Part shown: in pieces, positions 1 to 64,000 of the stretch
Layout: every line of letters begins with the position of its first letter
Numbering within the stretch: the first letter of the stretch is position 1
NCBI GenBank assembly: GCA_964020085.1
Contig: OZ026601.1
Span: 252,001-316,000 of the forward strand
Reading direction: 5' to 3'
DNA: 64,000 bases
From: Micromussa lordhowensis
Taxonomy: Eukaryota; Cnidaria; Anthozoa; Scleractinia; Lobophylliidae
Position numbers and translations under genes: made by a program
The notes under the pieces: generated by a model
The model's database searches: none
What the model was told of the DNA's origin: nothing
Seen by the model: only the letters and a program-made list of their open reading frames with translations

Positions 1-121
1 TGCTTATTATAGTTTGATTGTATCAGATGCAGAACTTGAACCGGACAGTCATGTTTGTAAGGATGTCTTACATAGCATTGTTAGTCTGTATGTGCATGTA
101 CGTTCGTTCTCTTTTGCCAAG

Positions 122-246
122 GATATCATTCAGCATTACAAGATCAAGGCAAACCAAAGCAAAGGCCTTACGCAAGGAAATTAGTAGAAGTTGTCAAGGT
201 GATGACCAGCAAAGGCAGGAATAAGACTGTTAATTCCCATTTTTGA
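122..246 (+). CDS. Possible last coding exon of an unidentified gene entering from the left edge
   Basis: After a pyrimidine-rich stretch ending in AG (120-121), an open frame in phase 2 runs 41 codons to TGA at 244-246. The peptide is basic and non-repetitive (it includes QRPYARKLVEVVKVM), unlike the biased peptides of nearby random ORFs. AATAAA-like signals follow at about 292 and 422. I do not recognise the family, and the upstream exons are outside the window. It could equally be noise. Confidence 0.25.
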
Positions 247-512
247 TTTATTAATTAGTAGCTTTTGATCAGTACCACCATTTGCAGTGAGGACAATAAA
301 TGTCATGTCAATTCCGAATTTATTTAAACTTTGATTCAGGTTTGGTAAATCAATTGAATTCATTCAAGTTACCAGTGAGATAGATTATAAGAACTTATAT
401 TTCTTGTTTTTATATGCTCCTAATAAAATCAAACTTTTATACCCTTTTGAAACAACTATTTTTACTTCTCTGAAACCCTGGAAGAAAGTGTTTTAATTAA
501 TGTGTTAGTTAA

Positions 513-922
513 TTTCCTAGTTACACTTAAGAATTACTTGTACCCACATGCACAGATATAATGAAACAACTGCAAGCTGTTCTTGACAAGTATTTTCACT
601 TTAAATGATCAATATAAAAGTTCTCGTTAATGGTCTCCTTGTATTTCCTAGTTACACTTAAGAATTACCACTTGCATGCACAATCATAATGAAACAACTG
701 CAACCTGTTCTTGACAAGTATTTCACTTAAAGTGATCAATATAAAAGTTCTCCTTAATGGTCTCCTTGTATTTCCCAGTTGCACTTAAGAATTACCACCT
801 GCACTCACATGCACAATCATAATGAAACACAACTGCTATTCTTGACAAGTATTTTCACTTTTAATGATCAATAAAAATTCTCCTTAATGGTCTCTTTGTA
901 TTTCTTGGTTACATTAAAGAAT
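513..922. repeat. Tandem repeat, about 130-bp unit, three copies plus a partial fourth
   Basis: Near-identical units start at about 513, 643, 771 and 901. Each begins with TTTCC(T/C)AGTT(A/G)CACTTAAG, contains TTCTTGACAAGTATT and ends TTAATGGTCTC(C/T)TTGTA. The fourth copy is cut by the MITE at 925-1188 and appears to resume at 1191 with CCACATAATTC. No coding content is seen. Confidence 0.85.
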
Positions 923-924
923 TA

Positions 925-1188
925 CTACGATTATCAGTTGAGTAAGGCGAGACGAAAGTTTGTTGAAAAGTTTCAACGTTCAAATTTTGATGTTACCACG
1001 GGCAACTTTCCTTGTTTCCAATGGTAACAATGTCGTCGCCTGCAATTTCGCGCGCTTTGCTGTCATTGACGTCAAACTGGACGATTCGCCACTGGAGACG
1101 GAGCCAGTTGTCCGTGACAACAACAAAATTTGAACATCAAAACTTTTCAACGAACTTTCGTCCCGCCTTACTCAACTGATAATCGTAG
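925..1188. mobile_element. MITE with about 45-bp terminal inverted repeats and TA target duplication
   Basis: The left end CTACGATTATCAGTTGAG is matched by its reverse complement at the right end (to 1188). The inverted repeat continues inward for about 45 bp with few mismatches. TA dinucleotides at 923-924 and 1189-1190 are the likely target-site duplication, as for Tc1/mariner-type elements. There is no ORF, so it is non-autonomous. It sits inside the 130-bp tandem repeat and so is younger than the repeat. Confidence 0.8.
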
Positions 1189-1500
1189 TACCACATAATT
1201 CAACATAATTCAACTTTCAAGAAACCTTACTTATTTAAAAAGTACTAAAAGATCTTCGTCAAATGACATGAAATAATTGTATCTATAATACAATTTCACA
1301 TACTGAAATGTTTCTGACTGAACGCCGGTGAGTAACATAGAGGGGATGATCCTCAGGAAGAAAACAACCAAAGGCTTTCACAGTGTATGCAAGACTGTCA
1401 TCGATCATTATTTCTACTTCTGGGAGAAGGAAAGGTTCTACAGTCTTTTTCAGAATAACTCTGTCTGATATTGTTTTAAATTTTCACCCTGCCAGGGTTT

Positions 1501-4500
1501 TCAAGCCAGTGATTCGCTGGCACAATTCACCAAACGACTTGTAACATGCCTTGGGTTGTTGATCGTGCTCCTTGACAACCGATCGAGCAGGTGTCTTGGT
1601 GTAGGCTTTGCAGACTCGTGACTTTTCCTTGGCATGTTTAATCTTGGGATGGCGCCGAATCGTGGTTTCTTCTTCGTCATTTTCGCCGTTTGAACTGCAT
1701 TTGAAAATAAAGGAAAACACAAATAAGAAAGATGAAAATTAACATTCAAGAAAATTTCACAAAACCATATGGCGAGCGAGAGCATGTCTTCAATTTCTAC
1801 TGTATATCGTAGTGTAATAAACGCCACACAGGAAAATATAGACGATTCCTGAAGTCGTTTTAACTGTTTTAATCGCGTAGCCGAGTGACATACAACAAGT
1901 TCTTCCAAAGGATTCTTACCACGTGTTTTCTATCCGATTCTTACACCATGTATCATACACGAAGTGTCCCATTACACTATCCCCTCTACTACAAAGAATG
2001 AATCTCCAGATTCACGATCATTCCGTGTACTACAACAAAATAAAGTCAATCCGTTGATTTAGTCTCTTAACAAAGTCCCGAAACAGTTTGAATACTATCA
2101 AAGTTCTCGCAGTGCTCTAGCCTTCTTCAGCAATATTGGCTTCAGTTTCTTTATCCGCTCCTTGTCCTGCCTCTGCTTGTCCTCCAACATCTTTAAGCGG
2201 TCAGTTATCTGCTGTAAACTATTCAGAATCCATTCACCATAACGGTCTGGGGGTCTTCTTATGCGTGCTGGTCTTTGGCTCTGACCAACCGACTGCTCCT
2301 CTTCGACCTCCTGTTCATGTTCTTTGTTCTCTTCCCCATTCCTGCAACAACCTTGGGCATCATCTAACAGTCCACCTCCCTCAGCAGCCGGTTTATCTAC
2401 CACGTGGTCACTTCCAGCATCCTGTTCAACTTCTCCGTCCGAAGCAGATTCAGCGAGGTAGGGCGGATCCCCGCTTGCGCTCTCGTCTGGCATATCGACA
2501 ACCTCATTGTACCCTTCACTTCTAGCTGCGACCCAGACAGCCTCTTCCTCGGTTCCACTGGTAGCTATATCAGGTTCCATTGATACCACCTCCTCCGATG
2601 CTGTCTGTACCTGTTCACCAGCTCCGTTGCCTCCTACAGGTGCATCCACTGCTTCCTTGGCACCCGTTTCCTCCATGCTTTCTTCCTGCCTTCTCTTGTA
2701 CAACCGCAAGTTGTTGAAATGGACTACTCGAGACTTCCTAGAATGTCCCCTGACCTTCTTCACCCGGTATGTAACATCAGTGACTCGCTCCACTATCTCA
2801 TATGGTCCCTCCCACTGTCGATGGAACTTGTTTACTTCACCTGGTTTCAGTTGTGGATCGTAGCGCAACACTAAATCACCAGGTTGAAACAGCATATGTC
2901 TCACTCCCTTGTCGTATGCATCTTTCTGACGACGCTGAGCAACCTTGAGGTTTTGTCGCACATCACGGTATGCAGCTTCTAGGCTACCCTGAAGGTCTGC
3001 TACGAATTCAGAGTAACTGTCTTCACTGCCCATGGGCCCACTGCCCATCATTACATCCAGGGGTATCCTCATCTCCCTCCCAAACATTAGCTCAAATGGT
3101 GTATGTTCCGTGGAGGAGTGGACACTACTTCTGAAGGCCATCATGCAGTAATCTAGTTGTTCATCCCAGCGCTGTGGATCATCGTCAACTCTGGCTTTCA
3201 GCATGCTCTTAAGGGTCTTGTGCAGATTCTCAACTTGCCCATTGCCCTCTGGATGATACGCAGTTGACCGAGTTTTGTTGATGTTCAACAAATGGCACAT
3301 TTCCTCAAACACCTGGGACTCGAAGTTTCTTCCTTGATCACTGTGTATGCTGTCTGGCACGCCATACCGACAAATCCAGTTCTTTACCAACACCCTTGCA
3401 CAAGTTGTGGCACGTTGATTTGGAATCGCATACGCCTCCGCCCACTTTGTAAAACTGCATTGTACAGTCAGAATGTAGCAATTTCCCCTTCGAGACCTTG
3501 GTAAGGGGCCAACTATGTCAATGTGGATTCTTTGCATAGGGTTTTCAGATGGTATCGGATGCAGGGGTGCCTTTGGTCTAGGCCTGGGCTTGCACTTGGC
3601 ACAGGTCAGGCAGCTGCTACAATACCGATGAACTTCTTTTGTCAAACCTGGTCTCCAAAACCTAGTTTTCATCTTCTTCAGGGTCTTCATTCTTCCTAAG
3701 TGGGCACCTGTTAAACCATCATGAATTTCCATGAGCGATTCTTTAACAAGTTTCTGAGGTAAGACCATCCTGCTCTTAGCTGACGGGCCTCTTTCAGGTG
3801 ACCGCAGATAAAGTACTCCTTCTCGTAGCTCCAATAGTTCCCATTGCGCCCAGATTTCTCTTGTTGCTCGACTCAAGGGCCGAAGTTCCTCATCGGTTGG
3901 TTTCTTCCATTCCCGCAACAATTGATCCACAACTGGGCCAATATCAGGATCCTCACTTTGAGCTTGTGCCACATTCTCGAATGACCACAGATCCTTTTCA
4001 TCATCATTATGACCATGTGGCAGCCTGCTGGTGACCGTTGCTACCTCTGGCTTTGCAGATGGGGCACATGAGGGGCATTCTCCATGATTTCGCCTAGGCC
4101 GTCGAGACAAGCTGTCTGCGTTACTGTGTTGCTTTCCTGGCCGGTGTTGTACCTCAAAGTCATACTCTTGGAGGCGTTCAAGCCAACGAGCCACCTGCCC
4201 TTCAGGCTCTTTAAAGGACCTCAACCATCTCAGTGAGGAATGGTCAGTTCGTACACAGAACCGTCGCCCTAACAAATAGTACCGGAAGTAGTCAACATAC
4301 GTCACTAAAGCAAGCATTTCCAACCGAGTGGTGCAATAATTCTTTTCATGTTCGTTTAAGGAGCGACTACCATAAGCAATCACCCGCTCTGTCCCATCCT
4401 GCTGCTGTTGAGATAGAACTGCTCCAATTCCCTGGTACTGGCTTGCGTCAGTGTCAAGTATGAAAGACCCTGCCTCAGCACTGAAATTGGGGTAAGCTAG

Positions 4501-7500
4501 CACTGGCGCGCTTATCAGACGGCCTTTCAGTTCCTCGAATGCTGCCTGTTGTCCCTGTTGCCAACTAAACGACACAGTCTTCCTACACAGCTGGTACAGA
4601 GGTTCAGCAATGATGGAAAACCCAAGGATGAATTTCCTGTAATAGCTAGCAAGTCCGAGGAAGCTTTGAAGCTCTTTGACATTAAGTGGCACTGGCCATG
4701 TTTCAACAGCTTTAACTTTCTCAGGGTCAGTCTTGATCCCGTCAGAAGACACGACATGTCCTAGAAAGACAACTTCCTTTCTAAGAAATCGGCACTTAGA
4801 TGGCTTTAGTTTCAAACCAGCAGCCCTTATACGATCAAACACCAGCCGGAGACGGTGAATGTGATCTTCAAAGGTAGGAGCCCAGATGATGATATCATCC
4901 AAATACACTAAACAGTGGGTCCAGGTGAGACCACTGAGTGCAAGGTTCATTAATCTGGTGAAGCTAGCTGGGCCATTTGTCAATCCAAATGGCATCACTG
5001 TCCACTGAAACTGTCCACGATGAGTTGAGAAAGCTGTTTTAGGCCTATCCTCTTCTTTCACCTGCATTTGCCAGTACCCCGAAGCTAAATCCAGGCTAGA
5101 AAACCACTGAGCCCCACCTAAGGCCTCCAACAAATCATCTGTCCGAGGCAGGGGTATGGCATCCTTCTTCGTAGACTGGTTGAGTTTACGAAAGTCAATA
5201 CACATACGATATGTCCCATCATGTTTTCTCGCAAGCACTACGGGACTGCTCCATGGACTTTGAGACGGTTCAACCCTGCCTGTAGCTAGGAGCTCATCTA
5301 GTTGCTTATCAATAACCTCTCGCTGGTAGGGCGGTACCCGACGGGGAGGCTGCTTCACTGGCTTGCAATCACCCGTGTCGATGGCATGTTCCAAGAGGCC
5401 TGACTTTCCTAAATCAGAGCTGTCCTTCGAAAAGATATCCTCATATTCCGTTACTAGAGACGAAAATTGTCGTCTCTGGTCTTCCGACAGCCCTTCCAGG
5501 TTACCTTGTAAAAGTGATTTCCACTTTTCGTCCTCCATCGGCTGCTCATCTTTAACTACTGAGCTGTCAATAAGCGAACAAGATGGATGGGAGGTATTTG
5601 TAAAATCTGGATCCGTTTCCATAGAAACAACACGACCATCCACACTACTAATGGGGTGAAATTCAGCAACAGGAAAATCTGGCCGCAGTCTGATGGGCCT
5701 ATCGGAGAAGTTAGCAACTCGAACTATGGTCAGTCCGTCCCTGGGGACCACTAAGGAACGAGCTACATTAATTTCTGATTTGCCTCTTAGTTCCCTTGAC
5801 TCCTCCAAAATCCCAGGCGTTCCAGTGTTACGATCATATCCATTCTCCAGCTTGGCTTCGATCACTTGTTCAGTTCCGGGTTCCACTTGTATGTCATCAT
5901 TCAGAAAAATTTTGCAAACACTTGGTGTAACCTTGCAGTATCTGATTGGAATTTCAGTATGGCCCACTACAAAGGTTCCAGTGTCATAGTGAATTTGACA
6001 GCCAAAGTGCTGGAAAAAGTCTGAGCCAAGTATGCAATCATGGGATAGGCCCCGTGCAATCATGACAGCCCAAAAACAATCAATGTTTCCTACACGAAAT
6101 CTGACTTTTGTTTCTCCCAGAACCGTTAATTCATTTCCATTTGCTGTGGTCAGCGTCCCAGTCACTGGGTTGACTTTTGAGAAATGCCCACATTTTCTCC
6201 ATGTTTCTTCATTCAAAACACTAACAGTTGCACCAGTGTCTAGCAATATACCAGTTACACTATGGTTCACAAGTCCTGTAATATAGATTCCAGAGTCTGA
6301 TATGGCAGAAAGTACATTGTTACTTATAAAAACAGGGTCGTTTACCTCATTGGTGACTATTGGTGCTTGGGCCACTACTGCGGACCTCACGGGGACTGCC
6401 TGGCCCTCGGCAGGCCCCGACCTCTGTTTCCCCCTTCTTTGTATGGGCAACTCCGAGCAAAATGGCCAGGTTGGCGGCAAGCAAAACATACCACGTCACT
6501 GCGGCGCCGTGCAGTCGAAGTCGTTTCAGCTTTCCTTTCCAGCTCACGAATTTTCTCATTCATACCTAGAACGATCTCCTTAAGCTCACGAATCTCAGTT
6601 GAAATTTTGTCACCATCCGCTGAGGCACTCACCGCGTTCACCGACTTTTTCTTTTCCACGGATGGCACAGACTGACAAGCTTTACGCGCGCTTTCTAACT
6701 GACGAACAACACGAACAGCCTCCACAAGCGACGCCGGTTGACTCATGAACACCTTTTCCCGTAAATCATCGCTGATTGCCACTCCTTGAATAAACTGATC
6801 TCTTGCCAGTTCCACCTTGAACGAATAAGCTGCCTCTGGGTAGGCATTTTACACTAGCTCCATCAAATTATCGGCGAACGCTTCGAAATCCTCATTCGGC
6901 CTTTGAGACCTAGCCCGTAACTGCAATTTATAATCTTCCTTCGTCTTGCCCGAATCAAACCTTTTAACCAGTTGTGCCGTGAATTCCTCGAAGGTTAACG
7001 ATCCTGAAAGTTTCAGAAGCTCAACCGCTTTGTAGGCCGGTTGATCCAGCAGGGTAAGTAAATACGCTCGACGATCTGAAGGTTTGATATGTACAAGATT
7101 TGCATACTGAAGAAACTGCGAAAGCCAGGTTTTGAAATTTTGACCCACTGAATAAACACGCGGAGCTCGTACGTTTCTCCTAGATTCCGTTTCGCTAGAA
7201 ACCACCATGCTCTGCTTCAGGGCCTGGGATAAGGTATTCACCAGTTGCTGAATTCCAGAACTCTCCTCCTGCGATGCACTTTTTGGTTGTGGCTTCGCTT
7301 CTTGTTTTGGCGCGGGTTCGTTTGGTAGACCGCCCTCGGCGCCTCCGAGCATTTCCTGTCCTCCGTCACTCATTCCTTGGTCACTTTAGATCCCACTTCT
7401 GACACCAATGTAATAAACGCCACACAGGAAAATATAGACGATTCCTGAAGTCGTTTTAACTGTTTTAATCGCGTAGCCGAGTGACATACAACAAGTTCTT

Positions 7501-7818
7501 CCAAAGGATTCTTACCACGTGTTTTCTATCCGATTCTTACACCATGTATCATACACGAAGTGTCCCATTACAGTAGCCGTACTTACATGTTTCGAAATCT
7601 TCTACGTCGAAGTGTTTTTCGCAGGTAAACACTTTGTCGTTTTCGATCCTTTTTCGAAATTCATGGTCGATCTCACGCGTCTTTGTGATCTCACTCAACC
7701 AATCGTGCCGCCATTTCTTGTGTGCCTCGTCCTTCGCCGCGGGCAACTTCCAAATACCGATCCCTTTCGTTCTTCTACAACTCCCACAGCCAAACACAGC
7801 GCAGTTATCTCCAGGCAT
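1501..7818 (-). CDS. THAP-domain (C2CH zinc finger) protein, two exons
   Basis: Exon 1 is 7818-7587 and exon 2 is 1694-1501. They join in phase (1 nt + 2 nt) to give about 141 residues. Exon 1 carries [18 protein letters not shown], a conserved Trp in KKWRHDW, and the later zinc ligands in TCEKHF, the C2CH pattern of THAP DNA-binding domains. Exon 2 supplies the closing motif of the domain in the form [12 protein letters not shown]. The donor is GTAAGT (7586-7581) and the acceptor ATGCAG precedes 1694. THAP proteins bind DNA, usually as transcription regulators. The tail after the domain is short and basic. The intron is almost wholly filled by a Ty3/gypsy element in the same orientation. Further 3' exons cannot be excluded; the frame ends with TGA at 1501-1503. 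Confidence 0.75.
1813..1976 (-). repeat. 3' LTR of the Ty3/gypsy element
   Basis: The 164-bp repeat begins TGTAATAAACG and ends CATTACA on the plus strand. By eye it is identical to the copy at 7409-7572. It is the 3' LTR because the element reads on the minus strand. Confidence 0.95.
1977..1992 (-). other. Polypurine tract
   Basis: On the minus strand a purine-rich stretch, AGTAGAGGGGATAG, lies immediately before the 3' LTR. This is the standard site for plus-strand priming in LTR elements. Confidence 0.7.
2098..6489 (-). CDS. pol: Ty3/gypsy Pol polyprotein (protease, RT, RNase H, integrase)
   Basis: This is an uninterrupted 1,463-codon frame. An aspartic protease motif [11 protein letters not shown] lies near residue 85. 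Reverse transcriptase follows with the YLDD box, then RNase H ([22 protein letters not shown]). Integrase has an HHCC zinc-binding segment ending YCSSCLTC, the DDE core beginning HIDIVGPL and DQGRNFES, and a GPY/F-like module ([11 protein letters not shown]). The acidic tail ends in a Lys-rich stretch. The frame is -1 relative to gag and overlaps its end, so expression is expected by -1 ribosomal frameshifting; the AUG at the start of the frame is probably not used. All expected catalytic motifs look present. Confidence 0.95.
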   Translation of the reverse strand: MFCLPPTWPFCSELPIQRRGKQRSGPAEGQAVPVRSAVVAQAPIVTNEVNDPVFISNNVLSAISDSGIYITGLVNHSVTGILLDTGATVSVLNEETWRKCGHFSKVNPVTGTLTTANGNELTVLGETKVRFRVGNIDCFWAVMIARGLSHDCILGSDFFQHFGCQIHYDTGTFVVGHTEIPIRYCKVTPSVCKIFLNDDIQVEPGTEQVIEAKLENGYDRNTGTPGILEESRELRGKSEINVARSLVVPRDGLTIVRVANFSDRPIRLRPDFPVAEFHPISSVDGRVVSMETDPDFTNTSHPSCSLIDSSVVKDEQPMEDEKWKSLLQGNLEGLSEDQRRQFSSLVTEYEDIFSKDSSDLGKSGLLEHAIDTGDCKPVKQPPRRVPPYQREVIDKQLDELLATGRVEPSQSPWSSPVVLARKHDGTYRMCIDFRKLNQSTKKDAIPLPRTDDLLEALGGAQWFSSLDLASGYWQMQVKEEDRPKTAFSTHRGQFQWTVMPFGLTNGPASFTRLMNLALSGLTWTHCLVYLDDIIIWAPTFEDHIHRLRLVFDRIRAAGLKLKPSKCRFLRKEVVFLGHVVSSDGIKTDPEKVKAVETWPVPLNVKELQSFLGLASYYRKFILGFSIIAEPLYQLCRKTVSFSWQQGQQAAFEELKGRLISAPVLAYPNFSAEAGSFILDTDASQYQGIGAVLSQQQQDGTERVIAYGSRSLNEHEKNYCTTRLEMLALVTYVDYFRYYLLGRRFCVRTDHSSLRWLRSFKEPEGQVARWLERLQEYDFEVQHRPGKQHSNADSLSRRPRRNHGECPSCAPSAKPEVATVTSRLPHGHNDDEKDLWSFENVAQAQSEDPDIGPVVDQLLREWKKPTDEELRPLSRATREIWAQWELLELREGVLYLRSPERGPSAKSRMVLPQKLVKESLMEIHDGLTGAHLGRMKTLKKMKTRFWRPGLTKEVHRYCSSCLTCAKCKPRPRPKAPLHPIPSENPMQRIHIDIVGPLPRSRRGNCYILTVQCSFTKWAEAYAIPNQRATTCARVLVKNWICRYGVPDSIHSDQGRNFESQVFEEMCHLLNINKTRSTAYHPEGNGQVENLHKTLKSMLKARVDDDPQRWDEQLDYCMMAFRSSVHSSTEHTPFELMFGREMRIPLDVMMGSGPMGSEDSYSEFVADLQGSLEAAYRDVRQNLKVAQRRQKDAYDKGVRHMLFQPGDLVLRYDPQLKPGEVNKFHRQWEGPYEIVERVTDVTYRVKKVRGHSRKSRVVHFNNLRLYKRRQEESMEETGAKEAVDAPVGGNGAGEQVQTASEEVVSMEPDIATSGTEEEAVWVAARSEGYNEVVDMPDESASGDPPYLAESASDGEVEQDAGSDHVVDKPAAEGGGLLDDAQGCCRNGEENKEHEQEVEEEQSVGQSQRPARIRRPPDRYGEWILNSLQQITDRLKMLEDKQRQDKERIKKLKPILLKKARALREL
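6387..7373 (-). pseudogene. gag: Ty3/gypsy gag, interrupted by one in-frame stop
   Basis: The frame starts at ATG 7373 and carries a capsid-like region typical of Ty3 Gag. A TAA at 6851-6849 stops it, and the same frame then continues without a shift to TGA at 6387-6389. The second part holds a CCHC zinc knuckle ([14 protein letters not shown]) of the nucleocapsid. The single nonsense codon is the only defect I see in the element. It could be a real inactivating mutation, a sequence error or a readthrough site. The gag end overlaps the pol frame by about 100 nt. Confidence 0.85.
6426..6432 (-). other. Candidate -1 frameshift slippery heptamer G GGA AAC
   Basis: Read on the minus strand, GGGAAAC lies in the gag/pol overlap with the gag frame reading GGA AAC. 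That is exactly the phase required for tandem tRNA slippage into the pol frame (GGG AAA). The heptamer is used by several retroviruses and retrotransposons. Confidence 0.65.
7390..7407 (-). other. Primer-binding site, tRNA-Leu-like
   Basis: One base inside the 5' LTR, the minus strand reads TGGTGTCAGAAGTGGGAT. It complements a tRNA 3' end of the form ATCCCACTTCTGACACCA, which resembles metazoan tRNA-Leu from memory. The exact isoacceptor is an inference. Confidence 0.6.
7409..7572 (-). repeat. 5' LTR of the Ty3/gypsy element
   Basis: This 164-bp TG...CA repeat is identical by eye to 1813-1976. It is followed by the target duplication GTAG at 7573-7576. Its outer end lies 14 bp from the THAP exon 1 boundary at 7587. 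Confidence 0.95.
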
Positions 7819-9164
7819 GACGACTAATGAACTATATAGCTATAACACTTATCGAATCGAGACTAATCTGAGCTAAAAATCCGGCGAAATACATAAGTCT
7901 CCGCACATTCACGTTACTCCTATCGCCATGTTGACCTTGTGCACGGTCATGATCACGTGACTAAGGGAAAACCATAACAAAGACATCGGCCTTTGATGTT
8001 CACCGGGTTTCATAACCAGTCTCCTCTACTAACTATGTTATAACTATAAACTCTACCTCTAAAATACTAGTAATTACAAACGATCTTGATATTATCATCA
8101 CAGTCAGTCTTAATCATGGCACAAGGTCCATAAGGCCTCAAGATTTCATATTTATTTCTTTGATATGAACACTTGCTTTGTCCTTTATATGTCCAAATTA
8201 ACAAGCTTGGAATAAACTGATTACTTTACTTTAGAATTACACTTTTAAAATTATGTTTACTTACAAATTTTTAACTCTAGCAGATTCTTCTCTAGGATGT
8301 CATTATGATTACTGAAAGTTCCTAGAAATTGAACTCTAAGAACTATAATGGTACAGTTTGCCTAAGTTGAATAGCTGCAATACCCACATCCTTGCTAGAA
8401 GGAGTTTTGGATGAGCAAGTGCTAAGATTCAAAAACTGGGCCAGCTTTAGATGATTTTTTTTCCCGTAATAATCAATGAAAATGCTCAGAAAAAGTAATA
8501 AGAATCACCTGATAGTCTGTACTGCACATTATGACTGCATGATTTGAAATTTGAATTAAAAAATAAATGCATTTAATTGTAGTCTGAACTTTAAGAGAGT
8601 GAAACGTTTGCTGCTCATTTCACTCGTTTTAATTCTGAGAATATGACATATTATCAGAATATTATTAAAAGTAGGTGCTCCTAACTTCAACAAATGAGGC
8701 AGGGATTTGTGTTTGTTCTGACAATCAACTTTGATTTTTGCTGCCAAATAACCCTGTCCTACTACCCAATCTCTCTCCACCTGCCAATAGTGTTCTTCTA
8801 AATAACACAAAACTTTACAAATATTTAATATGAACCATTAATGATCAATTATGTGCAATGCATTTTAAGATAAATAGTGTTTCATTTTATTGTTTTTAAC
8901 TGTAAATTCATTTCACCATCCTTGATGTCACTAAAACCTGTCGGTACCAAGTTCAAACCATGACATTAGATAATTGGCTGCTTTATCAAGATGGGCCAAT
9001 GTGACTTATAAATATGTAGTTGTGACTTTCTCCTCTGAACCCCAGAAAAGGCCTGTATAGGAGGCTAAACCAACACACGTTATGATATTTTTTTATATTG
9101 TCACTACACTTTACTAATGTGACTTAAGGATAACTTGGGGTTTCATTTGATTTATATCTGACGC
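7819..9164. other. Intergenic region between THAP and TMBIM
   Basis: This stretch holds the THAP upstream region (7819-8030) and the TMBIM 3' flank. I see no convincing exon, structured RNA or element. The ORFs here are short and compositionally random. Confidence 0.5.
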
Positions 9165-12100
9165 TCAGTTGCTGCCTCGTCCAAATATTGCCAGAAGCAG
9201 TAAGAAGATGCGAATGATATCCATGTAAAGAATCAGTGATGCAAAGATGTATTCCTCAGGAGTCAACTCGTACTTTCTACCACCCATAACCAGCTGCACG
9301 TCATAGGCAAGGAACTAAGGAGAGATAAGTGCTGGTGTTACTTCAGATGTTAACAGGAGTTTCAAGTACAATTATTTAATAATGAATGCTAGGAACAAGG
9401 CCTCTTCCAGAGACATAAATATCAAAACCTTCATCAGCCCCTTCAAGCCCAAAGAAAATCTAATATGTTTTCCTTATAGAGAAATTTAATTGGCCTGTTG
9501 GTGGTCAGTGGGTTCCACTGTATTCATTACACTTATCATGGGCTGATTAACATTGCATCAAATTTGCTTTAATTTTCTTGCCAAAGATCCTTGTTTTGAA
9601 TAAATATTGGTAGCAGTAAACCATCAAACCACCAAGATTTTTGTATTCAAAGCAGATATTGCAACTGAGTTGTGTCAGCAGCTGTGCAAACTTTCCTTTC
9701 CTTTTCATACCCAAAACAGATCACTAGGCTCCACTCAATACAAAGAATTTGACCTTCAATTTCAATCTCTTGCTTCTAGATGACGTCTGTAAATCCATTT
9801 ACAAAATGGACATTCATATTTCATACAACCACAACTTGATCGTCACAGCAACATGTACACTTAAGAAAGAAAAAAATCACTTGGCAAAAAATATCCGAAA
9901 ACTTACTGCAACAAAGACTAAGGCTAACAAGCCTCCAATGACAATTTTTCCAGCCTGTGATGGGAGAAAATGTTAAAATAAGAAATGAGCAATATTATTG
10001 TAAATTTAACACCAAGATCAAGGAACGTATTCAAAAATATTGCAAATGTTAGGCAACACCAAAATTCTTAAATCCAAACTTCAAGACCTGTTGTCCAAAA
10101 TTGAAAATAAAAAATTAATTCAGTCTACTCTAGGAGTTAAATTATTTTGCTACCGAAGCTGCACATACCGTGGTACTCAGAGCCAACCAAAGAGGAGTGA
10201 AGATGCTGAGGAAAAAAATAGCCAAAGCGGCACAGAAAAGTACGCCACCCCAGGTGGTGAAATCATACTGTCGATATTAAAGACAAAAGCAAGTATTAAT
10301 GACATAGTGGATAGTTCATCTGAATTCCCACATCCTCACAAGATTGACCTAGCAATAAATCAAAGCTCTCTTTTGCTTAAATTGCAAGATCTGTTTTAAT
10401 GAAAATATCAGATAAAAAAATATTTGAAACAAGCAGTACCACATGAAAGTATTGCTCAACAGCTTTCAATTGAATGTTCACACATGGTTTCATCTAAAGA
10501 GACTGACATTGTAAAAACTAGAGACACAATAATAGTAATTTGAGTTGCACATAGTTGGATTCAAATAAATCAGTACCGGTAAATCTCACCTTGGTCTGAC
10601 AGGCAAAAATCATGACAGAAGCACACACAAGCTGAAAGAAAATAATACAATAAAACATAATCAACTGGAAGTTAAATTGCACTTTAAAGTGCCCATGTCA
10701 TCAAAAGTTTTATTTTCCCATCTGATTCTATGTTTCATGCAATGGACTTCTGCAAAAAATATTTTCGATTTGGATAAAAAGCGATCTTTTAATGAAGTTT
10801 TAAAAACCTGAAAATCCTATTTTCTTGTGGTCGACCCGTGCCGCTGATCACAGCATCGACATGCTCAGAATTGTGACGTAGATTCAGGAACGTGTGAGTT
10901 CAGGCTTGACTTATCCCACTTGTTTTACCTCTGTAAATTTAGCTTCGTAGTCCATGCAAAATGTTTGTTTCCAGCATTTTGTATGAGCTACTAACTTACA
11001 TTTACAGAGGTAAAACAAGCGAGATGAGTCAAGCCTGAAGTCACGTGTTCCTTAATCTACGTCATCAACTGGTGCGAATGGTGGACCAAAATGGCGGCAA
11101 ATTTGAACGATTTTAAAACTCCTAAAAAAGATTGCATTTTATCCAAATCGAATTTTTCTTTCGCAGAAGTTCATAGGGTGATATATAGAATAAGATAAGA
11201 AAATAAAAAATTTGACGACATGGGCACTTTAAGTGTAACTGCCACCGGTGTGCAAAGAAAACCAATTTGGAAGCTAGCCCTTCCAGCCCTGTAACTATCA
11301 ATGATGTCCTAACCCAATAGTCATTAATAACACTTAGTTTCCAAACACGTCCTGATTATAAAATCAATATGACATTGAATGAATAATAAATATTATTTAC
11401 TACAATAATTCTATCTCTTACAATATGTCTTTAATTTGAATTTCTTTACAAATTTGTGCCAAATATTTTTACTTGCCCATCAGGCAAACAAAGGAGGGAA
11501 TCCACTAGCACAACTGTAGAATTAATAAGCTTTGATCAGACTAGCAGAAACAAACTTCCTTTCACACTCATCTGATAGCACTGTAAAAGTGGAGCTTCCT
11601 TAGCTCAAACTTTTTTAAATAGCAAATTTGCAAAAGTTACTTACAGTGGTGACACCCATCATGATCAGCACAATATTTGTCTCGTGGAAGCTGTAGGTAA
11701 AGAAATCAAATGTTCAAGTGTGGAACTCAAATGAGGCTTGAATTCTCCTAATTTGAATTGTTCAAGCTTCTGCCCAACTCTCATATTTCATCCTGGGATT
11801 TTAGTTCCTCTATAAATACTAATTCTCAAAGCTTACTAAGAGGACCATACCGACGTCAAGCATTGTTATTAGCAAAATATGGGTAGAATCAAAATAAAAA
11901 ATTGAATGTTTGAATTTCTTGGGGTTGAAAATGTTTTACACCCTGTACTTATCACATAAAGGAAAACACTAAGTGAGAGCAGCCACACAACATTACTTTA
12001 CTTTACCCTAACATCCAGACATCTGCGACAGATTTATACAAGTGATCTAGAGTACAGTTGTCAAGTATGGCGTTTAATATTAATAGCAACTACCAATGAG

Positions 12101-15100
12101 GTCATACAATCCTTTCCAGCACTTGTCTGAGGCACTTGTCTAATGTAAAAAATGGGTACCGGCAAACTTAATGCTGGGGGTAACCCTGCAATGGACTAGC
12201 ATCCCATCCAAGGGGAGTAGAAATACTCCTAGGTAGGTGTTTCATGCTACAGAAACTAGGATAAGCTCCAGCATGATGGGCCACTTGGCTTGTATGCAGA
12301 CTCAAACCCTTTCACAACTCAGATATTTTTGAACCAAGATAAATGTTGCTACCACAAATTGAATACATTTAACATGACGATAATTATAATTTCATTCTGA
12401 CTAAGATTTTCCATACCTGGAAATTACTCCAACAAGATAGGACAAAGACAAAGTCTAAAAGAAATGAAAGTTAGATCATTGATTATTGTCAAGAACAACA
12501 AAGTAATTTGGCAACAATCCTTTTTTACAAACTATAGAATGATATTATGTCATATTTTTCATTACTTAAACACAGAGCGAGCCTATAAAAGACAAGGACA
12601 TGCCACCTTTGAAGCACTTTGTTGGCTTTTTTGCGTAATGGTGGAAAGTCTAAATAACAGTCAGGAAGAAATAGCATTTTTTTGTTAAAACAGCGGAGTC
12701 ATTTACATGGAATAAAATAAAGTAAAGAATAAAAATAAAGTGGAAATAAATTGAAAGAACAAACTTAATGAATTCTCTTTATCTGTTGGGCAGTCAGTTC
12801 CACCAACTAAAATAGCAAAGCTGATGCCTGATCAACCAGCAACCTGTTTCCATTTATCTGAGCATGCTGAGAACGAAAACAAGTCTGGTAAGAGGTGATT
12901 TTGGTTAGCCTGTGAACACAGACTGATTTTAGTGGGATACTCAAAATTATTCAGATTGATTGATTGTGCAAACAAAATTGTGCAAATTGAACAATGCTGA
13001 GTTATTCTTCAAACTGTTCTATATGCAAAGTAAAGAAGTTTGAAACAAAGTACTACAAAGAAAACAAAGAGAACTTGAAAAGGGCAAAGTAAGATTTGGC
13101 CTGAATATTGACGTTAGAAAGAGATGGAAGACTCTTGGCTGAATAATCAAGGTCGAGGTAAGGGTTATCAGCCGAAGCCGAAGGCAAAAATTGTGTTCGT
13201 AAAAAGACAGACTGAATTTGAGCAGCAAGAGTACAAAAACAGCCAATGCTCACCTAATATAATCTCTTTTACATAACTGGCTCAATTTATAATAATGTTT
13301 TGTTTTGGAACCGGCTTGCATTCAACTTCTTTGCAATGCACAAATCCATGTTTATTAAATTAACCGGCTGCATCGTCATCTGGCGTGCACTTGTATCTGG
13401 GATCTTTTATGAGTTTTACTTTTCAAACTTGTTTCTCAACCACGTTAATCCAGAAAGAAGCAAAGAGACTCCATTTTCTTTTCTGGCATTAAAGAAACTA
13501 GACACAGCATTTTCTAAATTTGGGTAAGAAGATCGAATTCATATGATACGCTTTAACAAGTGGAAAAAAATTATGAAGTTGAAATAAAAAAGTCAATTAT
13601 CTTTCTAAACTCTTCTTCTGAAGTGATTGTTTAATTCACAAAGTATTACTTACTTCTATTTAATAAAACAGGAAATCACACCCGATCACTCTCCAGAATT
13701 TTGTGACAACTCGGGCGCGTTAAAATTAGACTCAAATGAATAAACCAATCAAATGGGGGCATTGGCTGTCCATTGTGATTAGCAGGCTGAACATCTCAGC
13801 CTCGTTATATAGGATCACTCCATGTTTAAATTGTACTTACAAATAGTGCCAACAAAATGACGTTTGATGGGTAGCTTCTCCTAAAAAATAAAAATAGTAT
13901 TTGTTTAAGCATTAGCGTACAATGATGCATATTCAGTGCATTTTTACATCCAGGTGCCTAGAAACAAGAAAATTATTTTTCTTTGTGTTGTATAACCTGA
14001 AACAAGACAGAAGTTGCAGAAAATTCCCACAAGTTTCAACAAAATGACGTTTGATGGGTAGCTTCTCCTAAAAAATAAAAATAGTATTTGTTTAAGCATT
14101 AGCGTACAATGATGCATATTCAGTGCATTTTTACATCCAGGTGCCTAGAAACAAGAAAATTATTTTTCTTTGTGTTGTATAACCTGAAACAAGACAGAAG
14201 TTGCAGAAAATTCCCACAAGTTTTTGTTTTATTCTTGAGGTGACAAAAATGATTGAAACTCACCTCACTCCTTCACAGCACACCAGTACAAAATACAGCA
14301 CAAAGAAGACCACACTGAAAACAACAATAAAATGCAAGAATGATGCTTGTATCTCAAAACTGGAGCTTTGCTTCTTTCAAGGATGTCTTTCTAATCTCCC
14401 CCATCCCTGGTCTCCAGCTCAGCATGGAAGGTACCCAGACAACTCTGGGTACAGTAATACGTGATGTAACACGATAATTGTAATTAGAAAGAGGAACCTC
14501 ACAAGCTTGGTCAATAAACGATTTATTACATGACATTATGAACACTATTTTCTTGCCGAAAACAGGGGGTAATCCCAAACAGGTAAGACAATCCCATCTT
14601 GCCCACTCAGGTAGCCAATTGATCACAGCAAAGGATTTGCCCCATCTTGCCCGCTTGCAGAGTTAGATAAATAATTAAAGTTATTCTACCTTAATGACTA
14701 GTTTGTACTTACTATGCTGAAATGTACAAGCCCATGCTCTCTTGTGCAAAACCTCTCACTTTATCACTACAAAAGAAAAATATTACAAATTTTCTGCATT
14801 TAGAACTACTTAACACACAATCAAAAAGAGCACTTCAACGAAGGTCTGACAAATCTTTACAAACCCCTCCCTCAGGCGAGATTACACAATAACAGTATGG
14901 AAGTAGGGGAAGGATTTTGCAAAGATTTGTCATGTCAAAAAACATGTGAGGGAGATGGAGGGGAGCTCCAGGGCATGCTGGATGACGTGTTTGGGATCAG
15001 GGTAATGGTACAATCATGTTAGAAAAAGTGATTTGAGAAAAAAACTTTGCAAAAGTCGCTAATTAAAAATTCTCAGATTGTCGCAAAAGTATTCGAAAAC

Positions 15101-18100
15101 AAATCTTTTGACTTCTTTTTGTGTTTGCTTGGTTTTGTGAAAGCAATGAAAGTTAGGCATTCGAGCGAATTTTTGGACTGTGTTCAAAATGTTAAGGCAA
15201 AGAGTTGCCAATTATTATAAAAATAAAAACAAATTGCAGAGCATGAAAAGGCCTAGGTACAAGCTACAGTGTTCTGCAGGACTTGTAGGTAGCTGTTTTC
15301 CCTGTAAGGTTGCTTAAGAAAGGACAACAGGAGACAAAGGTAAACTATTCATTCTTGTCATTCCGTTATTTAATCTCTTCGTACTCAGCAAGATTGTGTG
15401 TTCTCTGTGGTGACATCTACTTCAAGTTCACAACAATTTTGATTATTAAAAACTAGATCATTGGATAATGCAATTCAAGAGTTTTCATTGGCTTAGCCAT
15501 CATGATATATGAGCCACCATACCATGCACTACAAATATGGTAAGCATGAGCGTAATTTTTTGTGGGATGTTTTGATTTTTATTTCATTCCAGTTTTCTAT
15601 ATTTTGCAATGTTAAATTAATAAAACAACACTCCACTCGTGCTGGTTTGATATGAGATGGGTATTGCTAACTCGGCGCCATGCGTCTTGTTGTCTATCTA
15701 CTGTCTCACATCCAATGTGCCCTTGTGTAATAATAAATAATTGGAAAATTGAACATATTAACAATATGGTAAAACTGTTGTTTAATTTGTGATGTAAGAT
15801 AACCAAAAGTGCATAACCATTCGATTCTTACTTGAATATGAACAAGCAAATAGTTCCCACAGTTGTTAACAGCTGCAGCATCAGGACAGCAAACACCTGC
15901 AAAACATGATGAAGCCAACTTAATTTGCAAACATGTCAATAAGTATTCCTGGTCATTATTAACTAATTTAGGCAAGATGAGTTAGTAGTAATTGAATTAC
16001 TACTAACTCATCTTTACTACAAATAACTTTAATAATAATAATAATAATTATAATAATAATAGCAATGCATTTGTCAGCGCATCTAAAATTCTCAATGCGC
16101 TTACAGTGAGAAGCTAAAACTCTCAATCATTTACACAATCTTAGGTAATGAAAAAATAAGTCGATAAAATGCGTCTTGTTGTCTATCTACTGTCTCTGTG
16201 TAATTATTACTAACATGGAGGGCATAAACTAAAGGCTATGAATTCAAACAACAGAAGACATGGAAATTGTCATTTTCACCCAGATGGTGATCCATCCTCT
16301 TTGTTCAATATTTCAAAGCCTAACAATAATCCTCTCGTTTGAAAATGAGTATACCAGACAAATTTCTGTTGCAAAAAATACCTCACTGCTGAAAATTTCA
16401 AATAACACATCTTTTGTAACTGATATTGCAAGCTGGGACATCTTTTATCATATTTTGTGGACATGCTGATAAATTCGCTATGTTTTGAAAGTCAGATCAA
16501 AATGATGAAACAGGGAAAGCTTCTGAAAATTTCTCTGTCAGTCATCTTCAGGAAAATTTGAATTAAAATTATACTGATGAATGGATCATTACTTGATCAG
16601 ACTGTACTGCAGACAAAATGGACAAAAAATGTATTAATTGCCTTGAATCTCAGAATGCAAGACATTGCAAAGACTTGATGACTAGGTAGGTAGTCATGGA
16701 CACTTCCATTTTTAGGACAAAATTCCTGGCTTAGCCTGGCATAAAGAATAGCTGAGCAATGAATTGAAATAGCCATTTTTAATTGATTCAGAAGCCAAAT
16801 CTTTCCATACTTTAAAAGTCAAGGTATTAGGTTTTGCTGATAAATAGTTTGGAACCTGAACAGGGCCCTAAAAGGAAGGTGACTAAGATTGACGCTGAGC
16901 TAACTACTCCATCCACACAGCTCTTCTCCCTGACCACTGAACAGATGAACCTTGCACACTAGCAATGTTACAAATTAACATAATTATATTAACAAGGATA
17001 TAATGATATGACAGACTCACCCGCCTTATAAATCCTGTGATCAAAATATATCCAGCAAACAGAGAAAAAAAAGACATTGAAATTTTTAGTACGAAGTATA
17101 TTAAAGTACCAGTGTAATAGAGCTGTCATCAATCGAGTGTCGTAAAACCAAAACCAAGCAAATTACTTGCCTATTAGACTACTCAGCCAATCTCGAACCG
17201 TAGTAAAACCAAAGTAATTGCCTTATTACTTTTGACACTCAAAATGGAAACTACTCTAACAGTTACTGCAGTTATGAATAATAATCAAAATATTGCAACA
17301 AGGGAATGAAGTAATCACAATTGAAAAACCCTGATCTAATTTTATTTATTTGGCGAATCACTGTATTGGAATGAATATGCATTGTCTAGTTGGTTTCATT
17401 CATATTGTTTGGAGAAATAAAATGTCTGTTTGAACTGGCTTTAATAAAAGAATTCCAAACAAGGCTGCTAGAAACTATTTTTTGCATACATCATTTCTCA
17501 ACAATGAAGCACAAACCAGCGAACCTGATCATCAATAAAATTGGTCGGCTGGAGTTTATTATGCTCCTTTAAAGCATAAACCTTCCTACAGCGTATACTT
17601 TATCAAGTTATAATGCAGGCGAGCTACATGTATATCGCTAGTTTGCTCAAAAATTTCCTGCTGCACTCCGCTCAGCAGTCTTGTGCGCCTTGTGCTTTTC
17701 TATACACTTGTTTCATGTTTTTAAAAACTCCTGTCAATTAATGCACATGGATCATGTATCTTTTAATGAAGCACTCCAGCTATAAGTACGTGACAAATCA
17801 ACTGCACAGGGAATCAGTCAGAAGGGATATCTGTAACTTTAATACATGATCATATATGAAATAAAATTAAATATCAACCTAACTTGTACAAATATAATCG
17901 AAATTGCAGTAAAAAGAAATTTTCACTTATCAAATCAAATAAGAATCAAAGGTTAAAACATATAGAGTGTAACTGTACAGTATTAAACTTCTGATCAATG
18001 AAACAAAGGAAATACGCCATTTCGTGTCTCAGCTTGCATGACGTAATATGGTAACTTTTAGAAAGCGGAATATGATGGTCAAGCCCGTTTAGTACAACTT

Positions 18101-18521
18101 GTACAGTCTTAACAGAACAAAGTAAGACAACCATACCAAGCCTGATGGATTTGTCGCTAAAACTGACGATGGCAGAGAATTCAGATGCGCCATATTCCAC
18201 ATCAGGTGATGAGTAAATCGGAGGAGGCGGCGGAGCCGGAGGAATAGGTTGTGTTTGGTACGCGTAATTTCCATATGCATTGGGTGCTGAGGGCTTGCCT
18301 CCGGTCCCTACAGCCGATTCGTATGTCGGCGGAGGAGGGAAAGCTGGATTAGAAGGTACCGTTTCAACGGGCGGTGGGTAGGCAGCTTGGTTGGAAGGCG
18401 GAGGGTAGCCCCCGGCTGAACCATAGTTCATCACTGCTGGCGAAGGATATTGACTCATGGACTGCTGTGATGGGTAAGGAGGTTGGTTATTGCCCGATGG
18501 ATATGGCGGATTTGTGGACAT
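9165..18521 (-). CDS. TMBIM/Lifeguard (GRINA-like) Bax-inhibitor-1 family protein
   Basis: Twelve exons (-): 18521-18137, 17034-17021, 15896-15832, 14766-14713, 14314-14264, 13880-13841, 12454-12417, 11690-11645, 10631-10590, 10267-10169, 9954-9907 and 9314-9165. All keep phase, giving 343 residues. The first about 110 residues are Pro/Tyr-rich and include PPTY (64-67), a possible WW-domain ligand. Then come seven hydrophobic segments. Family landmarks are SDKSIRLGFIRRVF before TM1, TKYDFTTWGG, FLAYDVQLVMGGRKYEL and a short charged C-terminus. Members sit in Golgi/ER/lysosome membranes and modulate Ca2+ leak and apoptosis. Assignment among GRINA, FAIM2/LFG2 and TMBIM1 is not decided here. A 14-nt microexon encodes most of GFIRR. 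Confidence 0.93.
10682..11235. mobile_element. Long inverted-repeat MITE in TMBIM intron
   Basis: The left end CTTTAAAGTGCCCATGTCAT recurs inverted at the right end as ATGGGCACTTTAAG. The arms continue imperfectly through most of the element, including paired TTTACCTCTGTAAAT / ATTTACAGAGGTAAA near the centre. It shares the TTTAAAGTG terminus with the elements at 30113 and 62884. Confidence 0.75.
12135..12320 (+). repeat. SINE fragment, GGGTACCGGC family
   Basis: It contains AATGGGTACCGGCAAACTTA, GGGGTAACCCTGCAATGGAC and AGCATCCCATCCAAGGGGAG, shared with the copies at 20941, 32826 and 58303. The head is missing or degraded. It lies in a TMBIM intron. Confidence 0.75.
13850..14223. repeat. Perfect 187-bp tandem duplication overlapping a TMBIM exon
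   Basis: 13850-14036 and 14037-14223 read identical. The unit carries the acceptor and the first 31 nt of the 40-nt TMBIM exon 13880-13841. The copy at 14067-14037 keeps the acceptor and coding start but has no splice donor, because the junction falls before the last 9 nt of the exon. Confidence 0.9.
15975..16013. repeat. Perfect 39-nt palindrome
   Basis: Two 19-nt arms, AGATGAGTTAGTAGTAATT and its exact reverse complement, flank a single central G at 15994. It lies in a TMBIM intron, followed by an (AAT)n-like run at 16029-16060. The transcript would form a tight hairpin. Confidence 0.85.
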
Positions 18522-18712
18522 GACCGCTTGTCAGATCACCGACGTTCCCACAGTATCAAAGAAAAGATAAAATAACTTCGACGAATACGAAGAAAATATG
18601 GCACCGTCGCTCTTGTCAAATAGGCGCCAGCTGCTGGTTGGAGCTCTTTTCAGGTCGTGACGAACGTCACGTGGCTCATTACACTACGTCATCCATGACA
18701 TTTGTTGTACTT

Positions 18713-18909
18713 CATCGCGCGATAACTTAATTTATCGCGCGATAAATTCAATTTTATCGCGCGATAAAATTGAATTTATCGCGCGATAAAATTGAATTTA
18801 TCGCGCGCGATAAAATTGAATTTATCGCGCGATAAATTAAGTTATATTAAGTTATCGCGCGATAAAGTACAATTTATCGCGCGATATTTCACGTCTATCG
18901 CGAGATAAA
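18713..18909. repeat. Array of nine palindromic TATCGCGCGATA units
   Basis: Nine copies of the palindrome (T)ATCGCGCGATA are spaced about 20-24 bp by AT-rich linkers such as AAATTGAATT that are partly palindromic themselves. One unit has an extra CG and the last reads TATCGCGAGATA. The array starts about 190 bp upstream of the TMBIM start codon (18521, minus). It may be a regulatory array of CpG-rich sites or simply a satellite. Confidence 0.85.
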
Positions 18910-19317
18910 ATAAAATGTGGCATGTCCCCTATGGGCCACCGTACGTTTTGGGCGTTATTTGTACTCTACGAAGTGCAGTTGGATAATTTAATAACACTTT
19001 GTCGATGAAAATAGGATGAAGGAAATGCGCCGCAAGAGTGGGTCGGTCTCAGACCATGTCGAGTGAACAAATGGCCGACACGTAAAACAAAGGTAAGATG
19101 CATAGAAATTACGATTAGTTCGGGCCCTTGTGGGAAACTTCGTACAACAAAATGGGGAGTTCAAGAACTCGAGGTTGATAATATGGTGTTTGACTAAGGC
19201 TTGGAAATGCGTTTTATTTAGAGTTTTCGGGATTTTGGAAAAAAATCACGGGTACGCGTACGAACAATCTCAATTCTTTATTTGATCCGGATTTTATCAT
19301 TAATATTTTATTTTACC

Positions 19318-19411
19318 CTCAGTCTGCATTTTACCCCTGGTCTGCAGTCTGCAGTCTGCATTTTACCCTCAGTCTGCATTTTACCCCCGGTCTCCAGTCT
19401 GCGTTTTACAC
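19318..19411. repeat. Short tandem repeat of CAGTCTGCATTTTACCC
   Basis: Four imperfect copies of a roughly 20-bp motif, some with CTGCAGTCTG duplications, lie in the intergenic region. No function is visible. Confidence 0.7.
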
Positions 19412-19604
19412 TGACCGGTTTGATTACCTATTATTTTTACCTGTGATCGGTTATTTTATTTGATTCATTTTTATTTCTTCTTTCTTATTCATTATTTTGT
19501 ATATGTAAATGTCGTAAATTATTACTTCGTAATTAAAAGGACGTAAAAGCAGCAATTTTGTAGCAATCTTAATGAAGAGAACAAGACTTTTAAATTTTAA
19601 AGAA

Positions 19605-19637
19605 GACATGTTTCGGCAACTCCTGTGCCATCGTCAG
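19605..19637 (-). ncRNA. Hammerhead-ribozyme-like core, downstream copy
   Basis: The minus strand reads CTGACGA, a GGCA...TGCC stem-loop, then GAAAC-AT-GTC. CUGANGA and GAA are the invariant catalytic segments, and A-C/G-U with an AU loop matches the two-base-pair stem III of small type I hammerheads. One extra U precedes stem II, and stem I with the outer flank pairs only about two bases, so activity of this copy is uncertain. Confidence 0.45.
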
Positions 19638-19750
19638 TTTGCGGATGGAATAACAATGATGAACAATATATAGAGGAAAATTAGAATAACAATGGTATGA
19701 TACAACAATAGATTACAAAGAAAGATAAAGATTTACATGAAACAATTGTT

Positions 19751-19783
19751 GACATGTTTCGGCAACTCCTGTGCCATCGTCAG
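19751..19783 (-). ncRNA. Hammerhead-ribozyme-like core, upstream copy
   Basis: This core is identical to that at 19605-19637. Here the base after GTC is the first base of the next unit (AACAATTG...). Stem I pairing with the upstream GCAAA is not evident by eye, so folding must be tested over the full unit. Confidence 0.45.
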
Positions 19784-20059
19784 TTTGCGGATGGAATAAC
19801 AATGATGAACAATATATAGAGGAAAATTAGAATAACAATGGTATGATACAACAATAGATTACAAAGAAAGATAAAGATTTACATGAAACAATTGTTGATT
19901 TAGGGAGGGTTTAATGTAACATTTGCATTTAAACGTCAGCCTTCGCTCATATGTGATATGTGGTACTGAAAATAAAATTACTTACTTACAGTAAAGGTAA
20001 ATTACTGCAAGTGAAATTAATCTGCTGAAATGAAAATATACTGACTGATTTTTATTTCA

Positions 20060-20530
20060 TTATTTTTCATTATTTTTGTGATAATGACAATATTGTTCAT
20101 TCTTTGGAACACTTTTAATACATCGTTTTAATCGTTTATTCGTTTTCAAGCATTGCACGAGCGCAGATGTACTGTCATTGAATTGATGAATTTTACAGAA
20201 GTTAGTGTTCTCCAAAACCTTTGATTTACATGGGCTCTCCAACCGATTTAAAGCCTGACACGTCGGTAAGTGAATCTGTTCTTCCACAGTGCGAGTCAGT
20301 CTTCTTTGAATTTCGCGTTCCTTTTGCCTCCTGTTCCTCTTATACAGGAGTTTGCTTAGTTTTGCTTGATGTAGTATTCTGAAATCTTGAAGTTTCACAC
20401 CAAAGGGCCCTTGTTTTCGCTTCCCTGGTTTCTTTTTGTTGAATAGTTCTTTCCAACACCTCTTTTTCTTTTGGGATCTTTTTGACAATCCACAGTTGTG
20501 TCGCTTTAAATCTTTCGCTGGTGCAGCCAT
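20060..20530 (-). CDS. Small basic protein with zf-C3Hc3H-type zinc fingers (KANSL2/INO80D-like)
   Basis: Single-exon frame of 156 residues from ATG at 20530; an in-frame ATG at 20554 would add eight. The N-terminal half is very Lys/Arg-rich (KKKRCWKELFNKKKPGKRK), suggesting nuclear or nucleolar location. The C-terminal half has two Cys-Cys-Cys-His units, C-x7-C-x8-C-x2-H and C-x8-C-x8-C-x2-H. The pattern matches the double zf-C3Hc3H domain of KANSL2 (NSL complex) and INO80D, although the protein is far shorter than either. I infer a chromatin or nucleolar role; the exact orthologue is not recognised. It is divergently transcribed from TUT1. Confidence 0.7.
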   Translation of the reverse strand: MAAPAKDLKRHNCGLSKRSQKKKRCWKELFNKKKPGKRKQGPFGVKLQDFRILHQAKLSKLLYKRNRRQKEREIQRRLTRTVEEQIHLPTCQALNRLESPCKSKVLENTNFCKIHQFNDSTSALVQCLKTNKRLKRCIKSVPKNEQYCHYHKNNEK

Positions 20531-20633
20531 GACTGGTTCGTAAACAACAAACAACCAGGCGCAAGAACGAAGAGTAGAGACTGGGGTTGATTTTTAGCTT
20601 TTTCGTTCCCAGAGCCCGCGTCATTTAAAGAAG
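20531..20633. promoter_or_regulatory. Short bidirectional promoter region, zf-C3Hc3H / TUT1
   Basis: Only 103 bp separate the start codons of the divergent genes (79 bp if the upstream ATG is used). No TATA box is seen. The region must hold both 5' UTRs and the core promoter elements unless transcription starts inside the neighbour. Confidence 0.5.
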
Positions 20634-23600
20634 ATGGCTGCTCACGGAACTGTTCGTGGAAAGCAAGTCTTTTGTGATGTGTGTGAAGTCACTTTACCTT
20701 CAGGTAAGCATGGCTGTGAATAAAATTGGTGAAGAAAGTGATATGCTTAAGCTTATACTTACGTGGGATTGTCACACTATGTTTTGGGCCACCTGACTAG
20801 ATGCTGCGAGATGGAAAGAAAGTCCAGTGAAACTTCAATCTGACTCGGTTTTGTCCACCGTCACGTACGTTTAGCGGAGACTTTCCTCTTTTATGTCCAT
20901 TCATTATCTGTAGTTCCTAGCCAAGGAGCAAGGTAGGAAAGGTAAATTCTGCATACGAGCCAAATTACCCATCAGGCCGGAGCTTATCCCCGTTTCAGTA
21001 GCATGAAGCGACTTGGAGTACTTTACTCCCCTCTGGATGGGATGTAGTCCATCGAAGGGTTAGCTCCAGCATTAAATTCGCCGGTACCCATTTATAGACC
21101 TTGGTAGAGTAAGGCACTGTGCGAGTAAAGTTTCTTGTCCAAGAACACAACACCATGTCTCTGGCTAGCGCTTGATACCAGACCACTTGAAGCGTAGTTG
21201 AGTGCACTAAGTATGAGGCCACTGCACCACCTAGTCAAGGAGCTGCAATTTTAGATTGTTTCCTAGCGGGTAATATCCTTATTTTTTTAAAGTTGCACCT
21301 GGAGTCCACAAAACAATGCTGAACCTTGGCTGAAACCAGGCTAGTCTACTACTAGATAAAATAAACTTGCAGATACTTATGAACTAATGAACTAATGAAG
21401 GTACAACATAGCAAAGCAGTGACTTATCTTAAGGTTGACAGTGGTGAAGTAAGTAATGGTGCATATTTTTGTGGATAAAGAAGATACTTCCTTCTCTTCC
21501 ACTCCCTTCCTCCCATGACCACCTTGTTTTAATGACATGACTGTGTTTTTGGCTTGAACAAAATCTCTGTAAAACCCTAAAAACAAAGTGGAATTTTTAA
21601 GTAACAGTTGCACTGATTTAACAAAAAAATACATTGGTTACGTTTTCTGTGCTGCAAGCAGGAGTCATTGGGGATCAATGGCCAGTCTGTCTCCTAATAA
21701 TTGAAACCTACCGTATTTAAACCACCACTCCATTGATACAATCAAGTTTTTATACATGGTTCCACAATACAAATATACCAAGGACTGTCAAAAATTCACC
21801 TGTATATCTGAGGAAGAATATACTGTAGTTATTCTAGATCTTTACCAAAATTATGTTGCAGCCTCATTGTTGCCAACCCACAATAAAGGGAAAAAACACC
21901 AAAGGTTGTTGAACTTGAAACAGGAAAGAGAGAGCTCATCAAAGAAAAGCATTTATGTTCGGGGTTTTCAGAAGTCTGGATCTATTGAAGAAGAGTTGAC
22001 TAAATACTTCAATGTGTATGGAAAGGTCTCGAACATCTTCTTGGACAAAGACAAGGTACGTACCTCAAACACCTAGATCATCACTGAGCCATATTTTTGA
22101 CACTGCATATAGATATAACCATAGCATGATGTTGGCATAAACATTACCAGTGACACTTTAAGAGTTACTTTTAGAAACAGTTTATTTTCACAGCTTGAAC
22201 AGATGCAGCAGTGTATTGTCATTCCTTTTTTTCCTGTGTGCAGCGATGGCATCAAATACATGTACCTCTTTTCGGAAAATCCTAAAAGATATAATAGTGG
22301 ACGTTGCCTAAAGGCTGGTTTTTACTAGCTCATAAGCATAAGCTGACGTACGCAGACGCAGTGAGATGTTGATAATTAGCACCTTTTGTTAGGAAAATTT
22401 TGAACAAAAGTTGCTAATTATCAACATCTAACTGCACCTATGTATGTCGCGTTATGCTTATGCACCAGTGGAAACTAGCCTTAACTTACAAGAAGTACAA
22501 TAGCCCAATTTCGATATATTAAAATTCAGCCTAAAACAATAGACCTCAGCACGAGGCTCGTGGGAATAACTACAGAGTTTGTGGGGTTTATTCCCACGAG
22601 CCTCGTGCTGAGGTCTATTGTTTTAGGCTGAATTTTAATATATCGAAATTGGGCTATTACTTCGCTCATCTTTCAATAATATTTATTATAATAATTTCAG
22701 TCTGACCATGCTCACAGAGCAGAAGTATGAAGTATTATGCTGCTGTTTATAAAGCATGGAATATAAAATGGTGTTGTCTTTCCTCATTCCAGTTGTAAGG
22801 TTCCTATTTGGAATGTTCATTGGCAACATATATGAAAAAAATATTAATAAATGTTTAGTACGTCTAGTAAAGTTTTAAATGCCAAGCAATTATTATGAAC
22901 TGCATTACTAGCATACGTCTGGCTTCATGCTCTCTTGTGAATTGAACAATGTTCAGTTTAACAGTGAACTTTTAGATTCTTTTTTGTCAATTTTGAGACT
23001 GAAAGGTTCAATTTTTGTTTCTTCCTTTTCAAGGGCATTTTTGCTATTGTGGAGTTTGCTGATAAAGAAAGTGTATCCGTGGTACTGACTCAGGAATCAC
23101 TACCTCTTTTAAATGGCAAATGGCTAACAGTGAAAGAAAGAACCGTAAACAAAGCAGCCCTTCAGGGTAAGGTACAAACATCAAGGAAGCGCAAACGCAA
23201 TGACTCACAAGAAGAAGGCCAGCAGGATAACAAAGAGATGGCTTTCTTTTTGTCAGAGGATCTCATTACCAAACTTAAGTCATCTCGCACAGTAGGTAGA
23301 AGTTTTATGCTTGTTCATATATCATTGTCTGGGTGACTTTGATTTCAGCATTGAATTTTTTTTCTTGGACCTTAATTCAACATAAGGTTTAGGGAGTACT
23401 ACAGTGTATTTCCCATACTGAGCAATGCTGTTGCTTGTAATTTTTTTAGTTGAAGCTGCTGCTGAATAGTATTTGAAGAAACAGTAGAGGCAGATATTAT
23501 TACAAGCTTGCTTTCATAAACTTACTCAAAATTATTGTTTAAAGTAAAACCAGTGGTCAGCACTTCTGGGAACTACTTGAGTTTTAAAACGTTTTTATTT

Positions 23601-26600
23601 TCTCCTACCCATTTCGTGTGACTAGCGCACACTTCATCAGGGAGTTTTACAATACAACCAAGTATATACCTGTACATATACCTAAACAAAGAATTCCACA
23701 TTTCGTGAAAACACGTACATGTATCTAACTAACTATTCGGATGCACAGTTTCCACTGCAGGCCCAAATAGTGGTGTCACATTTAAAATATGTCATTGCCT
23801 TGATTATTTTTTCGCCTTTTTCCTTGACCCATTACTGCATGGTTTAGATATCCATAGGTTGTTTTCCGAAACATAGAATTCTGTGTTTAGATATATATAC
23901 AGTTATACTTGGTTGTATTGTAAAACTCCCTGGTGAAGTGTGCACTAGTCAAATAAAACATGTAGGAGAAAATAAAAAAGTTTTACAACTCAAGTAGTTC
24001 ACAGAAGTGCTGCTCACTGGTTTTACTCTAAAACAATCTTGGTGTCATACAGTTGAAACCTGCTATCCTGAACTCAATGAGAAATAGTCAGAGATGTCGG
24101 GGTGTTGTGGCAGAGGGGGGCCTTGAGGTGGAAGATATTAAATGACTGAAATAGTATATTTTTCAAGGGAAAATGATTTTTCATTCTTCGCGACCGGCAA
24201 AATTCGCTGTTTACTTGCCCTAGACACAACAGCTACTCAGAGAAAATATATATATATATATGTGGTGGGCTCAGCAAGGAAATCGCTTTGTGCCAGCTAC
24301 TTGAAATTCTTCTCCTTCTACTTCAAATGTTCGGGAGAATGCTGAGGAGGGAGTTTGAGATAACTGTGTTCAAGAGACATGTAGCAAGGTTCTGTTGTAT
24401 CTCTCTAGAAAAAGCGTAACCTCTGTGAAGATCAAATTCTAGTAAGGTGACTCCCTTGGTTTGTAATGCATACTCACCCTCTTTGTTTCATTTGGTAATT
24501 TTTGGATTCTACTACTATTTGTTTGCAGGTCGAGGAACAATTGAATTTGTTGATGCAACACTTGTGTTTAACTGATGAAGACATCAAGTTAAGAAGACTA
24601 GTTTGTCAACTGTTACAAGAAGTGTTTGGTGAAGTCTATCCTGGCGTGTCAGTGGTGCCTTTTGGTTCTACTGTTAGTGGAGTTGGCTGGACAGGAAGCG
24701 ACTTGGATGTCTGTTTATTAACAAGTGTTACACCCTCTCAGTGTGAAGAGACTGGTGTTGATTACTCTTTAGTTATTGACATGTTGCGTAGCTTTGCTCC
24801 TGGCTGTACAAACATCATACCAGTCTTGACTGCTAAATGCCCTCTTGTCAAGTTCACACACCAGCCATCTGGCTTGTCATGTGATCTATCGGTGAATAAC
24901 AGGTATTTTTAATGTTCTGACGTATATGACTGTACTGAAATCAAATGGGAGGTTTGTATGGGCTAAGTATTTTAACTTAGTTTGTGGCCAAACTAACTGA
25001 AGGAAGCCAATGGAAGAAAGCCAACTAAAATATCTCTCACAATAGTAATAGTTTTTATTTGCTTCTCAAATTGATATCCCTAGGCACATGTAAAGTTTAA
25101 GTCCATTCCAGTTGGTAAGACAAGAGGTGGATGGTCTGTGTCCCTTATTAGTGCTCTGTCCTCAATTAGTGTCACTGGTACTAGAACAAACACTCTTTAA
25201 TAAAGGATATGCATGGATGTGTGGATAAGACTGGATATATGGCTTATCCATGCTGCTATGTCAAGTAATTACATTAAACTTGCTGCTCTTAGATGGGATG
25301 TTTTCCTTCCATATTACTAACTTCCCAGCAATTTTTCAAGTTGTCCAGGGAATTTTCATTTCTATGTATACTCCTTGTGAGGCATAGTATATCATGGCTA
25401 GTGCTCGGGCTTTATACAGAGTGGTCAGGGTTTCAAATGTGGTACAAGTGTTTTGGCTAGACCGTTCACTCTCACAGTACCTCTCTCTACCCAGGTGTAT
25501 ACCAAACCTAGCCATAGTCATTTCCTGACCTCTCAAGAAAGAAATAGTGTACCCCTTCGCCATCAGAGTATATAAGATGTCATTCTGCACTTCACCTATA
25601 CCTTTCATTTCTTTTTAGGCTTGGTGTTGCAAACTCAAATCTTCTTCGCTGCTACATGTCTCTTGATCCCAGGATCCCTCAGCTGGTGTTTATCATGAGA
25701 GCATGGGCAAAAGCCAAAGTTCTCACTGTTGGAAGACACTTGTCAAGTTATGCAGTGACCCTCATGGTGTTGTACTTCCTGCAGACACAGAACCCACCTG
25801 TTATTCCATCGTTGCAGCAGGGATTTGAGTCATGGATCAAAGAACAATCACATTCATGTAACAAAGAAAGTTGTGGCTACCACAAGTTGCTTGTTGAAGA
25901 GCTTGAGTCCAAGATGATTGATAACTGGAACTGTTCATTCTTCACAGATGTTGCCAGACTTTCTTCATCAAATAACAACAAAAGTCTGAGTAAGTAAAAA
26001 TTATTGTTTGTATGTGTCAGTGACCAACACAAAAGCCTATGCTACTTTGGTCACTGAGCACACTTGATCTTGGCTATTTATTGTTAGTATAAATCTGTTA
26101 GCACTCTATCACAAATGCCGTTCTCTGATTGGCTACGCTACTCACTATCTATTCTGTGATAGATAGTGATTAGCATAGCAGTGTACCCTCGTTAGCAAAA
26201 TGATGGCCGCTTCTTGGCATTTTCGAAGTGTCTGTGAAGAGGACTAAAATTTCGAGTAAAACAAAAAGAAATCTGACAAATCTGAAACTTGAATCTGATT
26301 TAATTTGTTGTGTTTGGCGTGGTTTGAAAGTTTTGATATTACAGTCATTCCCGTAAAACCGTGAACACCAGAGAAAATTTATGGAATGTTTATTGTTTCG
26401 TGACCAATCAGAAGTGAGATGAAACCAACAAGCTGGCTTTTTCTTCCAACGAACTGGCTTTTCATCCACGACTAACCTTCAAAAACCAAACTACAGAATT
26501 TGGAATAGACCTAGAAGCGAAATTTTACAACGGTGCAAGTTTTCCTTCTCAGCTACAAAAGAATACGGATCGAAAATCACCAATCACAGCAACTAGCATG

Positions 26601-28774
26601 ACCCTTTGAACTGCACGTGAAGAACACCGGTCAGCCCCGCTTCTGATTGGTTGTTTTTTTCTCAGACGCGCTGTCTGGCCTTGTCTGATCCTATCTACTT
26701 TATTCAATATCGCTTTCCCGTAAATTTCTCACTAAACATATTATTCATATCTGTTCTTTGCACATAAATAAGCTGAAATACAAAAAGAAGAATTTCAGTA
26801 TTTGAAAACGGTAAAGTTGAAGATTTGTCGTGGAAGAAAAACCCAGCTCGTTGTTTCGAATCAAGTCGTGACTAATCCATGCTGCGGTTTGGCGGTTATT
26901 TTCTGCGGTTTCATCTCGCTTCTGATTGGTCGCGAAACAATAAACATTCCAGAAATTTTCTCTGGTGTTCACGGTTTTACGGGAATGACTGTAATGATAG
27001 ATAATCAAGCAATGTTAGCAGGTCAAGAGAGTTAAGAGACTGATCATGTTTACATGTATATGCAGGTCAATATTAATAAATAGATTACAATAGAATAGTA
27101 GTAATAATAGAATAGTAGGTATGGTAAGGTCGGCATAACTAGTATTTCAGCCTTGTGGCTGATCGGATTGATGTTTATAATCTTTGAATTCTGAAGTGTG
27201 ATTGAATGGCTTCACTAGGACTATTTTTTACCCCTTCGTTGTTAGTCCATCACAGAGCTCCACTTTAAATTATGGACCTTTCTACCTTTCTACCTTTCTT
27301 TCTTTCACACAATATCAACAAAATAATTTTCATAAACCACCTCCATTTTGACCATTGATCGACTTACCATGCCAAATTTAGTAAATATGATCCTTTTGGG
27401 AATCTTTGCTTCTCCAATCAGTCATGAGGTGCGAGAGATTACCCTGTTGGTATTATCCTACTGTTATTAATCATCTCTTTAACAGGTCAGCTGCTGGAGG
27501 AGTTCTTTTTCTTCTTTTCGACTGAATTTGACTTTGCTAATTGTGTGGTCAGCGTAAGACGTGGTCATAACACAAGCATTACATCAGTGTTAGGGGAGTT
27601 AAAGGGAGCAGATTATTGGAGAACAGATGAGGATAGAAGTGGTGTCGCAATCAAGAATGATCCAATTTGCGAAAAACAATCAACAAAGATTAATAACTGT
27701 GAGACTACAAGTGAAATTACTTTATCAACAGAACAAATTACTGAACAGCAGAAAGTTCTACCAAGTTCCAGTATTGCAAGTTCTCAAAGTGGTTCAGGGA
27801 GCTGCAAGCGAACAGAATTTAAGATCTCTCCCATGTGTGTACAGGATCCATTTGAACTTGTACACAACTTGACACAGAACATAACTGTTTCAGCACTGAA
27901 ACATATTATTGAATTGATGAAAACTGCACATCGGATTTGCACCAATCTAAATGGAAGTGGCGAGAATCCAAATAACAATACAAACAAACTGCTTGATTTG
28001 TTAACAGTTTGTCGATCTACCAAGAAAAGAAAAAGTTCACACTGCCACTCTTTCTTTGTTGAGTATCAAGACATCAGTCTTCAAGCATTTGGTGGATCTC
28101 ACAATGTCAAGTTAACTACACCCAGGGAGATTTTTCTTTTTGTGATAGATTCTTTAGAAAGAGAATTTGGATTCAAGTGTGAAATGAAATCATGCAACAT
28201 TGAAAAGGATTCAGACTCGTCACAGGCTATCCAACCAGTCAAAGTGTCACAGGCATCGCAATATCTTGAAGACAACTCTGCAGGATGTACAAACAATGGA
28301 AAAAACTCTGATGCCAAAGAAGAGAGAGATCAAGCTGGAAAATCAGGAGAAAGTGATCAAATTGAGGACAGCTTTTCAGCCATTTGCACAGCTTTTGAGA
28401 ATACATGGACACATTGTCGCAGAGAAAGACGCAAATCATTACAACCTCAGAGGTTGCAAAGAAATGAAAATGGTGAAACTGCTGGAAAAGATTCATTGCT
28501 AGATGAGAAATCACAGCAAATGTGTGATCCAGGGAAATTTGTGGACCCCATACTTCAGATTTCTTCTTCCAGCAAGCAACCAGAAGTTTTTACAAATGTC
28601 CCCATGGTTGCTTCTCCAATTCTTATTTTTCAACTGAATGTCAACAGTTCACCTGGAAAGAACTTGAAAGGTTGTACTGTCTCGATGGAACATGCTGAAA
28701 GAAGCGATTTCCAGCTGTTTGGGAACTTCTTCTCAGCTTACAAGAATTACTTCATAGGCTTGATGATTAAGTAA
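20634..28774 (+). CDS. TUT1: Speckle-targeted poly(A) polymerase / U6 terminal uridylyltransferase (TUT1-like)
   Basis: Six exons: 20634-20703, 21862-22055, 23034-23291, 24529-24902, 25619-25989 and 27486-28774. They join in phase to about 851 residues, close to human TUT1. Order: a matrin-type C2H2 finger (C14, C17, H30, H36), an RRM (IYVRGF... then GIFAIVEFAD), a nucleotidyltransferase domain with FGSTVSGVGW and GSDLDV (D232, D234, third Asp in GLSCDLSVNN at 293), and a PAP-associated domain split by exon 5/6. A long low-complexity tail follows. TUT1 adds the oligo(U) tail to U6 snRNA and polyadenylates selected mRNAs in the nucleus. Introns carry several foldback elements. The stop is TAA at 28772. 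Confidence 0.93.
20941..21238 (-). repeat. SINE copy, GGGTACCGGC family
   Basis: Read on the minus strand it starts GGTGGTGCAGTGGCCTCATA and continues through a TTCTTGGACAAGAAACTTTA core and ATGGGTACCGGCGAATTTAA. The core resembles V-SINE-type tRNA-derived SINEs. It lies in TUT1 intron 1. Confidence 0.75.
22311..22483. mobile_element. MITE with AAGGCTGGTTTTTACTAGC termini
   Basis: The left end AAGGCTGGTTTTTACTAGC with CATAAGCATAA pairs with TTATGCTTATG and GAAACTAGCCTTA at the right. A second inner repeat GTTGATAATTAGCA / TGCTAATTATCAAC forms a stem. It lies in a TUT1 intron. Confidence 0.75.
22499..22658. repeat. Foldback element with two perfect 71-bp arms
   Basis: Arms 22499-22569 and 22588-22658 are exact reverse complements by eye, separated by an 18-nt loop. 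In the TUT1 pre-mRNA they would form a perfect 71-bp duplex. Confidence 0.9.
23534..24037. mobile_element. Inverted-repeat element in TUT1 intron 3
   Basis: Arms starting TTGTTTAAAGTAAAACCAGT and ending ACTGGTTTTACTCTAAAAC are about 160 bp each, with matching blocks AAGTAGTT, AGGAGAAAATAAAA and ACTTGGTTGTATTGTAAAAC. The centre is single copy and no ORF is seen. Confidence 0.75.
26341..26994. mobile_element. Inverted-repeat element in TUT1 intron 5
   Basis: Arms of about 88 bp begin ACAGTCATTCCCGTAAAACC and return as GGTTTTACGGGAATGACTGT. Internally there are also CACGACTAACC / GGATTAGTCACGACT-like matches. No coding content. Confidence 0.75.
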
Positions 28775-29315
28775 ACAAATAGCTTGCTACACCTTACTTC
28801 TTGAGTGCCGATGTTCATGGTTCAAAAAGGTTTCCAAATTATACTTTTGGCAGTTATTGAACATCATGCAAACGGCACCATCAACAGATTTTTACTTGGT
28901 TGAACTGCCAAACTAAAGCTTTCGACTGTGGGAAAAACAAAAACTTTCTTCTGTGTTATTTGATATAAATATAACCAAATGTAGTAATTCAGTTGAACTT
29001 CATGTAGGCGACCACCTGAAATTTCAAGTCTACTGGGACCACTTACAAGAGTTCCGACTGTAGGGGATCAAAACTGTTTGTGGGTTTTGTCAATTCTAAC
29101 CTGTAAATACATGTAGGTCTTCAGCTTGGGGTATAAGGCTAGAAAATAAACCAGCGAGCTGACCAGAGAGCCCACCTTGGTCTCGGTCACGCCAAAATGC
29201 AGGCTGTGCAGACTGAGTGCTTTTTTACTTACACACTAGTAATTCCCTTTTGACGCATATTTTTTCGGTTGAGTTAAAAAATAGTGTTGAACAGAAACTC
29301 AATGTTTGACAAACT
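28775..29315. other. Spacer 3' of TUT1
   Basis: No exon or repeat is recognised. It probably contains the TUT1 3' UTR. Confidence 0.4.
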
Positions 29316-29773
29316 CTAAAGCATCAAAGCTGCACTAAATCTGTGAAACTCTACAGCATTCAACGTCACATGAACTGTTAAAGTCTTTGCCCCAACTCTG
29401 AAGCGGTCTTCTCTAAATGGTTCATGATACTGCTGCCTGCGCCTTTCCGGTGATGTTCGGGATCAACAAACAGGCCTTTGATTTGTACTGCATGGAATTT
29501 ACCTTGTTCCTCCACTTCCTGTTTTAGAATAGTATTGGAAATAGCGTGACCAAAGCCAAGTACTCTTTCATCTTGATCCTCTGCAATTACAATTTCTCCT
29601 TGCCCTAGAAACTCTAAAATAGACCTGGATTCTGTCTTTTCACCCAAACTTCTTCTTCATTTGGACTGTAGTGACTCGAGCACATCTTCTGAATAGCTTT
29701 GGTATGAAGCTTGTAAATATTGTCCTTTTCTTTTTCAAATGCTCTCCCGTTAGTAAACTTCCCTTCTGTCCCC
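29316..29773 (-). pseudogene. GNAT-fold N-acetyltransferase relic with two frameshifts
   Basis: A frame at 29647-29378 encodes IVIAEDQDERVLGFG and VDPEHHRKGAGSSIM, the beta4 and acetyl-CoA-binding motif A of GNAT enzymes. The expected N-terminal part (AIQKMCSSHYSPNEEEVW) is in another frame upstream. The expected beta5 end (KTLTVHVTLNAVEF) is in a third frame downstream, after a run of Gs. An acceptor-like CCTTTTAG precedes 29773. Two single-base shifts, or sequencing errors in short homopolymers, separate the pieces. No full gene context is visible, so a decayed copy is the simplest reading. Confidence 0.55.
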
Positions 29774-30112
29774 TAAAAGGCGCTTTATCAAGGAAACCGA
29801 CAAGTAGAAATTTCACAGTCTTAACTCACAGAGACCTTTCCCCTAAATGAAACCCAGATGTTGTGTAAACCGCCAAGAAACCTTGACCTACTGGTTTCCT
29901 TTATATTTCTGACTTATGAATAACTTCATATGGACAGGTTAGAAATGTTTATTAAATCCATTTTGAAATCACTGGTAACCCTTGTAATGTGATTGGTTCT
30001 CAGCGGTGCAATTTATTCACAAACTGCACTATCTTTTGCTCTAAATCACATTTTTTCTCAGCCAATGAGAACGGGACAGTAAAACAAAACAACCAATCAG
30101 ATTTTAAGGCTT

Positions 30113-30896
30113 TTTTAAAGTGCCTATGAAGTAAAAAATTATTGTTGCTTATTTGAAAGGCTTTTCAAAGTAAAGAAGAATGGCGCTTTCCTTTTTGAAA
30201 TATCTTTTTTCGTTCTAGAGATATTTACGTTTTTGTATTATGCAAATGAGGGAAGTGATGACGTCATAAATCGTTTCACTTGAAAAGTAAAACACTGAAT
30301 CATTAATATCTCCAGAAATATTGGAGCAGTGTTCTTCAAACTTGGCACCAGAAATATACATCACAAAAGGAACAGAATGACACCTACCATTTTGTTACCA
30401 TGGCAACACTCTTGGCTCCAGTCTCTCTCTGTGAAAAGCCAAATATGCCCATTTGCAACCCTTTGAAAAGGGACAGAGGGTCTTGCTCGGAACACACATG
30501 GTTCCCATATTGTCTTAACTCTCCCCATTAGATTGTTGAGAGTGGATGATCGTTGTTTAAGATAAAATCTGAGAATTTTAGTTTTAATTAAAACACGACC
30601 AGCGGCATAACCGTTGTCATGGCAACGGCACAACGGGTCTCGTTTTGTTTCTTTTACGATGTACATTTCTGGTGCCAAGTTCGAAGGCCACCGCTTTAAT
30701 ATTTCTAGAGATATGCTTGATTGAGTGTTGGACTGTTTTAGTGGAACCACCTATGACGTCAGTCACTCATAATACAAAAACGTGAATATCTCTAAAACGA
30801 AAAAAGGTATTCCAAAAAGGAAAACGCCATTCTACTTTACACTGAAAATCCTTTCAAATCAGCAGCAATTATTTTTTACTTCATAGGCACTTAAAA
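30113..30896. mobile_element. Inverted-repeat MITE (TTTAAAGTG family)
   Basis: The end TTTAAAGTGCCTATGAAGTA is matched by TACTTCATAGGCACTTAAA at the right. Internal arms share ATATCTCTAGAACG-like and TATGCAAATGA-like blocks with the element at 62884. About 784 bp; the central ORF is random. Confidence 0.8.
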
Positions 30897-31037
30897 CTCC
30901 ACCAATCACATTGCAGGAAAATAAAAGACAAAAAAGCCATTGTTTGGCAAATTTGGCAACTTGGGACAATAAATATTGGTCCTGACCAAAATTTAGGCTA
31001 TTAAAATGTGCGATTTAAAAATGGATCTAATAAAGTG

Positions 31038-31177
31038 GTAATTGAACTTCGGGTCGTGCAATTTTGGTCTGAAATCATACATGTGATTTCAAATCAAACT
31101 CGTGCTGCGCGCTCGTCTGATTTTGAAATCACGCGTATGATTTCAGACCAAATTACACTCCACTCAGTTCAATTACC
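31038..31177. mobile_element. Small foldback element
   Basis: GTAATTGAAC pairs with GTTCAATTAC and TTTGGTCTGAAATCATAC with GTATGATTTCAGACCAAA. It carries a CpG-rich centre (CTGCGCGCTCGTC). Confidence 0.7.
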
Positions 31178-31357
31178 ATAATATATCACAAACGATTACT
31201 ATATTGATCAGGTCATGTCAACATACTTGTGTATATGCACTCTTTGCAATGGGTGAGGGTAGGCTTTTGTGCCAGGAAGTCTTTGATTATTGCATACAAT
31301 AGATTTGACTAGATTTCAATAGCCACTTGTTTGTCAAAAAACAGCCCATGTCTTTTA

Positions 31358-31834
31358 AACCCGGTCCTTACTTAAGGACGCAAGCATAACTATAAGCATA
31401 AAAGAAGCTTATGTGCTAGTGAGGACATCCGTGATGTAAGCCTAAGAATATCAAAACTTGTCTCTCTGCTAAGTCCAGTGAGGACCAGGGAGCGCTTCCA
31501 TATAAAAAGGACAGGGTGTCGTACCTTTTAGAGGTTAAAATTGGTACCTCTTAGGGTGTTAAGCCTCGATATCACAGGGGCTTTTAAGCCCAAAAATATA
31601 TGACAGGAGATAATGTGTTGTGCATGAATTGGTACCTCTTAGGGGAGAAAATATTTCAAGCCACGCCCACAAAACAGGATCTTGGTACCTGTTAGGGGGT
31701 CTTTTCAAAATTTCTGATGAGCACTCGCATCCTTTTTACATGGGAGTCCATCACCGGGGGTGAGGACATGTTGGCATAAGCATAAGAATGCTTATGCAAA
31801 AGCTTATGGTTACGTCGAAGTGAGGACCGGGCTT
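31358..31834. mobile_element. MITE with AACCCGGTCCT termini and a nested GGTACCTCTTAGGG repeat
   Basis: Outer ends AACCCGGTCCTTACTT and GAAGTGAGGACCGGGCTT are inverted, with paired CATAAGCATAA-type blocks inside. At 31485-31760 a second sequence repeats TTGGTACCT(C/G)TTAGGG three times, which looks like another repeat inserted into the MITE. Confidence 0.65.
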
Positions 31835-32825
31835 ATATCCAATCCGCACACACCAAATCCTAATCACATGAATGACCTATTGAAGAGTTTCATTTGACCT
31901 TTCTGCTTGCATGGTGTCTATAAATTGTTGTCTCAACTGACTAGCACTGTTGTCGCACTGACTCAACGTATGCAGTGCAAAGCTCCGGAGACTAAGGACG
32001 TAGCCAACCAAAAGTAAGTTAAGTTAGATATTTTTACCAATCCTTTCTTCACCAGCTCCCTACAAAAATAACCGAGTAATTTTTGCTCTGGAGGCATGAA
32101 ATATACCATTTGGCAAAACCTGTAAGGTCTGCACTAGAACTGGACTACGAGTCTAGAGGTTCTTGCGTGTAACATGTCTTACTCCTGTCCCATATTTTAG
32201 GAGTTTTGGTGCTAACACAATCTAGCTTCTTAAGAAAAAGAAAACAAACAGCAGTCACAAATATTACAAATAGACAACACGTCTAAAACCTTAACTGTAT
32301 TGATGTGACGTTGAACGGGTACACCTTCTTTCTCATGTTTGCTTTCTTAATATTCAAGACAAAAAAAAGCTGAAGAAAAAAGGGCTACTTGCGGTCTATC
32401 TGCAACCTCACCCAGTGTGACCCAGAAACCTATACATAACAAAGCCAAACTCAGAGAAAATTATCTTCTGATTAAATCAAAATGAAAGTACAGTTACATA
32501 GCATCTTAATTCTATTTGAATTGTGCAAGAAAAACTATTGACATTTTTATTTCATTTACATAATTTTCAAGTACTTCAAAAAGTTCAGAATCATGTGATT
32601 AAACCGAAAGCTTCTAACCAACCAGTGACAAATTTTGGTATTTTAAACACACCAGAAACTAGATAAACGTTAACTACTTACAAATAGCCTCTCAAATTAG
32701 CTGAAGTATCAAACAGTCATCTATTGTAAGCTAAGATGACTGTCGTTAGATGAAAGAATCAGGCCTTGTTGAATTAATTAGACGTACAATAAAATACCAC
32801 TACAAGTGAAATGAAGCCTTGGAGC

Positions 32826-33114
32826 CATGACTGGCTCATAGCTGCCAGAGCTTATCCTGGTTTCTGTAACCTGAAGCGGCTAGGAGCATTTCTACTCCTC
32901 CTGGAAGGCATGCTAGTTCATCGCAGGTCACTTCTCGCAATTTGTTAGGTTTCCCCAACAATTTGCCAGTACCCATTTATACTCCTGGGTGAAGAGAGGC
33001 AGTGTGAGGGTTAAGTGTCTTGCCCAAGAACACAATGTCCCTGGCCAGGGCTCGAACCCAGACTGCTCACTCCAAAGTCAAGCGCACTAACCATGAGGTC
33101 AATGCACCGCCCAC
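32826..33114 (-). repeat. SINE copy, GGGTACCGGC family (longest in the window)
   Basis: On the minus strand it starts GGGCGGTGCATTGACCTCAT, has tRNA-type boxes (GGTTCGAGCC-like), then TTCTTGGGCAAGACACTTAA and AAATGGGTACTGGCAAATTG. It is the best copy for defining the family. Confidence 0.75.
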
Positions 33115-34300
33115 AATAAGCACAATACAACAAGTATTAATGGCTTCTTGAGAAGTAAATAAGCATTTTGGTTGGAAAATAGAACGTAAGTTGAAACCTT
33201 TTAGTGGGGAAGCAAAGGCAAAAACGTGCAAAAGCCTAAACTTGTAGTCACTAATGATTGCCATGTTGTAGTCCAAATTAAATAGCCAATGATACAGAAA
33301 TTCTTACATTCCTTTTTTTTCAGTTGCTGAAAATGATTATCTCTGTCTTATCAAAGACATGAAAGTGATCTTGATGTGACCAGAGGTTTTCCCAAGAGCT
33401 ACTTTACAAGCTTTCTTAATATATGATATTATAACTAGTTAAGCAATTCATTCAAATGCATGTTTAACTATTGCAACAAATTATGAATACACTTCCTCTA
33501 TTGAATATTTAATGACTTCATTTCAATAAACATTTTTTAGCAAAATTATTTCAGTTTTCGATCTTACTTATCATTTATTGTAAATATAATTACAAACTAC
33601 CTAACTAGTGCTTCTCTTTCACTAATAATTTCTTTTTTGAAATCTATAATTTAACAAAATGATTATTAATAAATTGCTGTAAGTGACTAGACAAAGGTTT
33701 GTTGTTTAAAATTTTAAACAAAGTTCCATTGTGCCTGATAGCTTTGGGGAATTGCGTCACAATTATATTGTAACAGAGCTTGTTTCACCATGACCATACC
33801 ATGGAGGTGAAGTAAGTACATACTATTCCTTTAAATGTGTCCACAAGACCTGCCTTCCTACTTCTAAAGAAGAGAAAAAGGTGGAAATTTACTTCACACT
33901 TACTGCTTGATGATACTTCTGACAAAAGTAAAATGTATACAATAATTAATATTTAATTGTATTGTCTGTTTGAACACCAAATAAATGGTTTTCCCACAAT
34001 TTGGCAAAATGCAAGTTGGTTTCACCTTTTGATGGTAAAAATATCACCACTATGGACAGAATGTGTTCAAATTTGCCAAATTAATCCAGCACTAGTCCAG
34101 TATTCTCTACTCTGCATGCAAAATGATAACTTTTAAATATTAATCTACATCTGCTGTGCTTGTTTGCAAAACAAGAAAATTATAAATAATTTTGTTCCAA
34201 AGGAAGCTTTGCCTAATATTCCAATGTAATACAATGTTATTCTTTTCTATTCAAATACTGACTCTTGCTAAACAAAACTTATAATTAACAAAATGTTATG
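33115..34300. other. AT-rich 3' flank of the KLHL18-like gene
   Basis: There are no exons or inverted repeats. It probably includes a long AT-rich 3' UTR. Confidence 0.4.
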
Positions 34301-36010
34301 CTAAGCATGTGGTCCTCTTGGAAGTACTCCCACTCCTACACCTCCTTGATGCATTCCCATAGAAGCTACAGGAGTCCATCGATTACTCAGCACATCAAAA
34401 CATTCCACAGTATTGAGATTTGACAAGCCATCATATCCACCAATAGCATACAACCTTCCACCTAGTGTCACCACGGCAACCCTGCTTCGTCGAGTATTCA
34501 TTGGGGCTGTGAAAGTCCACTGTTTAGTCTCGGGATCAAAACACTCTACAGTGTTGAGAAAGGCACTCCCATCGTAACCCCCACATACATATATGCGCCC
34601 ATTTAAGGTGGCAACACCAACACGGCATCTACGAACACCCATCGGAGGACTTTGTGCCCATGTGTCAGTCTGTGGGTCATATGTCTCCACTGTGCTAAAT
34701 ATGGATAACCCATTGTGACCACCAATAGCATAGATCTTGCCATTTAGCGCGGTGACACCTGCGGCACTGCGGAGTGTCCCCATTGGAGACACAAAGTTCC
34801 AACTGTTGGTTGCCGGTGAATAGCATTCCACTGTGCTCAAGGAGATGTGCCCATCATAACCACCCACAACGTAAATCCTACCATTTACAACCACTGCACC
34901 AAGAGCACTTCGACGTGTATTCATCGGGGTGACCGCCTTCCACAGCTGGAATTGGGGATCATAACATTCCACAGTACTGAGTCGCTTATGTCCGTCAAAT
35001 CCTCCAAGGGCATACAGCTTGTTGTCTAGGACAGCCACACCAACACGAGTACGCAGGGTGCTCATGGGGAGACCAGGCAGCCACTGTCCTGTCAAAGTGT
35101 CGTATGTCTCTACAGTACTAAGAGCTTCCCCAGAGGACGTCAGACCTCCAATGGCGTAAATCAACCCTGCTGCCTCACTGCACCTTCTTGGTTTTGTGCG
35201 TATCGACTGCAACTTGCATCTGCGTTCAGGCATGAGAAGGTAGTTTTTAGCTTCGTCTACCAAATCACGGCAAGCCAAGTTGCTCCTAATCAGTTCGTCG
35301 CTAGACACTGTGTCGCACAGATATTGCGGGCTAATTAGCGGCAGTCTAACGTTCTTCAGTAATTCTGGTAGGAAATCCTTACGCTCATCTAACTCTCTTC
35401 TCACCCAAGCTGAAATCGCTTCGAAAACCTCTTCCTCTGTACGGACATTTAACTCTTCCCGCGAAATCATTTCCACAACCTCCTCAGGGGAAAGAGTCAA
35501 GAATTCTTCGCTCCTCGCAACCTCGGAGAAGTTCTTCACGGCAAAAACATCGGCTGCCTCTACAAGATCTACGCAAGAGTAGGTGTCGGCAAAGGAACGA
35601 ATGCCCAGGCAGTTTGTAGGATGAAGAACACGATGCAAGAACTCGACACAAGCTTGCTTGACGCTGGCGAGTTGAAGCAAACTCGACGCACAGAGTAGAT
35701 TTTGCACGTTATCTACATTGATCTCAATCCTTCCAGTGTAGCAGAAATTCACGAGATCCTCCAAAGCTGAAAATTCAACGCCAAACAACACGACTTCGTC
35801 TTGCCGACTTTCCTTCATGTCTCCAGTGAACATTGCATTGAAGTAGCTACTGGCAGCTGCAAGAACGACTCGATGAGATCTCAGATTGAAATCACCAACA
35901 CGAAGCTGTATGTCACAGAGCTTTCCCTCATTTCGCAGACAGTGAAGTCCTGAGAAAACCTGTGAAGAGAATTCAGGAACGCAGAAAAGCAAACTTTCTT
36001 CCGACGCCAT
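34301..36010 (-). CDS. KLHL18: Kelch-like protein, KLHL18-like (CUL3 adaptor), intronless
   Basis: One uninterrupted 569-codon frame. Residues about 22-125 form a BTB domain (EGKLCDIQLRVGDFNLRSHR, SYFNAMFTGDM). Residues about 130-235 form the BACK domain (HPTNCLGIRSFADTY, EEVFEAISAWVRRE). Then come six Kelch repeats, each with a GG pair and spaced Tyr/Trp (YAIGGL, YALGGFDGHK, YVVGGYDGHI, YAIGGHNGL, YVCGGYDGS, YAIGGYDGL). KLHL18 recruits substrates to CUL3 ubiquitin ligase; vertebrate KLHL18 acts on Aurora-A and UNC119. DLVDEAKNYLLMPERR before the Kelch domain is typical of KLHL18. Vertebrate orthologues have introns; this copy has none. Confidence 0.9.
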   Translation of the reverse strand: MASEESLLFCVPEFSSQVFSGLHCLRNEGKLCDIQLRVGDFNLRSHRVVLAAASSYFNAMFTGDMKESRQDEVVLFGVEFSALEDLVNFCYTGRIEINVDNVQNLLCASSLLQLASVKQACVEFLHRVLHPTNCLGIRSFADTYSCVDLVEAADVFAVKNFSEVARSEEFLTLSPEEVVEMISREELNVRTEEEVFEAISAWVRRELDERKDFLPELLKNVRLPLISPQYLCDTVSSDELIRSNLACRDLVDEAKNYLLMPERRCKLQSIRTKPRRCSEAAGLIYAIGGLTSSGEALSTVETYDTLTGQWLPGLPMSTLRTRVGVAVLDNKLYALGGFDGHKRLSTVECYDPQFQLWKAVTPMNTRRSALGAVVVNGRIYVVGGYDGHISLSTVECYSPATNSWNFVSPMGTLRSAAGVTALNGKIYAIGGHNGLSIFSTVETYDPQTDTWAQSPPMGVRRCRVGVATLNGRIYVCGGYDGSAFLNTVECFDPETKQWTFTAPMNTRRSRVAVVTLGGRLYAIGGYDGLSNLNTVECFDVLSNRWTPVASMGMHQGGVGVGVLPRGPHA

Positions 36011-36674
36011 CTTTTTCGCGAAAATGAATGCTGGTCACGTGACTTTCACAGGTGTTGTTATGACAAACAGACGCGATAATTAGATTGCCGATATCAATCA
36101 AACCCATTTACTGATTGACAGATGTCATGCAATGCGCTTGGCAACTTTCCACCAGCGATTGAACATCGATAGTAGCAACAATTAACAAAATGCAAAACAC
36201 TACTTGAAAAACATCTCATGGTTGAGCCTAGCAAGAGGTGGTTTTATTTCCAAAAGCTCAACTGCAATAAATTACAGCTTGTATGTTTTACAGAGTCTAA
36301 TCTTTACTACCCTGGTTATTGGTTCCAAGAGGGAACAGTCTCCACCAGCAACAACCAAAAATTATTCAAAAATAATTTTACTGATAAAACCACAACCATT
36401 CACTTAGCATGCACAATTGGAGAACATGCCCAATTAAGATCCTTTCACAATTTCAACAAAATCATCCTCATTAAAATGTCTAAAATGTGGTATGACAGAA
36501 CACTGACTGTGTTAGGCCAGGATAAATGTCAATGTACATAATATTTGGCTCTTGTTTGACAGACCGTACTGTACTAGGTCAAATCTATACACCATGGCCT
36601 TGAGCCAACTATTTCCTGTCTGACACTCCTTAAAAGAAAACATAATATCAATTAAATATCAAATTATTTTATTT
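36011..36674. other. Spacer upstream of the KLHL18-like gene
   Basis: The first about 50 bp hold CACGTGAC, a possible E-box, just upstream of the start codon. The rest shows no exon or element. Confidence 0.35.
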
Positions 36675-39065
36675 TTAATTATTTTGGCATTTGCTATGTA
36701 TCATTATGAAGTCTTTCTGGTTTGCTTTGACTTTGGTCGTTTTTGACTTCCGTTTTCTTCCTTGACGAAACTTTGATTTCCGCTCTTGTAGTTTTTTTTC
36801 TCTCTTTTCTCCTTTGCCTCCCCCTCCACAGGTTATTTCCACATTTATCTTTCTTCCTGCCATTACACTGTGGTGTAGATTTAGGGCTTTCTGTAAGGTT
36901 ACAAGAAATCTGTATTAGTTTGACATGCTACAATATTTAGATCATGACACATAACATTCTGAAAGCAGCATTTGACAATAATAATTATCTTAAGGCCGAT
37001 TTACACGGTACGACTTTGTCGCATACGACAAGTTTACGAAAGGCCTACGACATGAATTGTTTCGTGTAAATCAAACCTACATCTCGCTTACGACTGTTGT
37101 GTGCGTCAAAAAAAATAGTCGTAGGAGTTTAAAACATGTTTTAAAACGCTGCGACAATCGTAGCCGACCTATATAGAGCATACTTATTTTGTGACAAATT
37201 TCTACTCAGTAGGGGACGAAAGAGAAGTTTTCTTCCGTCAAAATGGCGGACGAAGTTGTTGTTGACTGGTTCACATGAAGTCGTTTCTCAAAAAGTACGG
37301 AACGGATTAAAGCGAAAAACATCTCGTTAGAAAGATTTTTCAAAGCGCAGGACAGCTAAATTATTTCATTACGTTTGTTAGAACTTTTTCGCTCCGTAAA
37401 TCCCGGTGAAAACTTTTGCATATTTAATTTTGTAAGTGAAAATGTCGTACCCGTGTAAATGGTCCCAAGTCATGTCGTAGGCCTGTCGTAAGCTTGTCGC
37501 ATGCGTCAAAGTCGTACCGTGTAAATCGGCCCTTACACCGTAATTATCCAAGATTTGAAAGATGACCTTTTGGTCCCTGATAGCCTATGCCTGACAATAA
37601 TGATGACAACTAAATTGATAATTACACATAGATAAACAATTAAAGGACAAAAGAACTTGATAATTATCAAGAAATTATGTTATATAGTATGTAAACTTCT
37701 AAAGCAAAGGAGGGGCCACCTGAAGATCACAAGGCAGCAGAAATTAGAGAAGTGAATGAAGCAAATGAGAAAGAACTTCTACTAACCCAGTAACTGGCTT
37801 TGTCGTCAAACTCGAGAAATCCACAGCCTTTGGATTCTCCTGTTTTCTTGGTCATCAGCCGGAATTCTTTGATGTTTTCTAGTGATCATTATGCAAACAC
37901 AGAATAAGCAAATCTGGAGAATCTTATCATATCAAGATATCTATATAGTTATAATTATTTCCATTGTTTGCATGGCAAATAGGATTTTTTTGTACATGTA
38001 TTGTCTGTTTTCTGTTTTAAATTTATCACTGTCGATTTGCTGTTTTGTTGGCATTAGCTGCTTGAAAATCCAGTTATAATAACATGTTTGCTAAATTGCT
38101 CTTAAAATAATTTATTCAGGAACAATAAACATTTGTAAAGAGTAGAGCAAAAACAACATCAATAAAAAATGAAACCAAAAAAAGTTAATATATTATTTAA
38201 GTGCTCACTTGGTCTTATTGCAAGTTAAGTTTATATTACTTTTACCAGCAATTATTAACATGGATTCTCATAACTAATGCTTATTTTATCAGCAAAAATA
38301 CCTGTGCATCTAAAATGGTCTTTAACTTGTTCCTCATTGACCGAAAATGGAAGGTTTCCTAATCAAATTAAAGAAATATGACATTAAATGTACTTAATTT
38401 TTACACATCAACCAAACTAATGAAAAGGGGAATATAGCAGATTCCTTGAACATTATGTCACATTTACAAACATGTGTACAATAACACACCTGAAAGTCAC
38501 ACAACTTAAAAAGCCCCGAGGCTGTTCAACCCTCTTGAAATTTAACTTATTAGATAATGGTGGTTACGTGCAATAGACTTACCAACAAAGAGTATATATC
38601 TGCTCTTCTTTTCATCATCATTTTCAAGTTTATCGGTACTTTCTTGTTTTACAGAAATCTTTTTCTCTGGGAGCTTCTTTAATGGCTTTTCTGCGAGGAA
38701 TATCAACAATAAAAAAGAACAAAAACAATATAAATCACACGAAGACCATGATATCATTGGTCTGCCAGATAGTTGCAAACAAATTCATCTTTCAGGCCAA
38801 ATAATCCATCTTGTCAAGCTATAAATATCAACCCCAAGAATGGCCACTGTAAAGTCTGAGGTGAAAGGCACCTTGTGAAAAGATAAATTTTAGACTGGAG
38901 AGGAAACATATTGGTCAACCTATACAAATATTATCCAAAACTGATGAAAAATACACAAAAAAGATCCAGAACTTAGGAAAACTTCATAGTGTTTTTAATA
39001 ATAAATTAATATTACCAGATTTCTTTACAACTTTCTCTGCGTTGGGTGCATGTTTCTTCCACCAG
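36675..39065 (-). CDS. Nop6-like RRM protein (nucleolar, ribosome biogenesis), 5' exon not found
   Basis: Five exons (-): 39065-39016, 38690-38583, 38358-38302, 37878-37787 and 36890-36675. All join in phase, giving about 174 residues. A Lys-rich N-terminal part precedes an RRM with RNP2 YILFVGNLPFSV and RNP1 KGCGFLEFDD. The final exon has LHHSVMAGRKINVEITCGGG followed by a basic tail. The GRKINVEXTXGGG ending is the signature of the Nop6-type RRM, involved in small-subunit ribosome biogenesis in yeast. The start codon lies upstream. A phase-compatible segment with a GTATGC donor at 39435-39318 exists, but its peptide does not look like this family. Confidence 0.75.
36991..37535. mobile_element. 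MITE with TAAGGCCGATTTACACGG termini
   Basis: The left end AAGGCCGATTTACACGGTAC and the right end GTACCGTGTAAATCGGCCCTT are inverted over about 70 bp, with repeated TCGTAGGCCTGTCG-like inner blocks. It lies in the last intron of the Nop6-like gene. Confidence 0.85.
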
Positions 39066-41452
39066 CTATAAGCAAAGACAAGGTCAGATACTTACATGTA
39101 ATAAAAACCACGAAATGTAAACAAAGCAATAAAAGTTCTATTATAAAATTCTGCCCTCTCTTATTACATCCAATTCCACATCACCTTTATAAACTTTACA
39201 AAGATAAATGTTTTACTCAATCAACAGTTACATATATGGCAGGTTTCATGTCAAAAGCCGAAAGCTTTGAAACTGTACACCAAGTAGGCCAAAATCCTAC
39301 GCTGCTGGTAGCATACCGTCCGCCCGTATGCCAATAATTGCTCTGGGCCCCAGCCCCCAGGTCTTTTGGCGCGATGCCGCCGCGAAAGAGAGGTGTTATA
39401 AAGTTAAGAATAGCGTGACAAAGCGTGACAAACAATTTTAGACTAAGCGTTGATTACGTAATTACAGCCTGAAATATGATCTATGTGAAAGCCTTTATTG
39501 TCAAAGTATCCGTGCAAATATTCCTACTACGTGTCGCGTGGAATCTAAAAAACTAGTTCGTGCTTTCCGTTTCTAAACACGTAGGAACACTAGTTCCTTC
39601 CAGCAACAAAGTAGGCATAGGATTCTGCCCTATAGCTTGTAGTTCCGCAGGATTTACGTATAAAGTGTTTACCTACATGTGTTAAGTTTATGTCAAAGGA
39701 AACTCTTATTACCCTCTGTATTTTGTATCACGTATGATTTAGCTACCATTATGTATATAAGAACCTTGATTCTAGCAATAAAGGATTCAGTTGATTGTAC
39801 AGCAGTAGAGTGTCCTTCACTCCGTGTGTGAGCTCGCGGTAAACCCAGCGTTCGCCCAAGCAGCAAAAACAGTTCGACGCTAATCGACCCTCAGCCGTAA
39901 TTCTACTACAGAGGCGTTTAAGAGAAATCCAATGCAACCAATGCAATTTTTTTTCTGTAGGGGGGATTCGAGTTTGTGGGACTGTTGTGATCACCGGTCA
40001 GTACATTGTTCTGAGAACTATAGGTCCCGACAACTATACAGTTGGGACAGCAAGTTCTAGTGTTTCTTCCAATCAAGAGCTAGCATGAACCGCGAGTGTT
40101 CACTGAAAATCAGCGAAAAGCAATACAGTGGAACCTTGATTTCACGAAAAAGATCGTAAATTTATGTTATTTACTGGCCACAGCCGCCACAGGTCAAGTA
40201 ACCTTTCGTGGTTATGCCAGGTTAGTGAGGTTATGCCAGTTGGGCGAAATATTGCCTTCATCACTGGCTTCAGTATGCCGACGTCTCGTTGATCGCACGC
40301 CGGTTCACCGCAAAATATTAAAACCCACGCTGAAGATCTTTGGCGTAACCTAAACTAAATTCACTCTGGGATGTAGGCACTGGTCAATATTTTGTGGAAG
40401 TTCTCTACCTTGTCGTTTCCAAAACAAAATGCTTCACAGATGTATAGTCACTACTGCACATGTCTCTTAACACTAAAGCTTAGCTACAGTCACGTTCTGG
40501 CCCTCTCTGTTTCACAATGCTATGTTCTCAGGAGAGGAGCATTGTGTTGTGTGACAGGGATTGGGTCAGAACTGAGCTAGGAGGGCTAGTGTGCTAGGTA
40601 TTTGAGTTTTCTGTCTCACAAATCTTTATGGCATAGTTGGATCTGCTCACAAGCTAACTTGCGATGATCAGAATCCCTGCTCTTGTTCCCTTAAGGACCC
40701 TCATAGCTCAAGTGGTACATATAGTCTCTTCTTTAAAGATTATTTTTATATTTCAAGGTTACTAACTCATCGTAAATGACATGTTGGCTTCAGAGTTTAT
40801 TTTTAATTTTAGTCGGTGTGATGTTTTACGATTTTACCGACATATACCATCTAAATGTAGTTAAAGGTTGAACCCAGGAGTATCATTAACCAATGAAATA
40901 TAATAACAATATAATACAGTTCTTAAAAACGCATTATACGTAAGTCTCAATGCTTTTACATAAATGTGATCGTTGACGTGACGGTACGTAGCTAGTCCTG
41001 CAGAAAAATTCAAGACAGTTGTCGGTGACTGATCTGTTTTGACACCTTAAGCATAAGTTATCCTCAGAGTCAAGTGAAAAGTTGTTTGTCACTTGATGAT
41101 GTAAGGCAACTTTTAGTATGACTTTGAAGATAACTTGTAGCTTAACAAGAGTACTTCCACGAAGTCGCTCATAAACCCTAATTAAACTTCACCGTAGAAC
41201 ATCTACCTACTCAAGTCGTTTTCTCTTTCTTGATGTTGCAACTTGTTTGTCTTCCATCTGAAGGTTGCGGTACAATTTTAACACGAATAACTCTTCTACG
41301 AAGTCACAAGCTTATAGGAAAGACAATAGATCAAGAGAAATAGAGTCCGCCATGTTGGAAGGGAAGAGTCTGGTGCTGAATACATAATACCCCAGCAGTC
41401 TTCGCGGGAAAAAGTGTTATGGGGTTTTTGAAAGCTTTGGCAAAAAGATAGT
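39066..41452. other. Gene-poor interval, Nop6-like 5' side to F8A promoter
   Basis: No conserved ORF. At about 39680-39912 a segment starts TGTGTTAAG and contains TATATAAG (39752), AATAAAGG (39778) and a CTACTACA end. This is the layout of a solo LTR, but no target duplication is visible. The last 100 bp before 41453 hold the F8A 5' UTR. Confidence 0.3.
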
Positions 41453-43836
41453 ATGGATCGTGAATTTGATGTTTTAGGACAATACCGTGCTATTTCTTCA
41501 AAGCTTAAGAGGCGTTTCCTCAAAAAACCCAACGTTTCTGAAGCGAGCGATCAGTTTGGTTCTCTGGCCAAAGAATTGAAAAGACAGGACTGTCCACAGT
41601 ACGCCGGCTTCTGCAGTCTAGCGAAAGCAAGATGCGAAAATACGCTTTCTAACGCGACTGGAGAAGTCGAAGCACTTACCGAAGCAGCAAGATTGTTTTT
41701 GGAAGCGGAGAGAAATTGCGTGGAACTGAGGTGTCCTGCGTTTGAGGAACACTTGACCGAGGCAATACACCTTTTCAACCAGGCTATCAAGACACACTGT
41801 GCTCAGGGGAACTCTGCACTAGGGGCTTGTTTGTGTCTGGAAATAGGGGACGCCTTGAGACACATGAACCGGCCCCACGAAGCCATGGTCCATTACCAGC
41901 ATGCGGCAGAGTTACAGCATCAGAATCCCATAGATGCCCTGCAGTCCATGACTTTAGTAGCATCATGTAAAATTGAGACAGGTAAGTTACTGCACAATAT
42001 TTAATTATACTCTCATTATACTCTTGTGGGGGCCCAGCACCACAGGCTCTATTGTTCACTTAACTCTGGATCAAGTGTACCAGGCTGCCTGGCTGGCTGT
42101 GGTAACTTGTGCAAGACACTATGGCAGTCTCATAGTGCCCCATCCTCTCCACCCTCCCACCCAGGTTGTGACCCATACAAGTCAGATTCAACCATTGAAG
42201 TTTTCTGAGGGAGGGGCTCTAAACCAAATGAAATACTGTACACATTTACCGTAAATCACATTAAAGGCAAATAAATGATGAAATCCTTGAATTAGCGTCT
42301 ACGTCGCTTATTTCAAATTTAGGAGAAGACAGGAGGCACTTATTTGAGGGGGCACTTAATCAAGGGGTCGCTTATTTAATTTTTCCCAAATCTTGGCCTG
42401 ACATGTTTTTTTTAACACATTATCTGCACGTAAACAACAACATAAGCTGTTTACCAACATAAAAAGCTGATCCTAAAGTTTAAACCGCGGCACCAAGAAT
42501 TTGAAGGATGCAACTTAGAAGAAAAGAAACATGTTTCCTGTATTGTAAAGATGTAAATTACTTATGACTGCATAAATGGCTGGATGAGAGTGATTAAACA
42601 CTGCAAAAACTATACATTCTTTGTCTCAGGGGAATGGGCACTTATTTGAGGGGGGTGCTTATTTTAAATTTTGGCTGATAGAAGGGTCGCTTATTCAAAG
42701 GGAGTGCTTCTTCGAGGAAGGGAAGTAATTAGAGAATTAACATTAAGTTGGTGTAGCATTTCCTCCTTATTTTCCTCCCAGTGGGGGGAGGGGGGGGGGG
42801 GGGTTACTTTCGTAAATTTCGGATAGGTGTGTGCCACGAAGGGTCTTAAACCCTGACCCAACTTAAGGATGGACACGAAAAATGACACCCTATTTAAAGC
42901 CCAAACCCAAAAAATGAACGGGTCGACTTTATTTCTGTAACATTGGAAGTTAACCAAAGGTTCAGTTCTAACAGATCTTTTTTTCCCTGTTTACCAGTAG
43001 CTGGGCATTTACACACTGTAATTTTAGCTGATACAATTTAGGTACCCTATCTAAGGATCACACCAAGAGCACAATGGAGGCAAAAAGTGATACCCTATTA
43101 ATTTTGAGGATTGAGAACCTCAAAAACCCTACCCTATCCTGCAGCACATACCTATATAGCCCATATATGGGAGAACCCCGTTACCCAGTGGGATTTTGTT
43201 ACTCCTCATCTCCCTTAATATGCAGGCAGGAAAGGAGGCTAATGTACACATGTATGTGGACAGAAGGGGGGAGAAAAGAGTACCCTTGTATCCTTAGTTT
43301 ATTCAAAAGTAACAACTGTGCTTTGAAATCATGAAAGGACTTCTACTTATAGCCAACTGTTTAGTGCATACACTTGTTGTTCAATTCTAGAACTCACAAA
43401 TATTTGTAAATTTACTTCAGGTGATTTTGATGGTGCCTTGTCTGTGCTCACTGAGATGGCCTATTTTGCTGAAGAGCGAGGAGCCACGGGCCAGCAACAA
43501 GGCAAACTGCTAGGCCCTTATCAAGAGATCTTAGCACGCTGTGAAATTGGGCGTGTCCTTCTATTGATGTTGCTCCAACCAACACCACAACGTATTCGTC
43601 CTCAGCATGCTCAGATATTGGAGAAGTATTCAGAGGAAAGTGACCTTGCTGGGTACCCAGTGGATTACATGAACAAAGATCTGTTTCTGTTGCTTCAATC
43701 AGTAGTGATGGTGTGTCAGTCACATGATGTAGATGCCCTGAAGGAACTTGAAAAGGAACTCTGGACATATCTTGAACCTGAACAACAGCATCTGCTTCAT
43801 CTTATCACTTTAAAAATGTCAAATAAAGGAGAATGA
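41453..43836 (+). CDS. F8A1: HAP40, 40-kDa huntingtin-associated protein (F8A)
   Basis: Two exons, 41453-41981 and 43421-43836, join in phase (ACA G/GT GAT) to 314 residues; human F8A is 371. Family landmarks are YRAISSKLKRRFLKKPNVSE near the start, EALTEAARLFLEAERNC, a TPR-like helical array, ILARCEIGRVLLLMLLQPTP and the C-terminal PEQQHLLHLITL. HAP40 clasps huntingtin into a stable complex and links it to Rab5 endosomes. The Pro-rich insert of the mammalian protein is absent, which accounts for the shorter length. Mammalian F8A genes are intronless; this one has a 1.4-kb intron full of repeats. Confidence 0.95.
42270..43200. repeat. Repetitive block in the F8A intron
   Basis: Repeats of (G)CACTTATTTGAGGGG and TCGCTTATT occur at 42300-42370 and 42640-42710 on the same strand. 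A G-run (42782-42804) and ACCCTA-type repeats with TGATACCCTATTAATTTTG follow. The parts look like fragments of dispersed repeats; no ends could be defined. Confidence 0.45.
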
Positions 43837-45496
43837 TAGAAATTTTAAGGGATTTTAATTTCCAATAAAACCCATCATAAAGGTCGTATCCAGGTTAGTT
43901 TGTAGCACTTTGTTTATATGCAAAATTAGTTCTGACAAAGCTTGGAATGGAGAGGAGTCTGCTCCTTGTTCCTCTTGCTGCTTGGTTTGTCTCCAAGTTC
44001 CAGTCTGAGAGCTGTCAGTCATGCAGTAGGCTTCAAGACAAAAGTGCGCTAGCACCCTTTTTTAACACTATATACAGGTGGCGACACCTCTGTGGTCTTG
44101 GTCCTAAATGTAGGCATTTCCCTCAAATTAACCCACTTATTTCACACGTGTGGGCACCTTGTGTGCTGTGGATCTTGTACCCTCTCTTCTATTAACGTTT
44201 GACCATGTGTGATATGGCTCAATTACAGATTACTGTAATAATAATTTATTAATTTACAGCAGGATATGCTTTGCTTGAACTCTCAAACTCTAGTTGCACA
44301 AATATAATTTCTCTGATTGGACAATCAAAATAAATTGCTTTTATTTCATTTATTGTTTCAAGGAATGCTATCAAGAATTCTGAAGGAAACTAATGAGCTG
44401 CCTATGGCTGTAAATGGGTCCCCTTGTAAGAAACATAAACATACAGGTTTCCCATAGCCTACGTGCAGATGTCTACTATTTACTTTGTTTTATACAGAAT
44501 AGTCCATGAGAAACAAAATAAATATCAGACCTCTGGACACACCCTTTTCAAACATGTATATGTGGGATCTTTAACCCATTTACGCCTGTGCCAGCCATAA
44601 CTGGCTGTGACGAGCATTGGCCTTTGTGCCACTTCTAACATCAACAGCTTTGACCAAATTGGCATCATCTATACTCAAAATCTGAGGGAGCAAAAATGTT
44701 GTAAAATGCGATGCTGATGGAAAGAAAGGCATGCTGTCATGTTGCAAATGCCTTTTTTGGTACATTGGAGCTAATTTGGCTCATATCCAGGCTGAAAATC
44801 TCCAAAATGTCCAATGTGTTATTGGCAAAAAGCTCTGGGAGTCAATGGGTTAAGCCCACCTGTAGTAGGAATTAGTACGTAGGTAGGCAACCAATAGCTC
44901 TGCTTAATAAAGGACTTGAGCAAGTGAGTTTTGATGGTTATTTATAATTTTGTACATTACAAAACAACAGTCTGAGATTCTCATAAGTTATGTCTCAAAG
45001 AAAAATAAATTCTTTGTCAGATTTTGTCATATGTAACCAATAAAAAGTTTATGATGTCAACTGTTTGTAAGAAACATTGGGGAGAACAAAGACAGAGAAA
45101 TGAAGTCTTATTTAATTCAAAAACATGGTGGGGGTAAAAATATATATACCCTAGTCAACGGATTTACCACCAAATTCTTCTAACTAACATTAGAAACAGA
45201 GCCAAAAGTAAAGAGAATTGGCTATTTTTGAGCTTGGGGCTGAGGAGTACAAAATACAACTAAGTGACAAGTTCTTTTACCAAAAGTCGCTTATCAATAA
45301 CAAGTGACAAGTTTATTTTAGACTGACAAATAACACAGATTGTAACTTTTTAACACCAGGGAAAAGCAAATGACACTTTCTCAGCTGGGCAGCAATCACT
45401 GCAGAAGTGCAACATGCCACCACAAGACATTCAAGTTTGACACCGAGCTGCTTTGCCAGGCACTAATGAATTCTCTATACAATCAGCTAAAGATTC
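43837..45496. other. Convergent 3' ends of F8A and p23
   Basis: It contains both 3' UTRs. TTTATT at 45312 would be AATAAA for p23 on the minus strand. A weak inverted repeat, TTAACCCATTTACG at 44572 and GTCAATGGGTTAA near 44841, may be an old MITE. No exon is seen. Confidence 0.4.
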
Positions 45497-48400
45497 TCAA
45501 CTCTCCAGGTCTGGTAGCTCTGTAAAAGGATCAGGATTAATAATATCATAATATCATTTATTTGGACTATTGTCAATGTACTATGTAAGACACCATTAAT
45601 AAAGTATGTATGCATGTATGTATGTATGTATGTCAACACAAGGCCAATTAAGATATTCAAAAAATAATTTCCGAGTCACTCCCACAGAAGTGGAACCTAC
45701 ATGTATGGCCTTTGAGAGGTCAGTTTAAAACTTGAACCACCGAACTATGGAACCCCTGTGGTGAGATATAACTTTCCACTTTATTTCATAAATCTCTTAG
45801 AAACCATTGTGCTGCACAGTACACATCAGTGTAAAGAAAGTTGCACTGGTACTTATGGCATGAGAGACAACCTTTCATACATGTAAGTTTTTGAGAAAAA
45901 CTTGCATTCACGAGGCATCCTTCTAAGAGGGCTATCTTACCCGGCTAGCCCACTTGAAGGTGAGGAGACCACTTTAGATCAACTGCCTCTGACGACTACG
46001 CCCAATTAGTAACAGTCCAACAGAATAGCCCTAGACACTGAAAAGTGTAACAATAGCAAAATAATAGCAACACGTACTCAAAAGTGTCCAGGGCTGGTTA
46101 ACTGGTTAATGATGTTATGCAAAAGTGACTATCACAAATTCAAGTAGAGTATAGATACTTGCCTTCGTCGTCACTATCATCTGACTCTTCGCCTTGTAAG
46201 TCTCCTGGATCAAAGCCCTGCAAAACAGTCAGTCAACATACATAAATTAGGGGTGGCAAATGGTGAATAGGACACGTTGGGAGATGGTGAGACTGAGATA
46301 TTTTCTGCGAACCCGAAACTTTCTTATCCTTGCAAAAGAAATCAAGACTAGACAAGAAATCAAGGTGAGATTAATTAGCAACACACTCGGATGTCAGGCC
46401 AATATTCTTGCAGAACAGCCATCATACTTGGTTAATAAGATATACATTGGTACATTGGATCAAATAAACAAATGAGCATCTTTACCTGCCCACCAGCCCC
46501 ACCCATCTGACTCATCATCTGTAGAAACAATCATTAAAATCTATCCTCAGCAAAGAAATTAACTTCAATGTTACAGTAGTAAAAGTTCAGCATGGAACAT
46601 AGAATTACTGTGACAATAACATTGTTAGGTACACAGCAACTACTAGTCATCTTCAGGTTTACTCACAGCTTCAAAATTATCCTCCATTCCTGGGTCTTCA
46701 CCCTCCGAGTCATCTTCATCTTTCCACTTATCAAAATCGGTATGAAGGTAGATAGGCTACAAGACCAACAAATGACAATAACTACATGTAAAATTACCAT
46801 CAAAATGATATGTATATGCTGTCATGAATAGTTTAATGTAAATGATTACATTTGTATTAGGCAGACTGACTTTCATTGAACCTAAAGTCTCAAAATGTTA
46901 AGGAAATGTTGGCACAATTAGGCTTTGCAATTCAAATCAATGACATGGTAATTTCTATGGGAACTATAGTCAACCTTACCTTCTTTCCTTCTTTATGCAG
47001 TCTTGGCCAATATGGTCCTTCTTCTTTCTTGACAATATTGAATGTTATTTGCCTTGCAGTTACTCTCTGTTTAGATTTCTGCCAAGAAGATTTTACACGT
47101 ACAGGTAAATAGCTACAGAATGAGTTGAAAGTGTAATGTGCTGTTCACGAAAATATCCTGAAATTCTAGTTCATCTTTGATAAACTAGAATCGTCACACT
47201 TCCCATTAAAAAAATGGTATTTGAGATCTCCAACACCCTGAAATTTCTATTTCCTCATATTTCTTAGAACTGTACAATTCTTTCAGCTCGTGCACTTCTC
47301 CAAAAGTGAAAGTGAAAGCTATGAAAACAAGACTGTAGACAATAGCAGGGCGGCAACAGTCAGTCTTCGGACATTGGCCAACCAAAATTTGCTCGTGTCC
47401 AACAAAATCCCAACTGTGGTCGGACACAATGTGTGGACAATTTTATCGTAAATCATTTTACAGTGAGGATGAATAAAAATCTACCTCAAGTAAACCTAAA
47501 CTTATATCTGACCACAATTTGTTTTGTCCGTTTACCAACAAATTAGAAGGACTTTATAATTTGAAATTTTGCAGGCATCATTTTCATGGTCAATAATTCA
47601 TCAGTCATTGTTCTAGAGGTAATTTGCAGTCTGTTTCTCCCTTGAAATCAGACAGGGAGAGGCAGGGAGTATGGGGAAAGACGAGACAAGGCAACATGAG
47701 GGTGTGGCACTAATATGTCTAACAGCAATCTCTTCTCATTTATATTGCCTTTATGCATTCACTTTTGCGGAGATCAACTTTGTTGCACTCCTCAAGAGAA
47801 AAGACTGATTACAAGCAGTGTACAAATTAGATCTGAATCAGTGAGCATGCACAAATTACTATGGAAGCCGATAAGGGACAATACCGAAATATTTACAAAA
47901 TCTGAAAAAAATATTTTTAAATCCTAAAAAATATTTTTAAATCCAGAAAAATATTTTAAAATCCGAAAAAATATTTTTAAATCCGAAAAAAATATTTGAA
48001 ATCGTAATCTTTTGTGGAAATCATCGTTGAAGAAAAACTATTGGAAATCTTAATAAAGTTATTGGATCCACAAATATTATTTTGCAAATCCTAGAATTGT
48101 CGATAAATCCAGAAAAATATTTTGTAAATCCGAAAAAATATTTTGTCACGTGTTACTTGCACCAACAGTCTGCTATCGTCAGCGATTTTCCTGCCATTTG
48201 CCGTGTCAAAAATGGCGGCGGAGTTTTGTGTCTCGTGTGGATCCAAAGTGAACCATGGAGACAGAATTTTGTTTCAAATGTGGTTCCAAAATTGCAGAGA
48301 TATCACATCCAAGTGCAAGAGCAAGTACACCCGAAAATCAACGTGCTTCGTCCACTTCATCTACGAAGTCATTATCGCAATACTTGGCCTCCAAAGCGGA

Positions 48401-51400
48401 AGAACGCAGAGCATACAACAAGCCAAACAACAAGGCTGGTTTTAAAAGGAAAGTCAACGATCCAGGCTCCAGTTCTAAACGGGTTGCGAACAATAGAGTT
48501 GTGATCAACGTTGGCTTAGTAACTGAAAACGAAGAAGGTAACTTGGCTATAGTAAGAGGGAGCAGAGTTGTGTTGAAAGTGGGGAAAGATTATGGGGTCG
48601 TGGAGGTGTGCCAGGCTGCCGTAAAAAACATGCAGATCACGATCAATTTTTCTGTGGAGAGGAAGATTACATCTTGCTTTATCCTGATCAAAAGCCGGTT
48701 CTTAAAGTACCAGGGAGTGACGAAGATTTCTCTGTAGCAAAATACAAGCAAGAACTAGCAAAGCCTTACTGTAAGGTGGATCTTTATATTTGTAAAGAAA
48801 CGGAGTTCAAAAAAGATAGGGAAACAGATGACATGTCAGACCGAAGAGAAAATAATGGGTAGCACTGGTAGCTTATAATTACCATAGAAATAATTATATA
48901 ATACAAAACTGATACTGTCAGAGAAAAAGAATACTACAATTTCAACTTCAGGGTCGGCCTGATATTTAGAGCGAATTAAACACAAGCTGCATGTGCAATG
49001 CATCAAACTTTCTAAAGTTTGCCTTATAATCACACGGTAATTATGAACATAGTACTATTCTACTTTGTTCTGCGTAATTACAAGCCTTCTTATCATTTCT
49101 TTAAAATCAGATACAAGTTTTGGGGTTTCCTTGTTTATAAACAAGCTGTGAATATAGGCACAAGCTGCCAAAAACATCCTAACTCCATTCTTACAGATAG
49201 AACAAACAAACACACCCTGGCAAATGTATTATGGTTGTAATTGTAAAACAGCCCATTAGGGACTGGTCAAAAAGTAGGCATGTGTATGTGTGGAGGGGTG
49301 GGAAGGGAGGGCAGGGAGGGCAGGGGGTTGAGTCAGAGCATGTGAAAACATGGTGGGTAGAAAAATGTGACCCACCATGTGTATCTAAAATTGAGCAACC
49401 AACCCTCAAAAAGGGCTCAAAAACTGATGACCCACCCCCCTCCCAGTACCATTTGACTAGTTCCTTGGAGTGAGGTAAAATAAGCAGTTAGGACTCTGCA
49501 AGCTCTACTATTTTCTCATACATGTCCTTGGCTTGCCTCCAATCCTCTGGTGGATGTGTAAGGCCTTCCTCTCTTACAACATACTTAAAATACCCCAGTA
49601 GCTCATCATCAACTTCCTTGGCAAGTTCTGCTTCAACATAAATGTCTCTTTGGTTAAGTATGTTGTCTATGTCGTCTGCTGATACTTCAGATCCACAATC
49701 TTCAAATCCACGAGTGTGAGGCAAATAGTAAAGTTCATCAGGAATACCAGAAACTGTATCATGCCTGCACCGTCTTATGTAATGCATGTTCCATTCATGC
49801 TTCACTTTCTCCAGTTCCAGTTGAAGGAAGTCAGAAAACACAAACCAGACACATTCCATTTGCAAGTGGTTTCCTAGAGAAAGCTTTCCCTCAGCCACCA
49901 CTGCTTTGAAAAAGTCTATAACCCATGCTGTGTATCCCCTTTTACTATGTGACCACCAGTTTTCGACTCTCTGGTTGGCATGTGACGATGAGTAACGATG
50001 CGCCGCCACTTCGCCAGCCAATGAGCACTGTAAGGCAGCCAATATGCCATTTTCCGTTCCACAGTCTGTTTGGACTAGCATTGGCCGCATTCCGTTTTCT
50101 TCAACTGCATGGAGGAAGAAACCCGCTGGAATGACTGGATCATTGTTGCTTTTACATACTTTGAGCCACATAATCCTCCTAGAAAATCCATCGACGCAGC
50201 AGCCATGTATTGGTAAGCCATAGGGTTTCAACTTGTCATAACCATCTACATGCCAAGTTGCGTTTGGTCCCGGTGAGACATACGATCGGCGTTCCTGGCC
50301 TTTCGAAGGGCGGATGCATCTGGGTCTAACTCTCTTAAAATTCGCATGACCATGTCTCGAGGAACAGTAACATTGTAGCTTGTTCTCAACTTGTTCCACA
50401 TTCCACGATATCCAAGAAGTGATGAAGGGCCCTCAATTTCACGTTTAACTATTTCTCGAACAGTGTGCTCTGAATGACCTTGATTTCTTCTTCTTAGCCC
50501 ATAATGATGAAGCTTTCTTTTCAAAGTCCTTACATTCATATAAATCTCATGGTATTTGCCCAGAAAGTGGACAATTGTATCGTACCTAAATCCCCTTTCA
50601 AAGTAATGTTCTATTACCAGCCTTTCATCTGCGGAACTGCACAGACTTTCCTGTTCACGTCTCTTTATTGTTCCACACTGCCGACAGAATACTTCACTGC
50701 TCTCAAACTCTCATTTTAGTCATAGTCATAGTCATTTTTCTTGGACAACTCTGTCCAAGGGGGAAAGGTGCATGAGGTTATCCCTATGTAAAGCACCAAC
50801 CCATGAGACAAGGCCAGACCACAACACCGGGAACTACGTGCCCTACTCTTTTCGATAAGTGTGTGGGTTCTTTAACGTCCCCTGCTAACCATGTAACATT
50901 GAAGATGTAGGAGACGGGGCCTACGGTTTATAGTCCTTATCCGAGAAGACCTGAACATCTAACCATTTGCAGATGAATTTACAAAGGCAGCACATTCTCC
51001 TCAGTTATTTTAAGACCCTGAGTGGTGGTCCGGTCTGGGGCTCGAACCCTCGACCTTCCGCACAGCAGACTGGCGCTCTACCAACTGAGCTAACCAGGAG
51101 GCGGTTTGAGCTAACCACATTTATGGCAGAACATCGTACTTTGTGTTGTAAACGATTACAAACTCCCGCTCCTCCGCCATTTTGAATACGGCAAACTCTG
51201 ACGCTGGCTGACTGCTGGCGCAAGTAACACGTGACAAAATATTTTTTCGTTTTTACAAAATATTTTCCTGGATTTCTCGACAATTCTTGGATTTGCAAAT
51301 TTGTTTGGGATTTGCAAAATAATATTTGTGGATCCAATAACTTTATTAAGATTTCCTATAGTTTTTCAGATTTTATAAACTCTTCCACGATGATTTCCAA

Positions 51401-52736
51401 AAAGATTACGATTTCAAATATTTTTTCGGATTTTAAAAATATTTTTTCGGATTTTAAAAATACTTTTTCGGATTTTAAAAATATTTTTTCGGATTTAAAA
51501 ATATTTTTTCGGATTTAAAAATATTTTTTCGGATTTTGTAAATATTTCGGTATTATCCCTTATCGGCTTCCATAAATTACTGTGCCGGTTAGAGCAATTT
51601 TTATGTGACCTGTTCTCCCAAGTGTTACAATTTGTTTCATCCACCAAGAATAAACAAGGTTTTGTTGAATTAAATATTCCTTATATGGCAAAACCTTGGT
51701 TAGTTGACTCATGAGGAATGCCAAAAAGTGAGAGGTGTCAAAGAAAAGGGCAGATTACAATCTGTATGCTTTGCTCTGCATATTTGTCAAAGCAAATGAA
51801 AGCTGCACCTGACTGCCTCCATTGGCTAAGCCAATTACATTTACTTCCTTTTAGTTGGTTAGCTCATATGTTTTAGCTCATAATCATTCTAAGACTATAC
51901 AATAGGTGCCCTATTGTAAAAACCCGCATACCAGTAGCTTACGTAAGGATGTTCCTACCAGGGGAAAATTTGCTAGTCCAGATAACACACAACTAACTGA
52001 TTGACTTGTCAATCAAATGTCATACTTCTCACGAGCCACATTAGCCAGTACAAATTCAGCTTGTTTTCATGAAATGTTTGACATTTGAACTAGTTAAGAC
52101 ACCTTCCAATGTCTTTTTACTAATTCTATTTAATATACGTCACAATTTTGGAAACAAGAAAATCAAGTGAAACATAAAATAACAAATTAAATACAGACTA
52201 ACACAAGCTTTACCTCCGGAATAACTTCTTGGAAGAATTCGAGCACCAGTGAATAAATTTTTTGTTCCTTTCCTCCCTTAGCACTGAGAATAAACAAACA
52301 ATATAATCTCAAACTGATAACTAGTCCAATTGTACAAGGGACTTAAAGCCAATTAGAAGGATCACGGACTATTGGTCAATTGTCTCGGGTCTGATCAGAT
52401 TTTTTGTTTGAAAATTGTCAACTTGCGCTTGTTTTCGGATGCAAGCTTATTAGCAGCAACAGGATCTACTGCCACTCGAGCAAACAGATTTCACACAGAT
52501 ACACATGTAGCCAAAAACAGCTACTGGCTTACCTGAAATGAAGCTTTTTCGTGTCGAGTTTAATCTCAGGCGTTTGACAATCCTCGAGTTCTATCGTGAG
52601 AAAGACTCTGTCTTTTCGCTGCGCCCATTTCGTGGACGGTGAAATTGTTCTGGAACATTAAAAAACCCTATTAGACGATTGAAATATTGAACCAAAAAGG
52701 GTTAATGAAGTCAATTTCTTACCCTACTTCTCCCAT
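45497..52736 (-). CDS. PTGES3: p23 Hsp90 co-chaperone (PTGES3-like)
   Basis: Eight exons (-): 52736-52723, 52649-52533, 52283-52214, 47078-46980, 46756-46667, 46518-46486, 46217-46163 and 45519-45497. They join in phase to 166 residues; human p23 has 160. A CS domain ([25 protein letters not shown]) is followed by GPYWPRL, the conserved WPRL segment that contacts Hsp90. The acidic tail includes [28 protein letters not shown] and the terminal LPDLES. p23 stabilises the ATP-bound closed Hsp90 dimer in cytosol and nucleus. The first coding exon is only 14 nt. Intron 7 uses a GC donor (AG/GCAAGT). Intron 3 is 5.1 kb because of the IS3EU-type element. Confidence 0.95.
45603..45632. repeat. (ATGT)n microsatellite
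   Basis: About seven ATGT units with one CATGT variant lie just upstream of the last p23 exon, inside its last intron. Confidence 0.85.
47860..48223 (+). repeat. Left TIR of the IS3EU-type element
   Basis: It matches the reverse complement of 51171-51574 from the terminus up to and including an AAAATGGCGG start-codon context. Blocks include GATCCACAAATATTATTTTG and TATTTTGTCACGTGTTACTTG. Direct ATTTTTAAATCC repeats sit at 47905-48000. Confidence 0.85.
48212..48862 (+). pseudogene. Second IS3EU-element ORF with CxxC zinc-ribbon motifs, frameshifted
   Basis: ATG at 48212, inside the end of the left TIR, starts a frame with FCVSCGSK. One base out of phase, ATG at 48255 starts FCFKCGSKI and runs to about 48630. 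The conserved-looking continuation ([40 protein letters not shown]) is in a third frame after an AAAAAA run. The paired CxxCG motifs resemble zinc ribbons. The function is unknown to me; it may be an accessory DNA-binding protein of the element. Two single-base shifts suggest decay, or errors at homopolymers. Confidence 0.5.
49280..49332 (+). other. G-rich tract with quadruplex potential
   Basis: At least six GGG runs occur within about 45 nt on the plus strand (GGGTGGGAAGGGAGGG, then GGGAGGGCAGGGGG). It lies between the two converging genes of the IS3EU-type element. Repeat-derived origin is likely. Confidence 0.5.
49488..50716 (-). pseudogene. IS3-like DDE integrase/transposase of the IS3EU-type element, frameshifted
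   Basis: An N-terminal piece (50716 to about 50280) has [24 protein letters not shown] and [14 protein letters not shown], a helix-turn-helix-like arrangement. The catalytic piece starts one frame away near 50300 and runs to 49488. It has [14 protein letters not shown] (first Asp), [10 protein letters not shown] (second Asp) and a later [11 protein letters not shown] segment with a candidate Glu, as in retroviral/IS3 integrase cores. A single-base shift joins the two parts. Upstream, a SINE separates the CRQCG motif from an FCHKCG motif near the right TIR, so the true 5' end is also split. I infer a former active transposase. Confidence 0.75.
50722..51103 (-). repeat. tRNA-derived SINE nested in the IS3EU-type element
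   Basis: On the minus strand it starts CCGCCTCCTGGTTAGCTCAG with an A box (TAGCTCAGTTGGTAGAG) and a B box (GGTTCGAGCCC), runs about 380 bp and ends in a (TGACTA)n tail. It interrupts the 5' part of the integrase gene. The tRNA-like head lacks a paired acceptor stem, so it is not a tRNA gene. Confidence 0.8.
51171..51574 (-). repeat. Right TIR of the IS3EU-type element
   Basis: It is the inverted counterpart of 47860-48223 with some indels. It ends GGCTTCCATA followed by the AATTAC duplication. The inner end again reaches an AAAATGGCGGAGGAG context on the minus strand, so both element genes seem to start at TIR edges. Confidence 0.85.
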
Positions 52737-53013
52737 ATTTCGATCAAAACGAGTCGACAAGAGCAAGCCCTACTTTGCAGCATGCGGACTGAACGTCACG
52801 CTCGTAGTCTGGGTACCAATCTTCCACGGTCCACGGGTGATTCTAAGGTCTGGACCGACTAAAGCCGGAAGAAATCGGAATTAATCGGAAAAAAATTTAA
52901 TCCCGACTTTCTCCCGACAATCAACGATTCTTGCCCGATTTCTCCCCCACCCCATTCCGACCTATGATATCCCAGAAACCATCTGGAACGCTGTTTTTGC
53001 ATAATTCTATTTC
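52737..53013. promoter_or_regulatory. Bidirectional promoter region, p23 / SELENOO
   Basis: 277 bp separate the divergent start codons. It includes GC-rich segments near p23 (GAACGTCACGCTCG) and a stretch of CCCGACTTTCTCCCGAC repeats. No TATA box is evident. The arrangement could co-regulate the two genes. Confidence 0.5.
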
Positions 53014-62837
<9,824 letters not shown>

Positions 62838-62883
62838 GTAGTTCTAGAAGACCAACAACCTGGCATTTGGTTTTGATTTTTCT

Positions 62884-62955
62884 TTTAAAGTGGTACTATG
62901 ACAAAAATCATACCTTTCCTTTTTAAGCCATTTTGAAACATAAAAAAGTGGACTG

Positions 62956-62999
<44 letters not shown>

Positions 63000-63716
63000 C
63001 GTTCCAAAGATATTCAAGTTTTTAAAATATGCAAATTAGCCAAGTGATGATGTCATACACTCAACCAGATTTTGTTCAAATACAATGAAAAGAGATATCT
63101 CAGACAATTTGTTTCAGAAATGTTTGATTTTTTGCAGCAAGGTTCTCCTAAATATGCTCCACAATATGAGCTCAACAGTACTGTTACCATGGCAACATAC
63201 TGGGTTCCAGACCTCCCCCATATTAAAAGTTTTTCTGGCCACCTTTGGCGTTCCATTTTGATATTTGCTAACAGCACTTCGTATGCATGATCCAGCAAGC
63301 CTATAAATATGTTAGCTCAACTTTGTGGCCCTGTTTAACATTTCCAAGCTGAAAATCACCAACATATTGAAATTAAGTGGGTGGGGACTGGAAAAGAGTG
63401 AATTGCCATGGCAACGGAATTTTTTGTAGCGATAGGTGTGTTTCCTGTAGAACTATTAGCCAGCCAAGTTTCAATGATTTGGACTGCAATTTGGCCAAGA
63501 TAGCTCTATTTATATACTCAATATAATATTGAGTTGAGTAAATGACGTCATCGGTTATCTCATTTGCATATTTTACCCATTTTTCAAATTTAAATATCTC
63601 CGGCACTAATGCAGATATTTGCAAACGGTAAACGGCGTTTTGATTCTTTTATGGAATGCTATGTGATACACTCAAAAAAACAAGGGGTAAAAATTTGATC
63701 ATAGTACCACTTTAAA
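62884..63716. mobile_element. Inverted-repeat MITE (TTTAAAGTG family) at the right edge
   Basis: TTTAAAGTGGTACTATGA is matched by TCATAGTACCACTTTAAA. Inner arms carry ATATCT-rich and ATATGCAAAT(T/G)A-like blocks and GTGATGATGTCAT, as in the element at 30113. About 833 bp, inside SELENOO intron 17. Confidence 0.8.
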
Positions 63717-64000
63717 TGGAAAGATACAATTATCTGAAACAGTAATCTAAGGTTGAAAAAACAAGTAAAAATTCAAATTGAAAGGTCCAAATCATATCTG
63801 GCAAGGTTCTTTAAGCTTCTGTAATCAGTCTACATGTAACTCTGGTGCTTTTAATTAAGTACCATTAACCTGGGCAATCTGGTGAAAGTAAGGAAGTAAA
63901 AAACAAACAAACAAATAAAATGTAATTTGAATTACTTTAGAACATATATTTTACTTTCACTCCTTCCTCATCTTGATCAACTTTGACTCTTTTTCTGTTT

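What the first reader, a model, noticed from the sequence alone, without database searches (positions are those of the whole stretch)
19605..19896. Tandem dimer whose unit boundary coincides with a hammerhead-type cleavage position
Two identical 146-bp units meet exactly after GTC of a minus-strand motif CTGACGA - GGCA/TGCC hairpin - GAAACATGTC. CUGANGA, GAA and the tiny AC/GU stem III are hammerhead hallmarks. Retrozymes and some Penelope-like elements are known to form tandem dimers cut to unit length this way. Against activity: one extra U before stem II, and stem I not obvious with either flank. If functional, this is a very small (146 nt) circRNA-producing retroelement.
Basis: partly seen in the sequence, partly recalled or inferred. 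Interest (0 to 1): 0.75.

Follow-up and report, generated by a model that had tools for sequence, protein, structure and literature searches.

The report
Duplicated coral DNA with broken ribozyme relic
A 146-base stretch of stony-coral DNA has been copied once, side by side, and carries the core of a self-cutting RNA (a hammerhead) but lacks one of the arms needed to cut, so it looks like a relic in an ordinary duplication and not a tiny working mobile element.

Summary
In detail: 19605-19896 is two identical 146-bp units, and the minus strand of each ends CTGACGA-T-GGCA(loop)TGCC-GAA-ACATGT-C at the unit edge (placeable at 3 positions, as 2 bp are shared). The hammerhead resemblance exceeds chance: a model built here from 37 predicted viral-contig hammerheads ranks the two copies first and second in the window (22.0 and 19.5 bits; next 12.9; three of the model's own members gave 46-59). 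The extra U is no objection: 26 of 26 viral-contig matches allowed A or U there carry U. But stem I is absent at GUC (0 pairs at the junction, 2 at the outer copy), and a unit cut there would have to begin with the partner of ..GCAAA, yet begins AACAATTGTT. No target-site duplication was found, and the RNA folds worse than nearly all shuffles. A second perfect dimer (187 bp, 13850-14223) has no hammerhead. Best reading: a decayed minimal hammerhead core, of a type published for stony corals, in a recent DNA-level tandem duplication; not a retrozyme. The Rfam blank is uninformative: Rfam also missed 14 of 14 predicted complete hammerheads. Copies elsewhere in this genome could not be checked (ten unanswered searches).

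The parts
19605..19750 (-). unit copy next to the downstream flank (3' copy in minus-strand sense)
   Evidence: identical to 19751-19896
19751..19896 (-). second unit copy (5' copy in minus-strand sense)
19751..19783 (-). hammerhead-like core at the unit junction: CTGACGA-T-GGCA..TGCC-GAA-ACATGT-C; 0 bp of stem I after GUC
   Evidence: best model hit in the window, 22.0 bits over 19715-19788
19605..19637 (-). same core at the outer edge; 2 bp of stem I with the flank after GUC
   Evidence: 19.5 bits over 19581-19642
19606..19611 (-). ACATGT palindrome of the outer core (same at 19752-19757); could pair between the two copies as a shared stem III
   Evidence: sequence; inference from the double-hammerhead mechanism described in reviews
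19887..19896 (.). AACAATTGTT palindrome that begins the unit on the minus strand (same at 19741-19750); not complementary to ..CCGCAAA before the core
   Evidence: sequence
19897..19898 (.). GA shared with the unit start: 2-bp microhomology at the duplication edge

Best explanation
A relic of a minimal (Penelope-like or type I) hammerhead core, without the 3' strand of stem I, lies in AT-rich DNA of a stony coral. A recent DNA-level event (slippage or microhomology-mediated end joining, using the shared GA) duplicated 146 bp in tandem, with one edge falling by luck, or by descent from an old element end, at the former cleavage position. It is neither cut nor circularised today. Shown: the dimer, the core, the missing stem I at GUC, the microhomology, an unrelated perfect dimer nearby. 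Inferred: descent from a hammerhead element, the duplication mechanism, inactivity.
For: Core and stem II score above the window's background (22.0 and 19.5 against 12.9 bits). That lies inside the 15.4-27.9 bits of 11 of the 14 viral-contig sites given to that fail my stem I test (of the other three, L007 scored 46.1 and L003 and L006 were not listed up to E = 1), and far below three of the model's own members (46.0, 55.2, 59.2; these match by construction). Stem I is 0 and 2 bp after GUC. The 5-bp alternative at the junction (GCAAA/UUUGU after a UUC 37 nt downstream, stem III then 1 bp) is reached by 19% of shuffles within 40 nt. No target-site duplication (longest word shared by the 20-nt flanks 5, P 0.24). 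The dimer RNA folds at z = +2.53, 200 of 200 shuffles as stable; the monomer circle at z = +1.6, 490 of 500 as stable. A second perfect two-copy dimer, 187 bp, scores at most 6 bits with the model. Stony-coral genome (95% to Desmophyllum pertusum, 76% to Nematostella); Acropora millepora holds more than 6000 such motifs, 1508 canonical and the others like minimal PLE variants (PMC7229834).
Against: The edge at GTC is about a 2% coincidence under random duplication. ACATGT could provide an inter-copy stem III. No other copy was found to prove descent, so the core could be chance. The model aligns the outer copy to another GUC further down the flank with a gapped stem I, and 3 bp can form there after a UUC; both weak, but not nothing. 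My stem test covers only the type I order, so some comparison sites that fail it may be permuted working ribozymes. Minimal PLE hammerheads depart from the canonical form, and one needed its protein to cleave (PMC11167929, passages).
Confidence: 0.6

Rival explanations
1. Chance core: the motif is an accidental match in an ordinary tandem duplication and has no ribozyme ancestry.
For: The descriptor was written after seeing the motif, and about 0.06 hits per window are expected by chance; no stem I at GUC; no relatives in the two collections scanned, which are not meant to hold corals.
Against: Model E-values 1.6e-4 and 1.1e-3 in 64 kb (rough), best and second in the window; the genome type is rich in such motifs.
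Confidence: 0.2
2. A working 146-nt retrozyme-like element: the dimer transcript cuts itself as a double hammerhead through an inter-copy ACAUGU stem III, and the monomer circularises and is reverse transcribed.
For: Unit edge at GTC; core and stem II intact; ACAUGU is self-complementary; dimeric action is described for newt and PLE hammerheads (passages of reviews); coral retrozyme dimers are published.
Against: No stem I at GUC in either copy; the monomer start cannot pair with the 5' strand of stem I; poor self-pairing, whereas published circles are highly self-paired; 146 nt lies just below the published sizes (about 170-400 nt RNAs, 150-450 bp repeats); no target-site duplication.
Confidence: 0.08
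3. Insertion of a hammerhead-cut RNA: the 5' product, ending at GUC, was reverse transcribed into the genome, then duplicated; this would explain why the 3' strand of stem I is missing exactly at the cleavage position.
For: The hammerhead-like sequence ends at GTC at both the junction and the outer flank.
Against: No target-site duplication; of the ORFs listed beside it only two were scanned, without a PLE match; no other copy shows where such an element began.
Confidence: 0.07
4. Assembly artefact: the perfect duplication does not exist in the animal.
For: Two perfect two-copy dimers of 146 and 187 bp in 64 kb.
Against: No read evidence either way; perfect recent duplications are also ordinary biology.
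Confidence: 0.05

Closest known systems
Metazoan non-LTR retrozymes with type I hammerheads (Cervera and de la Pena 2020, PMC7229834; abstract and sections 13, 14 and 17 read)
   Same: Stony-coral host, short tandem repeat, low G+C (32%), hammerhead core
   Different: Unit 146 bp against 220-240 bp in Acropora; no stem I at GUC; no target-site duplication found; not highly self-paired
Minimal hammerheads of Penelope-like elements and Terminons (seen in passages of PMC7761336, PMC6155905 and PMC11167929; the two primary papers were not held)
   Same: Core with GAA followed by a short stretch before the cleavage residue; little or no stem III
   Different: The PLE example in PMC11167929 has stem I and stem II; here stem I is missing, and no PLE coding sequence was recognised in the two neighbouring ORFs scanned
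Predicted viral-contig type I hammerheads with an inserted U after CUGANGA (loci L001, L005, L008 and others)
   Same: CTGANGA-T-GGC..GCC-GAAAC core, including the inserted U
   Different: The complete ones have stem I, a stem III hairpin and GUH; no tandem unit

Membership tests
Hammerhead ribozyme | Core CUGANGA ... GAA with stem II between | tested here: met
   one U is inserted before stem II, as in 26 of 26 viral-contig matches (22 distinct) that were allowed A or T there
Hammerhead ribozyme | Stem I next to the cleavage site | tested here: not met
   0 bp at the junction, 2 bp at the outer copy after GUC; alternatives: 5 bp after a UUC 37 nt downstream at the junction, reached by 19% of shuffles, and 3 bp after a UUC at the outer copy
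Hammerhead ribozyme | Stem III ending in U16.1 and H17 | tested here: inconclusive
   AC/GU with a 2-nt loop in cis, or a 6-bp ACAUGU duplex between two copies (sequence; inference)
Hammerhead ribozyme | Match to Rfam hammerhead models | tested here: inconclusive
   no hammerhead at gathering or E up to 10; but at gathering 0 of 14 loci with predicted complete stems were found at their motif (18 loci scanned in all), and 0 of 4 at E up to 10
Hammerhead ribozyme | Self-cleavage | not testable with these tools
   needs in vitro transcription
Metazoan retrozyme | Tandem repeat of 150-450 bp with low G+C | tested here: inconclusive
   146 bp, 32% G+C, two copies; just below the size range
Metazoan retrozyme | Monomer begins with the 3' strand of stem I, so that the circle re-forms the ribozyme | tested here: not met
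   unit begins AACAATTGTT; the bases before the core are CCGCAAA
Metazoan retrozyme | Stable, highly self-paired RNA | tested here: not met
   200 of 200 shuffles of the dimer and 490 of 500 of the monomer circle fold at least as well
Metazoan retrozyme | Target-site duplication, when present | tested here: not met
   no shared word above chance in the 20-nt flanks; the longest in 40-nt flanks are 6 nt and not at matching distances; weak, as the source says 'when present'
Metazoan retrozyme | Many dispersed copies; circular RNA | not testable with these tools
   own-genome search unanswered ten times; no RNA data
Penelope-like element | RT and GIY-YIG ORF with flanking pLTRs | tested here: inconclusive
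   two ORFs near the dimer were given to Pfam: 20060-20593 has a zf-C3Hc3H match below its cut-off (20.4 against 27 bits) and 17946-18530 has none; the other 18 of 20 ORFs listed in 18000-21500 were not scanned

The most novel reading that the evidence does not exclude
A 146-nt element whose tandem dimer cuts itself as a double hammerhead, with a 6-bp ACAUGU stem III between copies and a weak or protein-assisted stem I, would be among the smallest circRNA-making retroelements and would relax the stem I requirement.
Probability: 0.06. Interest if true: 0.65.

Novelty: already known. Interest (0 to 1): 0.2.

Why it matters
As a relic it adds little: a stony coral is published to hold thousands of minimal hammerheads and many hammerhead-bearing tandem repeats. 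It is useful as a caution: a hammerhead core at a repeat edge is not enough, and the quick test is whether the unit start can pair with the bases before CUGANGA. If it did cleave, it would be an unusually small circRNA source with a new way round stem I.

Tried and rejected
Rfam on the window and on two stretches of it: no hammerhead; rejected as evidence after controls on viral-contig loci also came up empty at their motifs (L005 did hit Hammerhead_II, but at 4638-4729, not at its motif 5762-5829). Relatives of the core in viral contigs and prokaryote genomes: none; these collections are not meant to hold corals, so this says little. CTGANGAWG..CGAAACATGTM in viral contigs gave two loci, L027 and L028; one search listed no match in either up to E = 1, and they were not read further. 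The 23640(-) motif in viral contigs: none. Other cleavage positions for a stem I: one 5-bp option, chance level. Target-site duplications: none above chance. Similarity of the unit to the rest of the window: only short matches, E 0.024 or worse. The second hammerhead-like site, 23640(-), has a 4-bp stem I but scores at background (11.2 bits). A sigma-70-type promoter and terminator scan was run; it is not meant for animal DNA and was not used.

Two primary papers on PLE hammerheads were not held, so their consensus is known here only through passages of reviews and of one PLE paper. PMC7229834 was seen as abstract and sections 13, 14 and 17. Other papers were seen only as search listings. Hammerhead residue numbering and the rule that a cut monomer begins with the 3' strand of stem I are from general knowledge.

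Full report
What is there. The window is animal DNA, most likely from a stony coral: the protein read from 41432-42004 is 95% identical to one of Desmophyllum pertusum, the best named match, and 76% to one of Nematostella. At 19605-19896 two 146-bp units are identical. On the minus strand each unit ends in CTGACGATGGCACAGGAGTTGCCGAAACATGTC. Because the right flank also starts with GA, the junction can be placed at three positions, one of them exactly after GTC; by luck that would happen in about 2% of duplications.

Is the hammerhead likeness more than chance? In 200 Mb (one strand) of random DNA with the window's dinucleotide make-up, a descriptor of core, stem II, GAAA and GUH was met 89 times (a site can count more than once), or at most 0.057 per window; the window has it at this dimer and at 23640(-). 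The descriptor was written after seeing the motif. As a more independent test I collected viral contigs with CTGANGA-W-GGC..GCCGAAACRT (26 loci) and the same without the inserted base (55 loci, 56 matches). All 26 of the first set carry T, none A; some are near-duplicates, 22 are distinct. Sixteen of 26 and 33 of 56 have a stem I of at least 4 bp and, with stem III, at least 9 pairs. That test covers only the type I order, so some failures may be permuted hammerheads. Under a stricter rule 37 distinct sequences, 12 with and 25 without the inserted U, were aligned and made into a covariance model; they were selected partly for stem I, so the covariation in stem I is not independent proof.

With all filters off the model ranks the two copies first and second in the window: 22.0 bits (E 1.6e-4) and 19.5 bits (E 1.1e-3), next 12.9 (E-values rough). 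One search scored 19 loci. Three hold members of the model and match by construction (L042 59.2, L008 55.2, L026 46.0 bits). Of 14 sites that fail my stem test, 11 scored 15.4-27.9 bits, L007 scored 46.1, and L003 and L006 were not listed up to E = 1. A site in L012 with a 4-bp stem I scored 36.0; L027 and L028 were not listed; three further rows (L016 twice, L039 once, 19.9-25.8 bits) lie away from the pattern sites. So the likeness is real, but it rests on the core and stem II.

Could it cut? The inserted U is not an obstacle, since predicted hammerheads with good stems have it. ACAUGU is its own complement and could make a 6-bp stem III between the two copies, as in the double hammerheads that reviews describe for newt and PLE ribozymes (passages). 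But stem I is missing at GUC: 0 bp at the junction and 2 bp at the outer copy. This matters doubly, because an RNA cut after GUC must begin with the 3' strand of stem I; the unit begins AACAATTGTT, while the bases before the core are CCGCAAA. The model's own way out at the junction, GCAAA with UUUGU after a UUC 37 nt downstream and a 1-bp stem III, is reached by 19% of shuffles within 40 nt. At the outer copy it uses another GUC further into the flank, with a gapped stem I; ungapped, 3 bp after a UUC is the best there.

Does it look like a retrozyme? Published Acropora retrozymes have units of 220-240 bp, complete hammerheads and highly self-paired RNA (PMC7229834). Here the 292-nt RNA folds less stably than all 200 shuffles (z +2.53), and the 146-nt circle less stably than most (490 of 500 shuffles as stable). 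No target-site duplication was found.

What else explains the dimer? At 13850-14223 lies another perfect two-copy dimer, 187 bp, with no hammerhead (best 6 bits). Perfect short tandem duplications thus arise here without a hammerhead, or the assembly makes them. Two bases of microhomology at the 146-bp edge fit a DNA-level event.

Rfam. There is none. But the same library missed the motif in all 14 loci with predicted complete stems among the 18 that I gave it at gathering, and in all 4 given at E up to 10. The blank therefore says little.

Verdict. Most likely a truncated minimal hammerhead core, of the kind published in thousands for a stony coral, in a recent tandem duplication. The claim of a working 146-nt circRNA element fails on stem I. 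What I could not do is find other copies: the own-genome search did not complete in ten tries, and no collection of coral genomes was at hand.

Noticed in passing
13850-14223: A second perfect two-copy tandem dimer (2 x 187 bp) with no hammerhead core; recent duplication or assembly artefact.
   Followed up: partly
23538-23679 and 23891-24032: 142-bp inverted repeat (86%), 211 bp apart, with a minimal hammerhead-like motif in one arm (23640 minus: CTGATGA-A-GTGTG..CACAC-GAAATGGGTA, 4-bp stem I) and a decayed one in the other (ending ACATGTAGGAG); looks like a MITE or inverted PLE ends.
   Followed up: partly
L001, L005, L008, L009, L010, L013, L014, L015, L018, L024, L025, L026 (IMG/VR contigs): Predicted hammerheads with an inserted U between CUGANGA and stem II (T in 26 of 26 loci when A or T was allowed), complete stems in 16 of 26; Rfam 15 did not find the motif in the nine of these twelve that were tried.
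   Followed up: partly
L039, L061, L067, L078 and similar: Viral contigs with CTGACGAGGC..GCCGAAACAT hairpins shortly before an ATG that fail the type I stem test: possibly permuted hammerheads or leader hairpins.
   Followed up: no
47860-48187 and 51193-51574: Arrays of 21-bp AT-rich repeats in opposite orientation flank an integrase-like ORF (49488-50432 minus, PF24764) and a second ORF (50246-50710 minus, not scanned): looks like a DNA transposon with repeat-built terminal inverted repeats.
   Followed up: partly
2098-7385: Ty3/gypsy-like retrotransposon, minus strand: long pol ORF (protease, RT, RNase H, integrase) and a gag-like ORF (PNMA match).
   Followed up: no
22705-22835: Rfam SNORA11 match on the plus strand, just above the gathering score (36.7 against 36).
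   Followed up: no
18714-18911: Tandem array of 22-bp units built on the palindrome ATCGCGCGAT.
   Followed up: no
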